In this document: positions 1-64,000 of the stretch, in pieces | How the letters are laid out: every line of letters starts with the position of its first letter | How positions within the stretch are numbered: position 1 is the stretch's first letter | IMG/VR virus record: IMGVR_UViG_3300027969_000084 | Span: 1 to 64,000 of that record | Direction: 5' to 3' (one strand) | DNA from: a virus | DNA: 64,000 bases | Notes under the pieces: model-generated | Told to the model about the DNA's origin: nothing | What the model saw: the letters and a program-made list of their open reading frames with translations, nothing else | Database searches by the model: none | Position numbers and translations under genes: made by a program

Positions 1-137
1 GGGGCATTTTCATCCGCCCGTTCATCCCACCATTCGCGAGCAATATCGGCAACTTTCTTTGTAGCCTTTTCCAGACTATCAAACGCAGTCACATCAGGAA
101 CGTCGTCATATTCATACACAACAACAAAAATGCTCAT
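1..137 (-). CDS. Small early protein, 3' end outside window
   Basis: Forty-five codons of a leftward gene are visible, starting MSIFVVVYEYDDVPDV; the stop lies beyond the left edge. The ATG is preceded by an AAAGGAA ribosome site and by the stereotyped early leader and promoter at 169-196. No family recognised; the visible part is acidic with a KKVADIAREWWDERAD helix. Too short for the usual ORF cut-off, but it has the same promoter-leader arrangement as its neighbours. Confidence 0.7.
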   Translation of the reverse strand, partial: MSIFVVVYEYDDVPDVTAFDSLEKATKKVADIAREWWDERADENA

Positions 138-168
138 GTCGGTTTCCTTTGCTTCAATCTATGGACTT

Positions 169-196
169 AATCTACAGTAAGAAAAAAACAAGTCAA
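169..196 (-). promoter_or_regulatory. Early promoter, TTGACT-N16-TAGATT
   Basis: Sigma70-like boxes on the minus strand, followed by the shared CATAGATTGAAGCAA leader of the gene at 1-137. A 25-bp palindrome lies 23 bp upstream of the -35 box. Confidence 0.7.
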
Positions 197-219
197 GCAC
201 TTTTTTTGAGTAGGTTTCT

Positions 220-244
220 GTTAACACTAATTTTTAGTATTAAC
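220..244. repeat. 25-bp palindrome, copy 1
   Basis: Arms GTTAACACTAA and TTAGTGTTAAC around a 3-nt A/T centre; this copy has one mismatch (TTAGTATTAAC). One of nine copies in the early region; candidate operator. Confidence 0.8.
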
Positions 245-256
245 AAAACCGCTAAA

Positions 257-283
257 GAAAAAGGCAGGGATTTCTCCCCGCCC
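257..283 (-). terminator. Intrinsic terminator
   Basis: On the minus strand a GGCGGGGA/TCCCTGCC stem is followed by TTTTTC. It lies just after the gene at 297-629. Confidence 0.75.
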
Positions 284-296
284 TTAATAAGCCCTA

Positions 297-629
297 TTAG
301 TATTCTGCAAACGCATCCTCATCTTCATCTTCGTTTTCAACAATACCCTTATAAGTATTGATATGACCGCGAACACGGCGGCTCTCGCTCTTGTAGATCA
401 CATAATTGCCAATTTCGACACGATGCTCGGAATCCACATACTCAAACCCACCATAATAGGCCAGAGAACGATTACGAGACTGTGTGACGGCAATGCAATC
501 ATCGCCCACGAACAACTCATAACCAGACCGAATATCCAGCCCAATGTCCTTAGCCGTGACTTTGGTAAGGGTGGCAATAAACTCTTCAGCCAGATCATTT
601 ACACGATCACATACAGTATCTAAGTTCAT
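297..629 (-). CDS. Hypothetical early protein, 110 aa
   Basis: Not recognised. Begins MNLDTVCDRVNDLAEEF and ends in an acidic tail (NEDEDEDAFAEY). The start at 629 is preferred over an in-frame ATG 12 nt upstream, because that one overlaps the GGAG ribosome site of the conserved leader. The centre reads as short beta strands (SGYELFVGDDCIAVTQS). It has its own promoter (661-688) and terminator (257-283), so it is probably a monocistronic early gene. Confidence 0.8.
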   Translation of the reverse strand: MNLDTVCDRVNDLAEEFIATLTKVTAKDIGLDIRSGYELFVGDDCIAVTQSRNRSLAYYGGFEYVDSEHRVEIGNYVIYKSESRRVRGHINTYKGIVENEDEDEDAFAEY

Positions 630-660
630 GATGATCTCCATTGCTTCAATCTATGGTCTG

Positions 661-688
661 AATATACAGTAGGACGAATCAATGTCAA
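661..688 (-). promoter_or_regulatory. Early promoter, TTGACA-N16-TATATT
   Basis: Perfect -35 and near-consensus -10 on the minus strand. The TACTG preceding the -10 and the CATAGATTGAAGCAATGGAGA leader recur at other early genes. Confidence 0.8.
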
Positions 689-697
689 CTCTTATTT

Positions 698-1000
698 TTA
701 ACCCCCATACATACAAATGTCGTTAAATTCGTCATTGCTCATGCAAAGATAATCATTTTCGGTATATCCCCATCGGTCAATACCCGCACCGATATCGATA
801 TATTTTCCATCTTCAAATGCGCTGTAGCCATAGCTATCAAACCCATCCTTGTCATAGATGCCATAATGAAGGCGAGTATTGTATTCACCTTCGGCCCAAG
901 TTTCAGGGGGAATCTGCTTATCAGCATTGTAGATATATTGACCCGCATTATCGGCAATAATCTTTTTAGTGAGGGCAGGACTGTACTTACCTTTTGACAT
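698..1000 (-). CDS. Hypothetical early protein, 100 aa
   Basis: Starts MSKGKYSPALTKKI at 1000. A longer reading to 1054 would run through the promoter, so it is rejected; the chosen ATG follows a GGAG site. The protein is rich in Tyr, Gly and Asp (HYGIYDKDGFDSYGYSAF) and ends NDICMYGG. No family recognised. No terminator separates it from the promoter of the next gene. Confidence 0.8.
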   Translation of the reverse strand: MSKGKYSPALTKKIIADNAGQYIYNADKQIPPETWAEGEYNTRLHYGIYDKDGFDSYGYSAFEDGKYIDIGAGIDRWGYTENDYLCMSNDEFNDICMYGG

Positions 1001-1027
1001 ATCAATCTCCTTCAATCTATAGTCTGA

Positions 1028-1055
1028 ATATACAATATGAGAAAAACATGTCAAG
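1028..1055 (-). promoter_or_regulatory. Early promoter, TTGACA-N16-TATATT
   Basis: Drives the gene at 698-1000; same spacing and leader as the other early promoters. Palindrome copy 2 begins 24 bp upstream. Confidence 0.8.
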
Positions 1056-1078
1056 CATTATTTTTGGGTAGGATTCCG

Positions 1079-1103
1079 TTAACACTAAAAATTAGTGTTA
1101 ACA
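1079..1103. repeat. 25-bp palindrome, copy 2
   Basis: Perfect arms GTTAACACTAA/TTAGTGTTAAC with AAA centre. Confidence 0.85.
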
Positions 1104-1117
1104 AATCCCTAAAGAAA

Positions 1118-1142
1118 AAAGGCGGGGGAAAATCCCCGCCCT
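1118..1142 (-). terminator. Intrinsic terminator
   Basis: GGCGGGG/CCCCGCC stem followed on the minus strand by a T-run; lies just after the gene at 1148-1705. Confidence 0.75.
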
Positions 1143-1147
1143 TTATA

Positions 1148-1705
1148 TTATGCCGCAACCTTGGCCCGAACCTTTACCGGAGTCGCAACATAATTGTAGC
1201 CACTACCAAGACAATAAAATTGTCCCATAAGATAATTAGCTTCATCCGCATCCTTCGCATAAATCTTTTCAGTCATAGCGTGCTTCATTGGAGAGTGCTT
1301 CTGGTTTGCGGACACTTCAAACAAAACATCCTCTGGATAAAGAGATTCAGCAACCCACCGCTTACGGGTAAAGCGATAGCGCATCATCTTAGTCTCGAAA
1401 TTGCCCTCATAGAGAGTCAGAGTCTTCGTGAACGGATTGAATTGAGCCGAATATGAAACCCAACTAGCATTGGCACGATCATCAATAAACAACACATCAT
1501 GGCCATAAACGATTTGTTTCATGATGTGGTTAGTTTGATGAACATCACCATCAAAACCACGAATAGCATTCATTTCCACCATGTAATTTTCCGCAATGTC
1601 ACGAAGATTCCACATGAATCCATCCACAGTCATGCAAATAGCCTTGCTCCAACGCATAGAACCATCAGCATTAGACTCAATAGATAAAACCGCATGAGTG
1701 CCCAT
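1148..1705 (-). CDS. Hypothetical early protein, 185 aa
   Basis: Not recognised. Begins MGTHAVLSIESNADGSMRW. Soluble, mixed alpha/beta, with a basic C-terminus (KVRAKVAA). The start follows an AGGAG site in the conserved leader, and the gene has its own promoter (1737-1764) and terminator. It is the largest of the five leftmost genes. Opening with MGTHAVLSI could suggest a small beta-sheet enzyme, but no catalytic motif is visible. Confidence 0.8.
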   Translation of the reverse strand: MGTHAVLSIESNADGSMRWSKAICMTVDGFMWNLRDIAENYMVEMNAIRGFDGDVHQTNHIMKQIVYGHDVLFIDDRANASWVSYSAQFNPFTKTLTLYEGNFETKMMRYRFTRKRWVAESLYPEDVLFEVSANQKHSPMKHAMTEKIYAKDADEANYLMGQFYCLGSGYNYVATPVKVRAKVAA

Positions 1706-1736
1706 AATTATCTCCTATTCGTTAATCTATGGTCTG

Positions 1737-1764
1737 AATATACAGTAGGACGAATCATTGTCAA
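1737..1764 (-). promoter_or_regulatory. Early promoter, TTGACA-N16-TATATT
   Basis: Matches the 661-688 promoter almost base for base, including TCGTCCTACTG before the -10; the two promoters look like duplicates. Confidence 0.8.
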
Positions 1765-1768
1765 TAGA

Positions 1769-1791
1769 AAAAGAGGACCGAAGCCCTCTTA
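1769..1791 (-). terminator. Probable terminator
   Basis: AAGAGG/CCTCTT stem with a CTTCGG-type loop, followed by TTTC on the minus strand, just after the gene at 1795-2178. Weaker than the others. Confidence 0.5.
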
Positions 1792-1794
1792 ATC

Positions 1795-2178
1795 TTAGCC
1801 ATGATATTCAAACCTACTTTTCGGAACATAAAGCGTTTCGATAACGGCTTCCAACTCAGACACGGCTTCAAGCCATTGTCCAATAGCAACAATAGCATCG
1901 GCCCCAATCTGCCAACTAGGCTCACCGCCATGCAAGTTAATGCCACGATTGCCAGCCGCGCATTCGAGAACGGTGGACCTATTATATCGAGAAACGAATT
2001 GACCTAGAACACGCCCATTCTCATCCTTATCGTGAGCATAACGCACATCATAAAACTCAACCAAAGGTTCATCTTGATCATTGGTAAGGCAAAGGTTACG
2101 GCCATACTTATCGCCCTTATTCACAACGCGAACCGTGAACGAACGATTGGCCGAATCAGTGAAAACTTTAGAAGTCAT
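1795..2178 (-). CDS. Hypothetical early protein, 127 aa
   Basis: Starts MTSKVFTDSANRSFTVRVV. Three in-frame ATGs lie close together; the one at 2178 sits 7 nt after GGAG, the best spacing. The N-terminal half reads as a beta-rich domain (PLVEFYDVRYAHD); the C-terminal half contains a helix (IVAIGQWLEAVSELEAVIETL). No family recognised. Own promoter at 2211-2238. Confidence 0.8.
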   Translation of the reverse strand: MTSKVFTDSANRSFTVRVVNKGDKYGRNLCLTNDQDEPLVEFYDVRYAHDKDENGRVLGQFVSRYNRSTVLECAAGNRGINLHGGEPSWQIGADAIVAIGQWLEAVSELEAVIETLYVPKSRFEYHG

Positions 2179-2210
2179 TGTCATCTCCATTGCTTCAATC
2201 TATGACCACC

Positions 2211-2238
2211 AATCTACAGTAATAAAAAAACATGTCAA
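2211..2238 (-). promoter_or_regulatory. Early promoter, TTGACA-N16-TAGATT
   Basis: Minus-strand boxes upstream of the gene at 1795-2178; palindrome copy 3 lies 33 bp further upstream. Confidence 0.75.
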
Positions 2239-2271
2239 TCATTATTTTCAATTAAAAGGAAGTTAATCCGC

Positions 2272-2296
2272 GTTAACACTAATTTTTAGTGTTAAC
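2272..2296. repeat. 25-bp palindrome, copy 3
   Basis: Perfect GTTAACACTAA/TTAGTGTTAAC arms with TTT centre. Confidence 0.85.
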
Positions 2297-2304
2297 AAAT
2301 CCCT

Positions 2305-2337
2305 AAAAAATAGAGGCGAGATTTCTCCCGCCTCTTT
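2305..2337 (-). terminator. Intrinsic terminator
   Basis: AGAGGCGGGA/TCTCGCCTCT-type stem followed by a T-run on the minus strand, just after the GP88-like gene. Confidence 0.7.
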
Positions 2338-2340
2338 TGC

Positions 2341-3108
2341 CTATGCAGCCATTGCCATAGGATATTCCACATAATCACGCAACACAAAGCCCGAAGTATC
2401 CCGCTTTGCTTTCTGACCCTTGGGTGACAGCCCAACCACCACATTCTTATCATCCAAATGGCGCAAGTCGTGCTTATCGCCATCAATAACCCGATAGCCG
2501 TTCCAAGTCTCAGGCAATGGACCGCCGAACACAATGGCGACATTGTATCCCGCCGCCAATACTTTCAGGCATGAATCCTCATTAGATTCCGAACGAGAAA
2601 ATGTGAAATGAACATTAGAATACTTATGCGAGTCCATCATACGATTCAGACTCTTAGTATATTCCACAAATTGAACATTAGGGAATCGTTCAATAAGAGT
2701 CTTACGCTCCTTACCATAACGCATACGCTCAAAAGCAATGTCAGTAGAACCGTTAAGGCGAACGCACGGGATCAAATCATTCTTAGATGCCTTGGCAACC
2801 AAGCTTACAATGGCTTTCTCTAAATGCGCCATATAGACTTCCCGTTGTTTCATAAACATGATTGCCTTATTGATTCGGCTTTCGCGAACGGAATTAGTAT
2901 CGTTTTCCAAATCAGCAACCATTGCGGCCTGTCCAGAATATTTTCCCAAACATACCCAAATACATCCTTTAGTAGCATCAACGCACATATTGCCAACGCC
3001 CGCTTCCGTATACGCGGCCATGTAATGGATTCCATTAAGAAAACCATACTTAATGGACTTAACAGCCTTGGGGGAATCTGTAGACAAAAGACGCTTGAAA
3101 TTGATCAT
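2341..3108 (-). CDS. GP88-family protein, 255 aa
   Basis: Resembles the phage gene-product-88 family of unknown function. Visible hallmarks: a Cys-containing segment CVDATKGCIWVCLGKYSG near residues 42-59, an arginine-bearing helix (ESRINKAIMFMKQREVYMAHL), and CVRLNGSTDIAFERM, which in relatives reads RLNGxSDI. The start at 3108 (MINFKRLL) is chosen because a longer TTG reading crosses the promoter at 3143-3170. Family members are common in phages of many hosts; the reaction is unknown. Family assignment is from memory of motifs, not a search. Confidence 0.75.
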   Translation of the reverse strand: MINFKRLLSTDSPKAVKSIKYGFLNGIHYMAAYTEAGVGNMCVDATKGCIWVCLGKYSGQAAMVADLENDTNSVRESRINKAIMFMKQREVYMAHLEKAIVSLVAKASKNDLIPCVRLNGSTDIAFERMRYGKERKTLIERFPNVQFVEYTKSLNRMMDSHKYSNVHFTFSRSESNEDSCLKVLAAGYNVAIVFGGPLPETWNGYRVIDGDKHDLRHLDDKNVVVGLSPKGQKAKRDTSGFVLRDYVEYPMAMAA

Positions 3109-3142
3109 TGATTGTCTCTCTCTGTTAAAACCTATGGCCCCC

Positions 3143-3170
3143 AATCTACAGTATGATAAAACATTGTCAA
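3143..3170 (-). promoter_or_regulatory. Early promoter, TTGACA-N16-TAGATT
   Basis: Leftward promoter of the GP88-like gene. Its -35 box is only 14 bp from the -35 box of a rightward promoter (3185-3212), back to back. Confidence 0.8.
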
Positions 3171-3184
3171 GAGAATCTTTTCGC

Positions 3185-3212
3185 TTGACAGGAATCAATC
3201 ATACTGTAGAAT
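3185..3212 (+). promoter_or_regulatory. Rightward promoter, TTGACA-N16-TAGAAT
   Basis: Near-consensus sigma70 boxes pointing into a conserved non-coding element. The same divergent arrangement recurs at 7769-7838. Confidence 0.8.
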
Positions 3213-3218
3213 GAACAT

Positions 3219-3281
3219 ATAGAGAAATAGAACCACCGAGTCATTGATTCGTAGAGGGTATGTAATCCGCTCCTGCGCGTT
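3219..3281 (+). ncRNA. Putative small RNA, copy A
   Basis: About 50 nt (3229-3280) match copy B at 7860-7910 almost exactly. The blocks are AGAACCACCGAGTC, GATTCGTAGAGGG, ATGTAATCCGC and CCTGCG. GAGTC and GATTC can pair (with one G-U), and only the 3-nt loop differs (ATT here, ACA in copy B), as expected for a hairpin. The only overlapping reading frame in copy B is interrupted here by TGA, so a shared peptide is unlikely. A strong promoter precedes it. Palindrome copy 4 follows and could form the 3' hairpin. Confidence 0.6.
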
Positions 3282-3282
3282 A

Positions 3283-3447
3283 TTAAAAAAAATTAACACT
3301 AATTTTTAGTGTTAACAAATATACCAACCCTAGGTAGTATTTTAAAAAATGCAACTTATGGTAATTATAATAAAAAAGAGGGGGATTTCTCCCCCTCGCA
3401 TACTTGGTTGCAATCTGTTTTATCTTAGGGACTTTTACTTTCCCCAT
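3283..3447 (-). CDS. Small basic peptide gene, up to 54 aa
   Basis: Starts MGKVKVPKIKQIATKYARG and overlaps the stop of the upstream gene (TAATG), suggesting translational coupling. Residues 3-17 closely match the separate peptide gene at 6132-6215 (KVPKxKxIATKxA). After about residue 18 the frame runs through the terminator stem at 3371-3397 and a palindrome before stopping at 3283, so the functional part may be only the N-terminus, or the gene may have lost its own stop. Confidence 0.5.
   Translation of the reverse strand: MGKVKVPKIKQIATKYARGRNPPLFYYNYHKLHFLKYYLGLVYLLTLKISVNFF
3292..3316. repeat. 25-bp palindrome, copy 4
   Basis: First base of the left arm is A instead of G; otherwise perfect. 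Lies directly after small RNA copy A. Confidence 0.85.
3371..3397 (-). terminator. Intrinsic terminator, GAGGGGG type
   Basis: GAGGGGG/CCCCCTC stem followed by TTTTTT on the minus strand. The same stem-loop recurs at 3905, 4908 and 6109. Confidence 0.8.
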
Positions 3448-3734
3448 TAAGCAGCCGCTTGAATCGGCATAGAAGCCTTCAGGGCGGCGATTCGTGCGTC
3501 TAGGTCACTCAGGGCCGCATCATGCTTAGTCTTGCCCTTGTAGGCCTTCCCAGAGAACGCAGTGACCATTCCCAGCATGCGGGTAATGGTGACACCGCGA
3601 GTCGGGATCATACCGAACCGCTGGTGCATTTTGATGCTTTGACGCAGAACCATCAGACGATAGAGATCAACGGCATCAGGGCCGTTGAAGGATGTTGCAC
3701 CAGACTTGCCGACGACGATGTGAGAATCATTCAT
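3447..3734 (-). CDS. Hypothetical early protein, 95 aa
   Basis: Starts MNDSHIVVGKSGATSFNGPDAVDLYRL after AAGGAGAG; the longer reading to 3818 includes the promoter. Helical and basic in the middle (VLRQSIKMHQRFGMIPTRG), with a C-terminal helix (SDLDARIAALKASMPIQAAA). No family recognised. Its stop overlaps the start of the small basic peptide gene at 3447. Confidence 0.8.
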   Translation of the reverse strand: MNDSHIVVGKSGATSFNGPDAVDLYRLMVLRQSIKMHQRFGMIPTRGVTITRMLGMVTAFSGKAYKGKTKHDAALSDLDARIAALKASMPIQAAA

Positions 3735-3765
3735 GTGTGTCTCTCCTTGCTTCAAACAATAATGG

Positions 3766-3794
3766 TTTTTACCGTACAAAAAATCATATGTCAA
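3766..3794 (-). promoter_or_regulatory. Early promoter, TTGACA-N17-TAAAAA
   Basis: Upstream of the gene at 3447-3734. Leader contains TTTGAAGCAAGGAGA, a variant of the common early leader. Confidence 0.7.
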
Positions 3795-3860
3795 GCATAC
3801 CGTAGATTGTATTTTCAAATGATATAATACAACCTAAAGTTTACTCAGTCTTATACCGAC

Positions 3861-3885
3861 GTTAACACTAATTTTTAGTGTTAAT
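3861..3885. repeat. 25-bp palindrome, copy 5
   Basis: Perfect except that the last base is T rather than C. Confidence 0.85.
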
Positions 3886-3898
3886 AAAAATGACCATA

Positions 3899-3924
3899 AA
3901 AAAAGAGGGGGATTTCTCCCCCTC
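3899..3924 (-). terminator. Intrinsic terminator, GAGGGGG type
   Basis: Stem GAGGGGG (3905-3911) with CCCCCTC (3918-3924), followed by TTTTTTT on the minus strand; ends the DUF2958 gene. Confidence 0.8.
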
Positions 3925-3929
3925 AAATC

Positions 3930-4265
3930 TTAGGCGACAATCCGTCCCTCATTTCGTGCCTCACTGGCATATTCCGAGAGAGTCTTGTTAGGGGTGAATG
4001 AACGATCCCGTTCAATCTTCAAACCAAATGGTCCCTTAACAGATTGGATTTCCTCTAAGGACACCCAGCCTAGTTCTGGCTCGCCCATGCCAAGGTCACA
4101 CAGACCAAACAACATGGTTTCATCTAGGGGGTCAATCTCCGAGATAAGCCATGTGGCACGTCCCCAAGGGGTGAATAGCTTCACCACAGGCTTATTCTTC
4201 TTAGATGATTGAATCTCGCCTTGCTTTAGAAGCTTGGCCTTGTCAGCAGCAGTCAAAAGAATCAT
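3930..4265 (-). CDS. DUF2958-family protein, 111 aa
   Basis: The order of motifs fits DUF2958, a small family common on plasmids and phages. VVKLFTPWGRATWLISEIDP near residues 28-47 is followed by LFGLCDLGMGEPELGWVSLEEI and then VKGPFGLKIERDRSF. Length matches the family (about 110 aa). Function unknown; relatives often sit beside DNA-modification or antirestriction genes. The start follows AAGGAG in the shared early leader. Confidence 0.75.
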   Translation of the reverse strand: MILLTAADKAKLLKQGEIQSSKKNKPVVKLFTPWGRATWLISEIDPLDETMLFGLCDLGMGEPELGWVSLEEIQSVKGPFGLKIERDRSFTPNKTLSEYASEARNEGRIVA

Positions 4266-4296
4266 TTAGTTCTCCTTTGCTTCAATCTATAAGAGA

Positions 4297-4325
4297 CCAT
4301 AATTCAGATACTGTAGCCTGTCAAG
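4297..4325 (-). promoter_or_regulatory. Early promoter, TTGACA-N17-TATGGT
   Basis: Leader CTTATAGATTGAAGCAAAGGAG precedes the DUF2958 gene. Confidence 0.65.
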
Positions 4326-4713
4326 CCACTATTTGCTCGACAGGCGCATTTTTAATTCCCTTCGGAAGCTTCAAAAACTTAACAACCTTTGCCGAATATT
4401 TGACATAATCGTCAAAAATATCCACACTACCATCAGTAGCAAACAGGGCAGGGGTGGATTCGTGAACCTGACCATCCGAACTAATGGTTAGGCCAAACTT
4501 CGGAACAGCCTTGCCAGAACGTGCATAGGCATTCTCACAGGCCACAACACCCGTCGAGAACCGCATCTTCACATTGGCAGCATCATCCCAGCTATAAGGC
4601 TTGTAGGCGTATTGATACAGAGCAATCTCTGTCTCAATCTGCGAACCATCATCGAGCGCGATTAGCGCGGTGGCAACGTGACTTGGCTTGGTCTTGTAAA
4701 CATAAACGCCCAT
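4321..4713 (-). CDS. Hypothetical early protein, 130 aa
   Basis: Starts MGVYVYKTKPSHVATALIAL at 4713 after GGAGAGAG; the reading to 4758 would include leader sequence. Mixed alpha/beta, ending LPKGIKNAPVEQIVA. The stop is about 5 nt from the -35 box of the DUF2958 promoter, leaving no room for a terminator. No family recognised. Confidence 0.8.
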   Translation of the reverse strand: MGVYVYKTKPSHVATALIALDDGSQIETEIALYQYAYKPYSWDDAANVKMRFSTGVVACENAYARSGKAVPKFGLTISSDGQVHESTPALFATDGSVDIFDDYVKYSAKVVKFLKLPKGIKNAPVEQIVA

Positions 4714-4745
4714 GTTCTCTCTCCATTGCTTCAATCTATAACCAG

Positions 4746-4774
4746 ATACTAATCCCATTACAGTAGCCTGTCTA
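4746..4774 (-). promoter_or_regulatory. Early promoter, TAGACA-N17-TAGTAT
   Basis: Nearly identical to the promoter at 5934-5962 downstream of the -35 (GTATCTGGTTATAG), but with a weaker -35. Confidence 0.65.
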
Positions 4775-4824
4775 CATACCTAAAGATGTATTTTCAAATA
4801 AATTGAATAACCTTATAGTAGAAA

Positions 4825-4849
4825 ATTAACACTAAAAATTAGTGTTAAC
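4825..4849. repeat. 25-bp palindrome, copy 6
   Basis: First base is A instead of G; AAA centre. Confidence 0.85.
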
Positions 4850-4903
4850 AAAATCACAATTAAAAATAGAAAAATAAAAAATACAACCTATAATAGAAAT
4901 GGT

Positions 4904-4927
4904 AAAAGAGGGGGATTTCTCCCCCTC
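4904..4927 (-). terminator. Intrinsic terminator, GAGGGGG type
   Basis: GAGGGGG (4908-4914)/CCCCCTC (4921-4927) stem, TTTT on the minus strand; follows the gene at 4934-5167. Confidence 0.75.
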
Positions 4928-4933
4928 CCTATC

Positions 4934-5167
4934 CTATGACTTCAGAATCTCTTTCAATTCTGCCTTGATGCGCTTGGCATGTTCGCCACGGAACGATGCA
5001 GCATTGGCTAGGAAGTACGAGACGCACGAGCGTCCAGTGTCCATGAAATAACGATCATTGATGCTGTGAAGGGTCAGCATGGCCTCAAGATAGGGCTTGG
5101 CCGCATAGTTCACATTTTCCCAATACTTACGAATCTCGCGGGCGATTTCATTGATAGGACGAGGCAT
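4934..5167 (-). CDS. Hypothetical early protein, 77 aa
   Basis: Starts MPRPINEIAREIRKYWENVN after AGGAG. Predicted all-helical and basic, with FLANAASFRGEHAKRIKAEL near the C-terminus. No family recognised. It has its own promoter at 5201-5229 and terminator. Confidence 0.8.
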   Translation of the reverse strand: MPRPINEIAREIRKYWENVNYAAKPYLEAMLTLHSINDRYFMDTGRSCVSYFLANAASFRGEHAKRIKAELKEILKS

Positions 5168-5200
5168 GTGTTCATCTCCTGTTGCTCATTCAATACAGAC

Positions 5201-5229
5201 ACTCTAGTCGCATTACTGTATGCTGTCAA
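5201..5229 (-). promoter_or_regulatory. Early promoter, TTGACA-N17-TAGAGT
   Basis: Upstream of the 77-aa gene; the leader diverges slightly from the common form. Palindrome copy 7 lies 62 bp upstream. Confidence 0.65.
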
Positions 5230-5291
5230 CTTACCTAAAGATGTATTTCAAAATAAATTAGATAAACCTATGGTTGTATTGTTAGACAGGC

Positions 5292-5316
5292 GTTAACACT
5301 AATTTTTAGTGTTAAC
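5292..5316. repeat. 25-bp palindrome, copy 7
   Basis: Perfect arms, TTT centre. Confidence 0.85.
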
Positions 5317-5327
5317 AAAACCATAAA

Positions 5328-5352
5328 GAAAAAGGAGGGGAAAATCCCCTCC
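5328..5352 (-). terminator. Intrinsic terminator
   Basis: GGAGGGG/CCCCTCC stem followed by TTTTTC on the minus strand; ends the gene at 5362-5631. Confidence 0.75.
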
Positions 5353-5361
5353 CTTCCCTTA

Positions 5362-5631
5362 CTATCGCTCAAGTTCTCCAAAAATACCGTCCATAACATC
5401 GTCCAGATGCCGCATAGGCTCCGAGTCCGTTGCGCCCAAGTGACGATAAGAAGTCATCGTGGCCATAGCCTTGGAATAAACTTCCCAACGACCATCACCA
5501 GAAGAAACACTATCAACTATCGTCTTATTGATATGATCAACCGCAGATTGCGATTCAGGCATATCAAACAATTCCCAACGAGAAACACTATCAGTCAATT
5601 CAATAGTGCGAGAAATGATCTTCAAAGCCAT
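5362..5631 (-). CDS. Hypothetical early protein, 89 aa
   Basis: Starts MALKIISRTIELTDSVSRW after GGAG. Contains AVDHINKTIVDSVSSGDGRWEVYSK split between helix and strand, and an acidic C-terminus (DVMDGIFGELER). No family recognised. Confidence 0.75.
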   Translation of the reverse strand: MALKIISRTIELTDSVSRWELFDMPESQSAVDHINKTIVDSVSSGDGRWEVYSKAMATMTSYRHLGATDSEPMRHLDDVMDGIFGELER

Positions 5632-5662
5632 GTTCTATCTCCGTTGCTTCAAACTATGATGT

Positions 5663-5691
5663 AAACTACTGTAGGAAATATCGTATGTCAA
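5663..5691 (-). promoter_or_regulatory. Early promoter, TTGACA-N17-TAGTTT
   Basis: Leader CATAGTTTGAAGCAACGGAG is the common early leader with two changes. Confidence 0.65.
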
Positions 5692-5705
5692 GCCTTATAT
5701 GATGC

Positions 5706-5900
5706 CTAACGAACTGGTTGAATGAAATAGACTTCGCCCGATTGCGTGTAGAAGTCCGATGCGGGGTAGTCAACGTCCGCGTCCACTTCATAGAAGGCGA
5801 TCTTGAAGGTAGCCTTGGCGTGTGCCTCTGCTTCCTCGAAAGTGCCAAAGGTGGCCACGACAGTCTTGGAGAAGCGGGTAGCGGATGCGATTTCAAACAT
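5706..5900 (-). CDS. Small early protein, 64 aa
   Basis: Starts MFEIASATRFSKTVVATFG after GGGAG. Short alpha/beta protein with an alanine-rich helix (TFEEAEAHAKATFKI) flanked by strands and ending GEVYFIQPVR. An alternative frame (5666-5896) is a shadow. No family recognised. Confidence 0.75.
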   Translation of the reverse strand: MFEIASATRFSKTVVATFGTFEEAEAHAKATFKIAFYEVDADVDYPASDFYTQSGEVYFIQPVR

Positions 5901-5933
5901 GGTGTGTCTCCCGTTGTTTCAATCTATAACCAG

Positions 5934-5962
5934 ATACTAACCCCACTACAGTATGCTGTCAA
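5934..5962 (-). promoter_or_regulatory. Early promoter, TTGACA-N17-TAGTAT
   Basis: Near-duplicate of the promoter at 4746-4774, with the same upstream ACCTAAxGATGTATTTTCAA segment. Confidence 0.7.
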
Positions 5963-6023
5963 CCTACCTAACGATGTATTTTCAAATAAATTAAATAAAC
6001 CTATGGTTGTATTTTAAGCCAGC

Positions 6024-6048
6024 GTTAACACTAAAAATTAGTGTTAAC
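6024..6048. repeat. 25-bp palindrome, copy 8
   Basis: Perfect arms, AAA centre. Confidence 0.85.
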
Positions 6049-6103
6049 AAAACTACCAATCCAAAATAGCAAAAACAAAAATACAACCTATCATATGCAT
6101 GGT

Positions 6104-6128
6104 AAAAAGAGGGGGATTTCTCCCCCTC
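6104..6128 (-). terminator. Intrinsic terminator, GAGGGGG type
   Basis: GAGGGGG (6109-6115)/CCCCCTC (6122-6128), then TTTTT on the minus strand; ends the helicase/peptide unit. Confidence 0.8.
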
Positions 6129-6131
6129 AAA

Positions 6132-6215
6132 TTATCGTCCGAGTCTCTTGGGTTTCAGAGTCTTGATGGCAAACTTGGTCGCGATCTTTTTGACCTTGGG
6201 CACTTTGATTTTCAT
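6132..6215 (-). CDS. Small basic peptide, 27 aa
   Basis: Starts MKIKVPKVKKIATKFAIK and ends PKRLGR; about one third Lys/Arg. The start at 6215 lies 6 nt after an AGAGG site; another ATG two codons upstream is possible. It follows the helicase gene by 21 nt and shares its transcript. The closely matching N-terminus of the peptide at 3447 shows selection for this sequence. Could bind nucleic acid or a host protein; function unknown. Confidence 0.6.
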   Translation of the reverse strand: MKIKVPKVKKIATKFAIKTLKPKRLGR

Positions 6216-6236
6216 GGGCATCCTCTGGGTTAGACC

Positions 6237-7733
6237 CTAGCCCACAAACGCTAGGGTGTGCTGGGCACGGGTTACAGCCACGTAGGCTAGGTTAGCTTCC
6301 TGCTGAAGCTGCCAAGCTTGGCGAGCAGCCTTAGACGGACAGCGGGCGGCATGCTCGAACAGGAACACGCGATTCCATTCACGGCCCTTAGAGCGGTGAT
6401 AGGTGGCGAGAACTATGGCCCCCGACACATCATCCGAGAAAAGATCATCAATGAATGCGACAACGGCATCAACCGAGGTGTGGCCCTTGGCCGTGACAGC
6501 GGCAATGATGTGAAGCAGGGTGGCCACACGGTCCTCGATTTCCTCGATTTTTTGGTCCTGACCCTTGGCCATAGCCTTTTGGATTTCGCGATCCTTATAG
6601 GTGTCAAGCTTATTAATAAGCGCGGAAGTAGTGGTGACTTTCCAGCGGCGAGCGAGGGCTTTCAGACCCTCGCCAATGGCGCGGCCTTCAACACGAGCGG
6701 GCTTGCCTTGGCGGATCAGGCTGTAGGCCAGATCGATCAGAGGGGCGGTGTTACGGCACAAGATGGCATCACCCACGGCCATATCGTCTGGCAAGGCGTC
6801 AAGGCGCTGTACAGCCCCTTCAGGAGCCTCTGGGGCGGCTTCAATGTCTTGGACATACTGTTGGGCCACGGCCACGACAGCCTTGGGACAACGCCATGTG
6901 ACGGACAGAGGCAGAACCGTGGCATTAAGAGCCTCGATCATGTTCGGCAGGGCCTCAGCGTCCGCACCGGAAAATCCATAGATAGCTTGGCGATCATCGC
7001 CCACGATAATCATCCGGCCAGTGTGAGGCTTCACAAACTTGCGGATCAAGGCTTGGCGAGCAGGGCTAAGGTCTTGAGCCTCGTCCACGAAAACAATGTC
7101 CTTACCGAAGCGAACCCGAAGATTCTTAACCAAGGGGAACAAAATCATGTCGTCAAAATCAACCACGTTGGTTTGAGCCAACGATTGACGATAGATGATT
7201 TGAGCAGCCTCAATCACCGAATCGAGGTCCGAAGTATCCTCGAAACCGTTCACGTCAAAATGGTCAGCGAGGGCGTACCATGCGCCGATATCACCGATCT
7301 GAGAGGTAGGGAAAAACCCGAAGCCTGCGCCCTTGGCGTAGCCCACCAGTTGCTTAATTTGAGCGCGGCAAAACTGATAGATAGGCGCTTCCTGATTATC
7401 GATCAGGCGATCAACCTTTTTGGAATCCACCTCCGACTTGAATGCGAACTTGATCAAGCCATAGCCAAGAGCATGCAGGGTCGAGGTCTGAATCTTGCGC
7501 CAGTCAGTGTGACCCGCCGCCTTTAGCTTCGAGGAAACTTCTTCAGCAATCGCCTTGTTGAACGCACAAACGAGAACTTCCGCGTTCGGAGCAATCGCGG
7601 CGAGGGCGTCAACGCCGAGAAGGATGGTGGAAGTCTTGCCGCAGCCCGCACGAGCGATCAGGGCGAGGTTTGAGGAGGTCGAGGTCAGAGCCGAAAGAAA
7701 CGCGGCCTGTTGAGCCGTGGGTGCGAAAGCCAT
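6237..7733 (-). CDS. UvrD/Rep-like superfamily 1A helicase, 498 aa
   Basis: DNA helicase of the UvrD/Rep type. Visible motifs in order: Walker A AGCGKT (29-34), DEAQD (217-221), VGDDRQAIYGF (244-254), TYHRSKGREWNRVF (motif V region) and AYVAVTRAQHT near residue 485 (motif VI). At 498 aa it is shorter than bacterial UvrD, so accessory 2B insertions are reduced, as in phage Dda-like enzymes. Start 7733 follows GGGAG; five upstream codons are possible. Markedly more GC-rich than the right half of the window. Likely roles are replication restart or recombination. Confidence 0.9.
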   Translation of the reverse strand: MAFAPTAQQAAFLSALTSTSSNLALIARAGCGKTSTILLGVDALAAIAPNAEVLVCAFNKAIAEEVSSKLKAAGHTDWRKIQTSTLHALGYGLIKFAFKSEVDSKKVDRLIDNQEAPIYQFCRAQIKQLVGYAKGAGFGFFPTSQIGDIGAWYALADHFDVNGFEDTSDLDSVIEAAQIIYRQSLAQTNVVDFDDMILFPLVKNLRVRFGKDIVFVDEAQDLSPARQALIRKFVKPHTGRMIIVGDDRQAIYGFSGADAEALPNMIEALNATVLPLSVTWRCPKAVVAVAQQYVQDIEAAPEAPEGAVQRLDALPDDMAVGDAILCRNTAPLIDLAYSLIRQGKPARVEGRAIGEGLKALARRWKVTTTSALINKLDTYKDREIQKAMAKGQDQKIEEIEDRVATLLHIIAAVTAKGHTSVDAVVAFIDDLFSDDVSGAIVLATYHRSKGREWNRVFLFEHAARCPSKAARQAWQLQQEANLAYVAVTRAQHTLAFVG

Positions 7734-7768
7734 CGTGGTGTCTCCCAAAAATTCAAATAACGAGCCTC

Positions 7769-7797
7769 TCCATACCGTAGGAAAAAACCTTTGTCAA
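7769..7797 (-). promoter_or_regulatory. Helicase promoter, TTGACA-N17-TATGGA
   Basis: Leftward promoter, back to back with 7811-7838; the two -35 boxes are 13-14 bp apart, as at 3165-3190. Confidence 0.75.
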
Positions 7798-7810
7798 GAT
7801 AAAAAAAGGC

Positions 7811-7838
7811 TTGACAACAATCAACCCTACTGTAAAAT
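7811..7838 (+). promoter_or_regulatory. Rightward promoter, TTGACA-N16-TAAAAT
   Basis: Near-consensus promoter feeding small RNA copy B. Confidence 0.8.
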
Positions 7839-7844
7839 GAAAAT

Positions 7845-7910
7845 ACAAGATGACCTATCAGAACCACCGAGTCACAGATTCGTAGAGGGAATGTAATCCG
7901 CCCCTGCGTG
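7845..7910 (+). ncRNA. Putative small RNA, copy B
   Basis: Core 7860-7910 matches copy A (3229-3280). The GAGTC-ACA-GATTC hairpin and GAGGG...CCCCT pairing are possible. A 19-codon frame starting MKIQDDLSEPP crosses this copy but is broken by a stop in copy A. A TGCG/CGCA mini-hairpin and then palindrome copy 9 follow. End point uncertain. Confidence 0.6.
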
Positions 7911-7938
7911 ACGCAAAAAAAAGAACAAAGCATGAACC

Positions 7939-7963
7939 GTTAACACTAATTTTTAGTGTTAAC
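7939..7963. repeat. 25-bp palindrome, copy 9
   Basis: Perfect arms, TTT centre; as with copy 4, it lies just beyond a small RNA copy. Confidence 0.85.
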
Positions 7964-7973
7964 AAAAGTACCA

Positions 7974-8222
7974 ACCCAAGATAGCAAAATCCAAAATACC
8001 ATCTGAAATAGAAAAAAATACCACCTAGGGTAGAGTGCCCAGAAAAATACAACCTAGAGTAGAGTAAATGCAACCTAGGGTAGAGTAGTCAAAAAAATGC
8101 AACTCAAAGTAGAATACAACTTAAAATAGCAAAATATAAAATACTATCTAGAATATAATACAACTTCAGGTAGAATGATTACAATTTACAATTTAAAGTA
8201 GAATGCCAACCTATGGTAGAAT
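7974..8222 (+). repeat. Degenerate TACAACCTA-GTAGAAT repeat array
   Basis: About eleven imperfect repeats of TACAACCTARRGTAGAAT follow one another at roughly 20-30 bp spacing. Examples are TACCACCTAGGGTAGAGT, TACAACCTAGAGTAGAGT, TGCAACCTAGGGTAGAGT and TACAACTTCAGGTAGAAT. Single copies also lie near 3330, 3348, 3827, 4891, 6081 and 8683. The TAGAAT/TAGAGT ends resemble the -10 of the rightward promoter at 3207. No gene is supported in this stretch. Confidence 0.7.
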
Positions 8223-8493
8223 GAAATCATCAGGAAAAAATTCAATCAAAAAATTTCCAGCCAAAATCTCTCAAGTATTTTAAAAAATTCCAAGTATATT
8301 TTTTCCAACATAAAAAAAATCCCATAGAAATTTTCTATATGATAATCCCAATGTTCTGCCAATGTTCCGGCCATGCGTCTAATATGCATTATGAGAAATA
8401 ATTTTTCTCTATACCAACAATCATAAGATAAAAACATCTAAACGAACATCCAAGTAATCATAAACCAAATACTATCAAACAATAAATTAATCA
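8223..8493. other. AT-rich gap with no supported gene
   Basis: Strongly AT-rich. A 63-codon leftward frame (8246-8437) has no ribosome site, no recognisable family and biased low-complexity content; not called. Confidence 0.5.
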
Positions 8494-8521
8494 TTGACTA
8501 ATCTTAAACCTATGATATCAT
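8494..8521 (+). promoter_or_regulatory. Promoter, TTGACT-N16-TATCAT
   Basis: Rightward sigma70-like promoter about 33 bp before the 37-aa peptide gene. Confidence 0.65.
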
Positions 8522-8553
8522 CATAAATGTCATAGTATAAGGATCAGTCTAAT

Positions 8554-8667
8554 ATGCCTAAGAAACTAACAACCCTTCAAAAAACCATGAAGACTATTAA
8601 ATCCAAACAAGCTAAAAAGACTAAAATGCTGAAGACAGCCATGAAGGTCATTAAGAAGAAGCGTTAA
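8554..8667 (+). CDS. Lys-rich small peptide, 37 aa
   Basis: Starts MPKKLTTLQKTMKTIKSK and ends KVIKKKR. About 40 percent of residues are Lys/Arg, with no acidic residues, in a probable single amphipathic helix. Preceded by AAGGA 10 nt upstream and a plausible promoter. It is an isolated rightward gene among leftward ones. Its composition recalls the KVPK peptides at 3447 and 6215 and suggests nucleic-acid binding; function unknown. Confidence 0.65.
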   Translation: MPKKLTTLQKTMKTIKSKQAKKTKMLKTAMKVIKKKR

Positions 8668-8689
8668 TCAACTAAAATGATTTGCAACC

Positions 8690-8866
8690 TATAATCGCAG
8701 AAAAAGTTCGCGAAAAAACTTCGCAACTTTTCCTCGCAACAAAAGTCTGCAAAGAAAGTTCGCAACTTTTTCAGGAAAACTTCGCATAAAAAGTCTGCAA
8801 GAAAACTTCGCAGAAAAACTCTGCAACTTTTTCTCAAAAAATCCGCAGACTTTTATCGCAACTTTT
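8690..8866. repeat. CGCAACTTTTT/GAAAACTTCGCA repeat cluster
   Basis: About 175 bp are built from CGCAACTTTTT (about five copies) and AACTTCGCA/GTCTGCAA variants. The first pair can form a hairpin (8702-8731, AAAAGTT-GCGAA with TTCGC-AACTTTT) that could terminate transcription from 8494. The rest looks like degenerate duplicates of that hairpin arm. Confidence 0.6.
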
Positions 8867-9144
8867 TAAAGATTTGACGACGATCTAATAGCCTCAAATT
8901 CCTCTTCAGTCTCAATAGCCTTACCATTAAATAAACCATATGGAGCAAATGGCTTCTTCACACCATTAATAAGATCATTAACTTCTTCCATTGATTCCGC
9001 TACAGTCCATATTACTGTAGAACCAGTAAGACCACCATAAATCAATGTCTTACTATCTTCAGAATACATCGATACAATGTGAGAAGGATTCAAATAAAGA
9101 ACCTTGCCCACATATTCTTCACTCGCATTCGTTAACTTAATCAT
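8866..9144 (-). CDS. FlbD/SwrD-like small protein, 92 aa
   Basis: The first 60 residues follow the pattern of the FlbD/SwrD flagellar family: MIKLTNASEEYVGKVLYLNP, then HIVSMYSEDSKTLI, then a closing VAESMEEVNDLI. A C-terminal extension (APYGLFNGKAIETEEEF) is additional. In bacteria this small protein supports flagellar motor power; in a phage it may simply be the same small beta fold with another role. Start at 9144 lies 7 nt after AAGGA; a TTG two codons earlier is less likely. Confidence 0.55.
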   Translation of the reverse strand: MIKLTNASEEYVGKVLYLNPSHIVSMYSEDSKTLIYGGLTGSTVIWTVAESMEEVNDLINGVKKPFAPYGLFNGKAIETEEEFEAIRSSSNL

Positions 9145-9212
9145 ATCCAAATCCTTAAAAACAATTCATTGAATATAACATACTAATAGTATATAAACAA
9201 ATATTAAGAAAA

Positions 9213-9635
9213 TTAGTCTTCAGACTTTCTAGCCTTCAACTTTTTAGTTTCTTTCTCACCAGTTTTCTGGCTGTATATACCATCAACACCATATTTTTTA
9301 TATCTATCTACCCAAGAATCAAGTTCTTCACGACTCATGTCATAACGCTTCTTAGCTTCTTCATATGAGAATAAACCAGCATCAATAAGAACTATTAACT
9401 TTAACTTCATTAATGGACTACCTATACCTCTAGGAGAATTAACCGGTAAATCATTTGCAGTAATTCTCATAGGCTTACCATTTACATCTATCACTACATG
9501 CTTCTGAGATAGTCTGTCATATTGTGAATCATTCTCCATCACTCTAGAACGAGAATGCTCCTTCAATAAGGATATAGCCTCATCATATATTCCATTACTC
9601 TCTAATAAAGCATAAAGCTTAGCAATCGGTGTCAT
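9213..9635 (-). CDS. SciP-like (DUF1153-type) HTH regulator, 140 aa
   Basis: Residues about 45-115 match the alphaproteobacterial SciP/DUF1153 pattern. VIDVNGKPMRITANDLPVNS is followed by a trihelical segment (KLKLIVLIDAGLFSYEEAKK, RYDMSREELDSWVDRYKKYG). In Caulobacter, SciP binds CtrA and blocks its activation of target promoters. The N-terminal 40 residues (LYALLESNGIYDEAISLL) and a Lys-rich C-terminal tail are extra. A GAATAAATA late-type motif lies upstream (9660-9667), and the start follows GGAG. Family call from motif memory; moderate confidence. Confidence 0.65.
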   Translation of the reverse strand: MTPIAKLYALLESNGIYDEAISLLKEHSRSRVMENDSQYDRLSQKHVVIDVNGKPMRITANDLPVNSPRGIGSPLMKLKLIVLIDAGLFSYEEAKKRYDMSREELDSWVDRYKKYGVDGIYSQKTGEKETKKLKARKSED

Positions 9636-9675
9636 AATAGTTCTCCATAACGTTAAAACTATTTATTCACATAAT

Positions 9676-9912
9676 TTAATCAAATAACGGAAACCATCTA
9701 TCAAACTCTTCAGGAACTAAATTATAACGAGATACAGCATCATCAAATGATATAGTATCAGAAAGAACCGCATGTACCAAAATGTCCTTCAATTCTTTAG
9801 TCCATTCTATATTACCAGTAGAAGGCAAATCTTTTAAATTATCTTCCCTATATTCATTCAATAATAATAGAGCCTCAGATAATAATAAAGATATCTTGTC
9901 TAAAGATTCCAT
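9676..9912 (-). CDS. Second SciP-like HTH protein, 78 aa
   Basis: Its C-terminal 40 residues (ELKDILVHAVLSDTISFDDA, VSRYNLVPEEFDRWFPLF) align with the helix-turn-helix part of the SciP-like protein next door and of DUF1153. The N-terminal half is a leucine-rich helix (MESLDKISLLLSEALLLL). The start at 9912 follows a run of seven G; the open frame continues to 10149 without a good start, so the longer form is possible but not favoured. Confidence 0.55.
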   Translation of the reverse strand: MESLDKISLLLSEALLLLNEYREDNLKDLPSTGNIEWTKELKDILVHAVLSDTISFDDAVSRYNLVPEEFDRWFPLFD

Positions 9913-10149
9913 AACAGTTCCCCCCCAATATTCAAAAATATTTATGGACATACCATCTATACAAAAATACATACTAAATTTATGCAGATTTTCTACACAA
10001 CTTTTCATAGGAAAATATGCAGGAAATTGTTGCCAAGTTTTATCACCATTTTTATACAAAAAGTTTACATAAAAATATCTAATACTTTGCTCAATATAAT
10101 ACTTTAGTCTATATTCGTGCAATACCCTTAAAAACCATCTTTTACTCAA

Positions 10150-10468
10150 TCATTTCAACACTATACCTAAACTATTTTTTATCATTATTATATCATACCT
10201 TATTACCATTTTTGTCAATTTGGCATATAAGAAATATTACATAAATGTGGCATGAATCATGATTTAGGTATAGTTCAAGTATAGTTATACAAACAATAGC
10301 TTTAATTATTTTTTCTATATTTTATAATACTTTGCTTAGATCATGAATGCTTATGATGATTGGTACAGATGATTGAAACAATGATCAGTTGAAGGTTTTT
10401 GAGAACGATTCTGTGGTACATTTAATGAAGACACTTTTTTGCTGTTTTATTGTATTTTGACAATTTGC
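10150..10468. other. AT-rich divergent intergenic region
   Basis: No gene seen. Contains an inverted pair ACTATACCTAAA (10160-10171) and TTTAGGTATAGT (10263-10274) about 90 bp apart, and a second GTATAGTTATAC nearby. It separates leftward from rightward transcription. Confidence 0.5.
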
Positions 10469-10706
10469 ATTAGTACTAATGTAAAAGGATTAGTACTAAG
10501 CTTTTTGAGAGGATTAGTACTAATTTGGGGTGGATTAGTACTAAGCTTTTTGTGGTGAATTAGTCCTAATTTTGATGCATTAGTACTAAGCTTTTTTGCA
10601 TCATTTTTTACCTCATTTTTGCTTATATAATTAGTACTAATTTTGATGCATTAGTACTAAGCTTTTTGGAAAGGATTAGTCCTAATTTGTTTGGATTAGT
10701 ACTAAT
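10469..10706. repeat. Ten-copy ATTAGTACTAAT repeat array
   Basis: Ten palindromic TTAGTACTAA or TTAGTCCTAA units start at 10469, 10489, 10513, 10534, 10559, 10579, 10630, 10650, 10675 and 10695. Steps alternate near 20 and 25 bp, with one gap of 51 bp, so sites recur about every two helical turns. Right flanks alternate between AATTT and AAGCTTTTT. The array lies just upstream of the RHH gene and looks like an operator, centromere or iteron array. Confidence 0.85.
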
Positions 10707-10769
10707 CCAATTATTGCATTTATGGTTACTGATTGTGTATGATGGCATCTATAATTAGGATATGCATAT

Positions 10770-10982
10770 ATGTCTTTATCGGACAAGAAAGAGATTAACA
10801 GGAAGGCTGCTGCTGCATTTACTTCTAAGAAGAAGGATCAGGGTCAGCGGTTGATTAAGGGTTGGGTTGATTCTGATACTTACGATATGTTAGTTTCTTT
10901 GAAGGGTTCTCGTTATAAGAGTACTGATGAACTTCTTGCTGATGCTATAGCTATCTTATATGTAACTGCGAATAATTTATAG
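10770..10982 (+). CDS. Ribbon-helix-helix-like DNA-binding protein, 70 aa
   Basis: Basic N-terminal arm (DKKEINRKAAAAFTSKKKDQ), then RLIKGWVDSDTYDMLVSL as the strand and first helix. YKSTDELLADAIAILYVT would be the second helix, the usual order of RHH proteins such as CopG/Arc/ParG. Start follows AGGA at 7 nt. It is the first gene rightward of the ten-site array, which is the natural candidate for its binding site: autoregulation or partition. Assignment rests on pattern only. Confidence 0.6.
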   Translation: MSLSDKKEINRKAAAAFTSKKKDQGQRLIKGWVDSDTYDMLVSLKGSRYKSTDELLADAIAILYVTANNL

Positions 10983-10991
10983 GAAATTAAA

Positions 10992-11465
10992 GTGAAGATT
11001 ACACAGGAAAGATTAAAAGAGTTATTAGATTATGATCCTATTTCTGGTATTTTTACTAGGAAGAAGGATGGTAAGATTGTTGGTCGTTTAAATGAAAATG
11101 GCTATGTTATTATAAACGTTGATGGTATTTTATTTAGGTCTCACCGATTGGCATGGTTATATGTTTATGGTGGTATTGTTCCATTTCCTTTAGATCATAT
11201 AGATGGCAATAAAGAAAATAATTCTATTAATAATCTCAGGTCTTGTACTCAAAGTCAGAACCAAGCTAACATACCATTATCTAAGAATAGCACTAGTGGG
11301 TTAAAAGGTGTTTGGTATGATAAGCCTAAGAAGAAATGGAAGGCTGGGATTAAGAAAGACAATAAGAAATATCATTTAGGTTATTATCTTACTAAGGAAG
11401 AAGCGCACGAGGCATATTGCAAGGCTGCTGTTGAGTTCTTTGGTGAATTTGCGAGATTTAAATAA
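10992..11465 (+). CDS. HNH homing endonuclease with AP2 domain, 157 aa
   Basis: An HNH core is visible (RSHRLAWLYVYGG, LDHIDGNKENNSINNLRSC), followed by a NUMOD/AP2-type DNA-binding segment (SGLKGVWYDKPKKKWKAGI, YYLTKEEAHEAYCKAAVEF). Starts with GTG after AGGA, 9 nt after the RHH gene. Free-standing phage homing endonucleases of this kind nick related phage DNA and spread their own gene. Confidence 0.9.
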   Translation: MKITQERLKELLDYDPISGIFTRKKDGKIVGRLNENGYVIINVDGILFRSHRLAWLYVYGGIVPFPLDHIDGNKENNSINNLRSCTQSQNQANIPLSKNSTSGLKGVWYDKPKKKWKAGIKKDNKKYHLGYYLTKEEAHEAYCKAAVEFFGEFARFK

Positions 11466-11469
11466 TAAA

Positions 11470-11643
11470 ATGACTGATGATGAAAAAGAGATTATTGATC
11501 AACTTGCGAAAGTTTGGAACTTATTTATTAGTCTTCCGGTTGAACATCCTAGTGATTTGGGGGAGTTTCAAACAGCCATACATTCTGCTCAACTATTAGT
11601 AATGGCTCGTTTGGGTAGAAGGATTTATAATGAACGGTCTTAG
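11470..11643 (+). CDS. Small helical hypothetical protein, 57 aa
   Basis: Starts MTDDEKEIIDQLAKVWNLF at 11470, five bases after the HNH stop; a longer frame from 11431 overlaps the HNH gene. Two predicted helices are joined by LPVEHPSDLGEFQTAIHSAQ and end VMARLGRRIYNERS. Not assigned. The last 4 nt overlap the convergent GNAT-like gene. Confidence 0.65.
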   Translation: MTDDEKEIIDQLAKVWNLFISLPVEHPSDLGEFQTAIHSAQLLVMARLGRRIYNERS

Positions 11644-12092
11644 TGTGGTCTGTTAAAGCCACGTAGCTTGACAATCGTCGGGGCGAATCTGACCATAGAA
11701 AAACTATCTTCATCTTGTCGTATCGTGGAAAACCCAAACTTTTTATACCATTTTTCTAGTTGTTCTGTTGTCATTCGATTATTGCCAAATGCTTTTGCCG
11801 TAAGCTCTAATTGTACTCCAAGCTTGTTGGCCAATGAGCATATAAATTTCATAGTTTTAGAAGCATGTCCTTGATTTGGTTCTATTGCAGAAATATCATG
11901 AATATAAATGGCATCTTTTCTTAGCCTTGAAAGATGCATCATGGTTAACCCATGAATTCGTTTTTTATTATCCCATGGGTGAGGTGATGTAGCATTGTTG
12001 AATTCATCAATAAACTGATCGGCTGGGCCAGCTTCTGATGGTTTATTTGCAAGGGTTAATACATTTGATTCTATGATTTCTGAGTAGCGCAT
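11640..12092 (-). CDS. GNAT-like acetyltransferase with capsid-targeting-like leader, 150 aa
   Basis: Begins MRYSEIIES, the same leader type as several proteins in this window and similar to the T4 internal-protein leader. The body carries an acetyl-CoA-loop-like EPNQGHASKTMKFICSLANK (about residues 72-91), then a KWYKKFGFSTIRQDEDSFSM segment typical of the GNAT C-terminus. A TAAATA motif lies 4 nt before the ATG. It may be a virion-packaged protein-modifying enzyme (inference). Confidence 0.65.
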   Translation of the reverse strand: MRYSEIIESNVLTLANKPSEAGPADQFIDEFNNATSPHPWDNKKRIHGLTMMHLSRLRKDAIYIHDISAIEPNQGHASKTMKFICSLANKLGVQLELTAKAFGNNRMTTEQLEKWYKKFGFSTIRQDEDSFSMVRFAPTIVKLRGFNRPH

Positions 12093-12137
12093 GATATATT
12101 TAGCATTGATGGTTATTGAATTTGGTGAGAATGAAAA

Positions 12138-12920
12138 ATGAATAATGCTGTTTTTATGTATGATGAAACTCCGGAAGATGAGCTTACGGATATTCCTGTA
12201 GATAATATTCCTGTAGATGATACCGAAAGTAAACAGGATCAGCTTGATTATGCGATATATTCTTTATTAAATAAGATATTTGAGGAATCGAGTACTGATA
12301 AGGCGTTAGTAGATTTGTTTATCAATCCTACGTCGGATGATGGGGTTGAGTATGGTGATGTTATTATTATTCATAGTTCCGATGAATATGAATATGATGC
12401 TGAATATCGAGCCAAGATTGATGCATATGTTAGCGATGAAGGATATGAAGAGGATATAGATTATATTAAGGATTGTATTATTATAGATTCTAATCACAAT
12501 CCTTACAATATTGGGGAGATTGATAGAAATTTGAACATCATGCATGATTATATTATAAAAGCCAAAAATGGTAGTTTTGACATTAGGTTTTCTACCTGTT
12601 TTTATGAGCTTGAATTAATACAAACTAAGGTCGTTTATGCCAACATGGATACTGGTGGCTGGGAAGGGCCGGATAGTATTAGGATTAAAGATAGTTATAA
12701 ACTTTTACCTGTTTATGTTTGTTATTTGGATGTTGGTGGTATGGAAGATGATATTCAATATGATGTTTCTATTGCGGGTATGAATAAATTAATCTCTGAT
12801 ATAGAGACGCATGAAATTTATTGTAAGTTGAATGACACTCTTGTTACGGATTTTGATTTTTCTCATCGTTCTAGAAATATTTCTTTGATTAAGTTTCCTT
12901 GTCCTTGTTGTAGTGAATAG
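12138..12920 (+). CDS. Acidic hypothetical protein, 260 aa
   Basis: Not recognised. Strongly acidic throughout; begins with a repeated DIPVDNIPVDD segment and ends in a Cys-rich FPCPCCSE. Middle part is Tyr/Asp-rich (SSDEYEYDAEYRAKIDAYVS). First gene of the rightward accessory run; the next gene begins 6 nt later. No leader peptide or membrane segment. Confidence 0.75.
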   Translation: MNNAVFMYDETPEDELTDIPVDNIPVDDTESKQDQLDYAIYSLLNKIFEESSTDKALVDLFINPTSDDGVEYGDVIIIHSSDEYEYDAEYRAKIDAYVSDEGYEEDIDYIKDCIIIDSNHNPYNIGEIDRNLNIMHDYIIKAKNGSFDIRFSTCFYELELIQTKVVYANMDTGGWEGPDSIRIKDSYKLLPVYVCYLDVGGMEDDIQYDVSIAGMNKLISDIETHEIYCKLNDTLVTDFDFSHRSRNISLIKFPCPCCSE

Positions 12921-12926
12921 GGGTGG

Positions 12927-13223
12927 ATGATGGCATTAATGAGAAATACTATTCCTGCGAAGACTTCTTTGGATTGTAGGGTTAAGTTTTTATATGATAG
13001 TCCTCTTTCTAAAAATAATTCTACTAATGTAATCTTGCGGTTATTTGGTTTAGTTCCTCTTGAAAATGATAAGTTGTATAATGAAATGCTTACTTATTGT
13101 CGGGCTACATTTAGGGGGTATGTTTATTATGTTGAATATGCATCTGGGAGAAAGTGGGCGATAGAGTTCTTTTTTAAGACTCCTTCTGATGCAATGCTTT
13201 TTATGTTGAGGTGGGGTCAATAG
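12927..13223 (+). CDS. FKLRWG-family small protein, 98 aa
   Basis: First member of the window's family defined by a C-terminal strand-helix ending: here FFFKTPSDAMLFMLRWGQ. The N-terminal part has CRVKFLYDSP and NEMLTYCRATFRGYVYYVEY, matching the family pattern of a helix, a G-x-aromatic strand and the terminal F-x-LRW. Start follows GGGG. Function unknown. Confidence 0.75.
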   Translation: MMALMRNTIPAKTSLDCRVKFLYDSPLSKNNSTNVILRLFGLVPLENDKLYNEMLTYCRATFRGYVYYVEYASGRKWAIEFFFKTPSDAMLFMLRWGQ

Positions 13224-13230
13224 TTTTGAG

Positions 13231-13258
13231 TTGACAATTTAGGATTATTTGTTATTAT
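13231..13258 (+). promoter_or_regulatory. Promoter, TTGACA-N16-TATTAT
   Basis: Shares TTGACAATT and ATTTGTTATTAT with the promoter at 33447-33474, so it is probably a dispersed middle/early promoter class. Confidence 0.75.
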
Positions 13259-13300
13259 TTTTATATAGTTTTGTATCAATAGCATTTATGGAGAATATAC

Positions 13301-13621
13301 ATGTATTTGGTTCGTAATATTGAGAGTAAGAATCTTTTGGGTATGTTTGCATCTCGCAGTATTTCTGGTCTTTTTTCTCAGATTGATTCTGAGACTGATC
13401 CTTTTGAATTTGAATATCTTTTGATCAAGACGGGTGGTTTTATATTTGACGAAGATATTTCGGGAGAATATGTGCCTTATGATGAAGAAAATGAGTCTGA
13501 CGAAGATGTCAGTAGTTTTCCTACTGCAACCATGAATGATTGGCTTTATGACAAGGTTCGTGGCAATCCTTCGGTTTGGAAGAAGTTTACTCGCAAGAAT
13601 CACAATGATTGTTATCGGTAA
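13301..13621 (+). CDS. Hypothetical protein, 106 aa
   Basis: Begins MYLVRNIESKNLLGMFASRS after GGAG. Contains FSQIDSETDPFEFEYLLI and an acidic middle (PYDEENESDEDVSSF), with a basic end. The N-terminus (MYLVRNIxxKxLLGxF) resembles small conserved proteins seen in other myoviruses, but no function is known. The leader TATATAGTTTTGTATCAATAG is repeated before the next gene. Confidence 0.7.
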   Translation: MYLVRNIESKNLLGMFASRSISGLFSQIDSETDPFEFEYLLIKTGGFIFDEDISGEYVPYDEENESDEDVSSFPTATMNDWLYDKVRGNPSVWKKFTRKNHNDCYR

Positions 13622-13625
13622 CGGT

Positions 13626-13655
13626 TATATAGTTTTGTATCAATAGCATTCATGG
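13626..13655 (+). repeat. Repeated leader segment ATAGTTTTGTATCAATAGCATT
   Basis: Near-identical to 13262-13292, before the previous gene; both lie just upstream of start codons. The earlier copy overlaps the leader of the 13231 promoter, so this is probably a duplicated 5' leader. Confidence 0.55.
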
Positions 13656-13665
13656 ATATTTTGAT

Positions 13666-13983
13666 ATGAATGAAGAAGACGATCAAATTGTATTTGTGCA
13701 GGAATATTGGGAAAATATATCGCATGTTAATAATCCATCGGAAGTAGTTCAGTTAGCTTCTGTTAAAGAATTTCCTCATGCTATTGCTTTTATTAAAAAT
13801 CCAAGTGAAAAAGTTCAACTAGCGGCTGTTATGCAAAATAGTTCTGCAATTGGATATATTAAGAATCCAAGTGAAGCAGTTCAAGTAGCGGCTGTTACTG
13901 AAGATGGATGGGCAATTAAATATATTGATAATCCGAGTGATCGGGTTAAGATGCTTGCAGAATTATGTAAGGAACATGTGTGA
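13666..13983 (+). CDS. DUF4116-like NPSE-repeat protein 1, 105 aa
   Basis: Three to four 22-residue repeats of the form NPSEAVQLAAVxQNGxAIxYIK, resembling DUF4116. The N-terminal cap is MNEEDDQIVFVQEYWENI and the C-terminal cap NPSDRVKMLAELCKEHV. Each repeat should form a pair of short helices, giving a small solenoid. It opens a block of ten consecutive paralogues joined by TGATG or ATGA overlaps, so they are probably translated together from one message. Confidence 0.85.
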   Translation: MNEEDDQIVFVQEYWENISHVNNPSEVVQLASVKEFPHAIAFIKNPSEKVQLAAVMQNSSAIGYIKNPSEAVQVAAVTEDGWAIKYIDNPSDRVKMLAELCKEHV

Positions 13984-14495
13984 TGACTGAAGAAGAGCAA
14001 ATTGCATGTGTGAAGGAACATTTAGGAAATATCCGATACATCAAGAATCCATCTGAAGCAGTTAAGTTGGCTGCTGTTACACAATATGCATTGGCAATTC
14101 GATATATTAAGAATCCATCTGAAGCAGTTAAATTGGCGGCTGTTGCTCGATGGGGCGATGCGCTTCAATATATTAATAATCCGAGTGAAGCAGTTCAATT
14201 GGCTGCGGCCACTCAATATGGAACGGCAATTCAATATATTGATAATCCAAGTGAGCAAGTTCAATTGGCGGCTGTCATTGGAAATGGATATGCAATTAAA
14301 CATATCAAGAATACAATTGATCTAGTTAAATTGGCTGCGGTTGCTCAAAATGGAAAGGCAATTCAATATATTAAGAATCCGAGTGAAGAAGTTCAATTAG
14401 CGGCTGTTACTGAAAATGGCTGGGCTATTCAATATATTGATAATCCGAGTGATCGGGTTAAGATGCTTGCGGAACTATGCAAGGAATATGCATGA
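13983..14495 (+). CDS. DUF4116-like NPSE-repeat protein 2, 170 aa
   Basis: About six full repeats plus the NPSDRVKMLAELCKEYA cap. Start ATG overlaps the upstream stop (TGATG); a GTG one codon earlier is possible. The fifth repeat is the most diverged (KNTIDLVKLAAVAQNG). N-terminal cap MTEEEQIACVKEHLGNIRYI is shared by most later members. Confidence 0.85.
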   Translation: MTEEEQIACVKEHLGNIRYIKNPSEAVKLAAVTQYALAIRYIKNPSEAVKLAAVARWGDALQYINNPSEAVQLAAATQYGTAIQYIDNPSEQVQLAAVIGNGYAIKHIKNTIDLVKLAAVAQNGKAIQYIKNPSEEVQLAAVTENGWAIQYIDNPSDRVKMLAELCKEYA

Positions 14496-15139
14496 TGACT
14501 GAAGAAGAGCAAATTGCTGCCGTTACTAAAGATGCATGGGCAATTCAATGGATAGATAATGCAAGCGAAGTCGTGCAATTAGCGGCTGTTACTAATCATG
14601 TGTATGCAATTCAGTATATAAAAAATCCAAGTGAAGCTGTGCAATTGGCTGCGGTAATGAACGATGGAGAGGCAATTCGAGATATTAATTGTCCATCTGA
14701 AGCAGTTCAGTTGGTTGCTGTCACGCGAGATATAGATGCAATTCAATATATTGGAAATCCAAGTGAACTAGTTCAATTAGTTGCTGTTAAACAAGACGGT
14801 TTTGCAATTCAATATATCAATAATCCATTAGAAACAGTTCGATTGGCGGCTGTTAAAAAACATGGGTCGTCAATCCAATATATTAACGATCCAAGCGAAG
14901 CCGTTCAATTATCGGCTGTTACTCAAAATGGACATGCAATTTATTATATTAATAATCCATCTGAAGAAGTTCAGCTAGCGGCTATTATGCAAAATAGTTC
15001 TGCAATTGCATATATTGATCATCCATCTGAAGAATTGCAAGTAGCGGCTGTTACTCAAAATGGTTGGGCTATTCGTCATATAAAGAATGCATCTGAACGG
15101 GTTAAGATTCTTGCTGAATTATGCAAGGAATATGCGTGA
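14495..15139 (+). CDS. DUF4116-like NPSE-repeat protein 3, 214 aa
   Basis: Eight to nine repeats, the longest of the contiguous block. Starts MTEEEQIAAVTKDAWAIQWI at a TGATG overlap. Segments such as AAIMQNSSAIAYIDHPSEEL recur almost unchanged in the protein at 16616, evidence of recent duplication or gene conversion. Confidence 0.85.
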   Translation: MTEEEQIAAVTKDAWAIQWIDNASEVVQLAAVTNHVYAIQYIKNPSEAVQLAAVMNDGEAIRDINCPSEAVQLVAVTRDIDAIQYIGNPSELVQLVAVKQDGFAIQYINNPLETVRLAAVKKHGSSIQYINDPSEAVQLSAVTQNGHAIYYINNPSEEVQLAAIMQNSSAIAYIDHPSEELQVAAVTQNGWAIRHIKNASERVKILAELCKEYA

Positions 15140-15519
15140 TGACTGAGGAAGAGCAAATTGCTTACGTAACGAAAAATGGAGAGAATATCCGGCGTATTAA
15201 GAATCCATCAGAATATATTCAATTGGTTGCTGTTCGAAGAAATGGTTTTGCAATTGAATATATTGATAATCCATCCGAGGAAGTTCAAATGGCTGCTATT
15301 GAAAAAAATGCATATACCCTCGAATATATCAAGAATCCATCTGAAGCAGTTCAATTAGCTGCTATTACTAAAAATGGATATGCAATTCTATATATTAAGA
15401 ATCCATCCGAAGAGTTTCAATTAATTGCAGTTCAACAAAATGGATATGCAATTCATTATATTGACAATCCAAGTGACCAAGTTAAAGTTATGGCTGAAAT
15501 GTGCAAGAGATATTCATGA
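15139..15519 (+). CDS. DUF4116-like NPSE-repeat protein 4, 126 aa
   Basis: Five repeats between an MTEEEQIAYVTKNGENIRRI cap and a NPSDQVKVMAEMCKRYS cap. Coupled to its neighbours by TGATG (5') and ATGA (3') overlaps. Confidence 0.85.
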   Translation: MTEEEQIAYVTKNGENIRRIKNPSEYIQLVAVRRNGFAIEYIDNPSEEVQMAAIEKNAYTLEYIKNPSEAVQLAAITKNGYAILYIKNPSEEFQLIAVQQNGYAIHYIDNPSDQVKVMAEMCKRYS

Positions 15520-15869
15520 CCGAATCCGAAAAAGTTAGATATGTGTATATGACTGAAGAAGAACAAATAGCACATGTTCAGAAACATTGGGAAAATATCC
15601 GATATATTCATAATCCATCCGAAGAGGTTCAATTAGCTGCTGTTTCTTTTTATGGCCCCGCCATTCAATGGATTAATAATCCATCTGAAGCAGTTAAAAT
15701 AGCGGCTGTCACGCAACGTGGATTTACTGTTATCAATTTTGATGATCCAAGTGAAGCGGTTCAATTAGCTGCGGTTACTCAAAATTGTGGGGCAATTACA
15801 TTTATTAAAAATCCGACAGATAGTGTTCTGGTTCTTGCAAAATTACTCAAGTACATGCCTAATGACTGA
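15516..15869 (+). CDS. DUF4116-like NPSE-repeat protein 5, 117 aa
   Basis: Four repeats. Unusual N-terminus MTESEKVRYVYMTEEEQIAH: the standard MTEEEQ cap is preceded by 11 residues that look like a partial duplicate of the cap, and either ATG (15516 or 15549) could be used; 15516 keeps the ATGA overlap. The C-terminal cap is diverged (TDSVLVLAKLLKYMPND). Confidence 0.8.
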   Translation: MTESEKVRYVYMTEEEQIAHVQKHWENIRYIHNPSEEVQLAAVSFYGPAIQWINNPSEAVKIAAVTQRGFTVINFDDPSEAVQLAAVTQNCGAITFIKNPTDSVLVLAKLLKYMPND

Positions 15870-16176
15870 AGAAGAAAAAATTGAACATGCGGCAGCATAT
15901 TGGGGGTCGATTAAAGATATTGAAAATCCATCTGAAGCAGTGCAATTGTCTGCGGTTCAATACTCTGCGTATTCTATTACATATATTCAAAACCCATCTG
16001 AAGTAGTTCAATTGGCGGCTGTTACACAAAGTGGAGACGCAATTGCATATATTGATAATCCAAGTGAAGAAGTTCAATTAGCTTCCGTTATACAAAATGG
16101 TTGGGCAATTGAATTTATTAAAAATCCATCTGATCGTGTTAAGATCGTTGCTGAATTATGCAAGGTTCATCCATGA
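15862..16176 (+). CDS. DUF4116-like NPSE-repeat protein 6, 104 aa
   Basis: Four repeats. Starts MTEEEKIEHAAAYWGSIKDI inside the last 8 nt of the previous gene. The C-terminal cap is NPSDRVKIVAELCKVHP. Confidence 0.85.
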   Translation: MTEEEKIEHAAAYWGSIKDIENPSEAVQLSAVQYSAYSITYIQNPSEVVQLAAVTQSGDAIAYIDNPSEEVQLASVIQNGWAIEFIKNPSDRVKIVAELCKVHP

Positions 16177-16619
16177 CTGAAGAAGAAAAAATCGCATATG
16201 TGACAACACATTGGCATGCAATTGGGCATATTGAGAATCCATCTGAAGCAGTTCAGTTGGCGTCTGTTAATAATCATGGATATACAGTTAAATATATTAA
16301 GAATCCAAGTGAAGCAGTTCAATTGGCGGCTGTTACACAAAGTGGATATGCAATCCATTATATTAATAATGCTAGTGAAGAAATTAAATTGGCTGCTGTT
16401 AAACAAGACGGTTTTGCAATTCAATATATCAATAATCCATCCGAAGCGGTACAACTGGCTGCTGTAAATAATCTTGGACATGCAATTCGGTATATTAAGA
16501 ATCCATCTGAAGAAGTTCAAATAGCGGCGATTATACAAGATGCACGGGCAATTAATGTAATTGATAATCCATCCGATACTGTTAAAATTATTGCAGAAAT
16601 GTGCAAGAGATATTCATGA
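16173..16619 (+). CDS. DUF4116-like NPSE-repeat protein 7, 148 aa
   Basis: Six repeats. Starts MTEEEKIAYVTTHWHAIGHI at an ATGA overlap. One repeat carries NASEEIKLAAVKQDGFAIQY, and the last cap is NPSDTVKIIAEMCKRYS. Confidence 0.85.
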   Translation: MTEEEKIAYVTTHWHAIGHIENPSEAVQLASVNNHGYTVKYIKNPSEAVQLAAVTQSGYAIHYINNASEEIKLAAVKQDGFAIQYINNPSEAVQLAAVNNLGHAIRYIKNPSEEVQIAAIIQDARAINVIDNPSDTVKIIAEMCKRYS

Positions 16620-16999
16620 CTCAAGAAGAACAAATGGCCAATGTCCAACGAAATGGGCGGCTCATTCTAGGTATTGATAATCCATCCGAAGAAGTTCAGT
16701 TGGCGGCTGTTCGACAAAATGGATATGCTATTCATTTTATTGATAATCCATCCGAAGCAGTTAAATTAGCCGCTGTTAGGCAAAATGGATATGCAATTTA
16801 TTATATTAAGAATCCATCTGAAGAAGTTCAGCTAGCGGCTATTATGCAAAATAGTTCTGCAATTGCATATATTGATTATCCATCTGAAGAATTACAATTA
16901 GCTGCGGTTACGCAAAATGGATGGGCGATCCATATGATTGAAAATCCGAGTGAACGAGTTAAGATTATTGCTGAACTTTGCAAGGTACATGATGACTGA
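16616..16999 (+). CDS. DUF4116-like NPSE-repeat protein 8, 127 aa
   Basis: Five repeats. N-terminal cap differs slightly (MTQEEQMANVQRNGRLILGI). Internal repeat VQLAAIMQNSSAIAYIDYPS nearly duplicates one in protein 3, and the cap matches protein 9. Confidence 0.85.
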   Translation: MTQEEQMANVQRNGRLILGIDNPSEEVQLAAVRQNGYAIHFIDNPSEAVKLAAVRQNGYAIYYIKNPSEEVQLAAIMQNSSAIAYIDYPSEELQLAAVTQNGWAIHMIENPSERVKIIAELCKVHDD

Positions 17000-17468
17000 A
17001 GAAGAACAAATGGCTAATGTCCAACGAAATGGGCGGCTCATTCAATTTATTAAGAAGCCATCTGCGGCGGTGCAACTCGCTGCTATCCAGCAAAACGCAT
17101 GGGCAATCCATTACATTAAAAATCCTAGCAAAAAGTTGCAGTTGATTGCTATTAAAAAACAACCTAAAGTAATCAAATATATCAATAATCCATCTGAAGA
17201 AGTTCAGTTGGCTGCGGTTACTCAAAGTGGCTGGGTGATCTATGATCTTAAGAACCCATCGGAAGATGTTAAACTTGCCGCCGTTTCATCTGCTGGTCGG
17301 TCGATAAAATACCTCAATGACCCAAGTGAGAAAGTTCAACTAGCCGCAATTCAACAGGACTGTAATGCAATTAATTATATTGTAAATCCATCCGATGTTG
17401 TTCTAATTTTTCATGCCATGTGTTATGATTATCGTGATGAGGATGAGGGCGACGATGGCGATGACTGA
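16992..17468 (+). CDS. DUF4116-like NPSE-repeat protein 9, 158 aa
   Basis: Six repeats with more divergence than its neighbours (NPSKKLQLIAIKKQPKVIKY). It ends in an acidic tail RDEDEGDDGDD not seen in other members. Start overlaps the previous gene by 8 nt; an ATG one codon earlier is equally possible. Confidence 0.8.
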   Translation: MTEEEQMANVQRNGRLIQFIKKPSAAVQLAAIQQNAWAIHYIKNPSKKLQLIAIKKQPKVIKYINNPSEEVQLAAVTQSGWVIYDLKNPSEDVKLAAVSSAGRSIKYLNDPSEKVQLAAIQQDCNAINYIVNPSDVVLIFHAMCYDYRDEDEGDDGDD

Positions 17469-17712
17469 AGAAGAACAAATTACCTATGTTAAGGAAGATT
17501 GGATGAAAATCCGATATATCGAGAATCCATCTGAGGCTGTTCAATTAGCTTCAGTTACTGAACATCCATTTTCTATTCAATTTATTAAAAACCCATCCGA
17601 AGAAATTAAATTAGCTGCTGTTACAAAAAGCGGATGGGTTATTACATGTATCAAGAATCCATCGGATAATTTAAGGATACTTGCTGAACTATCTAAGCTA
17701 CCTATTCAATAA
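17461..17712 (+). CDS. DUF4116-like NPSE-repeat protein 10, 83 aa
   Basis: Shortest member, two to three repeats between MTEEEQITYVKEDWMKIRYI and NPSDNLRILAELSKLPIQ. Last gene of the contiguous block; a terminator follows. Confidence 0.85.
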   Translation: MTEEEQITYVKEDWMKIRYIENPSEAVQLASVTEHPFSIQFIKNPSEEIKLAAVTKSGWVITCIKNPSDNLRILAELSKLPIQ

Positions 17713-17721
17713 AAAGTTTTC

Positions 17722-17760
17722 GAGGATGAAACCGTTTTCCATATTTCACCCTCTATTTTT
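17722..17760 (+). terminator. Intrinsic terminator
   Basis: Stem GAGGATGAAA (17722-17731) with TTTCACCCTC (17744-17753), followed by TATTTTTT; ends the DUF4116-like operon facing the convergent glycosyltransferase gene. Confidence 0.7.
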
Positions 17761-18689
17761 TATTTGATTATTACATTATCTCTTTTATCATTTTTATCGC
17801 CATCAATGAGTTTTAGTCCGTATTCATTGATTTCATTGTTAACAACGAAACTGGCTTTTCTCTTCAATGGATTATTCTTAAACGGGCTATAATCGACATA
17901 ATGGTGCCAACGATTAAACTTCCATACAACCGAAGCCACATTAGGATATGCATCTTCTAGCATTTTGGATTTGGCTAGTGTACCTTCGACTTCATAAAAA
18001 TCCTTATTGTTTCCACCAGCCATGCGCTGAGTAGTAACCTTTCCTTGTAGGAAAGCATTCAATTGAATGGTTGCCCATCCGGCGGTCAATACATCTAAGC
18101 ACAATATGGTATCTTCGTTATATCGTCCGCGCCATTTGAAAGGTATATCATTACGAATCAGAAGGCATGAATAGATTCTTGTATTAAGGCAATATGGTCT
18201 AGCTCTAGAATCAGATTTACAAAAAGAGTAATAGTTGAATCCGGCGATTGCTAGGTTTTCATATCTATCTACAAAATCTTCTGTTGCCACGAAGTTAACA
18301 TTTGTCCGCATAGGGCATTTAATGTTTCTATTCAGACGGTGGAAATCATCGATATTATCATCTAATACCCAATGCCACTTATGTCCTTCTGCAATAGAAT
18401 GATCCCATGCAAAGTTTCGCGCAGGACCAGGACCTGTACTTTTGGTAAAACCATGATCGTCTAGTAGTTCATATTCTTCTTTATACTTCTTAGGAAGTAT
18501 CAGAAGTCTATCTGCTCCGACGACCTTAGCGTATTCGTCAAACTCTTGTTCTTCTACGATAACCCTGAATGGAACGCCGAGCCTAGTAAGCGCTCTATTG
18601 GTTGTCATATTGGTATATCGACCTTTTGATACGATATACACTGGATAGCGGTTTTCCTGTTTATTCTTGTATCCAGCGTTTTGCTGCAT
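17760..18689 (-). CDS. TET-associated-type glycosyltransferase (TAGT), 309 aa
   Basis: Glycosyltransferase-A-like protein of the phage TAGT/GREB1-related family. PVYIVSKGRYTNMTTNRALT (residues 17-36) is followed by VPFRVIVEEQEFDEYAKVVG, GPGPARNFAWDHSIAEGHKW and WVLDDNIDDF, a DxD-type motif. Further on lie GRYNEDTILCLDVLTAGW and TQRMAGGNNKDFYEVEG. Relatives are predicted to sugar-modify hydroxymethylated bases in phage DNA. Start follows AGGAAAG and overlaps the upstream gene by 29 nt, indicating an operon. Confidence 0.8.
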   Translation of the reverse strand: MQQNAGYKNKQENRYPVYIVSKGRYTNMTTNRALTRLGVPFRVIVEEQEFDEYAKVVGADRLLILPKKYKEEYELLDDHGFTKSTGPGPARNFAWDHSIAEGHKWHWVLDDNIDDFHRLNRNIKCPMRTNVNFVATEDFVDRYENLAIAGFNYYSFCKSDSRARPYCLNTRIYSCLLIRNDIPFKWRGRYNEDTILCLDVLTAGWATIQLNAFLQGKVTTQRMAGGNNKDFYEVEGTLAKSKMLEDAYPNVASVVWKFNRWHHYVDYSPFKNNPLKRKASFVVNNEINEYGLKLIDGDKNDKRDNVIIK

Positions 18690-18924
18690 TCTTTCCTCGC
18701 TCTAATTCTGGATACCAAGCACTCTTAGTTTTTGGTGTTAATTTTTGGCCAATCAATTTAGAAAAAGCATCTAAATCTTCTTGATTGTCGAAACGAAAAA
18801 TAATCTTAGCGAATGGTGGTTTATTTTCCTGAACAAACTCAGGCATTTCTACCCATTCTTCGGTTGATGATGTATCATCCTGATTATCATCAAGATCACC
18901 CAACCAATCGTCCAATGATGACAT
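18661..18924 (-). CDS. Small protein co-transcribed with TAGT, 87 aa
   Basis: Acidic N-terminus (MSSLDDWLGDLDDNQDDTSS), then KIIFRFDNQEDLDAFSKLIG and TPKTKSAWYPELERG. This strand-helix plus TKSxWYP pattern occurs in many phages as a small protein of unknown function. The FRFDNQEDLDAF portion also resembles the C-terminal strand-helix of the FKLRWG family. It shares a transcript with the glycosyltransferase. Confidence 0.7.
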   Translation of the reverse strand: MSSLDDWLGDLDDNQDDTSSTEEWVEMPEFVQENKPPFAKIIFRFDNQEDLDAFSKLIGQKLTPKTKSAWYPELERGKNAAKRWIQE

Positions 18925-18964
18925 AACTATCTCCAGATAATTTTAAATATGTTTCACAATATCG

Positions 18965-18983
18965 GACACGATATAATCGTGTC
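18965..18983. promoter_or_regulatory. Inverted-repeat operator candidate
   Basis: Perfect inverted repeat GACACGAT-ATA-ATCGTGTC. It overlaps the -35 (TTGACA, minus strand 18980-18985) and spacer of the leftward promoter for 18924, and lies between two divergent units, as expected of a repressor site. Confidence 0.6.
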
Positions 18984-19009
18984 AATAATAAAATGGGTTA
19001 TGGTTGATG

Positions 19010-19037
19010 TTGCATTTTTTGATAGTTTTGCTATACT
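19010..19037 (+). promoter_or_regulatory. Promoter, TTGCAT-N16-TATACT
   Basis: Rightward sigma70-like boxes about 35 bp before the gene at 19073. Confidence 0.6.
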
Positions 19038-19072
19038 GAAAAAGATTTATACATGGAGAAATAGCAGGCAAT

Positions 19073-19351
19073 ATGGATGAAGATATCGAAATCATTACTC
19101 TTGATGATCAGCAGACGGAACGTCTTGTTGTAATTGGTGTTGACTGGGACGATAATCTCGACCGTCCTGCACACAATGCTATATTTACTACTGAAGTTGA
19201 CGAATGGTGTTTAGAAAATCTTTTAAAATCAACACGTATTCGTTGTGGCAGGCATTTTTATAGTTTACAGCCGTATGATTATCATTATGAGATTGATGTA
19301 GAGTTTGGTTCTGAAGATGATTTGTTTTTGTTTACCTTGAGGTGGCTTTGA
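19073..19351 (+). CDS. FKLRWG-family small protein, 92 aa
   Basis: Ends VEFGSEDDLFLFTLRWL, the family's terminal strand-helix. Acidic N-terminus (MDEDIEIITLDDQQTERLVV) and a central helix DEWCLENLLKSTRIRCGRHF. Coupled to the next member by a TGATG overlap. Confidence 0.75.
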   Translation: MDEDIEIITLDDQQTERLVVIGVDWDDNLDRPAHNAIFTTEVDEWCLENLLKSTRIRCGRHFYSLQPYDYHYEIDVEFGSEDDLFLFTLRWL

Positions 19352-19674
19352 TGGAAGATTTTGAATCAAATCCGGTCGAGGCACAGACTGAAGCTGAAAT
19401 AAAATATTTTACAATGTTGCTTTCTCGGCTTGATTTTCTTAAGAATCAGGATCGATGGTTAAATATTCTCTCAAAAGATAGAGAATCTGATTTGTATGAT
19501 AATGTTGTGGAAATTAACATCAAAGAATCGAATGCGGTTGTAGAAAATATCAATTGGTGGCTGCGCGATAATGGTGGGAATTGGGGCTGCGGTTTTAATT
19601 TCTCAAATTTTACAATTTCTTTCAATTTTGAAGATAATAATACTGCTATTCATTTTAAGCTAAATTGGGGCTGA
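19351..19674 (+). CDS. FKLRWG-family small protein, 107 aa
   Basis: Starts MEDFESNPVEAQTEAEIKYF and ends FNFEDNNTAIHFKLNWG. Has the VENINWWLRDNGGNWGCGF segment, which corresponds to the W-x-x-x-NLxGxW motif of other members. A TGATG overlap joins it to the previous gene. Confidence 0.75.
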   Translation: MEDFESNPVEAQTEAEIKYFTMLLSRLDFLKNQDRWLNILSKDRESDLYDNVVEINIKESNAVVENINWWLRDNGGNWGCGFNFSNFTISFNFEDNNTAIHFKLNWG

Positions 19675-19701
19675 TTGTGTTTAAGCAATGGATATTTGGT
19701 A

Positions 19702-20217
19702 ATGACTGAAGAAGAAAACCTTGAACGTGTAAAGAAAAATGGATGGGAAATTCAATATATTGAAAATCCATCAGAAGAAGTACAACTAGCTGCGGTTAAA
19801 CAACGTGGATGGGCAATTCGATATATTAAGAATCCATCAGAAGCCGTTCAATTGGCTTCAGTTCAACAAAATGGATATGCTATTAAATGGCTTAAGAATC
19901 CATCCGAAGAATTACAAATGATAGCGGTTCTACAATTCTCTGGTTTGACAATCGAAAATATTGAGAATCCAAGTGAAGAAGTTCAATTAACTGCGGCCAA
20001 ACAAAATGGGGCAGTTATTGAATGGATTAAAAATCCGAGTGAAGAGGTCCAGTTGGCTGCTGTTACTAATAATGGCTGGTTCGTTAAATATATTAATAAC
20101 CCGTCTGAAGCAGTTCAATTAGCTGCGGTTACTGAAAATGGTTGGGCCATTAAATATATTGATAATCCTACTTACCGAGTCAAGGTACTTGCCGAATTAT
20201 GCAAGGATCATGACTGA
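19702..20217 (+). CDS. DUF4116-like NPSE-repeat protein 11, 171 aa
   Basis: Seven repeats between MTEEENLERVKKNGWEIQYI and NPTYRVKVLAELCKDHD. The chosen ATG matches the family cap; the frame extends 27 nt upstream. Separated from the main block by the glycosyltransferase operon and two FKLRWG genes; its 3' end overlaps the convergent gene by 10 nt. Confidence 0.85.
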   Translation: MTEEENLERVKKNGWEIQYIENPSEEVQLAAVKQRGWAIRYIKNPSEAVQLASVQQNGYAIKWLKNPSEELQMIAVLQFSGLTIENIENPSEEVQLTAAKQNGAVIEWIKNPSEEVQLAAVTNNGWFVKYINNPSEAVQLAAVTENGWAIKYIDNPTYRVKVLAELCKDHD

Positions 20218-20690
20218 TTAGTTACATACATGCTCCAGAAAGGCCCTTTAATAGGGTCATCTTCTCTTTCAGGGAATAAATATTCATTCAATCTCGCAAC
20301 CCAATCAGGAGTTAGGTGATGATTGCGAAGTCCTCCGGTAGGGAAGATATGAACTTCTTGGTGTTGGGTGCCTTCAAGTTGCTGAAGAGCTACCATACGA
20401 TTCCTGCCTTCATGCCCTGTAATTCTTGCTGGACGAGACAAATCACCTTCTTCCCATTCATCTGGGATAGTAACGAGTAAGAATGGTGCTGCTAGATGTC
20501 CACCTTCTTGTACATGTTGTATCATGCTCTTGACACTAATCTGTTCGCCTAATGGTGCGGCCAACTTAAGGAAAGTATATGGTTTCATTCTGACGCGAAG
20601 ACCCTTGTAGTCAACATTGCGATTATCAGCCACTGCGCCCCAACCGTTTTCATTGTCCATTTGATGTTCGAAGATTTCGTGCGCTCGCAT
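20208..20690 (-). CDS. ParB/Srx-like protein with leader, 160 aa
   Basis: Begins MRAHEIFEHQMDN, a capsid-targeting-like leader. The body contains RVRMKPYTFLKLAAPLGEQI and RITGHEGRNRMVALQQLEGT, the GHEGRxR box of ParB/sulfiredoxin-fold phage proteins, then HQEVHIFPTGGLR. A perfect TATAAATA on the minus strand (20717-20724) suggests late expression. Catalytic activity unproven; a virion-associated role is inferred from the leader and promoter. Confidence 0.6.
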   Translation of the reverse strand: MRAHEIFEHQMDNENGWGAVADNRNVDYKGLRVRMKPYTFLKLAAPLGEQISVKSMIQHVQEGGHLAAPFLLVTIPDEWEEGDLSRPARITGHEGRNRMVALQQLEGTQHQEVHIFPTGGLRNHHLTPDWVARLNEYLFPEREDDPIKGPFWSMYVTNQS

Positions 20691-20716
20691 TTATTATTCT
20701 CGTTTTGATTGTATAC

Positions 20717-20724
20717 TATTTATA
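20717..20724 (-). promoter_or_regulatory. T4-type late promoter TATAAATA
   Basis: Exact T4 late-promoter octamer 26 bp upstream of the ATG at 20690. Confidence 0.65.
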
Positions 20725-20746
20725 CGCTTGATTTTTTAACCAGATT

Positions 20747-20929
20747 ATGATATTATTTAATTACGATATGGCGGCGAGGGCAGAGGAAAATCGTAACTTC
20801 ATCGTTGGACAGACTGCTGAAATTTTATGCGATGTGATCACGCAGAACCAAGATGGTACATATTCGTTGCGTTTCCCACGCTTTGTACGCTTTAGAGATG
20901 ACAAGGAGAACCAGAATGACTCAATATAG
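20747..20929 (+). CDS. Hypothetical protein, 60 aa
   Basis: MILFNYDMAARAEENRNFIV at the N-terminus, then a beta-like NQDGTYSLRFPRFVRFRDDK segment. No ribosome site is obvious; the internal ATG at 20768 is an alternative start. Overlaps the next gene by 14 nt. No family recognised. Confidence 0.5.
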   Translation: MILFNYDMAARAEENRNFIVGQTAEILCDVITQNQDGTYSLRFPRFVRFRDDKENQNDSI

Positions 20930-21164
20930 AATCAAAAAGTTAGGCCCAAAACTTTACGAAGTTCAAAAGAAAGTACTTTTGTATTGGGGTGATGCTTTTA
21001 GTACCATGACGGGTGTGGCGAACATGAGGCGGTTAGAGAATAGACAGTTTGACTCCTATCATGCAGCAAGATCATATTTAAAAAACTATCTAGAAAAGGG
21101 TATGAATGTAAAGAAGAACGTTCCAGCATATTTTTATCCACCCTTTCCCGATAACGAACCATAA
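20916..21164 (+). CDS. Hypothetical protein, 82 aa
   Basis: Starts MTQYRIKKLGPKLYEVQKKV after AAGGAG at 7 nt, which excludes the longer reading. Basic; contains FDSYHAARSYLKNYLEKGMN and ends YFYPPFPDNEP. No family recognised. TAATG overlap with the membrane protein downstream. Confidence 0.7.
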   Translation: MTQYRIKKLGPKLYEVQKKVLLYWGDAFSTMTGVANMRRLENRQFDSYHAARSYLKNYLEKGMNVKKNVPAYFYPPFPDNEP

Positions 21165-21472
21165 TGAACATTAAACTTAAAGCAGCATTGTACACCATTA
21201 TTCCATACCTCGGTACAGCGATATGGCTGTTTTCATTGGCAACTTGGTATGAACCAACACTGTTATTCACTCTGTTTTTTCTTTGGTTTGTCGCACTACC
21301 ATTCGCTATTTACAATCTCGTATACCTTAATCTAAAAGGTAAGCAGAATAGAGCAGATGACCAACAACGGATGAAAGATTTTATAGCCGAGAATAAAAAA
21401 GCAAGTGACAGGGTACAACAAACGGTTAACGCCATGCTAGACAGGCATCGTGACCGTTCGCGCAGGTCATAA
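21164..21472 (+). CDS. Two-helix membrane protein, 102 aa
   Basis: Two hydrophobic spans (ALYTIIPYLGTAIWLFSLAT and LLFTLFFLWFVALPFAIYNL), then a basic coiled-coil-like tail (RMKDFIAENKKASDRVQQTV). Likely an inner-membrane protein with a cytoplasmic tail. No lysis-cassette context (no endolysin nearby), so a holin role is not supported. Confidence 0.65.
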   Translation: MNIKLKAALYTIIPYLGTAIWLFSLATWYEPTLLFTLFFLWFVALPFAIYNLVYLNLKGKQNRADDQQRMKDFIAENKKASDRVQQTVNAMLDRHRDRSRRS

Positions 21473-21498
21473 ATTATTACCAATTGGGATTTTTAAAT

Positions 21499-21867
21499 AT
21501 GAATGATCGCAATGACGACGGGCGTCTTAAGTTCGTGGGTTATAATGGGCATTATTCTAGTTATGATATTTGGGGGCAGACGATCCGTTCCGGCGAGGAG
21601 CATCTAATTCACCCATCTTTTGCTAAATTGTATATTCAAGATGATAAACAAATTAGTTTATATACTAAAGAATGGAGGGTCTCCGTAGGAGCCGATGATA
21701 CTATAACAATCTTCAAAACCGAAGATGGACCCAATGGTGCTAAAGAAACTGAATTGGTTGTTAATGCCTTGCGGAATCCATTGGATGAAAGAAACCGATT
21801 GGCTATTAAAATCATGGACTGCGACGATGATACTTTGATGCGCTTGAAGTTGTTCTTAGGGGAATAA
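21499..21867 (+). CDS. Hypothetical protein, paralogue of next gene, 122 aa
   Basis: Starts MNDRNDDGRLKFVGYNGHYS. Its C-terminus (NPLDERNRLAIKIMDCDDDT, LMRLKLFLGE) aligns with the next protein's DLEDERSRLALKVLKADEET ending. Both endings also resemble the terminal F-K-L motif of the FKLRWG family. The beta-rich first half (DIWGQTIRSGEEHLI) matches the same position in the paralogue. Unknown function. Confidence 0.7.
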   Translation: MNDRNDDGRLKFVGYNGHYSSYDIWGQTIRSGEEHLIHPSFAKLYIQDDKQISLYTKEWRVSVGADDTITIFKTEDGPNGAKETELVVNALRNPLDERNRLAIKIMDCDDDTLMRLKLFLGE

Positions 21868-21910
21868 ATTATGAAACTTTCCACACACGCTAACATGAAA
21901 GAGTTTTAAA

Positions 21911-22237
21911 ATGTCTCATATCACCAAAATAGGTAATTATAAGTATAGCTTGTGGGGCAATGATTCCAATAAAAGCTTATTTGTTAATGAACATTTTTGC
22001 GTAATAAACATTGGTGGAGATAATGAATGGGACATCGAGTTTATGCAAGATGGTTCAGATTTTAGCATTCATAGAACTACTTTCACTAAAAATAAATCTT
22101 TGGCTGATATTAATGAAGACATTTCTTTTTTTACTAATGCCATTAAGGATTTAGAGGATGAACGCTCTCGTCTTGCCTTGAAAGTGTTAAAAGCCGATGA
22201 AGAAACATTGTTTCGCATGAAGTTATTTTTCGAGTAA
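21911..22237 (+). CDS. Hypothetical protein, paralogue of previous gene, 108 aa
   Basis: Starts MSHITKIGNYKYSLWGNDSN and ends TLFRMKLFFE. Shares its overall plan with 21499-21867: a beta-rich first half, an acidic DERxRLAxK helix and a terminal hydrophobic strand. Probable tandem duplication. Confidence 0.7.
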   Translation: MSHITKIGNYKYSLWGNDSNKSLFVNEHFCVINIGGDNEWDIEFMQDGSDFSIHRTTFTKNKSLADINEDISFFTNAIKDLEDERSRLALKVLKADEETLFRMKLFFE

Positions 22238-22257
22238 ATTATGCAGAACGATTTGCC

Positions 22258-22578
22258 ATGAATATTTTTGATAACTTACCGTCTTATATCGGTGGGGATG
22301 TTGCCTCTCGTGCAATATATCGCGTTTATGACAAAAAATGTATGCCCGATCTTGTTTATAAGAATATTCAAATTTACCAAAACGATTGGTTGAAAAAGAA
22401 CTTGCCATATAGTTTTGGCGTTGATGATGCCATGTATTTAAACTTTCCTGATGAAGAATTGCTACCGTGGATTATTGATAATTTGCGAGGTGCTTGGCAT
22501 GCTAGAAAATCTCCGTATGGCTATATAAGATTTGAAGATAAGAGCGATGCTGCATTATTTAAATTGCGATGGTTTTGA
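22258..22578 (+). CDS. FKLRWG-family small protein, 106 aa
   Basis: Typical member: LPWIIDNLRGAWHARKSPYG, then YIRFEDKSDAALFKLRWF at the end. TGATG overlap with the next gene. Confidence 0.8.
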   Translation: MNIFDNLPSYIGGDVASRAIYRVYDKKCMPDLVYKNIQIYQNDWLKKNLPYSFGVDDAMYLNFPDEELLPWIIDNLRGAWHARKSPYGYIRFEDKSDAALFKLRWF

Positions 22579-22862
22579 TGATTACATTCGTTATTGGAAC
22601 TTCTAGTGAACGGGCGAGTGATATTTTTAATCAACGATTTGCTATTGATCTCAATCCTAATGTAAAATCAAAACGAACTTCTGTTGTGTTTTACAATGCC
22701 ATGGCTTCTATTATTGGCGATTTTGACATTACTGTTCCAAAAAATAATAAGTATTATCCCTTATTTTGTTTTGGTAGCAAGAGTTTTGATAATGACGCAG
22801 ACGCCATAGCATTTAAATTGAAGTTTAGTGAATATATCATTGATGAGATAATTCATGACTAG
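22578..22862 (+). CDS. FKLRWG-family small protein, 94 aa
   Basis: Starts MITFVIGTSSERASDIFNQR. The family motif SFDNDADAIAFKLKFSEY is not terminal here: 12 further residues (IIDEIIHD region) follow, an exception within the family. Confidence 0.7.
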   Translation: MITFVIGTSSERASDIFNQRFAIDLNPNVKSKRTSVVFYNAMASIIGDFDITVPKNNKYYPLFCFGSKSFDNDADAIAFKLKFSEYIIDEIIHD

Positions 22863-22889
22863 TTTAACGAAAAATGAACTCATACAACA

Positions 22890-23105
22890 ATGAACCATAT
22901 ATTAGACATAGGCGTTAATGATTACCATACTTGGATCAATTTCGCCAAAAGCCTCGCATGTTTTAATGATTCGGACGATAAACTTAATAAGAAGCTGGCC
23001 GAATATAATGGAAAAGTTTATATAGATAATCGCAACTATAAATATAATTTTGTTGAATTTAAGTCAGAAGCTGATTTGGTTTATTTTAAGTTGGTTTTTG
23101 GCTGA
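22890..23105 (+). CDS. FKLRWG-family small protein, 71 aa
   Basis: Short member. MNHILDIGVNDYHTWINFAK opens and VEFKSEADLVYFKLVFG closes. The central helix and G-x-W element are reduced. Confidence 0.7.
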   Translation: MNHILDIGVNDYHTWINFAKSLACFNDSDDKLNKKLAEYNGKVYIDNRNYKYNFVEFKSEADLVYFKLVFG

Positions 23106-23126
23106 GATTCCTATATGATATAGGTC

Positions 23127-23393
23127 ATGGCTGTCATATTTAAAAATATCACTCATTTATTAGTATCTCGCATTAGTAGCGATAAAGTTCTCTATGGATG
23201 CCAACCATTTGTCAATTTATCCCATTGGGTTTGTTTAAATCAGGAAATTGAAGAATGGATGGATATGAATATGAAAAGAAAGTCAGGAATTAAAGTAAAA
23301 TATTTTACGACTAATAAAACTATTAAACCTCGTTCATTAATAAGTTTTGAGAATGAAAACGATGCTGTCTTATTCAAGATGAGATGGTTATGA
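23127..23393 (+). CDS. FKLRWG-family small protein, 88 aa
   Basis: Ends ISFENENDAVLFKMRWL. The helix NQEIEEWMDMNMKRKSGIKV corresponds to the family's central helix. ATGA overlap with the next gene. Confidence 0.75.
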   Translation: MAVIFKNITHLLVSRISSDKVLYGCQPFVNLSHWVCLNQEIEEWMDMNMKRKSGIKVKYFTTNKTIKPRSLISFENENDAVLFKMRWL

Positions 23394-23806
23394 AATTATC
23401 CAATCGATCTATTGCCAAGGTTATCATGTTTGCATTTCTGAACAAAGATGAAACCCTTCCTAATTATACACGAATGGATACTCGCGATATTTCGCAAGTG
23501 GTTAGTTTTCATTGTTTGAGTTTTACTAATCTGACTTGGAAACAGAAGAAAAATCTTGTACCAGTAGGAACTACATTAGATCGTGTTACTAGATTTCTTT
23601 TAGCTAATGGATGGTTGAGATATGAACAGGCCGCAATATATTATTTAAGCGATGGTCTTATTGAGGCGGTAAAATCTGGAGCCATAAGTTCGGTTGATGA
23701 TTTATTTTGTGACGATCATATCATTGCGGTACATTGCATGATGTTTAATATTAAACTAAATCCAGCGTTTTCTGATGATGATTCTAAATTTGTGTTGCAT
23801 CATTGA
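23390..23806 (+). CDS. Hypothetical helical protein, 138 aa
   Basis: Starts MKLSNRSIAKVIMFAFLNKD at an ATGA overlap. Mostly helical, no FKLRWG ending. Contains TTLDRVTRFLLANGWLRYEQ and DGLIEAVKSGAISSVDDLFC. No family recognised; the single odd gene inside a run of FKLRWG members. Confidence 0.65.
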   Translation: MKLSNRSIAKVIMFAFLNKDETLPNYTRMDTRDISQVVSFHCLSFTNLTWKQKKNLVPVGTTLDRVTRFLLANGWLRYEQAAIYYLSDGLIEAVKSGAISSVDDLFCDDHIIAVHCMMFNIKLNPAFSDDDSKFVLHH

Positions 23807-23821
23807 TAATTGGAGATAATC

Positions 23822-24121
23822 ATGGCAGAGATAAGCGCGTTTGATCTTTTAGCTAATATGGAACTGGCAAATAACCTCAAATATTTGGAGAAGTTGTTTT
23901 CAAAACCTCCTGTACGCTATTCGAACTATGATCATACGGTTGACATTTTAATTCAGAATAAGTTGTATAATAGTTTAGAAAACCATTTAGTGTGGCTTGA
24001 TACGAATAGTCTTGGGTCATGGGATTATAATTTTACTGGATTTTATTCTGATACAACCTCAATCTCTTTTTATTTTGAGAATGAGCTTGCGTCTATTCAT
24101 TTCAAGATGGCATTCGGTTAA
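23822..24121 (+). CDS. FKLRWG-family small protein, 99 aa
   Basis: Starts MAEISAFDLLANMELANNLK after GGAG and ends FYFENELASIHFKMAFG. Its N-terminal helix resembles that of 19351-19674. Confidence 0.75.
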   Translation: MAEISAFDLLANMELANNLKYLEKLFSKPPVRYSNYDHTVDILIQNKLYNSLENHLVWLDTNSLGSWDYNFTGFYSDTTSISFYFENELASIHFKMAFG

Positions 24122-24132
24122 GGAATCTCTTG

Positions 24133-24582
24133 GTGACTGAAGAACAAAAACTCGATCTTGTTAAAAATAGTGGATATGCACTAGCTTATATAAAGAACCC
24201 ATCTTTAGAGGTGCAATGGACTGCTATTCAACGTGATGGAAGCGCTATAGCATATGTCTATAACCCATCAGAAGATTTAAAGCTTGCGGCAGTTAAACAA
24301 AATGGTATTGCTATTCGCCATATAAAGAATCCATCCGAAGAAATGAAAAATATTGCGGTTCTTTCTGTAGGAGGAGCAATAAAATATATTGAAAATCCAT
24401 CAGAAGAATTGCAAATGGTGTCTGTATCACAAAATGGCTGGGCAATTCAGTATATTAAGAATCCATCTGAAGCTGTTCAAATAGCTGCGGTTATGAACGA
24501 TGCATGGGCAATTCAATACATCAGAAATCCATCAGAACAAGTTAAGATACTTGCTGAATTATGCAAGGTTTATGATAAATGA
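24133..24582 (+). CDS. DUF4116-like NPSE-repeat protein 12, 149 aa
   Basis: Six repeats from a GTG start (VTEEQKLDLVKNSGYALAYI) to the cap NPSEQVKILAELCKVYDK. Repeats are more diverged at the N-terminus (NPSLEVQWTAIQRDGSAIAY) than in the main block. Confidence 0.85.
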   Translation: MTEEQKLDLVKNSGYALAYIKNPSLEVQWTAIQRDGSAIAYVYNPSEDLKLAAVKQNGIAIRHIKNPSEEMKNIAVLSVGGAIKYIENPSEELQMVSVSQNGWAIQYIKNPSEAVQIAAVMNDAWAIQYIRNPSEQVKILAELCKVYDK

Positions 24583-24902
24583 CTGAAGATATTTTAGAGA
24601 ATGCAAGAGTTATTCTCAAGATATATGATTTTGATGCAATAATTGAAGACCGCTCTGATCAATTCAATGAACGGTGGGGATGGGATATTGATGACAATTA
24701 TGTATTGATTAAAAATCCAAAATATATTAAACCATATGTTCTTTTGTACGGTCACGTTAGATTTGTTAAAGATCGGCGGCTTTATAAAAAAAACAGTTAT
24801 TCTTATAAAAAAAGTTATTCTAATCAGCAATATTACTCATCTCCCGAAAAATTATTGGAAGGTGTTAATCGGCTTGTTCTAAAGAAAAGTATGATTGATT
24901 AA
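24579..24902 (+). CDS. Hypothetical basic protein, 107 aa
   Basis: Begins MTEDILENARVILKIYDFDA through an ATGA overlap with the NPSE gene. The body has no repeats; a Tyr/Ser/Lys-rich stretch (YKKNSYSYKKSYSNQQYYSS) precedes the C-terminal helix. Not recognised. Confidence 0.65.
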   Translation: MTEDILENARVILKIYDFDAIIEDRSDQFNERWGWDIDDNYVLIKNPKYIKPYVLLYGHVRFVKDRRLYKKNSYSYKKSYSNQQYYSSPEKLLEGVNRLVLKKSMID

Positions 24903-24922
24903 TTTTATAATTGTGTTATTCT
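24895..24922 (+). promoter_or_regulatory. Promoter, TTGATT-N16-TATTCT
   Basis: Sigma70-like boxes 23 bp before the largest NPSE gene. Confidence 0.55.
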
Positions 24923-24944
24923 CAATAGGATTATGGAGAACGCA

Positions 24945-25973
24945 ATGACCGAAGAAGAACAACTGTTATCTGTTCAAGAAAATGGATTTAAGATAGGGTA
25001 TATCGAGAATCCATCCGAAGCTGTGCAAATGGCTGCGGTCACCCAGCACGGGCTATCCATCCAATATATTGAAAGCCCATCAGAAGCAGTTCAAATAGCG
25101 GCGGTTATTCAAAACAATTTGGCAATTTATTACCTCAATAATCCTAGCGATAAAGTGAAAGTGTTATCCGTCATGTATAGCAGTGAGCCAATTGACGGTG
25201 AATGGTTGATTCGTAATTTTGCTTTGGATATAATTAATATATTAAGCGAAGAAACTCAATTGCATATTGTATCTACTGCGAATTTTAGTACTATTAAACG
25301 ACTATTTTCGAATATCAAGAACCCATCCGAAGATGTTCAAATAGCTGCTATTACAAAAAGTTCATATGTAATCGAGCATATCGGAAATCCATCCGAAGCG
25401 GTTCAATTGGCTGCTGTTACTACTGTTGGAGCGGCAATTGCATATATTATAAATCCATCAGAAGCGGTTCAATTGGTGGCTGTTCAACAAGATGGGCGGG
25501 CAATTCAGTTTATCAAAAACCCATCTGAGGCTGTTCAGTTAGCCGCTGTCACCAAAAATGGTTGGGCAATTGAACATATTGAAAGCCCATCAGAAGCAGT
25601 TAAAATAGCTGCGGTTAGTCAAGATGCATGGGCAATTGGCTGGCGGATTACGAATCCATCTGAAGCAGTTAAATTAGCTGCGGTTACTCAAAATGGGCGG
25701 GTAATTCAGTTTATCAAAAACCCATCAGAAGCAGTTCAATTAGCTGCGGTTAACCAACATGGTTTGGTAATTGAATATATAATATCCAAAGGAATTACCC
25801 CAAGTGAAGCTGTTCAATTAGCTGCGGTTAGTCAAGATGGAAGTTCAATTGAGTATATTAAAAATCCATCCGACGCGGTTCAGTTGGCATCTGGGAATGG
25901 AGTTCTTTTTATTGCACCATCTGCGGCAGTTAAGCTAGCATCACTCTGCGCATACAATGAGAAAGTAGTATGA
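24945..25973 (+). CDS. DUF4116-like NPSE-repeat protein 13 (largest), 342 aa
   Basis: About thirteen repeats. The array is interrupted near residues 80-125 by a non-repeat segment (SSEPIDGEWLIRNFALDIIN), and two repeats carry insertions (GWRITNPSEA; YIISKGITPSEA). The C-terminal cap is weak (APSAAVKLASLCAYNEKVV). It starts after GGAG with its own promoter, unlike the coupled members. Confidence 0.85.
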   Translation: MTEEEQLLSVQENGFKIGYIENPSEAVQMAAVTQHGLSIQYIESPSEAVQIAAVIQNNLAIYYLNNPSDKVKVLSVMYSSEPIDGEWLIRNFALDIINILSEETQLHIVSTANFSTIKRLFSNIKNPSEDVQIAAITKSSYVIEHIGNPSEAVQLAAVTTVGAAIAYIINPSEAVQLVAVQQDGRAIQFIKNPSEAVQLAAVTKNGWAIEHIESPSEAVKIAAVSQDAWAIGWRITNPSEAVKLAAVTQNGRVIQFIKNPSEAVQLAAVNQHGLVIEYIISKGITPSEAVQLAAVSQDGSSIEYIKNPSDAVQLASGNGVLFIAPSAAVKLASLCAYNEKVV

Positions 25974-25974
25974 A

Positions 25975-26595
25975 ATGAGCATTCGTATCAATAAAGCAAT
26001 TGGTTGGGGCATTCCCGCAGAATTGTTTGAAAGAAATGTTGCTTTTGAAATTGGCGAAGATGGTTTAGATGACAGTCTTTATGAAAAGCTTTCGTCAATT
26101 ACTGAGTTGGTCGTTCCTGATCGCACAGTTCAAAATATTTTAGAAAACTGGCGTGGCTTCATTTATGAACCAAATCTTTTGAAAAAAGGATATCATGAGG
26201 TTTTCGAAACTGCGGAAAGTTTGCATATCCATGTATCGGATTATGACGGGGATACGAAGATTCATTTGTTCTTGCCTAACGGTAGATATCGCGATGATTT
26301 TTATCGCTATGACAACTCCTTGGACTATACTGAATCTAGGTATGACCTTGAGACGGGAAAGCTGCTTGATGATCCATGCAGTGATATGTTGATCGAACTT
26401 GCACATAACCCATATCCTTGGACTAATGACCTCATGGACGCTGCTGGAGACCCTGTATCGTGGGATTTGAACAATGATGAAGGAATAGTTCAACGCCCGC
26501 CTGCGGAGCTTCGCTGGTGGCTTACGAGTACTGGTATTTTGAAGGAAGATGCGTGGAAACTTCTACGTCCTTACTATGCAAAATGGTGGTCGTGA
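25975..26595 (+). CDS. Hypothetical protein, 206 aa
   Basis: Starts MSIRINKAIGWGIPAELFER immediately after the largest NPSE gene. Contains DRTVQNILENWRGFIYEPNL, a charged YDGDTKIHLFLPNGRYRDDF segment and LAHNPYPWTNDLMDAAGDPV. Soluble, probably alpha/beta. No family recognised. Confidence 0.7.
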   Translation: MSIRINKAIGWGIPAELFERNVAFEIGEDGLDDSLYEKLSSITELVVPDRTVQNILENWRGFIYEPNLLKKGYHEVFETAESLHIHVSDYDGDTKIHLFLPNGRYRDDFYRYDNSLDYTESRYDLETGKLLDDPCSDMLIELAHNPYPWTNDLMDAAGDPVSWDLNNDEGIVQRPPAELRWWLTSTGILKEDAWKLLRPYYAKWWS

Positions 26596-26604
26596 TATAA
26601 TTAT

Positions 26605-27018
26605 TTAGTGTTTTGTCATCAAAGACAATAAGAATAATATTCCTATGATGATTGCCATCATAATCATCTGATTATATGTCATTGGCTTAGACTTATAGGT
26701 TCTCCTACGTCTTGAAGTCTTAACTCCATATGATTTATTTTTTGGAGCCTTATAAGCTTTTGGTTGCTTAACGGGTTTGTGCTTCTTAGGCTTAGCGGGC
26801 GCTTTATATGGCGATATGGTTTTCTTTGTAATCCAACCGCCATTATTTGTAGTTGTTGTATATTTTATTTTACCATCACTGGTTTGTGTCGTTGTTTGTC
26901 TAGTATTACCCATTTTTTTACTACTAGACATAGTAGTTTTTGCACGACCATTACTTATATTTTTCGTAACAGTTGTTCTGCGACCGTTTTGAGTACGCGA
27001 TGTTCTTTTATAAGCCAT
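26605..27018 (-). CDS. Basic protein with C-terminal membrane anchor, 137 aa
   Basis: Starts MAYKRTSRTQNGRRTTVTKN. Very rich in Thr, Lys and Arg, with repeated TTT/NGG segments, a PKKHKPVKQPKAYKAPKNK stretch and one terminal hydrophobic span (MIMMAIIIGILFLLSLM). Resembles a small DNA-binding or envelope-anchored basic protein; function unknown. The longer reading to 27090 crosses its promoter. Confidence 0.65.
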   Translation of the reverse strand: MAYKRTSRTQNGRRTTVTKNISNGRAKTTMSSSKKMGNTRQTTTQTSDGKIKYTTTTNNGGWITKKTISPYKAPAKPKKHKPVKQPKAYKAPKNKSYGVKTSRRRRTYKSKPMTYNQMIMMAIIIGILFLLSLMTKH

Positions 27019-27024
27019 GATATT

Positions 27025-27053
27025 AATATGTATGGTATAATCTTTATTGTCAA
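27025..27053 (-). promoter_or_regulatory. Promoter, TTGACA-N17-CATATT
   Basis: Minus-strand promoter for the basic membrane-anchored protein; a GGTATAAT segment inside the spacer region is an alternative -10 on the plus strand. Confidence 0.5.
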
Positions 27054-27102
27054 GTGATGATTTTATTGGTAATATATTTTCAAAATACATAAAGGCTTGA
27101 CT

Positions 27103-27351
27103 ATGGGCTATATGCTTTCTCGATCATCTGAACTCCGAAACAAAAAGTTGCGTTTCCGCGCCGAAGGGATATTGCATAATAATGGTATCGAACGAGCTAG
27201 TTATTACGATATGAAAAAATGGGCTAAAGAAAACTGCAAAGGCGGTTTTTACTATAAAAGAATAATTTTTTCGTATGGGATTGACGCACGTATTCCATTT
27301 TTATTTGTTCATGAAGATGATGCATTATTTTTTAAATTAAGGTTTGGTTGA
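27103..27351 (+). CDS. FKLRWG-family small protein, 82 aa
   Basis: Starts MGYMLSRSSELRNKKLRFRA 7 nt after AAGG. KKWAKENCKGGFYYKRIIFS matches 32883-33218 (KKWCKENVSGGFYVSIDL). Ends FVHEDDALFFKLRFG. TGATG overlap with the next member. Confidence 0.8.
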   Translation: MGYMLSRSSELRNKKLRFRAEGILHNNGIERASYYDMKKWAKENCKGGFYYKRIIFSYGIDARIPFLFVHEDDALFFKLRFG

Positions 27352-27668
27352 TGATTAATTATGATGAATATGAAATACCAGAATCTATTCCATTAGTATG
27401 GGAGGTTCTATTTTCCACGGATACATCGACTGCATTTCAATTTGATAAAGGTTCTATTCCCATTCTTACCGATGAGGGTAAGGAATGGTTTGATTTGTAT
27501 ATAACTGGGGAATATTCTTTTAAGTATAGTATATATGATAATAATATCAATATTAATATCAATAGATCGATATCGGGAACAGTAACGTTTAATCCTCCTA
27601 GTAGATTAATTCAGGTTTATTTTACTAATGAAAATGATTTTCTAATGTTTAAAATGCGATGGACGTAA
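27351..27668 (+). CDS. FKLRWG-family small protein, 105 aa
   Basis: Starts MINYDEYEIPESIPLVWEVL, ends VYFTNENDFLMFKMRWT. The middle is Asn/Ile-rich (YDNNINININRSISGTVTF). TAATG overlap with the next member. Confidence 0.8.
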   Translation: MINYDEYEIPESIPLVWEVLFSTDTSTAFQFDKGSIPILTDEGKEWFDLYITGEYSFKYSIYDNNINININRSISGTVTFNPPSRLIQVYFTNENDFLMFKMRWT

Positions 27669-27934
27669 TGGTTGAAGTTCCGACCAAGTTCATAGTCGAT
27701 GATAGACGATTTGATTTGGAATTATGGATTAATGATTTTGATGAAGGGGATATCAATGAATATCTCCCTCATCGAGTTGAGTTATATACTTCATTAAAAA
27801 CTGATATAGATATTCAATATCAATGGGTTAGAGACAACTTGCAGGGTATTTGGGCAAGAAGTTTTGGTCGATGGCAGATTTATTTCTTTCAAAATGAAAA
27901 TGATGCCATTTTGTTTAAGTTGAGATGGGGATAA
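27668..27934 (+). CDS. FKLRWG-family small protein, 88 aa
   Basis: Near-archetype: YQWVRDNLQGIWARSFGRWQ, then YFFQNENDAILFKLRWG. Third of a coupled triplet; convergent with the next leftward gene. Confidence 0.8.
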   Translation: MVEVPTKFIVDDRRFDLELWINDFDEGDINEYLPHRVELYTSLKTDIDIQYQWVRDNLQGIWARSFGRWQIYFFQNENDAILFKLRWG

Positions 27935-27952
27935 GATCGTTTTTATATGCCA

Positions 27953-28837
27953 TCAGTCCATAATGGAATCAATTTTCATACCAAATAAATCGGCATATTC
28001 GGCAATAGTTGGATTGAAATTATCTGATTCACTTTTGGTTTCTAGAAGAATTAAACCAGCGTAATTAAAAACCAGCATCTTCCCAATAGGAACAATGTCC
28101 TCTGATGGAATTGGATGACCTTCGGAAATAATGCTATATTTTTTCGTATTCTCAACAGTATGTATGGCATGTAGATACCTACCATAGATCATATTATAGA
28201 AAACCATCACAGGCTTCTTTGATTTGGTCGCCCGCATGATAGTTTTAGTTTTTGTATAATAGATATCCTTATGGACGATGCACTCTATCTTATAGAACAT
28301 GCCGCAAAAAAGCATTTTAGCCTTACTTGCTCCAGACATAGAAACCACGTCTCCAACCTGTAGTGGTCGATCAAACGATGGAGTAGTCCGTTCAATATTA
28401 GCAGGATGGTCTTCACGCATTAGAAAATTATTAGCACCACTACGCGCAAAGATATAATTACCAATCAACTTACCATGGCTTATTTCACCATTCAGAAGAA
28501 TATCCGCCAGATTGTCGGCATAGATTTCAAACTGAAACCCACGAGGATCAGTAATACGAAATACCTTATTGCTCGTAGTATAACGTTCCACCACTGTATC
28601 TAAGGTATACCCAGACAGTTCTACGTTATCGAGCACGACTGGATCAATTTTTGGAATTTTTGGATGTTGATTTGTTCTCCCCCAAACATCATTACACCAA
28701 TTCCAAACCGTTTCTTTGCGCTTCTCAAACGCTTTATCGGTTCCATATGGTGTAATAAAAGACAATGGTGGATTTGACGTATTCAAACCTACTTCTTGAA
28801 AGCCAACATATAGCTTTTCTGGGAATGAAAACAGCAT
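27953..28837 (-). CDS. Conserved hypothetical phage protein, 294 aa
   Basis: Starts MLFSFPEKLYVGFQEVGLNT. The PLSFITPYGTDKAFEKRKET, VWNWCNDVWG segment looks like a conserved phage family of unknown function. The centre may contain an SH3-like beta domain (VGDVVSMSGASKAKMLFCGM). It lies 4 nt after a small membrane protein gene on the same strand. Confidence 0.7.
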   Translation of the reverse strand: MLFSFPEKLYVGFQEVGLNTSNPPLSFITPYGTDKAFEKRKETVWNWCNDVWGRTNQHPKIPKIDPVVLDNVELSGYTLDTVVERYTTSNKVFRITDPRGFQFEIYADNLADILLNGEISHGKLIGNYIFARSGANNFLMREDHPANIERTTPSFDRPLQVGDVVSMSGASKAKMLFCGMFYKIECIVHKDIYYTKTKTIMRATKSKKPVMVFYNMIYGRYLHAIHTVENTKKYSIISEGHPIPSEDIVPIGKMLVFNYAGLILLETKSESDNFNPTIAEYADLFGMKIDSIMD

Positions 28838-28841
28838 GATA

Positions 28842-29096
28842 CTATCCTACGTTTTTGATCAAATTAAAGAAAAGGAAAACCCAGAATGCAACACCGGACA
28901 ATAGCATAATTGCCATAGTAATAGAACCAATAATAAGGCTCACATTGCGATTGCTACGTTTCAAAGGTTCAGGATTATCTTTATAGCATGAACATCCAGT
29001 TCCCGCAGTCCACTTTGGTTTGGAACGACCGGCATTACAATGCACATCGTGCGTATAATACATTTCATAATCTTTATCTGTAAGATACGAGGTCAT
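28842..29096 (-). CDS. Small Cys-rich membrane protein, 84 aa
   Basis: N-terminal soluble part with a Cys cluster (AGTGCSCYKDNPEP), then one hydrophobic span (VSLIIGSITMAIMLLSGVAF, WVFLFFNLI). Start MTSYLTDKDYEMYYTHDVHC. No signal peptide; probably membrane-anchored with N-terminus inside. Function unknown. Confidence 0.65.
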   Translation of the reverse strand: MTSYLTDKDYEMYYTHDVHCNAGRSKPKWTAGTGCSCYKDNPEPLKRSNRNVSLIIGSITMAIMLLSGVAFWVFLFFNLIKNVG

Positions 29097-29161
29097 TGGA
29101 TATCCTTTCCGACACGGTATTTTATAATTTTATCTCATATAGTCAATAGACGGTTGTATAG

Positions 29162-29168
29162 ATAAATA
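29162..29168 (+). promoter_or_regulatory. Late-type promoter ATAAATA
   Basis: Located 22 bp before the ATG of the 773-aa virion-associated protein. Confidence 0.5.
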
Positions 29169-29190
29169 TCTTATAATATCGGAGCAACCC

Positions 29191-31512
29191 ATGTCAAAAT
29201 CAGAAGATATGCGCAAATTGATTGATCTCGCTAACAATGCCAAGATCATTTCAGAATCATATAGCGATAATGAATCCAGTCCATTCAAGGCATTTTCTTC
29301 TTGGAGCAATATTTCTGAAGCTGGAATGCCATCTTCGGTAATCAAATCTAAAGAAAAAATCAGATACGCTACCGATGAAGAAAATAAGCAAAGATTTGCT
29401 GGTAAGACTTTGGAAGAACTTCGTAGCATGGCGTGGCGTCATGGATACGGAAAAGATAGCAAAGAATATGATAAGTTTCATGATGGTGTAACTGGAGTTC
29501 CTGTAACCGAAGATTCTGCACCATTGAGCATCGAACAATTAGCAACCATCAGCAGTGAGGCATTGAATGATGCATATCACTATGGCCGCAGTAATCCTGG
29601 AAATACTTTTGGATGGCAGGCTAACTTAAAGTCAGCAGAATACGCTAAGAAAATGATTGATCAGGGTGTAACCGATATTGAACAGATTAGCGATGCCATA
29701 CACAAAGGTTGGAATGTTACTGCTCGTGAGTTTGTAAAAAATCCAAACCAATTTGATGATACCGAACAGTTAAAGGCTTCCGGAAAATTAGAATCAAAAT
29801 TAGAACAACGTGGTAAATTGATGAACATTAATTATGCTCAATTACCAGAAGATGAAAAAGAAAAAGACCGCGTAGTTGCTCGTGCATTATTACAAGCATT
29901 AACCGGAGAAGATATTACTGAAGATTTACATAAGTGGTTTAAAGAAAAATGGGTAAGATTTGGGCCAGATGGTAAAATCCGTGGAGATTGCGCCAGAGAG
30001 AAGGGCAGTGAAGGTAAACCAAAATGTTTGCCACAAAGCAAAGCACATAGCATAGGAAAAAAAGCTAGAGCAAGCGCAGCCGCACGGAAGCGCAGAAAAG
30101 ACCCTAATGCAAATGGTACTGGCAAGGCTATTAACGTCAATACCAAGAAGAAAAAATCAAATGAAGGTATGGAGGAAGGCAAAGAAGAACGCTGCATGCA
30201 ATGTGGTATGACTAATTGTAGTTGTGCCATAGGTAAATGCAAATGCAAACCTATTGCCGGATGGATTCCTAACAAAGGTTTTGAAAAAGACGATACAACA
30301 CTCGACGAAAAGTGGAGTGCGAAATATAAGAAAAGCATTAATTGCTCACATCCAAAAGGCTTTAGCCAAAAGGCTCACTGTGCTGGTAAGAAGAAACACA
30401 ATGAAAGCATAGAGATGGAGATGGTATGTGAAGATTGTGGTATGTGCCAAACGCACGGCGATCATACTCATAATTTAGAAGAGGCATGCTGGGAAGGATA
30501 TCACAAAGACGGTATGAAAACCATGTTTGGTAAGAAATATCCTAACTGTGTAAAGAATGGAGGTGTGACGGAAGGCGGTGCCGAAACAAGTTGGTCTAAT
30601 GACACAGATACAATCACACTACAAGATATTTTAGAATTAACCAAGCATATTAAACAAATAAATTTACCAATAAACGATAATCTAAAGAGCAAACTACTTC
30701 ATTGGGAAGGCAACCCAGAAGAAATAGAAAGAGTTAATCAAGTAACAGTGTCTAATCAATTTCCTATTTTAATTATGGTAGATGAGCAAGGTCAAATAGA
30801 CTGGATACTCGATGGCAACCACAGAATACATAAAGCAATACAGTCCCAAGCAAAAACAATACCTGCTAAACTTATTAGACCTAATAATCTCAACGACAAA
30901 GCAAAGAAAATATTTAATATAAAAGAGCAAGATATGACAGAAGAAAAATGTCCAGAGTGTGGCGGACCAATGTATCATGAATCAATGATCAATGAAAAGA
31001 AAGATGCTTGCTACCGTAAAGTAAAGTCACGATATAACAAATGGAGTGCCTACGCTAGTGGCGCATTGGTTCAGTGCCGCAAAAAGGGTGCAAAAAACTG
31101 GGGTAACAAGAGTGAATCTGTAATGGATGAAGAACAACTTGATGAAAAGTGCTGGGATGGTTACAAACAAGCTGGTATGAAAAAGAAGGGTAACAAGATG
31201 GTCCCTAACTGCATACCCGAAGGAACATTGTCTGAAGATGAATATGGTCGCGATCTAGGCGCATTATATCAAAGACATGTTTATGGCGATGATGAAGACG
31301 AAGATGAACAAGAAGATTATTATGACTATGAAGATGAAGATGGCATAGATTTTATGCAATCTGGCAGTGCTCTTCGCGCAGCATCACACGACAATCCTCG
31401 TGACCAGCCTTGCCCAACATGCGATGCTCCAAATAAGTTAACACCAGCCGATGTTGAATTAGGATATCAGTGTGATCATTGCGCAGATAAGTCTGAACGC
31501 GGATACGATTAA
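29191..31512 (+). CDS. Large Cys-rich virion-associated protein, 773 aa
   Basis: N-terminal leader MSKSEDMRKLIDLANNAKII is shared in type with other proteins here. The body joins short modules. WVRFGPDGKIRGDCAREKGS begins a basic segment, followed by CMQCGMTNCSCAIGKCKCKP. INCSHPKGFSQKAHCAGKKK comes next, then two CWxGYxxxGMK...PNC units and DACYRKVKSRYNKWSAYASG. A ParB/Srx-like insert (IDWILDGNHRIHKAIQSQAK) sits near residue 540, and the acidic C-terminus has a CPTC/CDHC zinc knuckle. Similar modules occur in T4-like cyanophage virion proteins. Late-type promoter upstream. Confidence 0.7.
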   Translation: MSKSEDMRKLIDLANNAKIISESYSDNESSPFKAFSSWSNISEAGMPSSVIKSKEKIRYATDEENKQRFAGKTLEELRSMAWRHGYGKDSKEYDKFHDGVTGVPVTEDSAPLSIEQLATISSEALNDAYHYGRSNPGNTFGWQANLKSAEYAKKMIDQGVTDIEQISDAIHKGWNVTAREFVKNPNQFDDTEQLKASGKLESKLEQRGKLMNINYAQLPEDEKEKDRVVARALLQALTGEDITEDLHKWFKEKWVRFGPDGKIRGDCAREKGSEGKPKCLPQSKAHSIGKKARASAAARKRRKDPNANGTGKAINVNTKKKKSNEGMEEGKEERCMQCGMTNCSCAIGKCKCKPIAGWIPNKGFEKDDTTLDEKWSAKYKKSINCSHPKGFSQKAHCAGKKKHNESIEMEMVCEDCGMCQTHGDHTHNLEEACWEGYHKDGMKTMFGKKYPNCVKNGGVTEGGAETSWSNDTDTITLQDILELTKHIKQINLPINDNLKSKLLHWEGNPEEIERVNQVTVSNQFPILIMVDEQGQIDWILDGNHRIHKAIQSQAKTIPAKLIRPNNLNDKAKKIFNIKEQDMTEEKCPECGGPMYHESMINEKKDACYRKVKSRYNKWSAYASGALVQCRKKGAKNWGNKSESVMDEEQLDEKCWDGYKQAGMKKKGNKMVPNCIPEGTLSEDEYGRDLGALYQRHVYGDDEDEDEQEDYYDYEDEDGIDFMQSGSALRAASHDNPRDQPCPTCDAPNKLTPADVELGYQCDHCADKSERGYD

Positions 31513-31517
31513 TTTTA

Positions 31518-32003
31518 ATGCGCTATTCCGAGATAGTTTCTGAAGTTAAAACAATTCAGCATGATCAACGCGATGATGATGAATTGTTTGATACTATGTT
31601 AAGATATTTTAAGCGTTTGCAAAACAAACTAGAACAAGTCGATACCATTGATGGGTTATCGCTGCTACGCGGAACATACGGTTATTCATATATATATTTC
31701 TTTGTAGATAATGGTGATCCTATTGGATTCTCAATGGTCGATAGAAGAAATCAAGACAAAAATACTTTTATGGTTTCTATTATATTTTTAACGAAGCCTT
31801 ACAGAAAATCTGGTATCGGATTAAAGTTCTATCAATATCTTCTAGAGAATTACACCCTTATTTCCGATACACGCCAAACTGTTGCCGCACAATCATTGTG
31901 GAAAAAATTAGGTTCTATGCCAGAATATTCTATGAAAGAAGTTGACGGTAGATATGTGGTTAGTAAAAACAACCAAGATACAAACAATAAAGGCACCCAA
32001 TGA
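31518..32003 (+). CDS. GNAT-like acetyltransferase with leader, 161 aa
   Basis: Starts MRYSEIVSEVKTIQHD, a capsid-targeting-like leader. IIFLTKPYRKSGIGLKFYQY (about residues 97-116) carries the R/KxxGxG loop of GNAT enzymes, after strands YIYFFVDNGDPIGFSMVD. The C-terminus is Asn/Gln-rich. Follows the 773-aa gene by 5 nt. With the protein at 11640 it makes two GNAT-like leader-bearing proteins. Confidence 0.65.
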   Translation: MRYSEIVSEVKTIQHDQRDDDELFDTMLRYFKRLQNKLEQVDTIDGLSLLRGTYGYSYIYFFVDNGDPIGFSMVDRRNQDKNTFMVSIIFLTKPYRKSGIGLKFYQYLLENYTLISDTRQTVAAQSLWKKLGSMPEYSMKEVDGRYVVSKNNQDTNNKGTQ

Positions 32004-32803
32004 GTTCATCTGAAAATATGAGAAAATATATTAATATCCTTAAAGAAGCGCAAGTCTTTGATTGGGACGAACAGAAAAAAAATATTATAGAACTTATAAC
32101 AAATAAATTAAGTGATCCTAGTTATACTGGCTCAAAAGGAGTATATTCGCCATTTTATTCCATCATTACTAATTCTAATCTATCAGGCGGAACAAGCGAA
32201 AACGCTGGATTTTCAGATGAGGCAAGAAAATCGTGGAGAGACTATTTCACCGCATCGCCATTCCATCATGATAACGGTGGCCCGTGGTCACAAATATCAA
32301 TAAACTCTAATTTAGAGAAAAAATCAAAGTCGGACGGGCGGACTTATAACTATTACATAGCGGTCGCTCAAGATAAGGCCAACGTACAAAACTTCCTCAA
32401 TGGGCAAAATTTACTATGGCAAATCATGAAGAAATTAAGTGATGAAAAGCAATCTCCTATCGCTTACAAGACCCATAGACATCTTGATAACTTTATGAAG
32501 CACAATGATAGCCTCAAGGTATATTACTATGACCATACTTTAATTGATGATGTAAAACAAGCAGTAAATGAATGGCTGACTAAAGCAAATATAAAGACCG
32601 AAGCACGAACGCACGATCATGGCGTTGATGTAGAGGGAGATGATGGCGGATCATACGGGGAATTATTAGCTAATCATGTAACCAAAGTATTATTTAATAC
32701 TATTGATAAAAATGGTAAAAAATATACGCCTGAACAATATTACGAATGGATCAAGACGCACATGGATACAATAATACGCCAAGTCAAAGTTGGAAGAACA
32801 TAG
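32000..32803 (+). CDS. Leader-bearing protein with effector-like core, 267 aa
   Basis: Starts MSSSENMRKYINILKEAQVF, the second leader type in this window. The core (NYYIAVAQDKANVQNFLNG, KTHRHLDNFMKHNDSLKVYY, YDHTLIDDVKQAVNEWLTKA, TEARTHDHGVDVEGDDG) weakly recalls bacterial type III effectors of the HopA1 or phosphothreonine-lyase type, which share a strand-rich HxxV-like layout. That resemblance is uncertain. It overlaps the GNAT gene by 4 nt, so the two may be delivered together. Confidence 0.5.
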   Translation: MSSSENMRKYINILKEAQVFDWDEQKKNIIELITNKLSDPSYTGSKGVYSPFYSIITNSNLSGGTSENAGFSDEARKSWRDYFTASPFHHDNGGPWSQISINSNLEKKSKSDGRTYNYYIAVAQDKANVQNFLNGQNLLWQIMKKLSDEKQSPIAYKTHRHLDNFMKHNDSLKVYYYDHTLIDDVKQAVNEWLTKANIKTEARTHDHGVDVEGDDGGSYGELLANHVTKVLFNTIDKNGKKYTPEQYYEWIKTHMDTIIRQVKVGRT

Positions 32804-32882
32804 TAGTAAAATATTTCCTTGCGTGATTAGTTAAATTGATGTATTGATTTTTCTTGGGATTGTCTTTTTTAGGATAATTGAT

Positions 32883-33218
32883 ATGGGATATCTGTATAGC
32901 AACGCTTGTCGAGGTTCTAACGAGAACAAAGTAGAATTGAATCTTGATAACATAACCTTTTCAGATTTATGCAGCAAATACGACGAACTTAAGAAATGGT
33001 GCAAAGAAAATGTATCTGGTGGTTTTTACGTTTCTATAGATTTGGAAGAGGAGTCGCGTGCATTCTTCGAGTCGTCCATCTTCAAGCAAACCAGCCTTGG
33101 TTGGAAGAATGCTAAAGACATGAAAAAGGCGTTAAAATACCACATGCTTGATGTAAATATTGTCGTTTATTTTATCAATCCGGATTCGGCTCTTTTGTTC
33201 AAACTAGCATTCGGATAA
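32883..33218 (+). CDS. FKLRWG-family small protein, 111 aa
   Basis: Starts MGYLYSNACRGSNENKVELN; the longer reading begins with a weak codon. LKKWCKENVSGGFYVSIDLE matches the member at 27103. Ends VVYFINPDSALLFKLAFG. Confidence 0.75.
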   Translation: MGYLYSNACRGSNENKVELNLDNITFSDLCSKYDELKKWCKENVSGGFYVSIDLEEESRAFFESSIFKQTSLGWKNAKDMKKALKYHMLDVNIVVYFINPDSALLFKLAFG

Positions 33219-33222
33219 GAAT

Positions 33223-33429
33223 ATGACGGATGATATGAGATGGATTCCTCATGGAAATTTGAAAACAAAAAGTGTATTTCTTAAGATAGGCGATGGGTTT
33301 GAAGACTTCATTCAAGAATCTTTGACGTGGTGTGAACAAAATAATTTGACCTATTGGCGGTCAAGTTATGATATTATTCATTTTACCAAAGATATTGATC
33401 GAATAGCATTTTTATTGCGATTTGGTTGA
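33223..33429 (+). CDS. FKLRWG-family small protein, 68 aa
   Basis: Compact member: EDFIQESLTWCEQNNLTYWR, then IHFTKDIDRIAFLLRFG. Four nt separate it from the previous gene. Confidence 0.75.
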   Translation: MTDDMRWIPHGNLKTKSVFLKIGDGFEDFIQESLTWCEQNNLTYWRSSYDIIHFTKDIDRIAFLLRFG

Positions 33430-33446
33430 CCGTTTAATCCATAAAG

Positions 33447-33474
33447 TTGACAATTAAAGATAATTTGTTATTAT
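33447..33474 (+). promoter_or_regulatory. Promoter, TTGACA-N16-TATTAT
   Basis: Closely related to the promoter at 13231-13258 over the whole element. Confidence 0.75.
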
Positions 33475-33500
33475 CTGATTGACGATTTATGGAGGGCGTA

Positions 33501-34352
33501 ATGCTAAATTGTAGAACATGTGGTGACTATACAATCGATTATAATGCGTATTGCCCTGCTTGCATTCGAAACGAAAAAGTAGCACATGATAATTGGCGGA
33601 CTTCGCAAATTCCACATTGCCATCGATATGGTTATAATATGGATACTGGCGCAGCCAATTATTATTTCCAACTCAAAGAAGATGGAAGCCTATCATGGTC
33701 ATGTTCGCCATATGGTAGCTACGCTGAATCTCCCCTGAATGATTTGGTTTGTAATGGCTTTTTTGAAAAAATGCGTGAGTATAGTTTCTCAGGAGCAACT
33801 TTTCAATATATGCTAGATAGTGCATATAATGCTGGTAGTAATCCTAAACTCCATAATGGTTTTAATATCCCACACGTCAGCAATGGTTTTACTTTTAGAT
33901 TTGATGCCAGCAATCCAAATGTTAGTTTTCATATCAACGAGAATGGCCAAGTTGCTTTTCGGAGGAATAATGTGTTCTCTGATAAAAGGATTATGGACAA
34001 GTTTGATGCAGGGGTATGGGCATACATCGCCGCAAATAGCGAAAATATTAAGACTAGAATTCATCAAAACGAAATAGCACAACAAGAATATGAAATTGAT
34101 CAGCAAAAACGTAGCGGGCAATATAATTTGCAGACAGCCGTTTTGCTTCCATATTTTTTGATAACATCAATTATTGCCGTTTCCATGTTTGGTGGTGGTA
34201 AGATTGGTCTTGTATTTTCTACAGTATTTTGTATCACAAGTGCTGTTGCAAACTTAAGTGAGCGAAATCATCCAATAAAAATGCACACCTTTTTATTGAT
34301 AACTCTTGGTTTGGTTAATATGCTTGTCACGTCTATATTAAAATTGTGGTGA
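33501..34352 (+). CDS. Zinc-ribbon membrane protein, 283 aa
   Basis: Starts MLNCRTCGDYTIDYNAYCPA after GGAGG; the CxxC...CxxC pair (CRTC, CPAC) indicates an N-terminal zinc ribbon. Ends with two hydrophobic spans (LLPYFLITSIIAVSMFGGGK; FLLITLGLVNMLVTSILKLW). The middle is aromatic and Asn-rich. Membrane-anchored with a probable cytoplasmic zinc ribbon; function unknown. Confidence 0.65.
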   Translation: MLNCRTCGDYTIDYNAYCPACIRNEKVAHDNWRTSQIPHCHRYGYNMDTGAANYYFQLKEDGSLSWSCSPYGSYAESPLNDLVCNGFFEKMREYSFSGATFQYMLDSAYNAGSNPKLHNGFNIPHVSNGFTFRFDASNPNVSFHINENGQVAFRRNNVFSDKRIMDKFDAGVWAYIAANSENIKTRIHQNEIAQQEYEIDQQKRSGQYNLQTAVLLPYFLITSIIAVSMFGGGKIGLVFSTVFCITSAVANLSERNHPIKMHTFLLITLGLVNMLVTSILKLW

Positions 34353-34359
34353 TTTTAAA

Positions 34360-34388
34360 TTGTTTTGGTCATACAGTTATTATATAAT
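34360..34388 (+). promoter_or_regulatory. Promoter, TTGTTT-N17-TATAAT
   Basis: Perfect -10, weak -35, 7 bp before the ATG at 34395, so the transcript would have almost no leader. Confidence 0.5.
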
Positions 34389-34394
34389 TAATTC

Positions 34395-34742
34395 ATGATT
34401 AATTCAATTACCAGAGAAGTTACGCAAATAGAACTATCCATAGATGGAGTAGTGAGCTATATTGATGATTCGGAATGGTTAAATTATCTTGAACTAAATC
34501 TACCATATATCGTTACTATTCCTAAAGAAGATCGATATGTATATGATACCGTTGCAAAAAGTTATTGCTATGACTATGATGATATCGATGATTGGATAGT
34601 AGATAACCTCGTTGGTACATGGCATAGCAACGTGCGAGAATATAGATTTTGTGATCAAAATGATGCACTATACTTCAAGTTATTTTGGGGTGGTGTCCGA
34701 CCAGACTATTCACCGAATAAACCTATTAGGCACAGAATATGA
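34395..34742 (+). CDS. FKLRWG-family small protein, 115 aa
   Basis: Contains IDDWIVDNLVGTWHSNVREY and YRFCDQNDALYFKLFWGG, with a 13-residue extension after the motif. The ATG of the next gene overlaps its stop. Confidence 0.8.
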   Translation: MINSITREVTQIELSIDGVVSYIDDSEWLNYLELNLPYIVTIPKEDRYVYDTVAKSYCYDYDDIDDWIVDNLVGTWHSNVREYRFCDQNDALYFKLFWGGVRPDYSPNKPIRHRI

Positions 34743-34936
34743 TGAACGATTGGCATACCATTAGTATTTTTTGTCCAGAAGAGCTAGATAAGCCATATAG
34801 TGGCTGGAAACCTTGCATCGTCTGGTGTAAACAACAATTTGGCGAACGAGGCTCAAATTGGATTTATATTGGAGAAGGTGTATTCTCATTTGAGAACGAA
34901 GAAGATTTGATTCTATTCAAGTTGCGTTGGGGATAA
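34742..34936 (+). CDS. FKLRWG-family small protein, 64 aa
   Basis: Starts MNDWHTISIFCPEELDKPYS at a TGATG overlap and ends FSFENEEDLILFKLRWG. One of the shortest members, and therefore useful for defining the minimal fold. Confidence 0.8.
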   Translation: MNDWHTISIFCPEELDKPYSGWKPCIVWCKQQFGERGSNWIYIGEGVFSFENEEDLILFKLRWG

Positions 34937-34955
34937 TATTTTGAGGGAATTACTG

Positions 34956-35132
34956 ATGAAGCATGATTTCAAAACGTGGTCTAATCGAAATACGATTATT
35001 CGTGATCTGGAAAAACAATCCCGCGATGCTGAATGGATTGGAAATATGGATGAATCAAATCGATTGGATGAAATCATCCTTATTGAGAAGAAACTTCTAA
35101 TAACGGACGGAGAGCTTGTCGTCCCGTTCTGA
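34956..35132 (+). CDS. Small hypothetical protein, 58 aa
   Basis: Starts MKHDFKTWSNRNTIIRDLEK after GAGGGA. Helical and charged; ends LLITDGELVVPF. No family recognised. The longer TTG reading is less likely. Confidence 0.6.
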   Translation: MKHDFKTWSNRNTIIRDLEKQSRDAEWIGNMDESNRLDEIILIEKKLLITDGELVVPF

Positions 35133-35232
35133 CGCCATTGTTCGTAACAGAGGTGTTGGTATATAATTTTTGGTAGAAGCCACCAGAGAGGCTCTGTGTA
35201 GCTTTAATAGCCATTTAAAACGTATATTGAAA
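35133..35232. other. Short intergenic region with hairpin
   Basis: Between convergent genes. Contains a CAGAG-AGG-CTCTG hairpin (near 35186-35198) and a GTATATAATTTTT segment. It might be a weak terminator; no gene is visible. Confidence 0.4.
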
Positions 35233-35649
35233 TCATTTACCTAGAATATATTCTTCAATCTTAGCTTTGCCTTTAAACACAAAGTTTCCGGCATCTGAAT
35301 TGACTTTCAGAAAATCCCAAGCACCATATTTTTGACGTTTTTTGTATAATAGCCGCGTAGCTGTTAAGACATTTTTAATAGTCAACGCAGATACTTGTGC
35401 TTCTAATTTTCCATCAATCTTTTTTGTTGATATGGCAACCCATCCAGCATCATCTAATATTTTTTTTTCGTCAATCTTTTCGGTAACTTCAATTAATTCA
35501 CCATCTTTGATGATAAGTCCCAAGTTAACCAATCCAAACTTTTCTGGATGTTCTTTTGCATAATCATAGTGCATCTTTGCCGATGAAACGTTTTCAAACA
35601 TCTTAGTGTTAACGTTCACCCATGCCTTGTATGTGTTAAAATCATTCAT
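35233..35649 (-). CDS. Hypothetical protein, 138 aa
   Basis: Starts MNDFNTYKAWVNVNTKMFEN after GGAGG. Alternating strands and helices (FGLVNLGLIIKDGELIEVTE) and a Lys-rich second half (RLLYKKRQKYGAWDFLKVNS). No family recognised. Own promoter at 35690-35717. Confidence 0.7.
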   Translation of the reverse strand: MNDFNTYKAWVNVNTKMFENVSSAKMHYDYAKEHPEKFGLVNLGLIIKDGELIEVTEKIDEKKILDDAGWVAISTKKIDGKLEAQVSALTIKNVLTATRLLYKKRQKYGAWDFLKVNSDAGNFVFKGKAKIEEYILGK

Positions 35650-35689
35650 TTTTCTGACCTCCAACGAGCGGCCACTTCTTGGCATTATA

Positions 35690-35717
35690 ATGATAGTTTA
35701 ATTTCAATAAAAGTCAA
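35690..35717 (-). promoter_or_regulatory. Promoter, TTGACT-N16-TATCAT
   Basis: Minus-strand promoter; a TATAAT four bases further downstream is an alternative -10. Confidence 0.55.
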
Positions 35718-35779
35718 TAGGAAATTAACTAAATCATATATATTTATAATTTAAAGTCATTATTTAAGAGTGGAATGTC

Positions 35780-36250
35780 CTATACGTTTGCTGGCGTATA
35801 ATACGGCGTCTCCACCAACTGTATCATTATGTCATTGGAAATAAATTCATCATAATCGGCCAAGTATCCATCAGAAACAATGATATTGATTGAGTTTTTA
35901 TATGATGAATTACATTTTTGTCTACTTTTTATAAAATCAAGAATTGGAATAAGTAGTGATCCACCCCCGCAATTATATGCCATGCTATAAAGAGTATGTT
36001 CAAGGTTTTCGTGCTTAATATCAACTTTCTCATGTGCGAGTTCTGTATCAAATTGCAAAATATTAATTACACCAGAAAATCCAATAGCTGCAAGCGCATT
36101 GCTAATATTCCTTCCAGATGCCATAACTAATGGAATATGTATGGAACCAGACACATCAATAAGAAGATTAACATTATCAAATTTCTTAGGAAATAACATA
36201 AGCAATTGAAGACAAATATCAGATTTGCGCTGTAATTCAATTATTTGCAT
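35780..36250 (-). CDS. VWA-like (DUF2201-type) protein, 156 aa
   Basis: Von Willebrand A fold with an intact metal-adhesion DxSxS: NVNLLIDVSGSIHIPLVMAS (about residues 27-46). It is followed by GVINILQFDTELAHEKVDIK, a Gly-rich NCGGGSLLIPILDFIKS and NSINIIVSDGYLADYDEFIS. The domain order matches the VWA-like region of DUF2201 proteins, but the N-terminal metallopeptidase-like half of that family is absent. Partner unknown; no MoxR ATPase is seen in the window. Confidence 0.75.
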   Translation of the reverse strand: MQIIELQRKSDICLQLLMLFPKKFDNVNLLIDVSGSIHIPLVMASGRNISNALAAIGFSGVINILQFDTELAHEKVDIKHENLEHTLYSMAYNCGGGSLLIPILDFIKSRQKCNSSYKNSINIIVSDGYLADYDEFISNDIMIQLVETPYYTPANV

Positions 36251-36319
36251 TTTTTTATTCCTTTTTTTTGATAATTGTTATTGTGTCATATTTTATAAAC
36301 AAGTCAATCATACTTTTTG

Positions 36320-36327
36320 TATAAATA
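36320..36327 (+). promoter_or_regulatory. T4-type late promoter TATAAATA
   Basis: Exact octamer 19 bp before the start at 36347; a GGGAG ribosome site lies between. Confidence 0.65.
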
Positions 36328-36346
36328 TTAAAAACGGGAGATTACT

Positions 36347-37048
36347 ATGTCTAATATGCGCACTCTAATTAATTTGACTGAAAGCTTTGTTGATGCCGAA
36401 GAAGGCGAAATGGCCAAGGGTCAGATGAAAGTCATGTGCCATAATATTAAAGAACTAAATGATATGATTGAAGACGAAGATGATCTTCCAGAATGGGTTC
36501 AAAACAAACTAACCGTTGCTAACGATTATATTAATACTGTTAAAAATTATATGTTGGGTCAAGATCATGACTTAGATGAAGCAGCAGGCGATGATGAATT
36601 AATTTCGGCATTTCTTGCAAAAAAGAAAGCAAAAGTTGTTGAACCTGGAACTGCTTATGGCGCGAACCCCAAGGCCGATGCTGTGGACAAGTATGCGGCT
36701 AGAACGGCTCGCTATGCCGCTATGGACGCCGCTGACGAGGCTCGTGCGGCTAAGGCCAAGGCTAAGGCAGAGGCTAAAAGGATAGCCCGAAATCGGGCAG
36801 AATCGCTTAAATTATACCCAGAGACCGCCCCGCAGCGAAAATTATATTTTGATTATCTTGACGAGTTAAAAGCACTCAGAAATGGATCGCTCCGTGTCTC
36901 TGACGCCAAGATTGTAACGGACCCTGAAACCTACGTTAAGCTGAAAGACTTCTTCGTTTCCCCAGAAAGTGAACACCTTTGGTCTGATGATCTAGAAGAC
37001 ATTAAGCGCATAATTTCTTCTGGATCATACCCAATATTCTATAATTAA
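36347..37048 (+). CDS. Virion-associated conserved protein with leader, 233 aa
   Basis: Starts MSNMRTLINLTESFVDAEEG; the LTE is a plausible cleavage site of a T4-type prohead protease. EGEMAKGQMKVMCHNIKELN and LPEWVQNKLTVANDYINTVK form a module seen in T4-like phage proteins. A long Ala/Lys-rich helix follows (AADEARAAKAKAKAEAKRIA). The middle is visibly more GC-rich than its surroundings, suggesting an inserted or slippage-expanded segment. Confidence 0.7.
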   Translation: MSNMRTLINLTESFVDAEEGEMAKGQMKVMCHNIKELNDMIEDEDDLPEWVQNKLTVANDYINTVKNYMLGQDHDLDEAAGDDELISAFLAKKKAKVVEPGTAYGANPKADAVDKYAARTARYAAMDAADEARAAKAKAKAEAKRIARNRAESLKLYPETAPQRKLYFDYLDELKALRNGSLRVSDAKIVTDPETYVKLKDFFVSPESEHLWSDDLEDIKRIISSGSYPIFYN

Positions 37049-37287
37049 CCCCAACGCAGCATGCACATAACGTATGCGTCATTATCTTTAAATATTATAG
37101 CACCATTGGGATATTTTGCACAGTCATCAATGAACTTAACGTTGCCTAATTTTTTAAGTTCTGTATTTATGGATTCAACGGAAAATCCCATATTATTCAT
37201 AGGATATTCTGTTGCCATATGATCAATCATTTTTTTCCACCAATCGGGGCACCTACTAAGATATTCTTCCAACTCCACAGTATGCAT
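37045..37287 (-). CDS. FKLRWG-family small protein, 80 aa
   Basis: Leftward member: DWWKKMIDHMATEYPMNNMG helix, then AIIFKDNDAYVMCMLRWG. Convergent with the preceding gene (4-nt overlap). Confidence 0.7.
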   Translation of the reverse strand: MHTVELEEYLSRCPDWWKKMIDHMATEYPMNNMGFSVESINTELKKLGNVKFIDDCAKYPNGAIIFKDNDAYVMCMLRWG

Positions 37288-37337
37288 AAGAAGGTCTCAT
37301 ATTAATTTCACTGATAATAGAACATTTAATAGTATTG

Positions 37338-37889
37338 TCAAGATTTCTTTATGACAGTTGCCATGCGCATTGACGGATGAAGAGGAATAACATGACTCCC
37401 GCCAGTTAGTTTAGGAAAAAGAAACTCATCAATTTTCTTCTGTAATCCAGATAGAACTTGATCATATGGCGCGTTTGGTTCTAATCCTAATTCTATGGCC
37501 CAATTCAATCTAACAGAAAACTTATGACTATTCGTCGAAATACCATTTTTCATTTCTTGACGAATGGCCTCTTTAGCCGAAGAAAGAGATTTCAAATCTT
37601 CATTTTCTGGTTTCGGAGATAATTCTGGAAATATTTTTTGATCCATTTTGGCTTTTATAACTCGCAAAACCTGTTCAGGAGTTGCCGTTGGTCTTAATCC
37701 AAGCCTATACGCCCATTTTTTTGCTAATGCTGGGTTATCTGGTATGTCTTTGTGCAATGATGATAATTGAGAATATGGAATGTCTTCATTAATTATTCCC
37801 CATGATGCAAAAGCAAAAAATGGATTGGACACAACTTCATCTAAGTTGATCATCTCCATTATCTTTTTCATATCACCAGTTCTAGACAT
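37338..37889 (-). CDS. Leader-bearing repeat protein, 183 aa
   Basis: Starts MSRTGDMKKIMEMINLDEVV, then NPFFAFASWGIINED. The leader has the same layout as that of the 773-aa protein (FKAFSSWSNISEAG). Two related modules follow: YRLGLRPTATPEQVLRVIKA and IELGLEPNAPYDQVLSGLQK, each ending in a [FL]FPxL. A start at 37904 next to TAAATA is possible; GGAG favours 37889. Virion association is inferred. Confidence 0.65.
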   Translation of the reverse strand: MSRTGDMKKIMEMINLDEVVSNPFFAFASWGIINEDIPYSQLSSLHKDIPDNPALAKKWAYRLGLRPTATPEQVLRVIKAKMDQKIFPELSPKPENEDLKSLSSAKEAIRQEMKNGISTNSHKFSVRLNWAIELGLEPNAPYDQVLSGLQKKIDEFLFPKLTGGSHVIPLHPSMRMATVIKKS

Positions 37890-37968
37890 TTTTTCTCCAG
37901 TCATTAATATTTAGTTAATGACGGATTAATTCATAAATAAATGATATGCATATTCTGGGAGTTATTTT

Positions 37969-38631
37969 ATGAAGATCGCGGTTTTAGGTTTTATTCTTTC
38001 TTTATTTGCTATGCATGCATTTGCAGAAACTTCAGCAACTCTCAATGGTTCCATGATCAATAATAATGGAAAGTCTAGTAATGTTATTTCTGGATCAATA
38101 GATTATGAGAAAGAAGATACTAAATGGAAGAAAAACCTTGGAGCCGAAGTATTATATCAAGATTTAGGCAAAACCCCGATGTATAATGTGGAACTTTCTG
38201 GGAAATTGGGAAGAAACATTGACGCTAAAAATTATGTAAAAGCTGGATTTAGACTTGAATATGATAATACAAAACAAAATACGCTAGCATTAACTAGCGT
38301 TATTGGTCATGGTTATAGGTTCATTCGAAATGATAAGATGCGTCTTAGCAATGAACTAGCAGTGGGTATACGAGGAGATCAATTTAAAAATATTCCTATA
38401 GTATCTGATAGCATATGGTTTTCTTGGAAAGTTACACCAACTATTACCATTGGTAATAAATTTCTTATAGAGAAATCTATTGGCAAAGCAGATGAAAAGT
38501 ACATTTATAATACTACCACTGCTAATTATGAATTAAACTCTCGTTCATCGGTTCATATAGAAAATCGTATATATAAAGAAAACTTCGTCGATAGTAATAC
38601 AACGTTGTTTGGATTGACCGTTCAATTTTAA
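37969..38631 (+). CDS. DUF481-like outer-membrane beta-barrel protein, 220 aa
   Basis: A clear signal peptide (MKIAVLGFILSLFAMHAFA, cleavage after AFA) is followed by alternating amphipathic strands and a terminal phenylalanine (LFGLTVQF), the outer-membrane assembly signal. The strand pattern (NVISGSIDYEKEDTKWKKNL, LALTSVIGHGYRFI) resembles DUF481 proteins. An outer-membrane protein encoded by a phage could alter receptors or block superinfection (inference). A late-type ATAAATA (37933-37939) precedes it and a strong terminator follows. Confidence 0.75.
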   Translation: MKIAVLGFILSLFAMHAFAETSATLNGSMINNNGKSSNVISGSIDYEKEDTKWKKNLGAEVLYQDLGKTPMYNVELSGKLGRNIDAKNYVKAGFRLEYDNTKQNTLALTSVIGHGYRFIRNDKMRLSNELAVGIRGDQFKNIPIVSDSIWFSWKVTPTITIGNKFLIEKSIGKADEKYIYNTTTANYELNSRSSVHIENRIYKENFVDSNTTLFGLTVQF

Positions 38632-38667
38632 TTTGAAGAAAATTTTGATATCTTCTTCAAATTAAAA
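38626..38667. terminator. Bidirectional terminator
   Basis: Perfect 15-bp stem TTTTAATTTGAAGAA (38626-38640)/TTCTTCAAATTAAAA (38653-38667) between convergent genes. Confidence 0.75.
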
Positions 38668-38684
38668 TTAACGAGGTCAGCGTT

Positions 38685-39875
38685 CTATTCTTCCCAAAGT
38701 TCTTTAAAATCAGTATGGACTAGGACTTGTTGTCCGTTGTCCAATGTTTCAAAGACAAGATTAAACCGAATCAAATCCACAGTTCGACGTTTAAACTTTG
38801 CATTAATTGAGGTAATAATCTCGCGTTGGACACCATCTTTGCCATAATTTTTAATTTGATCGGCAAATTCACTAGCCCACGGCGGAATGGAAGAAGAGTT
38901 ATCTTTCAGATTTTTCTTAAGAGCAACGTGGCTTTCTTTGTATTCTTTGCGTAACAAAGCAATTTGTTCCTTAGAAATAATCTTTATAGAATTACGATGA
39001 TCAACCGTAGGATTATTGATGCGCGATTGAATAGGCTTAAGCCATCCTCTTTCTCTCTTTTTTTCTTTATTGCCGGTATTAGCTTTATTATCGACCTTTG
39101 TCAAAACATGGCCTATCAACCACATCTCCGCCCAATCGGTTGGGCCTTCTGAACGAACCGAATAGATTAGAGATTTTGGAGGCGGACTATTGTAAAGCTT
39201 GGCATTGATTTGATTAGACGTGATTTCTAAACCAGTTTTAGCCGTGATATATTCCGCAATAGTGGTTAACTTTGTTCCTGCAAGAAACTTTTTGCATACT
39301 TCAAGTTCCATTTCTGGATATGAATACCAAGGGAAACCTTTGCTTTGATTTTTACCAGAAGAAGAAATAGCAATTTCTTCTTTGATTGGAATTTCTTTCT
39401 TGATCCTTGCAATCTTAGAAATATTTTCAAAAGCATCTTCTGGAATTTCTTCAAAACCATCCCGCCACTTATTAAGAACGGTCTTTGAAATTTCAAGAGA
39501 AGAACAAACAGTAGATTCCCAATCGGTAGGAAGTTCACCCATACGCTTCTCTACTTTATCTTGAAACTCAAACCAACGATATGACAGATTTGAAATCTTA
39601 GCCATTTGTCTCAGCGTTTTTTCATCAACGGCTTTTTTTAGAAAATTAATCTGAAGAAGCAAAACTTCATTTTCTTTGGTGCGCTTATTAATAAGCGCTG
39701 ATGTGCGACGAATCATACTTCCTTCGCGATTGTCATAAAATCCGATATCATCGCTATGAAAATCATTTTTTGCCATAAGGGTCTTAGCAATAGAAATTGC
39801 ATTTTTAGATTCATTTGAATCGTCGGCAAGACCGCGCTTCACTAGATCAAAAACTCTTTGAAAATCTTCCGACAT
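38685..39875 (-). CDS. Hypothetical protein with HTH-like segments, 396 aa
   Basis: Starts MSEDFQRVFDLVKRGLADDS. Several segments look like helix-turn-helix units (KTLRQMAKISNLSYRWFEF; CSSLEISKTVLNKWRDGF; LTTIAEYITAKTGLEITSNQ). A basic region follows (NKEKKRERGWLKPIQSRINN). It may be a DNA-binding transcription factor or terminase-like small subunit relative; neither can be established. An adjacent bidirectional hairpin separates it from the next leftward gene. Confidence 0.6.
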   Translation of the reverse strand: MSEDFQRVFDLVKRGLADDSNESKNAISIAKTLMAKNDFHSDDIGFYDNREGSMIRRTSALINKRTKENEVLLLQINFLKKAVDEKTLRQMAKISNLSYRWFEFQDKVEKRMGELPTDWESTVCSSLEISKTVLNKWRDGFEEIPEDAFENISKIARIKKEIPIKEEIAISSSGKNQSKGFPWYSYPEMELEVCKKFLAGTKLTTIAEYITAKTGLEITSNQINAKLYNSPPPKSLIYSVRSEGPTDWAEMWLIGHVLTKVDNKANTGNKEKKRERGWLKPIQSRINNPTVDHRNSIKIISKEQIALLRKEYKESHVALKKNLKDNSSSIPPWASEFADQIKNYGKDGVQREIITSINAKFKRRTVDLIRFNLVFETLDNGQQVLVHTDFKELWEE

Positions 39876-39893
39876 AATAACTCCTATTATTAG

Positions 39894-39928
39894 AAAAAAG
39901 TAGCCCGCTTCTGCGAGCTACTTTTTTA
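39894..39928. terminator. Bidirectional terminator
   Basis: AGTAGC-C-CGC/GCG-A-GCTACT stem (39899-39922) flanked by A-run and T-run, so it can stop transcription both ways; follows the gene at 39944-40567. Confidence 0.75.
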
Positions 39929-39943
39929 ATTTACCTGATAGGC

Positions 39944-40567
39944 TTATGCCTTCGCCGGAACCGTCGTATCCGCAGAAAAACGGTTCATAAACATACGAAC
40001 TTCGCGCAGTTCTGCCCCATGTTGTTCAACGCGATTTGTCAATTCCACGTTTTCTTCCTTAAGTGCGGCCATCGCAATCATGGTTTCAGTTTGTTGGTCT
40101 GCAAACAAAACAGTGCTTTCAACAAATGCCGTGCGGACCTTCTTGGAACTGCGAGCGATCAGAGAAGCGTGTGCAATTGCCCGTGCTTGATCTGTCTGCG
40201 ATAGCCCGCTGTGGACGATCTTAGAGGTCACCAGAGCCATCTGCGGCGATCCCAAGAATGCTGGCATGCCTTGCATATCCGCCTTAACTGGGGCACCAAG
40301 CGCCCAGATTGGGTCGCGGCCCCGTGAAGGCGATGGGAAGATAGCGGACCCGATTACGTTAGAAAATTGGCCAGACTTAAAAGCTGCAACAATCTTCGTC
40401 TTTGCAGAGCGATATGCACTAAAATCTTGCGTAAAACCAGACAAAACCAGATGGTCATGAAGAGACATTGGACCACGAGCAATTGCATCTGCGATAAAGT
40501 TACTAACATTAAACTTAGAATTCTTAGCCTTAGCCTTAGTAGAGGTCTTCGTTGCGCGAATGGCCAT
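39944..40567 (-). CDS. Hypothetical basic protein, 207 aa
   Basis: Starts MAIRATKTSTKAKAKNSKFN. N-terminal Lys/Ala-rich arm, then HDHLVLSGFTQDFSAYRSAK and ARSSKKVRTAFVESTVLFAD, and a C-terminal coiled coil (ALKEENVELTNRVEQHGAEL). Codon use is visibly more GC-rich than in adjacent genes, like the left early region. Possibly a chromatin-like or DNA-binding protein; no family recognised. Confidence 0.65.
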   Translation of the reverse strand: MAIRATKTSTKAKAKNSKFNVSNFIADAIARGPMSLHDHLVLSGFTQDFSAYRSAKTKIVAAFKSGQFSNVIGSAIFPSPSRGRDPIWALGAPVKADMQGMPAFLGSPQMALVTSKIVHSGLSQTDQARAIAHASLIARSSKKVRTAFVESTVLFADQQTETMIAMAALKEENVELTNRVEQHGAELREVRMFMNRFSADTTVPAKA

Positions 40568-40674
40568 TTACATAAATCTCCTAGATGTGAGTCGGGACAA
40601 TCCCTAATTCCTTATAGACTATTTTTCACTATTGTAAACGAGATTATTTAAAAAATATGCAATTAAAACCATAC

Positions 40675-40680
40675 TAAATA
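40675..40680 (+). promoter_or_regulatory. TAAATA late-type motif, 5 nt from ATG
   Basis: TAAATA is followed by GGTAT and then the ATG at 40686. If used as a T4-type late promoter, the message would start at or next to the start codon. Confidence 0.5.
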
Positions 40681-40685
40681 GGTAT

Positions 40686-41468
40686 ATGTCTAAAATTGAA
40701 TTACACAATGGCGATTGCCTTGATATCATGAAATCATTTGATGATGAAAGCATTGATGCAATTATTTGCGATTTGCCATATGGAACTACACAATGTTCTT
40801 GGGATATCGCATTGGACCTAAATGTTTTATGGTCAGAATATTTGAGAATTGCAAAAAAAGATGCACCAATTATATTATTCTCGGCACAACCATTTACTAC
40901 AAAACTAGTAGCATCAAACTTAGATTTGTATCGTTATATGTGGTATTGGGAGAAAGAAAAAGGAACTAATTTTTTTAGAACAGGAAATCAACCTCTTAGA
41001 GTAATTGAAGAAATATCCGTATTTTGTAAAACATCAAATTACACCTATAACCCACAACTTGTTCCATTAGACAAACCATATACTCATACAATGCCATTAA
41101 AACATTCTGCTATTACCGGAAAAGGTGAAATTTCAGCAAAACAAACTGACAAAAAAAGAGAATATAAAACTTATACACATTCTCAGCCTAAAAATATTTT
41201 AAAATTTTCTCGCGATAATGGTAATAAAAGTTTAGTTCCAACGCAAAAACCAATAGCGTTGTTAGAATATCTAATTAAAACATATACCAATGATGGCGGA
41301 ACAATTCTAGATAACACGATGGGTAGTGGTACGTGCGGCGTTGCCGCTAAACGATTGGATCGAGATTTTATTGGAATTGAATTAGATAAAAAACATTTTG
41401 ATATCGCAAAAAAAAGGATCGATAATGAAATACCCATCACCGATCCAAATTTCATTTTTATAAGATAA
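40686..41468 (+). CDS. Adenine-N6 DNA methyltransferase, 260 aa
   Basis: Beta-group arrangement: the catalytic motif DLPYGTTQCSWD (residues 29-40, DLPY in place of DPPY) comes before the cofactor-binding TMGSGTCGVAAKRLDRDFIG near residue 215. Target recognition probably lies in the middle (TYNPQLVPLDKPY onward). No restriction endonuclease is adjacent, so it is a solitary methyltransferase that may protect phage DNA or act in regulation. It lacks the size and C-terminal extension of CcrM. Confidence 0.9.
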   Translation: MSKIELHNGDCLDIMKSFDDESIDAIICDLPYGTTQCSWDIALDLNVLWSEYLRIAKKDAPIILFSAQPFTTKLVASNLDLYRYMWYWEKEKGTNFFRTGNQPLRVIEEISVFCKTSNYTYNPQLVPLDKPYTHTMPLKHSAITGKGEISAKQTDKKREYKTYTHSQPKNILKFSRDNGNKSLVPTQKPIALLEYLIKTYTNDGGTILDNTMGSGTCGVAAKRLDRDFIGIELDKKHFDIAKKRIDNEIPITDPNFIFIR

Positions 41469-41481
41469 TACGGATAACCTT

Positions 41482-41694
41482 TCAGGTCTGTTTCAATTCT
41501 CCACCAAATTTGAGATTGAATAGAATTGCGTCTTGAGCAGTTTCAAAAAAGAACCGTGCTATATAGTCATGTTTCCAACTAAGATCAGAAACATCTGTGC
41601 TCTTATAATGCATATAGCTTGGGCAATTTTCTTTCGCCCAATTATGATAAGTGTATGTTGGATTATCCGGATCATAAAGAGTAACCTCGAACAT
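41482..41694 (-). CDS. FKLRWG-family small protein, 70 aa
   Basis: Starts directly at the stop of the NAD synthetase gene (zero spacing), so it is co-transcribed with the NAD+ operon. NWAKENCPSYMHYKSTDVSD parallels the helix of 27103 (KWAKENCKGGFYYKR). Ends FFFETAQDAILFNLKFGGEL with a short extension. Confidence 0.7.
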   Translation of the reverse strand: MFEVTLYDPDNPTYTYHNWAKENCPSYMHYKSTDVSDLSWKHDYIARFFFETAQDAILFNLKFGGELKQT

Positions 41695-43536
41695 TTACCC
41701 TCTCCATTTGTTCACGATAGGGTAGCGACGATCACGTCCATGAATCTTGCTGGTGATCTTTACGCCGGGAGCAGCTTGGCGGCGCTTATATTCCGCATTA
41801 TCTACCAATTGACGAATCTTCATCACCACTGAACAATCTATGTTAATTCGCATAGCAATTTCATCTACGCTCAATTCATCTTCGATCATACCCTTTAGAA
41901 GGCTATCAAGAACAGGGTAAGGGGGCAACGATTGCTCATCGAATTGGTCTGGACGAAGTTCGGCGGAAGGTGGCTTTACAATGATAGCTTCAGGAACAAC
42001 CTCATCATTTGTACCAAAAAACCCATAGGATTTAATCTGAGAAAGATCGAGATTATTTCTCCAGCGACACAGTTCCCACACGGTAGTCTTATACAAATCC
42101 TTAATAGGATTAAAACCACCCGACATGTCGCCATATAATGTCGCATAACCAACACTAACTTCTGACTTATTTCCCGTTGTCAGGAGAAGATGATATTCTT
42201 GATTGGATATTGCCATGAGAATATTACCACGCGCTCTCGCTTGAATATTTTCATCTGCAATTCCCGTCAGCTTGCGAGGGTTTAGATTTTCATTACCACC
42301 GTTATAAACATTATGTTCTGGATAATTCCCGTGATCCGTAGTATTTGCGTATGCTTGCCGCAAAGCTTCCACAACCGGTTCAATAGAAATTGTACGAACC
42401 TTGGCACGAAGACGATCAGAACCAGCCGCTGCATCATTCAAAGAATGCTGGCTGCTATATTTTGAAGGCAACCGAACTAGATGTACATTATCCGGACCAA
42501 CCGCATCGGCTGCAATAGCCGCAACCAATCCAGAATCAACACCTCCGGAATATCCAATAACTACTGACTTGAAACCCTGCTTGTGCATATAGTCGCGAGT
42601 ACCAAGCACACATGCTTGATAGATTTCTGCAAAACTAGTTGGTTCTACTGTCGGATAGTTATCAACAGTTACTAATGGCGTAGGTTGCTTAATCCATTGG
42701 GAATGTTCACCATCATCAGAAATATGAATGATAGCTTCTCCCGCAGAATTAGTATGACGATTTTCAGAAGAAATGTTTACATCTACATAGAAGATATCTT
42801 CTTGGAAGGATGGGAACTCTTTTAGATTTCCGTCATAAAGGAATGATCCACCATCGAACACCAACTCATCTTGTCCACCAACCATATTCACATATAGGAA
42901 TGGTAGACCAGTTTCATTGATGCGATCTTTGATTACATTATGCCGAACAATATTCTTTCCAACTTCAAATGGCGAACCATTGATACTGATCAAAAATTGA
43001 GCACCACGATCCATCATTTCTTTACTGACACGCGGGAACCAACAATCCTCACAGATCATTACTCCAATCGTATGGCCGCGCCATGTGATAGGATATGGCC
43101 GCTCTCCAGAAATGAACACACGCTTTTCGTCAAACACGCCATAATTTGGCAACTCAGTTTTATAAATTAGTTGAATTGGTAAAAGATATTGTCCATCTTG
43201 CGGAGAATATGGCGGAACTTGTGGATCAACCACGTATGCCGCATTACGGATGCCTCTCGGAACTCGACGCGGTGTACCATAGATAATCGTAGGGCCAGTT
43301 TTCCTTGCGCAAATAGTTGTGTTGATAAACTTAACTTTTTCAGCAACCGCAGACATAAAGCTTTCGCGAAGAACAAGGTCTTCTAGCGGATAACCAGTAA
43401 GAGCACATTCTGGGAATACTACCAGTTCAGCGCCTTCGGTTGCGGCTTTATCATATGCAGTAATAATTCGGGCGGCATTACCATCAAGGTCTCCAACAAT
43501 AGGATTAAATTGCACAATGGCGATTTTAGTGGTCAT
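41695..43536 (-). CDS. nadE: Glutamine-dependent NAD+ synthetase
   Basis: Final step of the pathway: nicotinate adenine dinucleotide + ATP + glutamine to NAD+. The N-terminal nitrilase-type amidase shows the Glu-Lys-Cys triad: E43 in VVFPECALTGYP, K126 in LIYKTELPNYG and C162 in VMICEDCWFP. The C-terminal synthetase has the SGGVDS loop at 330-335. At 613 aa it is full length for this type. A TAAATA motif and AGGATC ribosome site precede the ATG, so it may also have its own late promoter. Most bacterial hosts already carry nadE; phage copies are rare. Confidence 0.95.
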   Translation of the reverse strand: MTTKIAIVQFNPIVGDLDGNAARIITAYDKAATEGAELVVFPECALTGYPLEDLVLRESFMSAVAEKVKFINTTICARKTGPTIIYGTPRRVPRGIRNAAYVVDPQVPPYSPQDGQYLLPIQLIYKTELPNYGVFDEKRVFISGERPYPITWRGHTIGVMICEDCWFPRVSKEMMDRGAQFLISINGSPFEVGKNIVRHNVIKDRINETGLPFLYVNMVGGQDELVFDGGSFLYDGNLKEFPSFQEDIFYVDVNISSENRHTNSAGEAIIHISDDGEHSQWIKQPTPLVTVDNYPTVEPTSFAEIYQACVLGTRDYMHKQGFKSVVIGYSGGVDSGLVAAIAADAVGPDNVHLVRLPSKYSSQHSLNDAAAGSDRLRAKVRTISIEPVVEALRQAYANTTDHGNYPEHNVYNGGNENLNPRKLTGIADENIQARARGNILMAISNQEYHLLLTTGNKSEVSVGYATLYGDMSGGFNPIKDLYKTTVWELCRWRNNLDLSQIKSYGFFGTNDEVVPEAIIVKPPSAELRPDQFDEQSLPPYPVLDSLLKGMIEDELSVDEIAMRINIDCSVVMKIRQLVDNAEYKRRQAAPGVKITSKIHGRDRRYPIVNKWRG

Positions 43537-43545
43537 TTTTGATCC

Positions 43546-43551
43546 TATTTA
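43546..43551 (-). promoter_or_regulatory. TAAATA motif upstream of nadE
   Basis: Minus-strand TAAATA 9 nt before the nadE ATG, in the 12-nt gap after the nicotinamidase gene. It might allow separate late expression. Confidence 0.35.
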
Positions 43552-44184
43552 AATATTAGTGCTATAAATTACAGTAACATTACATTCCTGAAAATCAAGC
43601 TCAATTTGGTTAACCGAACCGTTAAGATCGATTGCACGGGTCAAATCCTTGATGACAACGGATTCGAATCCACACTTGATTGCATCAATTGCAGAAAAAC
43701 CAACACAAAAATCATAAGCAAGACCTACAAAGAAGCAGCGCTTGATACCACGCGCAGTCAAATAACCGCGAAGACCAGTATCGGTATTCTTATCATTTTC
43801 TCTGAACGCAGAATATGAATCCACGTCAGATTTGGTTCCTTTGCGGATAATAGCTTGCGCCTTAGTTACCGTATCGGAAATATTCTTATGGAACTCAGAA
43901 CCATATGTATTTTGAATGCAATGATCTGGCCACAAAACTTGATCGCCATATGCCACCTTCGCCAAACCGAAAGCTTCACCACCGTCATGATTTGACGCAA
44001 ATGAGATTTGATTTTGAGGATGCCAATCTTGCGTCACCACAACATTATTGAACTTTTTTGCAAACTCATTAATTGGTAACATAATTTCATCACCGCCAGA
44101 AACGGCTAGAGCGCCATTGGGGCAGAAATCATTTTGTGGATCGATGACGATAAGAACGTCGGTATCATTAATTTGAATATTCAT
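43549..44184 (-). CDS. pncA: Nicotinamidase
   Basis: Isochorismatase-superfamily hydrolase converting nicotinamide to nicotinate and ammonia. Catalytic triad D15 (VIDPQNDF), K115 (IIRKGTKS) and C160 (GLAYDFCVGFSAID); metal site D53-x-H55...H66 (QDWHPQNQISFASNHD). Length 211 aa is normal for PncA. It supplies nicotinate to the pncB product encoded 12 nt upstream in the operon. Confidence 0.93.
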   Translation of the reverse strand: MNIQINDTDVLIVIDPQNDFCPNGALAVSGGDEIMLPINEFAKKFNNVVVTQDWHPQNQISFASNHDGGEAFGLAKVAYGDQVLWPDHCIQNTYGSEFHKNISDTVTKAQAIIRKGTKSDVDSYSAFRENDKNTDTGLRGYLTARGIKRCFFVGLAYDFCVGFSAIDAIKCGFESVVIKDLTRAIDLNGSVNQIELDFQECNVTVIYSTNI

Positions 44185-44196
44185 TTGTATTTCTCC

Positions 44197-45531
44197 TTAA
44201 ACTTTTACAGCGTTTGATTGAACACCATCTGTGCCGAACACAGAAATATAGCGTTCTACTTCTTCTTTAGACCCCGAAGCTTTCGAAATATTATCCGATA
44301 GCTTTACGGAAGACTTTCCTTCAACGGATGAAACCTTACATACGAGGCTGATAGGCTTCATATAATCAGGATCATTTGGCGCACAGCCAATAAAATCACA
44401 TGTAAACATGGTCCCCCAACCATATGCATCACGAACACGACCATGGAAGTGATTGTAGATATCAACAATGTCTTCACCTTGTGGTTCGAAACCATCAATC
44501 CGAACATCTAAACCATCACTGAACAAAACTAGCTTTTCAGCAGGATTTTTCATGTGATAATTCCAATAACAAATTAGTTCTTCTCCACCAGGAATGGGTT
44601 TCTTTGAGTCTGGCCGGAAGCCAGTCCAATCAGCCAGCCAACTTGGTGCATCGCGTAGGAATTGCGTTGTTCCAAAGGTATCAGGAAGAGCCACTAGAAG
44701 AGCGCCGCGATAGTCATCCTGCCACTGTTGAAGAACCTTATATTGAGATTGCTTCAACTCCGCATCATCCTTTGATAACGCAGCAAGAACCATTGGTAGC
44801 TCATGGGCGTTTGTACCCTTTGCGTCAATGCCATGCATCATGGCGATGTAGCAGTTAGAAGTACCAACAAACTTTTCACCAAGAACTTCGCGAGCAGTCA
44901 ATACACAATGCTCTTGCCACAGGAAGCTATGACGGCGGCGAGTACCAAAGTCAGACAATGCTAGTTCATCGAGAGTGTTTAGACGCTCAAGCTTGGCATA
45001 AAGCTTAACCTTTGCACGAGCGTACATGATGTCCAATTGCGAACGATTCATCTTTTGCATCTTGGCACGATAGCGCATCTCATTAATGATGGTTAGTGCA
45101 TAGATTTCGAACAAACTCGTCTCAAGCCACTTGCCATTAAAGGTAAGAGCGATCTGCCCTTCTTTGACTTCGATAGTGTAATCAGCCAGTTTAAAACTAC
45201 TACGTAGATAATCGAGATATCCCTTACCGAAAATACCAGATTGCCCATAGAAGGTTTGACCAGCTAGCCAGATCAATTCATTTTGTTGAAACTTCAATGT
45301 TTGAACATGATCTAGTTGTTCACGCAATTCATTGATATCAATCTCATATCCCAACAAGACTGTCTTAGTTCGGTTAGTGACCGAAAAAGAAACTTCAGTA
45401 TTGGGATACTTGCGCCAAATAAATTGATGCATGAGCAACTTATAGAAGTCTGTATCTAAAAGACTGCGAACGATATAATCGCGAGGAAAACTATGATCCC
45501 ACGCACGCTTTGCGAAATTAGTGTTTTCCAT
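44197..45531 (-). CDS. pncB: Nicotinate phosphoribosyltransferase
   Basis: Makes nicotinate mononucleotide from nicotinate and PRPP. PncB signatures: SLLDTDFYKLLMHQ (23-36), SDFGTRRRHSFLWQEH (193-208), VGTSNCYIAMMHGIDAKGTN and the catalytic His in GTNAHE (H243). LVLFSDGLDVRIDGF and GTMFTCDF mark the phosphate site. The R-x-DS segment reads FRPDSKKPIPGG, whereas bacterial PncB has LRHDSGDP, an oddity in the PRPP region. It lies 4 nt from the adenylyltransferase gene. Confidence 0.93.
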   Translation of the reverse strand: MENTNFAKRAWDHSFPRDYIVRSLLDTDFYKLLMHQFIWRKYPNTEVSFSVTNRTKTVLLGYEIDINELREQLDHVQTLKFQQNELIWLAGQTFYGQSGIFGKGYLDYLRSSFKLADYTIEVKEGQIALTFNGKWLETSLFEIYALTIINEMRYRAKMQKMNRSQLDIMYARAKVKLYAKLERLNTLDELALSDFGTRRRHSFLWQEHCVLTAREVLGEKFVGTSNCYIAMMHGIDAKGTNAHELPMVLAALSKDDAELKQSQYKVLQQWQDDYRGALLVALPDTFGTTQFLRDAPSWLADWTGFRPDSKKPIPGGEELICYWNYHMKNPAEKLVLFSDGLDVRIDGFEPQGEDIVDIYNHFHGRVRDAYGWGTMFTCDFIGCAPNDPDYMKPISLVCKVSSVEGKSSVKLSDNISKASGSKEEVERYISVFGTDGVQSNAVKV

Positions 45532-45535
45532 AATA

Positions 45536-46774
45536 TTAATCCTTAATCATTTGTTTGAGCGTCTGAATCATTGAAAAATGGTCCTCGAACATCTGGTCAC
45601 GCTTAATTTGGTCCAAGCGAACCCACTTAGCCCGCTTAGCATCATCGGCTGCACGGACCTTGGGAAGCGCCAGAGCGTCCTTAATTCGTTTCTTATACGA
45701 TGCATCAGATTCATCCTTAAGGCGGTCAGGAGCCTTCGGTTGAAGGTGGAACAGCGTTGCGTGAGTGATCGTGCGACCACGCATTGAACGGTGTGGGGCA
45801 TCGAAAACTTTAGTAGCAACAATGCTTCCCTTAAGAACGCTGTCGGGAACCTTCAGCTTGGTTTCTTCACGAAGTTCTCGAATGCAAGCCTGATCGATGT
45901 ATTCTTCCGGATCAAGATGCCCACCAGGAAGTGCCCAAAGACCCATGCCTGGGCGAGCTTTTCTTTGAATAAGAAGAACGTGTCCTGCCTGAACAACCAT
46001 ATTGTCAACAGTTACGAACTTTGGTGGGAAAAGTTGAACTTCTCGGCCCCCAATCATGACTTGATACTTTTCACCACCAACTTCAACTTCTACCATTCGG
46101 CCACCAACACGAACCTTGGCATTATATGGTTCAAGATATTTCGTCATGAAATCCCATTCATCTACCATGTTCTGATATTCGGGATTATTTTCGCGGAACT
46201 CTTTGAGGAAATTGTAAACGCCACGTGGAACGAGATTGATCAAGTCAGTAGTTATGAACTTATCAACTAAACTTTTATCTGCATCAAAATAATATTTACG
46301 AATATTTTTAGCAGATATGCTTTTGTGATTATCTACGTCAATGGATTCCCATTCGGGGAACTCTTTTAGATAAAAACTAGAATTATCTTTTGAATGACCA
46401 ACAAGCGCCGTTGTAACGGTCGTGATCTTATAATGATTCATGATTTTTTCAGAAACCTCAGCGGCAAGGCGGCGGATTTCTTCGGACCAAAGTGTCATGT
46501 TATTATAGTCTTCGCAATGGCGAATATGAACTCTCGCCTTTTGCTCGTCTGTTAGGGAGGCGAGAATCATTTGCTCGCGTTCTTCCGAAGTAAATGGAAG
46601 ATAATCAACGCGACGGGCTTCACCCGCAGAGCCTGTTACTATAAGAATATTTTGAGAATATTGTAGAGCCGTATTAATTACGGCTAAGTGCCCATCGTGA
46701 AAACACTGGAATCTTCCGACGAATACGGAAAGATCATACATATGCGCGACCGCAGCCGCTTCATTATTTGTCAT
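45536..46774 (-). CDS. nadM: Bifunctional NMN/NaMN adenylyltransferase-Nudix hydrolase
   Basis: N-terminal nucleotidyltransferase with GRFQCFHDGH (20-29, an HxGH-type motif with Cys at the first His) and ISAKNIR (153-159). The C-terminal Nudix box is GGHLDPEEYIDQACIRELREE (284-304). The first domain forms NaAD or NAD+ from the mononucleotide; the second, by homology to the Francisella/Synechocystis fusion enzymes, cleaves ADP-ribose to AMP and ribose 5-phosphate. First gene of the four-gene NAD+ operon; start 46774 follows TAGGA. Confidence 0.92.
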   Translation of the reverse strand: MTNNEAAAVAHMYDLSVFVGRFQCFHDGHLAVINTALQYSQNILIVTGSAGEARRVDYLPFTSEEREQMILASLTDEQKARVHIRHCEDYNNMTLWSEEIRRLAAEVSEKIMNHYKITTVTTALVGHSKDNSSFYLKEFPEWESIDVDNHKSISAKNIRKYYFDADKSLVDKFITTDLINLVPRGVYNFLKEFRENNPEYQNMVDEWDFMTKYLEPYNAKVRVGGRMVEVEVGGEKYQVMIGGREVQLFPPKFVTVDNMVVQAGHVLLIQRKARPGMGLWALPGGHLDPEEYIDQACIRELREETKLKVPDSVLKGSIVATKVFDAPHRSMRGRTITHATLFHLQPKAPDRLKDESDASYKKRIKDALALPKVRAADDAKRAKWVRLDQIKRDQMFEDHFSMIQTLKQMIKD

Positions 46775-46828
46775 AGTAAATCCTACCATGTTATGACCGA
46801 TCTGGGTCTATTCCCTGAACGTTAAATA

Positions 46829-46858
46829 TATTTAGCACGAATAAAACTATGTTGTCAA
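46829..46858 (-). promoter_or_regulatory. NAD+ operon promoter, TTGACA-N18-TAAATA
   Basis: Perfect -35 and TAAATA -10 about 55 bp upstream of nadM; no palindrome of the early type is present here. Confidence 0.6.
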
Positions 46859-46874
46859 ATTAATTTTAACAAAT

Positions 46875-46908
46875 AAAAAAGCCGCTAGGCGAACCTAGCG
46901 GCTTTTCT
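46875..46908 (-). terminator. Terminator with UUCG tetraloop
   Basis: AAAGCCGCTAGG-TTCG-CCTAGCGGCTTT followed by a T-run on the minus strand; ends mucR. The stem is nearly symmetric, so it could act in both directions. Confidence 0.85.
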
Positions 46909-46940
46909 TATGAAGGCAGAATAACTACCCTCATTATATA

Positions 46941-47498
46941 TTATTCAGCAACGAAAGCTTCCACTTCGGTTTCCACCGAAGCAACCACCTTGGCCTTGCG
47001 AGCACGAGGAGCCTTGGCTTCCACTTCGACAACGGTTTCCACCGCTTCAAAAGCTTCAACTGCGTCAACCTTGCGCTTACGGCCACCACCGATGCCCAGA
47101 CCCGATGCCTTGGCAAGTTCCGAACGCTTTGCAGCGTAGTTCGGAGCAACCATAGGATAGTCAGCAGCCAGACCCCAACGGGCGCGGTACTCATCAGGGG
47201 TCAGGTTAAAGGAAGTGCGCAGATGGCGCTTCAGCGACTTCATCTTCTTACCATCTTCGAGGCAAACGATGTAGTCAGCAGTGATGGACTTCTTGATCGA
47301 AACAGCCGGAACCAGTTCAGGCTTTTCCACAACAACTTCGGGCTGCGAAGGGTTGAGAATGGTAGCAAGCGACGTATGAATTGAAGAAATCACAGAACCA
47401 ATGTCATTTTGTGAAACAGAATTGTTGCTCAGATAAGCAGCAGCCAGTTCGATGGTGGCAGTGATATGGGTCTCGGTAGTTTCGTTAAATTGCTGCAT
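46941..47498 (-). CDS. MucR/Ros-family transcriptional regulator, 185 aa
   Basis: Residues 10-45 (TATIELAAAYLSNNSVSQND) match the MucR oligomerisation region. PAVSIKKSITADYIVCLEDG, KKMKSLKRHLRTSFNLTPDE, YRARWGLAADYPMVAPNYAA match the Ros/MucR DNA-binding domain. The position usually holding the last zinc-binding His (HLRTH) is Ser here. An alanine/valine-rich tail with PRARKAK, not usual in the family, follows. MucR proteins silence AT-rich genes and repress CtrA-activated promoters in alphaproteobacteria. Strong ribosome site (AAGGAG) and promoter. Confidence 0.9.
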   Translation of the reverse strand: MQQFNETTETHITATIELAAAYLSNNSVSQNDIGSVISSIHTSLATILNPSQPEVVVEKPELVPAVSIKKSITADYIVCLEDGKKMKSLKRHLRTSFNLTPDEYRARWGLAADYPMVAPNYAAKRSELAKASGLGIGGGRKRKVDAVEAFEAVETVVEVEAKAPRARKAKVVASVETEVEAFVAE

Positions 47499-47535
47499 GT
47501 TAATCTCCTTGTGTTAAGCAGCGGACAGTGACGGT

Positions 47536-47564
47536 GTAATACGCCCGTTGTTTTAATCTGTCAA
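47536..47564 (-). promoter_or_regulatory. mucR promoter, TTGACA-N17-TATTAC
   Basis: Strong leftward sigma70-like promoter 38 bp from the start codon. Confidence 0.7.
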
Positions 47565-47687
47565 ACGCTTTTAGTAAAAAAAGTGAAAAAAAATCAAATC
47601 CTCAAAAAAACAACTTAATTTCATACCCTCTTACTCGACAATCATACCAATTATTTCACCGATTATATAAGCCTTTGTATACGAAAA

Positions 47688-47716
47688 TTGACAAGAATAA
47701 TTTAATACATTATAAT
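47688..47716 (+). promoter_or_regulatory. Perfect consensus promoter TTGACA-N17-TATAAT
   Basis: Exact sigma70 consensus boxes with optimal spacing, 35 bp before the gene at 47751; probably expressed immediately on infection. Confidence 0.85.
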
Positions 47717-47750
47717 GCGCATTAGAAACTCATGCAGGAATTTGTTTAAA

Positions 47751-48080
47751 ATGATTAATCTTATCAAGAAGTTAGTATTAGAAATTGGAATGCTATTAGA
47801 ATTCCTATTTTGGAATATCTGGAAAATGCGGGCGGCTTTGCCCGCAGGTATAATTTCTTTCCTGTTTACGCTACATGCTGCGAAGAGCGGAGACATTGCG
47901 AATATCGCTGCTGCATTTGTTGTTTGTTTTCTCGCATGGATATGTGCGTATGTCGAAGGATGGGATACACGAGTTGCTTTTAAGATATATCATCGGAATA
48001 AAACAAAAAAGATGATGGATCGTTTTAGAAAAGAATTTGGAGACGAAGTTGTTGATGCCGCCCTTAATCAAAAGGATTAG
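47751..48080 (+). CDS. Membrane protein, 109 aa
   Basis: Starts MINLIKKLVLEIGMLLEFLF. Two hydrophobic segments (MRAALPAGIISFLFTLHAAK; ANIAAAFVVCFLAWICAYVE), then a basic tail (YHRNKTKKMMDRFRKEF). Inner-membrane protein of unknown role, first gene behind the consensus promoter, followed after 9 nt by the 2H-like gene. Confidence 0.65.
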   Translation: MINLIKKLVLEIGMLLEFLFWNIWKMRAALPAGIISFLFTLHAAKSGDIANIAAAFVVCFLAWICAYVEGWDTRVAFKIYHRNKTKKMMDRFRKEFGDEVVDAALNQKD

Positions 48081-48089
48081 GAGAATAAT

Positions 48090-48461
48090 ATGTATGTAGG
48101 TTGGTTGTTACCCGCGTCTGATCGCGAAAAATTAATGATGTATATAAAGCCAGCATATCCAGATGTTTTGGCACATCATGTTACATTGCAGTTTGGCGTC
48201 CCTGCCGATTATCCTCTGCCCGAAGAAACGCAGGGTTTGGTCGTTGGTATTGTAGATGATGGAAAAGGGGTTCAAGCCGTTATTGTTAAGATTGACGGAA
48301 CAACCAAACGCCCTGATGGATCAACATATCATATTACTTGGTCGATAGATAAAGACGCTGGCCGCAAACCCGTTGACAGCAACACAGTAATCGCTGATAT
48401 TGGTTGGCAGAAATTAATGTACGAGGTTCCAATCAAGCTGGAACCCATGATAGCAAAATAG
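48090..48461 (+). CDS. 2H phosphoesterase-like protein, 123 aa
   Basis: Two HxT motifs characterise the 2H phosphoesterase fold: H30-V-T32 (AHHVTLQFGVP) and H81-I-T83 (STYHITWSID), separated by a strand-rich segment (VVGIVDDGKGVQAVIVKIDG). 2H enzymes cleave 2',3'- or 3',5'-phosphodiester bonds; phage members include T4 Acb1, which destroys CBASS cyclic nucleotides. The motif spacing (51 residues) is shorter than in LigT-type enzymes. Placement behind a consensus early promoter fits an anti-defence role (inference). Confidence 0.65.
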   Translation: MYVGWLLPASDREKLMMYIKPAYPDVLAHHVTLQFGVPADYPLPEETQGLVVGIVDDGKGVQAVIVKIDGTTKRPDGSTYHITWSIDKDAGRKPVDSNTVIADIGWQKLMYEVPIKLEPMIAK

Positions 48462-48471
48462 GATCGATAAA

Positions 48472-49278
48472 ATGGGCTGTTGGAACGAAACTTGCGGATT
48501 TTCTAATCTGCCAATTACCGATGGTATGCCAGTTCGAGCAATGTTCATAAAGCGAGTGAAGGAGAGCCGATATAAAGGTGCTGCCTTATTTTATGCTTTT
48601 GATCTCTTCCATCCAGCGACCATTATGATCAAATCGACATATGACGATTATGGTTGGCTCAATGTCACGGCAGCGGAACTTGTTCCTCTTATCGTTAATG
48701 TAGAAAATATGGGTCTGGATATTTCTTTTCGTAATGAAGAAAATGGTTTTAAACCAGATGATTTACCAGAAGATACCTATCTTTGGATGATTAGAGAAGA
48801 TGTGTATCAAATGCTGCGAGATATTCCTCTTGATCATTGGGGCGATAAACCAAAGTTCGTTGGTGAATATGTTGATAGATTGCGAGTGGATTATGCCAAA
48901 CTAGCAACTGATATTAAAGCGGAACTGGTCACAGAAACTGAAAAGATGGGCATTTGGTCCTTTACTCTTCGGGATAGAATGGACCGTTTATTTGGAAGAA
49001 ACGATACGGCAATTAGGTGGCCGTTGCGAGAATTTTTATTACCAACGAGTGGACTTGATATTCCGCCAGATAATGTGGATGAACTGGTGGATATTCATCA
49101 AATATTTTCTGCGATGAATGCTCTCAGAAAAAACTTAGTTCCGACTATTGGTGGCGGTTCGCAAGATTATAATGAAGGCGGTTATAGGGTCATCGCAAAT
49201 TTTATGAACAATGCGATGGACGAATATCGAAAGCACTATGATCATTGGGAAGATGAAGATGAAGAAGTTGAATCCTGA
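48472..49278 (+). CDS. Conserved phage protein (MGCWNxTCGxSxLPI type), 268 aa
   Basis: Begins MGCWNETCGFSNLPITDGMP, a signature shared by a widespread phage family of unknown function. PVRAMFIKRV forms a beta strand and STYDDYGWLN gives a DDYG turn; the C-terminus is acidic (HWEDEDEEVES). The N-terminal Cys pair and Trp may bind metal or nucleotide; unknown. Same transcript as the 2H-like gene. Confidence 0.75.
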   Translation: MGCWNETCGFSNLPITDGMPVRAMFIKRVKESRYKGAALFYAFDLFHPATIMIKSTYDDYGWLNVTAAELVPLIVNVENMGLDISFRNEENGFKPDDLPEDTYLWMIREDVYQMLRDIPLDHWGDKPKFVGEYVDRLRVDYAKLATDIKAELVTETEKMGIWSFTLRDRMDRLFGRNDTAIRWPLREFLLPTSGLDIPPDNVDELVDIHQIFSAMNALRKNLVPTIGGGSQDYNEGGYRVIANFMNNAMDEYRKHYDHWEDEDEEVES

Positions 49279-49279
49279 T

Positions 49280-49606
49280 ATGGATATTAAACGCAATCTC
49301 GACCTTATTCGACAGGTGAATATAAACCTATATGGAAAAGATGGGCCAATGATAAAAATCAGAGATTTGTCAGAATACAAGTTCGTATTCAAAAGAAATG
49401 AAAATGATTTTCAAGATGTTTATGATTTTCTGTCATCTAATTCTATAGAATATAGACAAGATGATATCATGAATATGGGCGTGGTCGATGTGATGATCCA
49501 CACAAACAACAAACTATCTGTTTTGATGATATATACAAAAAGCCCAGATAGCGCAATGCTTATTAAAATGCGGTGGAATGAAGACGGAACATTTTTTGCA
49601 TTATAG
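49280..49606 (+). CDS. FKLRWG-family-like protein, 108 aa
   Basis: Starts MDIKRNLDLIRQVNINLYGK one nucleotide after the previous stop; the longer frame overlaps the upstream gene. VLMIYTKSPDSAMLIKMRWN near the end is a diverged family motif with an extension. Confidence 0.65.
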   Translation: MDIKRNLDLIRQVNINLYGKDGPMIKIRDLSEYKFVFKRNENDFQDVYDFLSSNSIEYRQDDIMNMGVVDVMIHTNNKLSVLMIYTKSPDSAMLIKMRWNEDGTFFAL

Positions 49607-49647
49607 TATTTGGTAGAATAGCATATTTTTTTTACATCCGACAAATA

Positions 49648-49872
49648 CTATCTTGTCATGTCGTCGTCTATTATATCATTCCAGAAAAGTTTGAATATAG
49701 TCGCATCATTTCTGTTAAACATTATACCATATAAGTTTAAGCGGTCAAGCTTTGCTATAATTTTGTATGAGGGTGTATTCAACTCACACCATTTCTCAAT
49801 CTCATCATCAAGTTTTTTTATCCAAAAGCTTTTATTTTCTTTAGCAAATCTCAAGTTAAAACTCTTTTTCAT
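49648..49872 (-). CDS. FKLRWG-family small protein, 74 aa
   Basis: Leftward member: FWIKKLDDEIEKWCELNTPS helix and YGIMFNRNDATIFKLFWNDI. It lies antisense to a long rightward open frame that is not coding here (see 49913). Confidence 0.65.
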   Translation of the reverse strand: MKKSFNLRFAKENKSFWIKKLDDEIEKWCELNTPSYKIIAKLDRLNLYGIMFNRNDATIFKLFWNDIIDDDMTR

Positions 49873-49878
49873 TTATGC

Positions 49879-49886
49879 GATAAATA
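49879..49886 (+). promoter_or_regulatory. Late-type promoter CGATAAATA
   Basis: Precedes the GTG at 49913 by about 27 bp with a GGGG ribosome site between; supports the chosen start of the 768-aa protein. Confidence 0.5.
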
Positions 49887-49912
49887 CTACATTAAGTTAT
49901 GTGGGGTTGCAA

Positions 49913-52219
49913 GTGATATCTTTAAAAACAGTCGCATCTGAGATATTTCAAATTATTCGCTCATTCGATTATACAACGGTTATGTATAACGATGAGGGAA
50001 ATGAAGTATATGAACCAAACGAAGCTAGACGCTTTTTTATCCTACCAAGAAATATGTTATTATCATTAATCGATGACGGCGATGATAGTTCTATAAAATT
50101 GTATTTGAGCAAGTCAACTAAAGCTAAATATATCAAAGGATTTATAGATACTTTAAGAACAACTGCAACTAAAGATAACATGATTTGGCTTGTAACGCAA
50201 AAAGATACCGAATTAAAGCCTTCGGATTTTGCAACAAAATCAGCCGTAAATGAAAGTAGAAAGACTGAAATGGATATTTTTGAAGGCATGTATGGAACAT
50301 CTCGTAGTTCATATCTTACATTAGAAAACGCAAAACTTATTGTCCGTCATGACGGGAAAATAAATGAAAATTCTATTGGCGGGCGTAGTAGAAATATCAA
50401 AAAAATATTCATTGAGAATGCTCAAGGTGAGCGAATGCTTTTCCCAACACGTCAATTGATTCCAGCACGCGCAGAATTGCAGCATGTAAATCAAGGTGGG
50501 AATTTCAATGATGCCATTTCACAACAAATCATGCGGATGGCTAATGATTTTTCCAATCTAAGTTTTGCATCCACGGAAATTGCGTCTGCCGCTCCAATGT
50601 TGGGAGAATCGGCAATGAAAATTAGAGAAGCTTGTCGTTGTAAAATAACCGAAATGAAAAAGTGCTTTGAGCGTTTGTCTCGTCCATTTGGATATAAAAT
50701 GGAATCTAAGAAGATGAATGAAACCGTTCTCACTGAGAATGAAGATCAACCATTAGATATTTCTCCATTGAAAGAAGTTCTAACCTGCGAAGGTTTTGAA
50801 TTATCCGAAAGTGTTCTTAAAAGTATTGCGGAAGCAGTAAAGAGTGTTGCAGAAGCATTGACTGCGGGAACTCCAATTCAACGACCAGACCAAAGCGATG
50901 AAGATTATCTTGATAGTTTAGAAGAACCCACCTATTTGCGCAGGAAAAGAGCAGAACAAAATGCACAAGATGCTCTTGGCGGTGGCCAAAAATTAAGAAC
51001 AGAACCAAATGAACCTTCCGAAGTTAAAGAAGATTATTCTGAAGATGACGAAGAACCAATTGAAAAAACAAGAAAAGGCCCAGAACAAGTAACTATTTTA
51101 GGAAAATCAGTTGATAAGTCAGCATGGGAAGATTTGCTGTCGGATAGGTTGGACTTAAGCCGCGAACCTGACATGTCAATTATGCCACGATTTACTAGCG
51201 ATGAAGCTAAAAAATCATTTATGCTATCTAAGATCGTTCCATATGTTAAGAATGATAGCATGTTAAATCTTTTAAGTTATTTTTCGGATATGATTGAAAA
51301 TCCGCGCCTTAATCCCGATGCTCGTAGAAAAATGAACATGGTAATTTCTGTTGCAATTAAAAGTGCAAAAGTTCCCGATGAGGCAGAATCAGAATCAGAA
51401 TTAGTAAACAACGAAGTTATTCGCGAGTTTAATGAATGGATGGAGCAATTTGATGTTTCAAATATTTTAAGTGAATCTGGAACTAGCGAAGCAGTTGAGA
51501 ACGCAATTTCTCACCGCATCATGCGCCAGCGTCCCGATCTCCTATCAAAATTTGGGCCTGCAAAAGTTATGGCGGCAATTGCGGACGAGGCTAGTTATCT
51601 AGATGATTTAGACGAAATTGGTAGCTCGGACATTTCTGGGTGGGTCGATAACATTTCAAGAACCTTAGAAAGTGGAAGCAACGACGATATTGACGAAAAT
51701 CAAGAATGCAATTTAGAAGAATCTGAACCATATGAAGGTGAAGAAGAATTGCAAGCGGCACAAGTCGAAGCAACTGATGATTTCGATGTTAATGATTTCT
51801 TAAATGATTACGGCGATGAGCTTTATTGGGATCAAGGAAAGTTTGATACTACCGGATTAGAAGACGAAGACCTTAAATTTGAAAAAAGCTATGTAGAAGG
51901 TCTCGTTCAACATTATCTTGAAGCACAAGTATATGATAAAACTGGCCAAGATGTTGATATGAAAGAGTTTGTTCAATATGTTTGGGATCAAGTTGAACCT
52001 CTATTAGCCGATGCAGGACACATTCTTACCGAATTTTTCGATGGTTCATTAACTTTCTCTCATGTCGATATCATTATCCCAACAAATCAGGGAGATGATT
52101 TAGAACGAGAGGTTACAAAACCAAGTTCAACCGATCCATTTACTGGACAAGAAGTACCAGTAGATGATGATTATATCACCAGAATGAGAACTCTTGCTGG
52201 TATGCCTTGGAATCGATAA
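49913..52219 (+). CDS. Large conserved virion-associated protein, 768 aa
   Basis: The frame is open from 49658, but the part before 49913 is antisense to another gene. The GTG at 49913 has a ribosome site and a late-type promoter. ASEIFQIIRSFDYTTVMYND and EPNEARRFFILPRNMLLSLI mark a protein conserved in T4-like myoviruses. The middle and C-terminus are acidic and helical, and the last residues are RMRTLAGMPWNR, echoing LQRMQELAGIRG in the 548-aa protein. Role unknown; probably structural. Confidence 0.75.
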   Translation: MISLKTVASEIFQIIRSFDYTTVMYNDEGNEVYEPNEARRFFILPRNMLLSLIDDGDDSSIKLYLSKSTKAKYIKGFIDTLRTTATKDNMIWLVTQKDTELKPSDFATKSAVNESRKTEMDIFEGMYGTSRSSYLTLENAKLIVRHDGKINENSIGGRSRNIKKIFIENAQGERMLFPTRQLIPARAELQHVNQGGNFNDAISQQIMRMANDFSNLSFASTEIASAAPMLGESAMKIREACRCKITEMKKCFERLSRPFGYKMESKKMNETVLTENEDQPLDISPLKEVLTCEGFELSESVLKSIAEAVKSVAEALTAGTPIQRPDQSDEDYLDSLEEPTYLRRKRAEQNAQDALGGGQKLRTEPNEPSEVKEDYSEDDEEPIEKTRKGPEQVTILGKSVDKSAWEDLLSDRLDLSREPDMSIMPRFTSDEAKKSFMLSKIVPYVKNDSMLNLLSYFSDMIENPRLNPDARRKMNMVISVAIKSAKVPDEAESESELVNNEVIREFNEWMEQFDVSNILSESGTSEAVENAISHRIMRQRPDLLSKFGPAKVMAAIADEASYLDDLDEIGSSDISGWVDNISRTLESGSNDDIDENQECNLEESEPYEGEEELQAAQVEATDDFDVNDFLNDYGDELYWDQGKFDTTGLEDEDLKFEKSYVEGLVQHYLEAQVYDKTGQDVDMKEFVQYVWDQVEPLLADAGHILTEFFDGSLTFSHVDIIIPTNQGDDLEREVTKPSSTDPFTGQEVPVDDDYITRMRTLAGMPWNR

Positions 52220-52241
52220 TCTAATGGTGGCGGTCTTATCC

Positions 52242-52247
52242 TAAATA
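52242..52247 (+). promoter_or_regulatory. TAAATA late-type motif, 5 nt from ATG
   Basis: TAAATA-AAGAT-ATG: start codon 6 nt after the motif, with no ribosome-binding sequence between. Confidence 0.5.
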
Positions 52248-52252
52248 AAGAT

Positions 52253-53149
52253 ATGACCGCCACCATAGAAATATACTCATTTCCAAAAGTTGTTACATTG
52301 ACTCTTGGTGGTAACACCGGAGGAAGTCTAATGAATTATCCTATCAATAATACGGACTTTACTTTAATTAAAGGCGTAACAAACGAAATATTGTTTTTCG
52401 TAAAGAATGTTGATCGTCAACCGATTACCGCAAATTCTTTAACAAATTCTGGCATAGTCCATCTTCGCATGATCATAACTGATCACCACAATAATCAATT
52501 ATTACTAGGTGATCGATCCGCACCAATTCCAGATACTTTTAATAGTAGCGTGTTAGTTCCTTATACGTTAGCTAACCCTGCTAAAGGTATCTGGATGTTT
52601 ACGGCATCATCAAACGATATAGCAGATTGGCCTTTAGGTAATTTGCGATATTCGGTAGTTGGAGATAGAATACAGGGCGATCAGGTTATGTTATACACAA
52701 ATAGATCATATGGCCCATACGGCTCATTGGAGGTCATTGAAGGGCCATATCCCATGCCACCAGAAGCTATCGTAGTAACACCGGATATGATGGTGAACAC
52801 GAACGTAGTTGGAGCGGCAACTATTATGACATCCGGCAGTTACCCTGGCGCAGCAACGGTTGGGAACATTAGTGGTATGCATAGTGCTGTTTTCACGCTA
52901 TCGGATTTCAAGGGTGGAATCATGGTGGAAGCTACTTTAGAAAATCAACCATCACAAAATTCAGCAGATTGGTTTTTAGCAAATATAGAATCATCAACTA
53001 ATGGTGTAATTGATGCCGGTATCGTTACATTTAGTTCTCCAGTAAGCGAAGCAATATATCTGTCAGTTTTAGGAAATTATACGTATGTTAGATTTACCAT
53101 TAAACCACTAGAGGGATCATTGGAAAACATAGCATACAGAAATAATTGA
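52253..53149 (+). CDS. Beta-rich structural protein, 298 aa
   Basis: Starts MTATIEIYSFPKVVTLTLGG. Strand-rich throughout. FTLIKGVTNEILFFVKNVDR and VHLRMIITDHHNNQLLLGDR resemble an N-terminal domain of phage head or tail decoration proteins. A second half (SAVFTLSDFKGGIMVEATLE, YLSVLGNYTYVRFTIKPL) looks like a jelly-roll or Ig-like fold. Late-type motif immediately upstream. Virion role inferred from fold and context. Confidence 0.6.
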   Translation: MTATIEIYSFPKVVTLTLGGNTGGSLMNYPINNTDFTLIKGVTNEILFFVKNVDRQPITANSLTNSGIVHLRMIITDHHNNQLLLGDRSAPIPDTFNSSVLVPYTLANPAKGIWMFTASSNDIADWPLGNLRYSVVGDRIQGDQVMLYTNRSYGPYGSLEVIEGPYPMPPEAIVVTPDMMVNTNVVGAATIMTSGSYPGAATVGNISGMHSAVFTLSDFKGGIMVEATLENQPSQNSADWFLANIESSTNGVIDAGIVTFSSPVSEAIYLSVLGNYTYVRFTIKPLEGSLENIAYRNN

Positions 53150-53174
53150 CATATATACCCATGGGGTATATTAT
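53146..53174 (+). promoter_or_regulatory. Promoter, TTGACA-N17-TATTAT
   Basis: Perfect -35 overlapping the stop of the previous gene; 26 bp before the phosphoesterase start. Confidence 0.7.
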
Positions 53175-53199
53175 TCTGTATAAAAATATGGGGCTTATA

Positions 53200-54042
53200 A
53201 TGAAAATCGATCTAATTTCCGATATCCATTTGGAAGCAGCCCCGTTTGAATTAACGGGCGGGGACATTCTCATATTGTCTGGAGACATATGCGAATCTCG
53301 CAAATTGGTTAGAGACTGTTCTGAAAATAGAACAGAAAAAACAGATTTCAGATATATAAATTTCTTTAAGAATGAATGTGCTAAGTATCGTCATGTCATC
53401 TATGTAATTGGAAATCATGAGCATTATGGCACTCGATTTGATAAAACGCATGATGAAATAAAAGAATGCCTTCCTAGCAATGTAACTCTGCTTAATAGAG
53501 AATCTATCGAGATTGATGGCGTCGTGTTTATCGGTGGAACTATGTGGACTAACTTCCATAAAGGTAGCCCAATTAGCATGGATGTAGCATTGAGAAACAT
53601 GAACGATTTTAGGGCTATCAAATACTGGGATCGTCGCCATGACAAATATTATAAACTAACTCCGCAAGTCGTTTATCGCGAGCATATGGATACCATCTAT
53701 GATTTTGGCGAAATGCTTAAAGCCAATGCGCATAAACCATGTGTAGTTGTAAGTCATCATGCGCCAACTTACTTGAGCATTGCGGAAGAATACAAGAATG
53801 ATCATCTTCTTAATGGTGCGTATGCTTCCGATTTATCAGAGTTCATTCTGGATCATCCGCAAATCAAGGTTTGGACGCATGGACATACGCATACTCGTTT
53901 CAAGTATGAAATGGGAGATACTACGGTAGTTTGTAACCCACGTGGATATAGCGGCATTGAAGCGATCTCTAGAAATTACAAGCCTAGAGGCTTTGAAATA
54001 GATCAATCGGGTAATGTAATTTTCGATGACGATTGGAATTAA
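53200..54042 (+). CDS. Calcineurin-like metallophosphoesterase, 280 aa
   Basis: All five metallophosphoesterase motifs are present: DIHLE (DxH), LSGDICE (GD), VIGNHEHYG (GNHE), VVVSHHAPT (H) and WTHGHTHTRF (GHxH). It hydrolyses phosphoester bonds with a two-metal centre; phage members act on nucleotides, DNA ends or proteins. Start 53200 (MKIDLISDIHLE) follows GGGG. It immediately precedes the primase, suggesting a DNA-metabolism role. Confidence 0.9.
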   Translation: MKIDLISDIHLEAAPFELTGGDILILSGDICESRKLVRDCSENRTEKTDFRYINFFKNECAKYRHVIYVIGNHEHYGTRFDKTHDEIKECLPSNVTLLNRESIEIDGVVFIGGTMWTNFHKGSPISMDVALRNMNDFRAIKYWDRRHDKYYKLTPQVVYREHMDTIYDFGEMLKANAHKPCVVVSHHAPTYLSIAEEYKNDHLLNGAYASDLSEFILDHPQIKVWTHGHTHTRFKYEMGDTTVVCNPRGYSGIEAISRNYKPRGFEIDQSGNVIFDDDWN

Positions 54043-54048
54043 ATTGAC

Positions 54049-54098
54049 GAAAACCCTCATTAGCTAATAAAATGACATATTAGTTAGTGAGGTTTTTT
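54049..54098 (+). promoter_or_regulatory. Terminator-like hairpin covering the primase ribosome site
   Basis: A stem of about 19 bp (54050-54069 with 54078-54097) ends in TTTTTT and includes the GTGAGG ribosome site of the primase whose GTG is at 54100. It could terminate the upstream message and also hold the primase site closed. Confidence 0.65.
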
Positions 54099-54099
54099 C

Positions 54100-55173
54100 G
54101 TGAGCAATATGCTTGATACAATAATTGCGGACGACTTTATGTGGTCGGCAATTCAATCGCATATTTCAGGGCGCGTTAGGCAGACTAGTACCGATTTCAT
54201 TGGATTAAATTGCCCAGTTTGCCATTTATTTGGCGAAAGCACTGACACGCGCAAGCGTTGTGGTGTCAAAAAAAATCCAGATGGTGTTGGAGTTAATTGC
54301 TTCAATTGTGGATTTAAAGCTCGTTTCGGTATTGGCAAAAATATAAGCAAACGGATGCGAACATTTTTAAGTGCATTAGGTGCATCCGAACGAGAGATTT
54401 CTCAATTAAATCTAAAAGCGATGCAATATAGACGAATGATTGGAAGCAATGAAAGCGTTCAATCAATCATATCAGTACCATTTCAGCAAAATTACCAAGA
54501 AGTTTCTTTACCAAATGGGGCAAAGAGTTTCCTTGAATGGGCGGAAAGCGGTTGTTATGATTCAGATTTCATAGATGTAGTAGATTATTTGTTCTCTCGC
54601 GGAGATGATATTTCCACAGCGACTACCTATTATTGGACTCCCGATACAGAAAAGCAAATGAATCGACGGGTGATTATTCCGTTTTATCATAGAGACAAAA
54701 TAGTTGGATGGACAGGAAGAATTGTCGATCCAGTTAAAGAGGGGAGATATAGCAATTCATCGCCACCAAATTATCTTTTTAATAATCATGTGATTAATTC
54801 AGAAAGACAATTTGTTATTGTATGCGAGGGACCATTTGACGCCTTGGCGGTTGATGGGGTTGCCACTCTTGGTGCAAAAATAAATCCAGAACAAGTTCGA
54901 TGGCTAAAAAATAATAACCAAACGGTGATAATTGTTCCCGATAGAGATGCGGCGGGCGATAGACTTATAGATAAAGCTCTTGAAAATAATTGGAAAGTTA
55001 GTTTCCCCAAATTAAAAACGGGACATGGTTCTGGCGATTGGTGGGACGAAGATATCAAAGATTTGGCGGATGCGGTGAAACGGTATGGGCGGCTATATGT
55101 AATTCGATCCGTTATAGAAACTGCGACAGATTCTAAGGCAGAAATTTCTATAAAAAGAACATTTTTATACTGA
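54100..55173 (+). CDS. DNA primase, T4 gp61-like, 357 aa
   Basis: Synthesises RNA primers for lagging-strand replication. An N-terminal zinc site is visible (CPVCHLFGE at 38-46 and CFNCGF at 67-72). The TOPRIM domain includes VIVCEGPFDALAVDG (about 240-254) and VIIVPDRDAAG (about 278-288). Size fits T4 gp61. Starts with GTG. The replicative helicase follows 51 nt downstream, giving the usual primase-helicase pair. Confidence 0.92.
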   Translation: MSNMLDTIIADDFMWSAIQSHISGRVRQTSTDFIGLNCPVCHLFGESTDTRKRCGVKKNPDGVGVNCFNCGFKARFGIGKNISKRMRTFLSALGASEREISQLNLKAMQYRRMIGSNESVQSIISVPFQQNYQEVSLPNGAKSFLEWAESGCYDSDFIDVVDYLFSRGDDISTATTYYWTPDTEKQMNRRVIIPFYHRDKIVGWTGRIVDPVKEGRYSNSSPPNYLFNNHVINSERQFVIVCEGPFDALAVDGVATLGAKINPEQVRWLKNNNQTVIIVPDRDAAGDRLIDKALENNWKVSFPKLKTGHGSGDWWDEDIKDLADAVKRYGRLYVIRSVIETATDSKAEISIKRTFLY

Positions 55174-55224
55174 TATTTTGGTCGCAAGCCTTTATAAATT
55201 ATTATGAATTGAATGGTGGGATAG

Positions 55225-56709
55225 ATGGAAGACGAAGATATTTTCAATACAGAAGTTCAAAAACTTCTAATTTCTTTTATGATAAGCGATAAGACGGCGT
55301 TTGTTCGCAGCCAAAGCATTATTAAGCCAGAATATTTTGATAGTAAGCTATCCGGTACAGTTCGATTTATCATAGACCACTATGATCAATATCAAGATTC
55401 TCCAAGCCCAGACCAAGTTAGAGCAATAACTAGCACTGACGTAGACAAAATTGAATTAAGAAACTCCGAAGTTGAATGGTATCTTAAGAATATAGAGAAA
55501 TTTTGCCGAGGGCGGGGCCTTGAAACGGCTATTTTGGATAGTGCGGACATTCTTTCTGGAAAGAAGAATGGTGATATTCAAAAGATGATCGCTGATGCTA
55601 TGTCTATCAGCCTACTTAAAGACCTCGGAACTTCTTATTTTGAAAACCCAAAGGCTCGTTTGGATCGATTGAAGGATCGTTCTAATTTTATGTCCACGGG
55701 ATGGGCGACATTAGACAGAAAACTATACGGAGGATATACTCGTGGTTCTTTGAATATTTTTGCTGGTGGTTCTGGTTCAGGAAAATCATTGTTCCTTCTT
55801 AACACGGTTAAGAAGTGGAGCCTTATGGGTAAGAATGTCGTTTATATCACCTTAGAGCTTTCTGAAGACCTAGTTAATCTTCGTTTAGATGCTATGATGA
55901 CGGGTTTTGGTACTAAAGAAATTATGCGAAACATCGATGATACCGCCATTCGCATCATGAACTTGAAGCGGACAAACAAACCAGGTGATATCAAAGTCAA
56001 GAAACTACCAGAAGCCGGAACGACTGCAAATCATATTCGTGCCTATCTCAAAGAATATGAAGTTCAAGAAGATAAGAAACCAGATATCCTAGTGGTTGAC
56101 TACCTAGATTTGATGCACCCCAATAACGCGAAGATAGATGTTTCAAACTTATTTACCAAAGATAAGTTTGTATCAGAAGAAATGAGGGCCTTGGGTTCTG
56201 AATGGGATATTCCGGTCGTATCTGCATCACAGTTAAACCGTTCTTCGGTTGATGCTCAAGAATTCGACCATAGCCATATTGCTGGTGGTATTTCTAAGAT
56301 CAATACTGCGGATAATGTTTTTGGTATCTATACTTCAATTACACTTAGAGAGCGGGGAATATATTCTCTACAAATGCTTAAGACTCGTTCATCGTCGTCG
56401 GTAGGCGAAAAGATCGAACTGAAATATAACATCAATAGTATGGCCATTGATGATATGGATAATGCAGACGAAGATGACATTATGCGCGTTAAGTCTGCGG
56501 ATGAGATGCGTTCAGAATTAAAAGAAAAATTATCTGGGGGTGCTCCTAAAATGGAAACAGTTTCCAATTCAAGTATGAGCATAAGCCAAATGGCGCATCC
56601 TCAACATAAAAGTAGAGAAGAAATAGAAGAAGAGCGCGAGCCTTCTGCTTCTCCAGCAAGAACTAATATTCAATCATTAATTAGTAAAGTAAGAAAAGGT
56701 GAAATGTGA
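55225..56709 (+). CDS. Replicative DnaB-type helicase, T4 gp41-like, 494 aa
   Basis: Hexameric 5'-3' helicase. Walker A GGSGSGKS (181-188) and Walker B ILVVDYLDLM near residue 290 are clear. DIPVVSASQLNRSS carries the sensor Gln, and LKTRSSSSVG the arginine-finger region. A Ser-rich C-terminal tail ends ISKVRKGEM, a likely clamp- or primase-interaction peptide. The start follows GGTGGGA. It pairs with the primase just upstream. Confidence 0.93.
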   Translation: MEDEDIFNTEVQKLLISFMISDKTAFVRSQSIIKPEYFDSKLSGTVRFIIDHYDQYQDSPSPDQVRAITSTDVDKIELRNSEVEWYLKNIEKFCRGRGLETAILDSADILSGKKNGDIQKMIADAMSISLLKDLGTSYFENPKARLDRLKDRSNFMSTGWATLDRKLYGGYTRGSLNIFAGGSGSGKSLFLLNTVKKWSLMGKNVVYITLELSEDLVNLRLDAMMTGFGTKEIMRNIDDTAIRIMNLKRTNKPGDIKVKKLPEAGTTANHIRAYLKEYEVQEDKKPDILVVDYLDLMHPNNAKIDVSNLFTKDKFVSEEMRALGSEWDIPVVSASQLNRSSVDAQEFDHSHIAGGISKINTADNVFGIYTSITLRERGIYSLQMLKTRSSSSVGEKIELKYNINSMAIDDMDNADEDDIMRVKSADEMRSELKEKLSGGAPKMETVSNSSMSISQMAHPQHKSREEIEEEREPSASPARTNIQSLISKVRKGEM

Positions 56710-56942
56710 ATATAATTGACGTTTTTGATAGTATAATTCAGAATACGGCTGTTTCTAAAATAGCAATTGAAGATCATGATATTGATTTGAATGAAGAAAT
56801 TTTCAATGAATTAAAATTAGAACATACGATGTTGGTATTATCTTTGATAACATTTGTCGAAAAAAATGCGGTGTTATTGCGATCAGAATTGCTAAATGGC
56901 AAAGAACCACCAAAATTATGGACTAATGTCTTTATAAAATAA
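56706..56942 (+). CDS. Small hypothetical protein, 78 aa
   Basis: Starts with GTG overlapping the helicase stop (ATGTGA). All-helical; contains LEHTMLVLSLITFVEKNAVL and ends PPKLWTNVFIK. No family recognised. Coupling to the helicase gene suggests a replication accessory role, unproven. Confidence 0.6.
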   Translation: MNIIDVFDSIIQNTAVSKIAIEDHDIDLNEEIFNELKLEHTMLVLSLITFVEKNAVLLRSELLNGKEPPKLWTNVFIK

Positions 56943-56962
56943 CTCACTAGCATGCGAACTCG

Positions 56963-56970
56963 TATAAATA
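56963..56970 (+). promoter_or_regulatory. T4-type late promoter TATAAATA, 5 nt from ATG
   Basis: Exact octamer, then TCTAA and ATG at 56976; predicts a nearly leaderless late transcript. Confidence 0.65.
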
Positions 56971-56975
56971 TCTAA

Positions 56976-57284
56976 ATGAATGATTCGCATAATACCAACC
57001 ATCAGATGAAGAGCTTCATAGTACTAACGGAAGAGCTACTTGCCCATTATTCAAAGGCAACTCTTCCGACAGAACTTGAGCCTATTTCAGAAGAACATGC
57101 TGAAATATTTGAACATCCAATGGTCAATGAATGCAAGAATATAGTATTTAAACTTAGAGCATTTATGGAAGATGCTTCCGGTGGCGATTATGCTCTTGGT
57201 ATAGAAATTGGTATGCAGCGCGCTGCGGATATGATTGAAAATCTTATCAAGCGTTATGAACAGAAGGACGATAATTTTGAATAA
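56976..57284 (+). CDS. Conserved T4-like late protein, 102 aa
   Basis: MNDSHNTNHQMKSFIVLTEE carries a leader-like MKSFxxLTEE. EHAEIFEHPMVNECKNIVFK and YALGIEIGMQRAADMIENLI form two long helices, as in small conserved proteins of T4-like phages. Exact late-promoter motif upstream. Function unknown. Confidence 0.7.
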   Translation: MNDSHNTNHQMKSFIVLTEELLAHYSKATLPTELEPISEEHAEIFEHPMVNECKNIVFKLRAFMEDASGGDYALGIEIGMQRAADMIENLIKRYEQKDDNFE

Positions 57285-57537
57285 TCATAAATTTCGTAGC
57301 ATAGTAGAAGAACTATCAGATTATGCGCCAGCAAAAGATCGTGATCTTTTTATCGAAAGCCGCGCTCAACAAGTTTTGGCTAGTGTTGGTCATTTGATGC
57401 GACTGATACGCGAAAGTTATGATTCTGAAACAGCAGACGATCTTCAGAAGCGTTTAGTTAATGCCATCCGCACCGAAGATGAAATGAAATTCAGAAGAAA
57501 GATAAGACAAATACGAGAATCTAAGGAACAAAAATAA
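57277..57537 (+). CDS. Conserved T4-like helical protein, 86 aa
   Basis: Starts TTG at 57277 (LNNHKFRSIVEELSDYAPAK), 8 nt after AAGGA and overlapping the previous stop; the ATG at 57235 lies inside the upstream gene. Helical, with LIRESYDSETADDLQKRLVN and RRKIRQIRESKEQK. Similar small proteins are found in other T4-like myoviruses; function unknown. Confidence 0.65.
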   Translation: MNNHKFRSIVEELSDYAPAKDRDLFIESRAQQVLASVGHLMRLIRESYDSETADDLQKRLVNAIRTEDEMKFRRKIRQIRESKEQK

Positions 57538-58712
57538 TGAAAAAGTGGATAGTATCTGAAAGTAAAAAATCATTAAATTATGTAGGAAATCCACTAGTTG
57601 AAAGTATTAATGGATATGTAACCAAAACAAAAGACGGATATAATGCGTTTATTTCTGAACAATTTATTGGTACATACGCTGATTCCGCAAAAGCAAAAAA
57701 TGCCGTAGAATTAAATGTAGGAGATAAACTGTACGAAGCTGGTCTCCGAGATATGATTGCTAGCGGATTTGATCGTATTGCAGTAGCCGCAGGCTCTAAA
57801 AGTGCAGAAGGGCGCATTCAATTGCGAACTGGCACAAATAAATTAATGGGCGATTGGAAAATATATGGAGCTAGAGAAAAAGGCGCAGGAAATCTTAGCC
57901 CATCATCAAAAAGCCCAACGTTAGCTGATTTAGTAGATTTTTTTGCATCAGAATATGGAATGGAATTATCTGCGGAGCAACTTCAAACAATGGCTGGCGC
58001 AGGCGCTACAAAGCCATCAGAAGAAAAAAAGCCAGATGGTGAGCCAGAAAAACCGGTAAAGGAATCAACCATTATGGAAGCTGATAGTCCTGAAACTATG
58101 ACATTTGATCCCAAAGTGGTATTTCCACGGTTAGCAAATGGCTTGATAAAGCTTGGAATTTTAAAAGTTAGCGATAAAGACGGGAATTATAAAGGCGATT
58201 ACGATAAAAAAAAAGTTGAAAAAGCATTAGATACTCAATCATTTGATGGATATACGGTCAACATGATTAATTATTCAAAGTTTTTACAAAAAAATGGTAT
58301 CGCTAATGCCGAAGAAATGCATAAACTAATGTCTAAGCTAAATGCAAGCGTTGATCCAAAAAGCGCCGAAGCACAACTATCATTTGTGATAGTTGCTGGA
58401 TTTTCCGCAAATATCATAAATGCAGATAAAATTGATAAAGCAAAAAATATAACAGCAAGCAAGCATACCATAGATATGCATAAGTTAGTTGAATTACTAA
58501 AAAAATATAGTATTCCTTTAAAATATCTGGTCGATATAGGAAGTAAGATAAAAAATGAAGATAACAAAGTAGAAGCGTTGAAAACTATTATTGGAGCCGA
58601 AGAAGCAAGTATAGTAAGATCAATGCATATTGCAAAATGTATTTTAAATTCTATAGTTACAGTAGAAGAAGAAAAAGATAAAAGTAAAGAAAGTTCCGAA
58701 TTAATAAAATGA
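57537..58712 (+). CDS. Leader-bearing structural-type protein, 391 aa
   Basis: Starts MKKWIVSESKKSLNYVGNPL at a TAATG overlap. A compact N-terminal beta domain (YVTKTKDGYNAFISEQFIGT) is followed by a Pro/Glu-rich linker (PSEEKKPDGEPEKPVKES). The C-terminal part is helical (YSIPLKYLVDIGSKIKNEDN). Two-domain build and position among late genes suggest a virion or assembly protein. No family recognised. Confidence 0.6.
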   Translation: MKKWIVSESKKSLNYVGNPLVESINGYVTKTKDGYNAFISEQFIGTYADSAKAKNAVELNVGDKLYEAGLRDMIASGFDRIAVAAGSKSAEGRIQLRTGTNKLMGDWKIYGAREKGAGNLSPSSKSPTLADLVDFFASEYGMELSAEQLQTMAGAGATKPSEEKKPDGEPEKPVKESTIMEADSPETMTFDPKVVFPRLANGLIKLGILKVSDKDGNYKGDYDKKKVEKALDTQSFDGYTVNMINYSKFLQKNGIANAEEMHKLMSKLNASVDPKSAEAQLSFVIVAGFSANIINADKIDKAKNITASKHTIDMHKLVELLKKYSIPLKYLVDIGSKIKNEDNKVEALKTIIGAEEASIVRSMHIAKCILNSIVTVEEEKDKSKESSELIK

Positions 58713-59401
58713 TGTTTGATTTTATAGGAACTTTAGCAGAGAGTAGATTAATACCATCAACAAATAGTTATTCTCCATTTTCGGCGGAAGACTTAGCAGA
58801 ACTCTCTGTTTTATACATTTGTGCTTTATGGCTTATGTATTGTGACAAAGATGAGCATGAAATTGCCATATCTTATGCTAAAAAAACTATACAATATGGT
58901 GTAAATTTTGAAAAATGGAGAACTGGCGGTACTGATCTATATAATATTTTACATGGGTTGACGGCAGAAGATGTTATATTAAACCATCCGGCTCAAAGTG
59001 AAAAATTTAAATTCCATGTTCCTATTGGTGAAGCTCCTTTAATTAGATGGTTAAGAGAGATGGCAAATGGACATGTTCAGATTCAAACTCATCGTTCTTT
59101 TTTTGTAAAATTAGATTTCAATTTTAAAATTTCAAATAATTCCATTCGAGCAGTAAGAAGGCTAGCGATGGATTGGAGAACAATAAATTTTGGAGAACGA
59201 AGCCTCTGTATGACTAGACTACTTCAAATGCTTCGCGTTCGCGCTATGAAGGGCGAAATGTTGCCAGCATTAAGTAAAATGGCTAGAGAAAAAGAATTAG
59301 AAATATTTGATAATCCACCACAAGCTACAGAACGTGGCGGTGGATTTTTGGCGGCTCTTGCTGCTGGTGTTAAAGTTGCCAACAAGATTGGCAATAAATA
59401 A
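58712..59401 (+). CDS. Conserved T4-like phage protein, 229 aa
   Basis: SYSPFSAEDLAELSVLYICA, WLMYCDKDEHEIAISYAKKT and GGTDLYNILHGLTAEDVILN match a protein conserved in marine and soil T4-like myoviruses. Later IQTHRSFFVKLDFNFKISNN and RRLAMDWRTINFGERSLCMT complete the pattern. All-alpha. ATG at 58709 or 58712 (TGATG overlap). Function unknown; linked to late genes. Confidence 0.7.
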   Translation: MFDFIGTLAESRLIPSTNSYSPFSAEDLAELSVLYICALWLMYCDKDEHEIAISYAKKTIQYGVNFEKWRTGGTDLYNILHGLTAEDVILNHPAQSEKFKFHVPIGEAPLIRWLREMANGHVQIQTHRSFFVKLDFNFKISNNSIRAVRRLAMDWRTINFGERSLCMTRLLQMLRVRAMKGEMLPALSKMAREKELEIFDNPPQATERGGGFLAALAAGVKVANKIGNK

Positions 59402-59955
59402 TGCGTTGGGTGGAAATAAAAGAAGGCCGCGATGCTCCATTATATCATGCGACTAGCCTAGTTCGAGCAGTAAAAATATTGAATAATGGCAAATTTATTT
59501 CAAACTTTTCGGATAAAAATAATAGCACGATTTCTACAACACGCGATTCTCGCCTTCGGTACTATTCAAAAGACGAAGAAGATATCATTGGTATAGCACC
59601 AGTTCAGTTTGTATTAGATCAAACAAAAATATCCAATAGATATAAAATAGAACCATTTGATTTTTGGGATGGGGCCGGAAGATGGCCAACAAAAGATCAA
59701 AATGAAAAATCCGGCGGGGTTCGTTCACATGAAGCCGAAGAAATCATTAGAACCAAATCGCTACCAATTTCATATATAAAAGAAATATGGTTGATGCCGC
59801 TAGATGATGATTATTTTGATAATGCATCCACCGATGAATTAAATTTTGTTGGTTCTGCTATGACTACAAATATTAAAAAAGCTTATGATTCTTTAATTTC
59901 TTTAGCAAACAAATACAATATCCCTATAATCGACAAGCGTAATATTAAAAGCTAA
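59401..59955 (+). CDS. ADP-ribosyltransferase-like protein with leader, 184 aa
   Basis: MRWVEIKEGRDAPLYHATSL opens: a leader-like MRWVEIKE followed by YHATSL, the YHxT strand seen in ART-fold proteins. SRLRYYSKDEEDIIGIAPVQ and RSHEAEEIIRTKSLPISYIK supply a candidate Tyr and a Glu (EAEE). T4 packages the ADP-ribosyltransferase Alt, so a leader-tagged ART next to late genes is plausible. NAD+ supply by the nad operon would support it. Assignment is tentative. Confidence 0.5.
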   Translation: MRWVEIKEGRDAPLYHATSLVRAVKILNNGKFISNFSDKNNSTISTTRDSRLRYYSKDEEDIIGIAPVQFVLDQTKISNRYKIEPFDFWDGAGRWPTKDQNEKSGGVRSHEAEEIIRTKSLPISYIKEIWLMPLDDDYFDNASTDELNFVGSAMTTNIKKAYDSLISLANKYNIPIIDKRNIKS

Positions 59956-59958
59956 ATA
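59953..59958 (+). promoter_or_regulatory. TAAATA late-type motif, 5 nt from ATG
   Basis: GCTAAATA-TAGAT-ATG overlaps the stop of the ART-like gene; start codon 6 nt after the motif. Confidence 0.5.
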
Positions 59959-59963
59959 TAGAT

Positions 59964-60158
59964 ATGAGATATTCAGAAATCGTTGGAAAATCAAATATAA
60001 AAGAAACTGCATCCTCTGGTGCCACAGGATCAGCAAGTGTAGCTACCGTAGTTGGTGGATTAGGCGCTGGATTTGATCCTAATGGGGATAAGGGAATATA
60101 TGAGATTTCTAAGAAACCACTACTTATTAAAAGAATTTCAAATCCCAAAGCGAAATAA
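59964..60158 (+). CDS. Small Gly/Ala-rich leader protein, 64 aa
   Basis: MRYSEIVGKSNIKE leader, then a low-complexity TASSGATGSASVATVVGGLG and a basic end (LLIKRISNPKAK). Small Gly-rich proteins of this build with a capsid-targeting leader look like internal head or core components of T4-like phages. Late-type motif directly upstream. Confidence 0.65.
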   Translation: MRYSEIVGKSNIKETASSGATGSASVATVVGGLGAGFDPNGDKGIYEISKKPLLIKRISNPKAK

Positions 60159-60164
60159 ACTCTA

Positions 60165-60437
60165 GTGTCTGATTATACGATACAATATAGCATTCTTGAT
60201 CCATTAGAAAAAGAAAACAATAAAGCTCGCGAGGGTTTTGTTTATCTGTTTCGCGTTGAATCAAACAATTATTACAAGTGCCAAGAAATTATAAATTGGT
60301 GTAAAGATGAATTTTCAAAAGAAAAATTTCAAACTATTGGCGGATCATCTGGAAATCATACCAATGTAAGAACATATTTTGAGATTATTACTTTAAAAGA
60401 AGCAGACGATGCTTTATTATTTCGACTTAGTTGGTAA
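60165..60437 (+). CDS. FKLRWG-family small protein, 90 aa
   Basis: GTG start (SDYTIQYSILDPLEKENNKA). CQEIINWCKDEFSKEKFQTI helix, then FEIITLKEADDALLFRLSW. Isolated among late genes, showing that the family is dispersed across modules. Confidence 0.75.
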   Translation: MSDYTIQYSILDPLEKENNKAREGFVYLFRVESNNYYKCQEIINWCKDEFSKEKFQTIGGSSGNHTNVRTYFEIITLKEADDALLFRLSW

Positions 60438-60472
60438 CTTATATATACTTTTTTAAAAAACTTTGATAAAAT

Positions 60473-60480
60473 GATAAATA
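60473..60480 (+). promoter_or_regulatory. Late-type promoter GATAAATA
   Basis: Lies 33 bp before the 124-aa structural gene; the leader includes a strong GGAAGGA ribosome site. Confidence 0.55.
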
Positions 60481-60513
60481 GAATATCACACTCCTTTTGG
60501 AAGGATCATTAAA

Positions 60514-60888
60514 ATGGCTTATAATTCAAACAAGGTCAATGGACACGTCGCCGCAGGCGAACACTTGACATCAAACATCGACTATTTCACAGTCGTAATC
60601 TCAAACGTCGATATCACTTCGGCATCAACCGTAAGCGGTCTAACTGCTTTGGACAAGATCATCGAAGTTGTTTCTCTTCGTGGTCAACCAGTAATCCAAG
60701 GAACTGTAACAGGTACAGGACCATGGACTGTAAAGTTCGCTACAGAACATAAGGGTTCATGGAACGTAACAGGCGATCAAGTATCTGATCACTCAGCAGC
60801 CGATTTGAAGGACGCCATTGTTGCTGCCGGAATCGACTGGAACTTGACTTCAGGTAACGTTGCAGTATCAGTTTCTGCATCTCTCTAA
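60514..60888 (+). CDS. Abundant small virion protein (predicted), 124 aa
   Basis: MAYNSNKVNGHVAAGEHLTS, then NIDYFTVVISNVDITSASTV and FATEHKGSWNVTGDQVSDHS. Similar small proteins occur in T4-like phages. Codons are strikingly uniform and C-ending (ATC, AAC, GAC, TTC) compared with its AT-ending neighbours, and it has a strong ribosome site, late-type promoter and strong terminator. Together these signs indicate very high expression, as for a decoration or tail-tube-like protein. Exact role unknown. Confidence 0.7.
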   Translation: MAYNSNKVNGHVAAGEHLTSNIDYFTVVISNVDITSASTVSGLTALDKIIEVVSLRGQPVIQGTVTGTGPWTVKFATEHKGSWNVTGDQVSDHSAADLKDAIVAAGIDWNLTSGNVAVSVSASL

Positions 60889-60912
60889 TATAGCATAAAG
60901 CTATATGCTAAG

Positions 60913-60946
60913 AACACCCGCTCAGAAATGGGCGGGTGTTTTTTTA
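60913..60946 (+). terminator. Strong intrinsic terminator
   Basis: AACACCCGC/GCGGGTGTT stem followed by TTTTTT, just after the highly expressed gene. Confidence 0.9.
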
Positions 60947-60962
60947 TATAAAATTGTTTTCG

Positions 60963-60970
60963 TATAAATA
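60963..60970 (+). promoter_or_regulatory. T4-type late promoter TATAAATA
   Basis: Exact octamer 27 bp before the 49-aa gene, restarting transcription after the terminator. Confidence 0.65.
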
Positions 60971-60997
60971 CTTGAACAACATACTACGGAAGTATCA

Positions 60998-61147
60998 ATG
61001 ACTATTGATCAAATATTTGAATCTAACATGTCTAAAAAAGTAATTTGGACAAAAAAAGGAGATAATGTTTCTAAAAGAACCATTTCTTCTTTATTTTCTA
61101 TTACACCAAAAACAATGATTGCACCTAAAAAGGAAATCAAACAATGA
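60998..61147 (+). CDS. Small basic late protein, 49 aa
   Basis: MTIDQIFESNMSKKVIWTKK and onward, ending PKKEIKQ. Preceded by GGAAG and an exact late promoter, and its stop overlaps the next ATG (ATGA). MTIDQIFES resembles the leader class. Easily missed because of its size; the coupling and promoter support it. Confidence 0.65.
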   Translation: MTIDQIFESNMSKKVIWTKKGDNVSKRTISSLFSITPKTMIAPKKEIKQ

Positions 61148-62790
61148 GAGAATGGATTTCTTTACTTGAAGATGAAAGCCTAGAAGATTTTTCTTTTATT
61201 GATAGTTTGACTAAAATGTTAAATATTAAAAAAGAATATATGGACGATATGATTGAAAAATTAAGCGTAGATGAACTTTCTAATTTGGTGGATGCTACTA
61301 TAAACAATGATATTGATGCAGCAAAAAGCATAATTTCAAATAATACTGATATAGAATTTGATCTAGATAAAAATGACGAAGATTCTGAAGATACTGATAT
61401 AGGTAAAGAAAATATGAATGATTTGATAATGAGAGACAAATTAACAGCAAAACGTTCTCGTGAAAATCATAGTATAGATGAAACTGCGGATAGTTTATCC
61501 CTAAATATAGGAGACACGGTGTTCGTTGACGACGAAGAAGGAACTGTTAAAATTCCTTTTGCTCCCGGAAATACAATTGGTGTAATGATTGATGGAGAAT
61601 TACAAATGATTAATAAAGAAAAAGTTCATGTCAGAGAAGGTGTATTGGGCATGACACCGATGCCGGGTTTGCGCCCTTCTGTCGATAATGATCTTCAAAG
61701 AATGCAAGAGCTTGCTGGAATTCGTGGCATGGAAGCAAATTCTCCATCCGAAATTGAACCAATCAATTCTATGGATATTGAAGAGCCTATGCATAATTCG
61801 GGCATGGATAGCATGGATAGTATGGATGCTATGGATGGCATGGATGAGCCATCTTACATGCCCATGATACCCGATGACCATGAACCAATGGGTGAAACGG
61901 AAGATGGTGCAGACGCAATTGAGAGCGCCATTAGCGACATTGAATCGCATATTCCAAATGTTAGCATTTCCGATTACAAATCTATTGTTGCTCGTTTAAA
62001 AGCACTAGTTTCTATGGCAGAAAATGCAGGAAGAACTGCGTTGGCAGAAAGCAAAAAGGCTAAAATGAAATTAGGCGAAGCTGACCACCAACAAGTTATG
62101 TACAAAGACCTAAGCGATGTATACGACCAAGGTCCAACAGAAGTTTGGTATTGGAAATCTGGTTTGGGCCGTGACCTTATGATGGGTAAGAATTGGCTTA
62201 TCAAGCATAACAAGATGCCGGACCCTGAAAACTTAGAAGCCACTCATGTTAAGATTGGTTCTGTTAAAGAAACTAATCCAGAAAACGTGTATCGTATGAT
62301 GCAAGGCGAAGTCTGGAGTCCAGAAGGACAAGCTCGTGATTTTATTAAAAGTTCTGGCACAGGTCATACATCAATGAGCATGGGTGATATTATTGTTATT
62401 AATGGCCAAGCCGAGATGGTAGACCAATTTGGATTTTCTAAATTAGATACAGAAATTACCGATGAAAGCAAAACATATGAAGATAAAATAATGGTAAAAC
62501 AACCAAAAGAAAATAAAGTTGGGACCGAAGGAACAGAAGTTACTCGTAAGACATTATTAGATTATATTCGCGAACAAGAAATGGATAATACACAAACTCT
62601 AGGATCAGATCGTGCTGCTGCTCTCGACACTATTAAAAATCGTTTGGGAGCAAACGGTAATCCACAGGCAGCTAATCAAGCTTTTTCTAAATTGCAGAGT
62701 ACTGGAAAAATAAAACAAAATAATGGTGTATTTACTATGGACTCTATGGATGATGAAGATTTTAATAATGCTATTGGCCAAAACAAGTAA
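61144..62790 (+). CDS. Large leader-bearing virion protein, 548 aa
   Basis: MREWISLLEDESLEDFSFID leader; an SH3-like strand set (IGDTVFVDDEEGTVKIPFAP); LQRMQELAGIRG; then a Met/Asp-rich linker (MDSMDSMDAMDGMDEPSYMP). A globular module follows (YDQGPTEVWYWKSGLGRDLM, MMQGEVWSPEGQARDFIKSS, MSMGDIIVINGQAEMVDQFG), related to domains seen in other phages. A C-terminal winged-helix-like unit (AALDTIKNRLGANGNPQAAN) is shared with the next protein. Mosaic build typical of phage core or scaffold proteins. Confidence 0.7.
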   Translation: MREWISLLEDESLEDFSFIDSLTKMLNIKKEYMDDMIEKLSVDELSNLVDATINNDIDAAKSIISNNTDIEFDLDKNDEDSEDTDIGKENMNDLIMRDKLTAKRSRENHSIDETADSLSLNIGDTVFVDDEEGTVKIPFAPGNTIGVMIDGELQMINKEKVHVREGVLGMTPMPGLRPSVDNDLQRMQELAGIRGMEANSPSEIEPINSMDIEEPMHNSGMDSMDSMDAMDGMDEPSYMPMIPDDHEPMGETEDGADAIESAISDIESHIPNVSISDYKSIVARLKALVSMAENAGRTALAESKKAKMKLGEADHQQVMYKDLSDVYDQGPTEVWYWKSGLGRDLMMGKNWLIKHNKMPDPENLEATHVKIGSVKETNPENVYRMMQGEVWSPEGQARDFIKSSGTGHTSMSMGDIIVINGQAEMVDQFGFSKLDTEITDESKTYEDKIMVKQPKENKVGTEGTEVTRKTLLDYIREQEMDNTQTLGSDRAAALDTIKNRLGANGNPQAANQAFSKLQSTGKIKQNNGVFTMDSMDDEDFNNAIGQNK

Positions 62791-62808
62791 GGCAATTACC
62801 AAAATATT

Positions 62809-63210
62809 ATGAAAATTGTACTTGGCGAAACAAGACGTGAGGCTATAAACCGAATCCAAGAAAGACTCGGCCCAAATACCTCACGCCCAATCGCTGAAAG
62901 CACATTTTGGGAATTGGCTTCTGAAAAAAAAATCACTCTAAGCGAATCCGGAGAATATCTTATTGAAGATGATATAACGGATGAAGGCATGAGAGATACT
63001 GCAAAAAAAACTATTACACGTTCGCAAAAAATTGGACCACGTAACGCATCAAAACGTGGTCCTAATAGCTTTAAAAATAAAAGCGAACTACGAAATCACA
63101 CTATGAACCATAATCCAAATACTAATGCCAAGGCGGCAATGAAAAGTATGAAAAGTGCGATGGCACCCGATCCTCTAGCAACCTTATTGGATGGTAATAC
63201 GGAAAGCTAG
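62809..63210 (+). CDS. Winged-helix-like small protein, 133 aa
   Basis: MKIVLGETRREAINRIQERL through ASEKKITLSESGEYLIEDD parallels the last 50 residues of the 548-aa protein (NRLGANGNPQ...LQSTGKIKQNNGVFTM). The two therefore carry the same small domain. The C-terminal half is basic and Asn/Lys/Met-rich (NAKAAMKSMKSAMAPDPL). Probably DNA-binding; function unknown. Confidence 0.65.
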   Translation: MKIVLGETRREAINRIQERLGPNTSRPIAESTFWELASEKKITLSESGEYLIEDDITDEGMRDTAKKTITRSQKIGPRNASKRGPNSFKNKSELRNHTMNHNPNTNAKAAMKSMKSAMAPDPLATLLDGNTES

Positions 63211-63234
63211 ATTTTAATATTGCATATAATCATC

Positions 63235-63242
63235 AATAAATA
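63235..63242 (+). promoter_or_regulatory. Late-type promoter AATAAATA
   Basis: Located 24 bp before the 77-aa leader protein; AGGAAG ribosome site between. Confidence 0.5.
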
Positions 63243-63266
63243 GATAATCACTAATGTTAGGAAGTT

Positions 63267-63500
63267 ATGCGTTTTTACGAAATATCTAGTGGATTCCGTA
63301 TCCCAGTATCAAACGAAGAACAAGATATTATTGATATGATCTCTTCTAAAAAAGGGACTGTTTCAAAATCTGACTTCGATGAACGCCAAGAAGAAGTTGC
63401 CAGAAAGATGGTAGCACGGGGACTGCTAGTTCGTAGTAAAGATTCTGATGGTAAAATCTTAATTAGTACAAATAATATTGATGATATTTGGAGAGTTTAA
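63267..63500 (+). CDS. Leader-bearing winged-helix-like protein, 77 aa
   Basis: MRFYEISSGFRIPVSNEEQD leader and a compact alpha/beta unit (KKGTVSKSDFDERQEEVARK, MVARGLLVRSKDSDGKILIS) with the form of a small winged helix. Late-type motif upstream; TAATG overlap with the next gene. Confidence 0.65.
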   Translation: MRFYEISSGFRIPVSNEEQDIIDMISSKKGTVSKSDFDERQEEVARKMVARGLLVRSKDSDGKILISTNNIDDIWRV

Positions 63501-64000
63501 TGTCGGTAGATTCTAAAGAAGTAAACGAGATGGCGCGTCTTATTAATCTAATGAACAGCAATGTTCAATTTGAAGATGAGCCAGTATCTAATATTAATGA
63601 AGGTCTCACTAGAACGGTCTCACAAGATCATGTTGATCCAAACGTTTCAGAAATGAAGCGCATTTTGGAAGCATTTAATAATATACAAAATAGCCCAACT
63701 AAGCGCCTTACTGATCGAGCATTCGTTAATAAAGAATTACGAGAAGCGTTGATTACACAAGAAACCGATAACGGTGTTCGTATCGGCAATTGGGATATTG
63801 TTGTTAAAGAATCTGCTAGAAAATTAAAGACATACGACGTAGTAAGCGTCCAGACGGGCATTGCTATTGCTATTGACCTTACCATATATGAAGCCGCGCA
63901 TGGCATCACGCAAGCTCTCAACGAGGGCAAGGGCATCAATAGCCGCCAAGTTAAAGATATTCTCCAAGCAGAGGGAGAATATGCGCATCATAGACAAGAT
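63500..64000 (+). CDS. Leader-bearing structural-type protein, 3' end outside window
   Basis: Starts MSVDSKEVNEMARLINLMNS at a TAATG overlap; 167 codons are visible and the frame runs off the right edge. The MARLINLMN segment is the second leader type. KRILEAFNNIQNSPTKRLTD is followed by a beta module (GVRIGNWDIVVKESARKLKT, YDVVSVQTGIAIAIDLTIYE) seen in T4-like phage proteins. Too short for the ORF cut-off because it is truncated by the window. Confidence 0.7.
   Translation, partial: MSVDSKEVNEMARLINLMNSNVQFEDEPVSNINEGLTRTVSQDHVDPNVSEMKRILEAFNNIQNSPTKRLTDRAFVNKELREALITQETDNGVRIGNWDIVVKESARKLKTYDVVSVQTGIAIAIDLTIYEAAHGITQALNEGKGINSRQVKDILQAEGEYAHHRQD

Follow-up and report, generated by a model that had tools for sequence, protein, structure and literature searches.

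The locus and its phage

The window, a stretch of 64,000 nucleotides, comprises positions 1 to 64,000 of a 69,695-base record of an uncultivated virus (IMGVR_UViG_3300027969_000084). The record encodes a DnaB-like helicase, an NAD synthetase, an NAMPT-like protein, a UvrD-like helicase, and virion proteins. The nearest named phage was Agrobacterium phage Atu_ph07 for the NAD synthetase, and Atu_ph07 together with Sinorhizobium phage Phosso for DnaB, at 45-53% protein identity. Both are jumbo phages, and the most plausible reading of the record is a 69.7-kb piece of another jumbo phage, distant kin of these two. The host is presumably alphaproteobacterial. A structural-protein query found no relative in IMG/VR. 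On the minus strand (41695-45531), the NAD synthetase gene lies near a nicotinamide phosphoribosyltransferase-like gene, a pairing also known from phage NAD-restoring pathways.

Two copies of a non-coding sequence (hereafter the block) lie next to leftward genes, with the following features:

2341..3108, minus strand: GP88-family protein (PF17338; Pfam E 3.5e-29), leftward neighbour of copy 1
3143..3170, minus strand: promoter of the leftward GP88-family gene (-35 at 3165-3170), diverging from the copy 1 promoter
3185..3212, plus strand: rightward promoter of copy 1, TTGACA-N16-TAGAAT with TACTG directly before the -10, predicted start ~A3219
3229..3277, plus strand: conserved non-coding block, copy 1
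6237..7733, minus strand: UvrD-like DNA helicase, leftward neighbour of copy 2
7769..7797, minus strand: leftward helicase promoter, -35 at 7792-7797, weak -10 (TATGGA)
7811..7838, plus strand: rightward promoter of copy 2, TTGACA-N16-TAAAAT with TACTG directly before the -10, predicted start ~A7845
7860..7908, plus strand: conserved non-coding block, copy 2

A 49-nt block is conserved between diverged spacers

The initial annotation had described about 50 nt of nearly identical sequence at 3229-3280 and 7860-7910, and this stands as a block of 49 nt that is identical at 45 of 49 positions in the two copies (consensus AGAACCACCGAGTCAnnGATTCGTAGAGGGnATGTAATCCGCyCCTGCG). The 22-nt core of the block, allowing ≤3 mismatches, matched twice, with 0.00 matches expected (100 shuffles), and there was no third exact copy of the core in the whole 69,695-base record.

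The block has a GC content of 51-55%, against 22-35% for the surrounding gaps. Neither the spacer that separates the promoter from the block nor the one from the block to the following palindrome aligned well between the copies, and the spacer lengths differed by 5 and 15 nt. This makes the block an island of similarity amid diverged spacers, which speaks for selection on the block itself, beyond mere recent duplication.

Each block lies behind a promoter of the type used by the leftward genes

Like phage small non-coding RNAs, each block has a promoter of its own (at 3185 and 7811), as judged from consensus matches only. The earlier description of a near-consensus rightward promoter before each copy, with about 14 bp between its -35 and a leftward -35, was borne out: both promoters match the consensus at 11 of 12 positions, and the gap between the divergent -35 boxes is 14 bp in copy 1 and 13 bp in copy 2. 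At this spacing, polymerases at the paired promoters should hinder each other. In copy 1, the two divergent promoters form a mutual inverted repeat.

The rightward promoters share the form TTGACA-N11-TACTG-TAnnAT and rank among the top matches within the first 12 kb. The broader form TTGACA-N11-TACTG-TAnnnT occurred six times in positions 1-9600 (two rightward, four leftward) and not once in 300 dinucleotide shuffles; the four leftward members drive leftward genes and the two rightward members aim into the blocks. The promoters of the leftward cluster are thus in the same family, and the candidate RNA is probably co-expressed with the leftward genes. The regions at 3184-3219 and 7810-7845 are alike at ~30 of 36 positions. 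Transcripts would start near 3219 and 7845, placing the block 10-15 nt from the 5' end. The block promoters have no rightward gene to serve before a 37-aa ORF at 8554, which favours the RNA reading.

No coding frame is conserved between the copies

There was no coding frame conserved in both copies, in keeping with a phage small RNA. In copy 2, one frame (MKIQDDLSEPPSHRFVEGM) is open for 19 codons, with an ATG (7837-7839) that lies partly in the -10 box, before the predicted transcript start. In copy 1, a TGA interrupts this frame, which also lacks a start, confirming the earlier statement that the sole plausible peptide frame is broken in one copy. In the other frames, the differences between the copies were mostly non-synonymous, or a stop interrupted the block in both. 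We therefore rejected the block as a peptide gene.

The two copies do not support a common fold

The block alone folded no better than shuffled sequences (z of -0.22 and -0.92 in the two copies); the longer predicted transcripts, palindrome included, gave z of -2.8 and -2.6. RNAalifold drew a consensus of two adjacent hairpins in which no pair had changed on both sides, and its energy was equalled by 14% of random four-base mutants and by 27% of column shuffles. In the full predicted transcripts, hairpin 1 (the GAGTC/GATTC stem) had a probability of 0.95 in copy 1 and 0.27 in copy 2, and hairpin 2 had 0.02-0.06 in copy 1 and ~0.8 in copy 2.

The stem had initially been read as conserved while its loop changes. 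That reading rests on four differences, and by simple arithmetic the chance that four differences in 49 positions all spare ten stem bases is ~39%. The sparing of this 5-bp stem is therefore no evidence of a conserved fold, and the two copies prefer different folds. Neither covariation nor a better-than-chance fold was found for the block, and just two sequences give such a test little power, so that the fold is unsupported, yet not disproved.

The palindromes belong to a family in the leftward cluster

Nine copies of an AT-rich 25-bp palindrome, GTTAACACTAAwwwTTAGTGTTAAC, are spread over the gaps that separate the leftward genes within the first 8 kb:

221-243, 1079-1101, 2273-2295, 3293-3315, 3862-3884, 4826-4848, 5293-5315, 6025-6047, 7940-7962: palindromes, those at 3293-3315 and 7940-7962 following copy 1 and copy 2, respectively, where the full 25 bp span 3292-3316 and 7939-7963

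Eight of the cores are perfect and one has a mismatch. The palindromes lie upstream of the promoters of the leftward early cluster, at distances of 23 to 141 bp from the -35 boxes, and each is probably an operator. The initial annotation was right that a palindrome follows each copy, but with nine copies in the gaps of the cluster this is not a feature of the RNA, and the palindrome after copy 1 probably belongs to the leftward genes instead. As an exact pattern, the palindrome was absent from IMG/VR, and no copy with ≤3 mismatches turned up in 14 related records from IMG/VR or in five named phages.

The palindrome was also rejected as an RNA-specific terminator: it is one of nine in the cluster gaps, and no T run follows it. 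There was no intrinsic terminator on the plus strand near copy 1 or copy 2. Intrinsic terminators are common in phage small RNAs but are not required. The 3' end of the predicted RNA is possibly Rho-dependent or trimmed back to the palindrome. Our model assumes that transcription ends through Rho and that the RNA is then trimmed as far as the palindrome hairpin; the 3' end would probably be at this hairpin, whether reached or trimmed back to, giving RNAs of ~98 and ~119 nt.

Searches for relatives

Apart from chance-level hits, there was no relative of the block in pattern scans of IMG/VR or in blastn searches of INPHARED phages and PLSDB plasmids, and no exact match to the block core in GTDB species genomes under strict patterns. 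Rfam gave no match above the gathering score, and there was no tRNA or tmRNA. A covariance-model search, as the initial annotation had suggested, likewise found no homologue beyond chance-level matches in 43 loci, 14 IMG/VR records sharing early genes, and five named phages; the best non-self E value was 0.18 against Atu_ph07, Phosso, Ochrobactrum phage OC, Stenotrophomonas phage RAS14, and HK022. The upstream regions of distant relatives of the helicase and GP88 genes, read by eye, contained no such element. Because close kin of the phage are missing, and the collections may omit the records nearest to that of the window, the absence of relatives says little about the age of the element.

To our knowledge, descriptions of small RNAs from jumbo phages are few, and the literature on them contained nothing on the block element.

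The block as a probable small phage RNA

The locus carries a duplicated, promoter-driven, non-coding, phage-specific sequence, a description well supported by the sequence. We consider it fairly probable that the blocks are paralogous copies of a gene for a small phage non-coding RNA, transcribed rightward and early from promoters of the type used by the leftward early genes; the two copies would then probably encode an orphan phage RNA. We infer its transcription, early timing, 3' end, and action in trans. Since the sequence of the block is kept and its fold is not, base-pairing or protein binding in trans is the most likely mode of action, and the partner would more likely come from the host, as an RNA or another factor, than be a phage message. 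The rightward promoter would probably also compete with the leftward promoter for polymerase.

The original interpretation, an undescribed phage regulatory RNA, stands in part. No described family matched, and the sequence is duplicated, promoter-driven, and non-coding, but the conserved fold and the RNA-specific palindrome did not hold up; that the RNA is regulatory is something we infer. An extended version, in which the blocks represent a new, structure-poor family of phage RNA in two copies that acts early on host RNA polymerase or host RNA and is coupled to two early genes by mutually exclusive back-to-back promoters, seems to us quite improbable.

The block could instead be a DNA site, bound by a regulator or used in recombination, within the divergent promoter region, the rightward promoters being incidental. 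Its position 58 bp (copy 1) and 62 bp (copy 2) upstream of the leftward -35 boxes would suit such a site, as would an RNA fold no better than chance and the further repeated DNA elements that crowd the region. However, 49 nt is long for one binding site, there is no clear dyad (GAGTC/GATTC is mismatched as DNA), the distance between block and promoter varies by 5 bp, or half a helical turn, and the rightward promoter is conserved along with the block. We regard a DNA site as unlikely.

It is very doubtful that the copy 1 RNA regulates the divergent gene next to it by an antisense mechanism. In this scheme, UCAUUGAUU would pair with AAUCAAUGA at the start codon of the GP88-family gene, and there is indeed a perfect 9-nt match across the AUG (~3105-3113; minus-strand match at 3113). 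But copy 2 alters this stretch (ACAG for AUUG), and there is no matching site at the helicase start. When duplex energies were calculated against all phage start regions, both blocks fell within the shuffled control: the best energy was -34.5, compared to a mean shuffled minimum of -30.9 (sd 3.0), which was not significant. Since no phage start region stands out and copy 2 lacks the 9-nt match, a host target is more likely. Lambda OOP and P22 sar are antisense RNAs that pair with the mRNAs they regulate (PMC12197685). Like them, the block RNA would be short and near oppositely directed genes; unlike them, it would be back to back with its neighbour and would not overlap it.

Many leftward genes (1-7800, minus strand) share the leader ATAGATTGAAGCAAnGGAG right after the promoter, a common 5' UTR. 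Complementarity between the loop and this leader (CAUUG-UUC, found by eye) was rejected, as it is lost in copy 2.

It is also very unlikely that the block is a cis-acting nascent RNA that modifies RNA polymerase in the manner of HK022 putL and putR, which are similar RNAs of ~70 nt with two stem-loops, found downstream of PL and PR (PMC9378689). The two blocks are likewise similar and lie right behind early-type promoters, and a model of two adjacent hairpins can be drawn for them by RNAalifold. However, the block is shorter than the put RNAs, its folding is weak and differs between copies, the two-hairpin fold is unfavoured in both full transcripts (by the low probability of hairpin 2 in copy 1 and of hairpin 1 in copy 2), there is no long rightward operon behind either promoter, and the covariance model found nothing in HK022. 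Put-like antitermination would call for two stable stem-loops in ~70 nt before terminators and an operon, and these were not found; because the two-hairpin fold and the downstream operon are missing, we claim no membership in the put group.

An origin as small-peptide genes, decayed or unusual in form (frame EPPSH-x-FVEGM-stop), is nearly refuted: the copy 2 frame is open and three of the four differences are synonymous in the EPPSH frame (one of them past the shared stop), but the N-termini of the two copies differ, and neither copy has a usable start in this frame, as described above.

Comparison with known phage RNAs

Phage trans-acting small RNAs and sponges include VpdS of VP882, PreS of lambda, and AgvB and AsxR of EHEC prophages (PMC12197685), and it is the phage small RNAs reviewed there that the block RNA would work most like. 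Like these four, it would be short, non-coding, and phage-borne, and here it has a predicted promoter of its own; unlike them, the block is present in two copies, lacks an intrinsic terminator, and lies in a jumbo phage fragment, and we found no Rfam or sequence relation to them. RNA anti-CRISPRs (Racrs) mimic a CRISPR repeat (PMC10651486). The block resembles Racrs as a candidate small non-coding phage RNA and may be one, but strict patterns gave no exact match to its core in the GTDB species genomes covered.

At present, the sequence makes the block a sound candidate RNA with a proposed mechanism. If the small RNA reading is true, this orphan RNA of the early region, present twice and driven by promoters, would offer a concrete candidate for host takeover at the level of RNA in phages related to rhizobial jumbo phages.

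Other repeats and small genes nearby

The surrounding sequence contains several other repeats. Ten copies of a palindrome, TTAGTACTAA (two with one change), are at 10470-10705, right before a rightward gene at 10770. The half-site of TTAGTACTAA resembles the 25-bp palindrome (TTAGTGTTAAC); a single regulator may therefore recognise both. At 7972-8222, past the helicase promoter and ahead of the point where transcription changes direction, there are about ten degenerate repeats of CAACCTAnnGTAGAAT, which resemble the TACTGTAG part of the early promoters; this array is possibly an origin or control region. An AT-rich tandem of GCAACTTTTTC/TTCGCAGA motifs occupies a gap near the transcription divergence (8697-8880).

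Tiny lysine-rich proteins are encoded at 6131-6215 and 3283-3447 on the minus strand and at 8554-8667 on the plus strand. Two of them, KVPKVKKIATKFA and KVPKIKQIATKYA, are paralogous, and the frame of the KVPKIKQIATKYA paralogue passes through its own terminator and palindrome.

Follow-up and report, generated by a model that had tools for sequence, protein, structure and literature searches.

Within 240 bp of noncoding DNA between diverging genes of a jumbo phage fragment lie ten near-identical copies of a 10-bp palindrome, and we consider their best reading, at a probability of roughly 45%, to be a multi-dimer operator array that controls divergent promoters. Transcriptional control was our first guess because the array sits between diverging transcription units, beside regulator genes and 64 bp from the start of a small gene that we call R1. 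A replication origin comes as a close second because the gap is AT-rich, strand composition switches there and two more repeat arrays (7972-8224 and 8695-8870) are present. The operator and origin readings are compatible, since initiators often repress their own promoter. The ten-site array, placed at the GC-skew minimum and beside an orphan basic gene and SciP-like regulators, offers a single 240-bp target for separating the operator, origin and partition readings.

Results

The window, by which we mean the whole 64,000-nucleotide stretch that was analysed, comprises bases 1-64000 of a 69,695-base linear IMG/VR record. Its DnaB-like helicase shares 53% identity with that of the Agrobacterium jumbo phage Atu_ph07, 51% with that of Sinorhizobium phage Phosso and 47% with that of Pseudomonas phage PA5oct, and a large virion-type protein of the window finds its matches in the same group. 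Because both proteins match the Atu_ph07/Phosso/PA5oct group, the window is a fragment of an Atu_ph07/PA5oct-like jumbo phage, of which, judging from the relatives' sizes of 287-490 kb, perhaps some 200-400 kb lies beyond the record. The host is probably an alphaproteobacterium, as suggested by two SciP-like DUF1153 proteins (CtrA inhibitor family; 9213-9912, - strand) and a MucR/Ros regulator (46941-47498, - strand), all of which are of alphaproteobacterial regulator type. The window also carries an NAD-making cluster on the - strand (41695-46789: NAD synthetase, isochorismatase-type hydrolase, nicotinate phosphoribosyltransferase and a cytidylyltransferase-like/NUDIX protein) and numerous paralogous DUF4116 repeat proteins, whose repeat units measure 66 bp (13666-26595). 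A TET-associated glycosyltransferase gene (TAGT; 17760-18689, - strand), for which PHROG gives beta-glucosyl-HMC-alpha-glucosyltransferase, suggests that the phage DNA is modified.

The array occupies 10469-10706 and consists of ten 10-bp palindromes, eight of them exact copies of TTAGTACTAA and two of the form TTAGTCCTAA, arranged in five two-site units of about 45 bp. The sites start at 10470, 10490, 10514, 10535, 10560, 10580, 10631, 10651, 10676 and 10696, the last base being 10705, so that successive steps measure 20, 24, 21, 25, 20, 51, 20, 25 and 20 bp. An initial annotation of this DNA had described ten palindromes at alternating 20/25-bp steps directly before a gene; the ten sites and the alternation are real, but the alternation is imperfect and is broken by the one 51-bp gap, and the array does precede R1, but with 64 bp between the last site and the start of that gene. 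The site pair makes a better repeat unit than the single site. By this division the units measure 44, 46, 71 and 45 bp plus a partial last one, each with two sites, the third being stretched by 26 bp through a spacer (10590-10630) that ends in a TATAAT abutting site 7, a possible -10 box of a promoter called by eye (repeat D6). A T directly follows the first site in five of five units, and GCTTTTT follows the second site in four of five. Both TTAGTCCTAA variants, in which a central A has become C, are likewise the first sites of their units, namely site 5 (10560-10569) in unit 3 and site 9 (10676-10685) in unit 5.

Chance as the origin of the array is excluded because the gap that holds it (9913-10769) contains 10 sites, whereas 2000 dinucleotide shuffles averaged 0.0125 and never exceeded 1; across 100 shuffles of the whole window, moreover, the most that any 10-bp palindrome reached in 300 bp was 3 copies, compared with the 8 found here. 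Column identity between units is 0.970 for the sites and 0.630 for spacers and flanks, a difference matched by 1 of 20,000 permutations. Since the sites are 97% conserved and the spacers 63%, selection acts on the palindromes, and the pattern is what would be expected as the remnant of selection for a bound dyad atop an old tandem duplication. The view that these are clustered dyads of protein-binding type under selection is supported. A neutral minisatellite without function is by the same token improbable. Such arrays do exist, as in a Bacteroidetes MAG contig where the same palindrome recurs nine times at a spacing of 21 bp, but there the intervening sequence is nearly identical from copy to copy; the diverged spacers and conserved sites set our array apart from a plain minisatellite of that kind.

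The least probable of the alternatives that we weighed is an RNA or cruciform element, in which neighbouring palindromes would pair as hairpins in a transcript or a single strand. The four half-array strands gave folding z-scores of -6.8, -3.7, -6.6 and -4.2, which agree with it, but any self-complementary repeats fold together; the two C variants are uncompensated in their partners (as at site 5 against its would-be hairpin partner, site 6), and no Rfam family matched above its gathering score, the best being RT-6 at 23.4 against 46.7 bits.

No other cluster of the palindrome was found elsewhere in the window when up to one mismatch was allowed, and the piece at 63000-69695 holds a single one-mismatch site, at 63463. 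Because no other part of the window has a cluster of the motif, the action of the array would be local. A kinship of the array site with an early palindrome, TTAACACTAA, had also been proposed; we dropped this resemblance as weak, given that 5.7% of random AT-rich 10-bp palindromes match that palindrome equally well.

We looked for the array and for R1 in other genomes. Searches for R1 came back empty in Phosso, Atu_ph07, PA5oct, XaC1, SCTP-2 and four smaller related contigs, as they did in phage, plasmid and viral contig collections and in 398 Pseudomonadota genomes, and neither R1 nor the array was found in 47 of 80 further DnaB relatives, nearly all of them short fragments (29 of the other 33 are contigs of less than 10 kb). 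By blastn the array had no match in the plasmid collection, and the phage collection gave only one weak 42-base match to a Bacillus phage. The neighbouring stretches 12138-12917, 9213-9632 and 11643-12092, used as queries, returned no relatives. The degenerate motif TTAGTMCTAA is absent from the four smaller related contigs. Of the five phages Phosso, Atu_ph07, PA5oct, XaC1 and SCTP-2, four have single, scattered TTAGTNCTAA sites; a comparable palindrome cluster was found neither in Phosso and Atu_ph07 nor in the pieces of XaC1 that were examined, the maximum being 3 copies within 600 bp (XaC1). Xanthomonas phage XaC1 (OR258281.1) has 20 exact copies of the motif, and was considered as a relative that uses it. 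We rejected this candidate, its copies going with a genome-wide excess of AGTACT: this hexamer is about tenfold enriched in XaC1, some 7 to 22 times commoner than base composition predicts in 11 of 11 pieces, and the 20 copies are for that reason uninformative on the array.

Pairs of TTAGTACTAA turned up in 25 stretches of viral contigs and 24 stretches of genome contigs. Positions were counted in all of these and the sequence was viewed for 5 of the 25 and 3 of the 24; none was shown to combine alternating spacing with diverged spacers, and one of the stretches has ten sites at multiples of 21 bp, as seen from positions only. Literature searches by sequence word and by topic found no description of this array, the sequence word giving one unrelated paper, and likewise none of replication origins or early control regions for the jumbo phages of this clade.

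Gene R1 (10770-10982, + strand) encodes a basic protein of 70 amino acids with a pI of 9.3 and shows gene-like codon use in its own frame only. Its leader (10706-10769), which the last palindrome abuts, has a TATAAT at about 10750 (repeat D6) and an AGGA before the ATG; the promoter is a reading by eye, as is the other TATAAT box, at about 10626, and a consensus promoter scan found no rightward promoter near R1 and fewer matches than in shuffles. Nine bp after R1 begins the gene of an HNH endonuclease with an AP2 domain (10992-11465, + strand), which is probably mobile.

The initial annotation took the protein of this gene for a ribbon-helix-helix (RHH) protein, and this we could not sustain. 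No family in Pfam, PHROGs or NCBIfam matched R1, and the RHH_1, RHH_3 and ParD models did not find it. On a home-made profile of 12 RHH sequences R1 scored -3.4 bits, a score equalled by 243 of 500 shuffles, whereas 12 of 12 left-out RHHs beat all of their 100 shuffles, these controls being easy members of which the Pfam model detects 11 with E of at most 1e-4. Modelled by AlphaFold2 from its single sequence, R1 comes out all-helical (pLDDT 73.8) with no RHH match in the PDB, judged against one fold control only, and the model has no significant match among PDB or viral models. That control, a known RHH of 53 amino acids put through the same procedure, folded as strand-helix-helix, and its best PDB matches were RHHs (TacA2, AtaR, FitA, CopG and Arc), at E of at least 0.5. 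We therefore reject R1 as an RHH protein on present evidence from profile searches, shuffles and, less firmly, the fold model, with the controls working; profiles do miss small divergent RHHs, so that an RHH identity is not disproved. A pattern picked out by eye in R1, GSRYKSTDELLADAIAIL, resembles an RHH second helix, and beyond the eye nothing backs the label.

A protein encoded at 65657-66103 of the record (- strand), 55 kb from the array, is better supported as an RHH than R1: it reaches 10.1 bits on the home-made profile, a score that 0 of 500 shuffles equalled, and has a weak match to RHH_1 (E 0.005, short of the cut-off). It is a candidate for an alternative in which the array sites serve a regulator encoded elsewhere, be it this RHH-like protein, a SciP-like protein or a host factor that the array titrates as a decoy. 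An RHH dimer would fit a 10-bp dyad, and SciP-like genes flank the gap. Against this stand the lack of such sites upstream of the RHH-like gene and the finding that none of the 24 genome-contig stretches with TTAGTACTAA pairs is titled as an alphaproteobacterium. We regard an elsewhere-encoded regulator as a minor possibility.

The noncoding gap between the diverging genes spans 9913-10769 (857 bp, 27% GC) and is the fourth longest gap among the listed genes; its left end is set at 9913 because the SciP-like reading frame, though open to 10149, has by codon use a start near 9912. That the array stands where gene direction diverges is upheld. On its left, all on the - strand, lie the second SciP-like (DUF1153) regulator gene (9676-9912), the first (9213-9635) and a gene for a small FlbD-like protein (8866-9150), a weak match at E 0.002 that falls below the Pfam cut-off.

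The cumulative GC skew of the window reaches its minimum inside the gap, at 10207, 263 bp from the array. By segment the skew is -0.44 and -0.19 to the left and +0.26 to +0.29 to the right, and the sign changes in noncoding DNA. The three nearest leftward genes have third-position G:C ratios on the + strand of 2:24, 7:30 and 2:14, and the rightward genes at 10.5-15.2 kb have a skew of +0.52. Gene direction alone fails to explain all of the skew, because on the right side of the array three genes that run leftward (11.6-20.7 kb) keep more G than C on the + strand (114:89). Transcription strength could be the source of much of the skew, and the left-hand skew fades within about 2 kb.

Two other repeat arrays lie to the left, making three different arrays within 2.8 kb. 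Array A (7972-8224) holds about eleven diverged copies of AATACAACCTANRGTAGAAT, counted by eye; matches to AATACAACCTANRGTAGAAT with at most three mismatches number 18 in the window against 0.9 expected, and the motif also occurs near several left-cluster genes. Array B (8695-8870) holds about fourteen 13-bp units of TCGCANNNAAAGT type, also counted by eye, and lies directly beyond the stop of the FlbD-like gene. Between A and B we read by eye a small, very basic ORF, MPKKLTTLQKTMKTIKSKQAKKTKMLKTAMKVIKKKR (8556-8669, + strand). A 23-bp early palindrome, TTAACACTAAWWWTTAGTGTTAA, has nine copies further left, at 221 (with one change), 1079, 2273, 3293, 3862, 4826, 5293, 6025 and 7940; the two inspected, at positions 221 and 1079, each lie upstream of a leftward promoter of TTGAC(A/T) type, and the viral contig collection had no match to it.

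These features bear on the possibility that an initiator binds the palindromes as iterons, with an AT-rich melting region alongside (9913-10469) and forks leaving both ways from about 10.2-10.5 kb. Like an iteron origin, the locus has repeated sites next to AT-rich DNA, here ten sites in a gap of 27% GC, the repeats being palindromic, and it has a switch in strand composition, one confounded with gene direction yet not fully explained by it. The three arrays add to the case, as does a precedent in the PLE satellite, whose origin is set in 2.7 kb of noncoding DNA that separates divergent operons and carries four kinds of repeat, the iteron among them (PMC7145576). On the other side, no gene of a recognised initiator family lies nearby, the primase and DnaB genes being at 54-57 kb, and the left-side skew fades within a short distance. 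Phosso lacks a clear single skew minimum, that of Atu_ph07 is at 366 kb, and neither phage yielded a comparable cluster of palindromes. Iterons are, furthermore, usually direct repeats and not perfect palindromes. An origin is accordingly a possible reading, below that of an operator in our ranking.

Partition, which the initial annotation had raised alongside cooperative operators, suggesting as a check a search for a ParM/ParA-like gene elsewhere in the genome, fared worse. Under this reading the array would belong to the parC, parS or sopC class of sites and would anchor the phage DNA to a segregation motor, and ten clustered repeats adjoining a small basic gene do recall one. The repeats of parC on plasmid R1 are split around a promoter and ParR of pSK41 uses 20-bp repeats (PMC5016525, PMC9426499), and the closest look-alike of 45-bp units with dyads is parS of the F plasmid, in which twelve tandem repeats of 43 bp contain ten inverted repeats of 16 bp (PMC6238139). 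Yet the search for a partner gene came back empty: 38 of 39 ORFs of at least 180 amino acids in the 69.7-kb record, as listed without those open at its left end and excluding one antisense to the UvrD gene, gave no match to the ParA, ParB, ParM or TubZ families of Pfam, although a motor gene may lie at a distance from this fragment. Among these ORFs Pfam gave no hit for the actin-like ParM of a type II (ParMRC) system, nor for the ParA ATPase and centromere-binding protein (ParB, ParG or omega) of types Ia and Ib. Gene R1 is not an RHH by the tests run, there is no integration or plasmid-replication gene among the annotated genes, and the clustered repeats are palindromic with diverged spacers and come with no par operon. 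A partition site is for these reasons unlikely.

Discussion

We favour the operator reading on several counts: the dyads are perfect and conserved, the AT-rich gap lies between divergent genes with two SciP-like regulators as neighbours, the last site abuts the leader of R1, TATAAT boxes stand at about 10626 and 10750, and R1 has gene-like codon use and a basic pI. Other observations pull against it. For plain autoregulation ten is a large number of sites, family and RHH profile searches recognised no DNA-binding domain in R1, the promoter scan gave no rightward promoter near R1, no relative with array or gene was found, and the GC-skew pattern fits an origin equally well.

A perfect 10-bp dyad suits a single dimer, and in the operator model a small DNA-binding protein would cover each palindrome as one dimer. 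These dimers would load in pairs, presumably cooperatively, with partners 20 bp apart within 45-bp units, and ten paired perfect dyads fit such a cooperative complex. The resulting nucleoprotein complex, covering about 240 bp, may then set the activity of the promoters that lie between the leftward SciP-like genes and rightward R1. The most likely binder would be R1 itself, in autoregulation, the alternative being another phage regulator. If R1 does bind the array, it would be a DNA-binding protein outside every family library searched.

A bolder and rather doubtful extension treats the whole of 7.9-10.8 kb as a hub for replication and takeover. There the three arrays would stand with phage copies of cell-cycle regulators (SciP-like and FlbD-like, with MucR encoded elsewhere), and R1, as a new family of small basic protein, would assemble on its ten palindromes and so start replication or time it against the host cell cycle.

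Among known systems, the viral RHH repressors Arc and AvtR of AFV6 share with this locus a small protein, clustered short dyads and a divergent control region, with multi-site operators; they are RHH proteins, whereas R1 gave no RHH match. The origin of the PLE satellite is alike in its several repeat types, its noncoding position between divergent operons, its AT-richness and its skew switch, and it and iteron origins differ from our array, which has no adjoining RepA-like initiator and whose sites are perfect palindromes (PMC7145576). For partition sites the parallels divide. The parC sites bound by the RHH protein ParR in the type II systems of plasmid R1 and pSK41 resemble the array in that about ten short repeats precede a small gene and fall into sets with a gap between them where a promoter may lie; they differ in being direct repeats of 10-11 bp or 20 bp where the array has palindromes with diverged spacers (PMC9426499, PMC5016525), and the neighbour of the array fails the RHH tests and no ParM was found. 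In the F plasmid, a type Ia system, parS adjoins sopAB. This site, also known as sopC, is alike in its tandem units of 43-45 bp, its short inverted-repeat sites and their number of about ten, and unlike in that it sets 16-bp dyads in 43-bp repeats, while the array has two 10-bp dyads per unit and no ParA or ParB was found (PMC6238139). By this comparison the array resembles F parS more than it does ParR or omega sites, its partner genes being missing from the visible part of the genome.

Follow-up and report, generated by a model that had tools for sequence, protein, structure and literature searches.

DUF4116 (PF13475), the family to which the genes described here belong, is a Pfam entry without a function that has also been predicted to form an alpha-solenoid by contact-based modelling (PMC8078820). 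The jumbo genomes of Salicola phage SCTP-2 and Agrobacterium phage Atu_ph07 each hold several to many DUF4116 paralogues with the same predicted fold, and the genes examined in them are annotated as hypothetical proteins. Giant viruses (Klosneuvirus, Hokovirus, and Marseillevirus LCMAC201) carry the same solenoid, with TM-scores of up to 0.91 and several copies per virus; their hosts are eukaryotic and two of the matched proteins are annotated as F-box proteins, whereas the phage proteins are without an F-box. Directional tandems of many solenoid genes, some of them recently duplicated, also make up the ankyrin “accordion” of Bodo saltans virus, in which 148 ankyrin genes, mostly so arranged, were read by the authors as the outcome of an arms race (PMC5871332). 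HEAT and armadillo repeats form two-helix solenoids too.

The locus analyzed here differs from each of these systems. It contains a row of ten coupled genes, whereas the paralogues of SCTP-2 and Atu_ph07 are scattered over several genome places. The accordion of Bodo saltans virus belongs to another repeat family and lies at the genome periphery, while the phage locus combines whole-unit conversion with overlapping genes, and the phage unit, at 22 residues, is shorter than a HEAT repeat. The repeat family and its gene expansions in large viruses were known already; new, as far as found, is the coupled phage row with whole-unit conversion and diversifying positions. The row, the unit conversion, and the selection pattern are absent from the literature found that names DUF4116, none of which concerns phage function, in a search with most subscription journals outside its reach.

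Thirteen solenoid genes in a jumbo-phage fragment

The window (the whole stretch of DNA analyzed, 64,000 nucleotides) is part of a 69,695-base virus record. Because its helicase and NAD synthetase are nearest to those of Atu_ph07 (53% and 46% identity, respectively), and the helicase is next nearest to those of other jumbo myoviruses, the window is assigned by sequence to a jumbo myovirus related to that phage. No close DNA relative of the solenoid array was found among named phages, nor any other contig spanning the ten-gene array that could serve as a strain-level comparison partner, and the gene upstream of the array (12138-12917) retrieved no relative when used as query. L105 represents the same species as the window phage (99.7% identity over 9.2 kb), with the overlap limited to positions 54786-64000, and L025 and L036 share with the window the glycosyltransferase block only.

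The solenoid genes are as follows.

g1, 13666..13983, + strand: DUF4116 solenoid, 105 aa, 3 full units
g2, 13983..14495, + strand: DUF4116 solenoid, 170 aa, 6 full units
g3, 14495..15139, + strand: DUF4116 solenoid, 214 aa, 8 full units; structure predicted
g4, 15139..15519, + strand: DUF4116 solenoid, 126 aa, 4 full units
g5, 15549..15869 (alternative start 15516), + strand: DUF4116 solenoid, 106 aa, 3 full units
g6, 15862..16176, + strand: DUF4116 solenoid, 104 aa, 3 full units
g7, 16173..16619, + strand: DUF4116 solenoid, 148 aa, 5 full units
g8, 16616..16999, + strand: DUF4116 solenoid, 127 aa, 4 full units
g9, 16992..17468, + strand: DUF4116 solenoid, 158 aa, 6 units, the last one weak
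g10, 17461..17712, + strand: DUF4116 solenoid, 83 aa, 2 full units; closes the coupled row
g11, 19702..20217, + strand: separate DUF4116 solenoid, 171 aa, 6 units
g12, 24133..24582, + strand: separate DUF4116 solenoid, 149 aa, 5 units
g13, 24945..25973, + strand: DUF4116 solenoid, 342 aa, the longest of the set; 12 units, interrupted in mid-protein by a non-repeat stretch

These 13 intact open reading frames, ten of them consecutive at 13666-17712 and three more at 19702-25973, bear out the preliminary description of the locus, as does Tandem Repeats Finder, which independently gives a 66-bp period over 13.8 to 17 kb. A position-specific scoring matrix (PSSM) detects 67 full units of 22 residues (66 bp) in g1 to g13, with the consensus NPSEAVQLAAVTQNGWAIQYIK, and 0.005 units per set in residue-shuffled copies of the same 13 proteins. 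The earlier count of about 80 units is reached when the 13 C-terminal half-units are added to the full ones, but not by full units alone. Each protein consists of an N-terminal MTEEEQ-like cap, the units, and a half-unit C-terminal cap (NPSDRVKxLAELCK-like). The caps had been described as shared MTEEEQ and AELCK motifs; the ends are indeed cap-like, but the first motif varies (MNEEDD in g1, MTQEEQ in g8, and VTEEQK in g12) and the exact AELCK occurs in 7 of the 13 proteins.

Family, fold, and distribution

The match to PF13475 is well above the curated cut-off (E value of 1.5e-16; 60.1 bits in g3, 48.0 in g11, and 42.8 in g13, against a gathering threshold of 24.9), and none of 14 control genomes matches. 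AlphaFold, run with the 13 paralogues, returned regular two-helix units stacked in an alpha-solenoid with a pLDDT of 96.6, in agreement with the fold proposed earlier; helix A comprises unit positions 4 to 13 and helix B positions 15 to 20. The model obtained for a neighbouring small-protein family was poor (pLDDT 59.5).

Searches of the PDB by sequence and with Foldseek found no natural solved structure with a significant match. The best of the weak structural matches are the armadillo repeats of importin-alpha (Foldseek E value of 0.048, TMq 0.22, or a TM-score of about 0.2), and g11 scores 21.4 bits with the HEAT repeat profile (PF02985), below its gathering threshold of 23.5. Designed TIM barrels appeared among the PDB sequence matches through a likeness of repetitive composition and were rejected, the fold search giving them no support. 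Among predicted viral structures (BFVD), strong matches are to Atu_ph07, to entries of the A0A248S series, which from their accessions are probably SCTP-2 proteins, and to giant-virus DUF4116 proteins. No domain other than DUF4116 lies above cut-off in g3, g11, and g13, from which the F-box is likewise absent, and nearly all relatives scanned are solenoid only, with no further domain above cut-off. PADLOC assigned no defence family to two solenoids and eight other proteins of the window.

Large phages and giant viruses commonly carry DUF4116 relatives, and some occur in bacterial genomes as well. One scan of IMG/VR yielded 166 confirmed stretches coding for them; matching stretches number 30 in SCTP-2, 6 in Atu_ph07, 27 in a 435-kb contig, and 27 in a 118-kb contig, the majority of the latter inside 15 kb. 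Since the caps are alike inside one contig and unlike across contigs, the solenoid sets seem to have expanded separately in each phage lineage.

Gene junctions and possible expression signals

The preliminary description had the ten genes joined by TGATG/ATGA overlaps. Neighbouring genes do overlap, by 1 nt (g1/g2, g2/g3, and g3/g4), 4 nt (g6/g7 and g7/g8), or 8 nt (g5/g6, g8/g9, and g9/g10), but the g4/g5 junction depends on the choice of start, with a 29-nt gap if g5 begins at 15549 and a 4-nt overlap if it begins at the in-frame ATG at 15516. Two features may bear on expression.

g2/g3 junction (example), 14474..14497, + strand: the C-cap codons TGC AAG GAA hold AAGGA a few nucleotides before the next ATG
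Possible sigma-70 promoter, 13231..13258, + strand: upstream of the gene preceding the array; TTGACA-16-TATTAT with TG before the second hexamer, 11/12

AAGGA likewise precedes g2 and g4, and CAAGG precedes g7 and g9. Because the motif lies in C-cap codons just before the ATG, each following gene may have its ribosome-binding site at the end of the gene before it. The overlaps and these motifs suggest that the ten genes would share one message with coupled translation. The promoter candidate is the top-scoring promoter-like site in a region where the total number of such sites is at chance level.

Exchange and number of units

Near-identical units in different genes, taken earlier as a sign of ongoing recombination, are represented in the window by one pair.

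g3 unit 8, 14954..15019, + strand: identical to g8 unit 3 at 66 of 66 nt; trace of recent intergene exchange
g8 unit 3, 16811..16876, + strand: identical to g3 unit 8 at 66 of 66 nt

The flanks of this pair are about 80% identical. The next best pair of units reaches 89%, and the mean between genes is 63%. Identity between units averages 0.619 within genes versus 0.630 between genes, and the best-matching unit lies in the same gene in 8 of 69 cases, with 5.9 expected, so that no gene-wise clustering is seen. The window units would fit long-term shuffling that, apart from the g3/g8 pair, is not recent.

Clearer events are found in relatives. L119 and L131 differ at 34 positions within a 1,419-nt frame. 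All 34 are confined to two tracts, one of 58 nt and one of 62 nt, and in either tract one allele matches another unit of that gene exactly. The shared flanks of the tracts (15 + 7 and 8 + 4 nt) are short for an ordinary assembly jump, and the pattern demonstrates, at the level of sequence, two gene-conversion events between units. Recombination between units is upheld by these tracts and, in the window, by the g3/g8 pair and by unit identity that is no higher within genes than between them.

Unit number also changes. L127 has exactly three in-frame units (198 bp) fewer than L114, with flanks that are 99.3 to 99.7% identical, and its junction unit is a chimera of two units, one supplying the start and the other the end, with 7 shared nt at the join. 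Since this chimeric sequence is absent from L114, a simple assembly collapse is unlikely. The two-unit difference between L115 and L121 was not accepted as a sure unit loss, as L115 contains a 197-nt exact repeat and a collapse is possible, and L122/L156 and the end of L154/L155, where contigs end inside the array, were left out of the comparison. The variation in repeat number anticipated between isolates is real in relatives but not constant, because most near-identical groups keep the same number of units.

Selection at unit positions

Positions 16 and 19, which vary most among the units of the window, were picked on that ground and then tested in 42 groups outside the window, using pairs of units of one gene with at least 85% identity, the pS of all codons as denominator, and a bootstrap over groups for the interval. 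Their pN/pS is 2.61 (1.77 to 3.53), compared with 0.43 (0.34 to 0.54) for positions beyond the six most variable in the same groups, and the outcome is stable with identity cut-offs of 80% and 90%. In the window genes alone, the overall pN/pS is below 1 and synonymous divergence is high, too high for the test; diversifying selection is therefore shown for the family rather than for these 13 genes. The variable binding surface proposed earlier finds support in the fast change at 16 and 19 in relatives, but not in the window genes themselves. On helix B the two positions are separated by one turn, and position 22 follows; from this helix assignment, the three would form one exposed stripe, or contact face.

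Proposed role and alternatives

The best overall reading, with a probability of about 0.5, is that the proteins are cargo-less solenoid binders, diversified by unit exchange and selection, with host proteins as their likeliest targets. They would form a lineage-specific family of small alpha-solenoids, in each of which an N-cap and a C-cap enclose a series of two-helix units of 22 residues. Units would be swapped by recombination, both from gene to gene and inside single genes, and gain or loss in whole numbers would keep the frame, the caps, and the fold intact. Selection that preserves this frame while favouring change at 16 and 19 (and 22), on one face of the second helix, would then let the family keep yielding new binding surfaces. 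That the solenoids serve as binding proteins whose surface diversifies is very probable in itself; that what they bind is host proteins has an even chance. Host proteins, above all those of defence or regulation, appear the likeliest targets, to be sequestered or blocked by the solenoids, because of the selection pattern, the analogy with the giant-virus F-box/DUF4116 proteins and the ankyrin accordion, and the solenoid-only make-up. Against the overall reading count the constant unit number of most near-identical groups, the pN/pS below 1 within the window, the PADLOC result for the neighbouring proteins, and the fusion in L165 described below. A further step is speculative and rather doubtful: whole-unit conversion along the coupled row would supply a repertoire whose recombinants all fold and are all expressed, and selection at two or three positions in each unit would fit every protein to a host defence protein of its own.

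The main rival to host-target binding places the solenoids in the virion or its tail, where they would recognise variable structures on the cell surface or in the cell wall, or has them injected with the DNA. Receptor-binding proteins are a usual site of diversifying selection, and one relative, L165, encodes an 816-aa protein in which DUF4116 units are followed by a baseplate-hub-like and a transglycosylase SLT domain. The array proteins, however, are small and carry no trimerisation or virion domains, and the Atu_ph07 DUF4116 genes examined (about gp219, gp364, and gp371, in approximate numbers counted from gp215 as the major capsid) do not fall within any of that phage's three clusters of virion genes (CDS 31-76, 170-215, and 284-329; PMC6102473). 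A virion role is accordingly judged unlikely, and equally so is a role in superinfection exclusion, with the solenoids directed at proteins of other phages or mobile elements that share the cell. Large phages compete in mixed populations and the pN/pS at positions 16 and 19 fits such targets too, but nothing in the data favours a rival phage over a host target.

Two hypervariable positions per helical-repeat unit, one helical turn apart, could also suggest a modular nucleic-acid-binding code like that of TALE or PPR repeats, with 16 and 19 as the specificity residues. All 13 window proteins are acidic, though (pI 4.4 to 5.7), positions 16 and 19 carry little net charge, and the 202 distinct residue pairs at these positions in 965 units do not form a small closed set, so that a code of this kind is improbable. 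Least probable of all is neutral or selfish growth, in which recombination multiplies functionless units: tandem repeats recombine easily and unit number does change, but all 13 frames are open, and neither the purifying selection on the frame (pN/pS of 0.43) nor the value above 1 at 16 and 19 is expected of neutral repeats.

Read as diversified binders, the solenoids would be a bacterial-virus counterpart to the large solenoid sets of giant viruses that have been tied to host conflict, and the relatives give direct evidence that units are converted and lost and that selection acts on defined positions. DUF4116 would thereby become a testable set of binders, one that could supply anti-defence proteins and a natural binding scaffold.

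Genes interspersed with the solenoid genes

A second family of approximately 13 small proteins (71 to 127 amino acids each) is interspersed with the solenoid genes in the window, and some of its genes have overlapping starts. These proteins share an FxxExDAxLFKLRW-like motif at the C terminus; their alignment is weak, the structure model is poor, and none of the ten searched against PHROG matched significantly.

12927-13223, 19073-19674, 21484-24121, 27097-27934: small proteins of the second family
17760-18996: TET-associated glycosyltransferase (PF20691, 154.5 bits) and small neighbor

The glycosyltransferase block presents 81 to 82% DNA identity to L025 and L036, loci outside the window that otherwise share no sequence with it at the DNA level. 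Because the match is confined to this block, 17760-18996 looks like a mobile cassette.

DUF4116 genes and related contigs

L165:6479-8929: fusion protein made up of a DUF4116 solenoid and a baseplate-hub/transglycosylase-like protein
L146:113-4831: 1,572-amino-acid protein with 11 DUF4116 units, then a weak cytidyltransferase-like match
L152 (contig G011), 335-15130: about a dozen DUF4116 genes in a 15-kb run

The L165 fusion is an exception, a hint that in this one phage the solenoid may act in the virion. The genes of L152, another phage contig, have caps different from those in the window. L105, a contig from a different metagenome, matches 54786-64000 without gaps (99.7% identity over 9,215 bases) and thus, by sequence, is the same virus species; its coverage does not reach the array.

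Other features of the window

8016-8826, 10469-10596: non-coding, rich in short repeats (jointly CAACCTAGGGTAGAGTA; CGCAACTTTTTC; ATTAGTACTAA)
41695-46789: NAD synthetase and nucleotidyltransferase/NUDIX-like protein

The latter pair suggests a gene cluster making NAD, which could counter NAD-depleting defenses.
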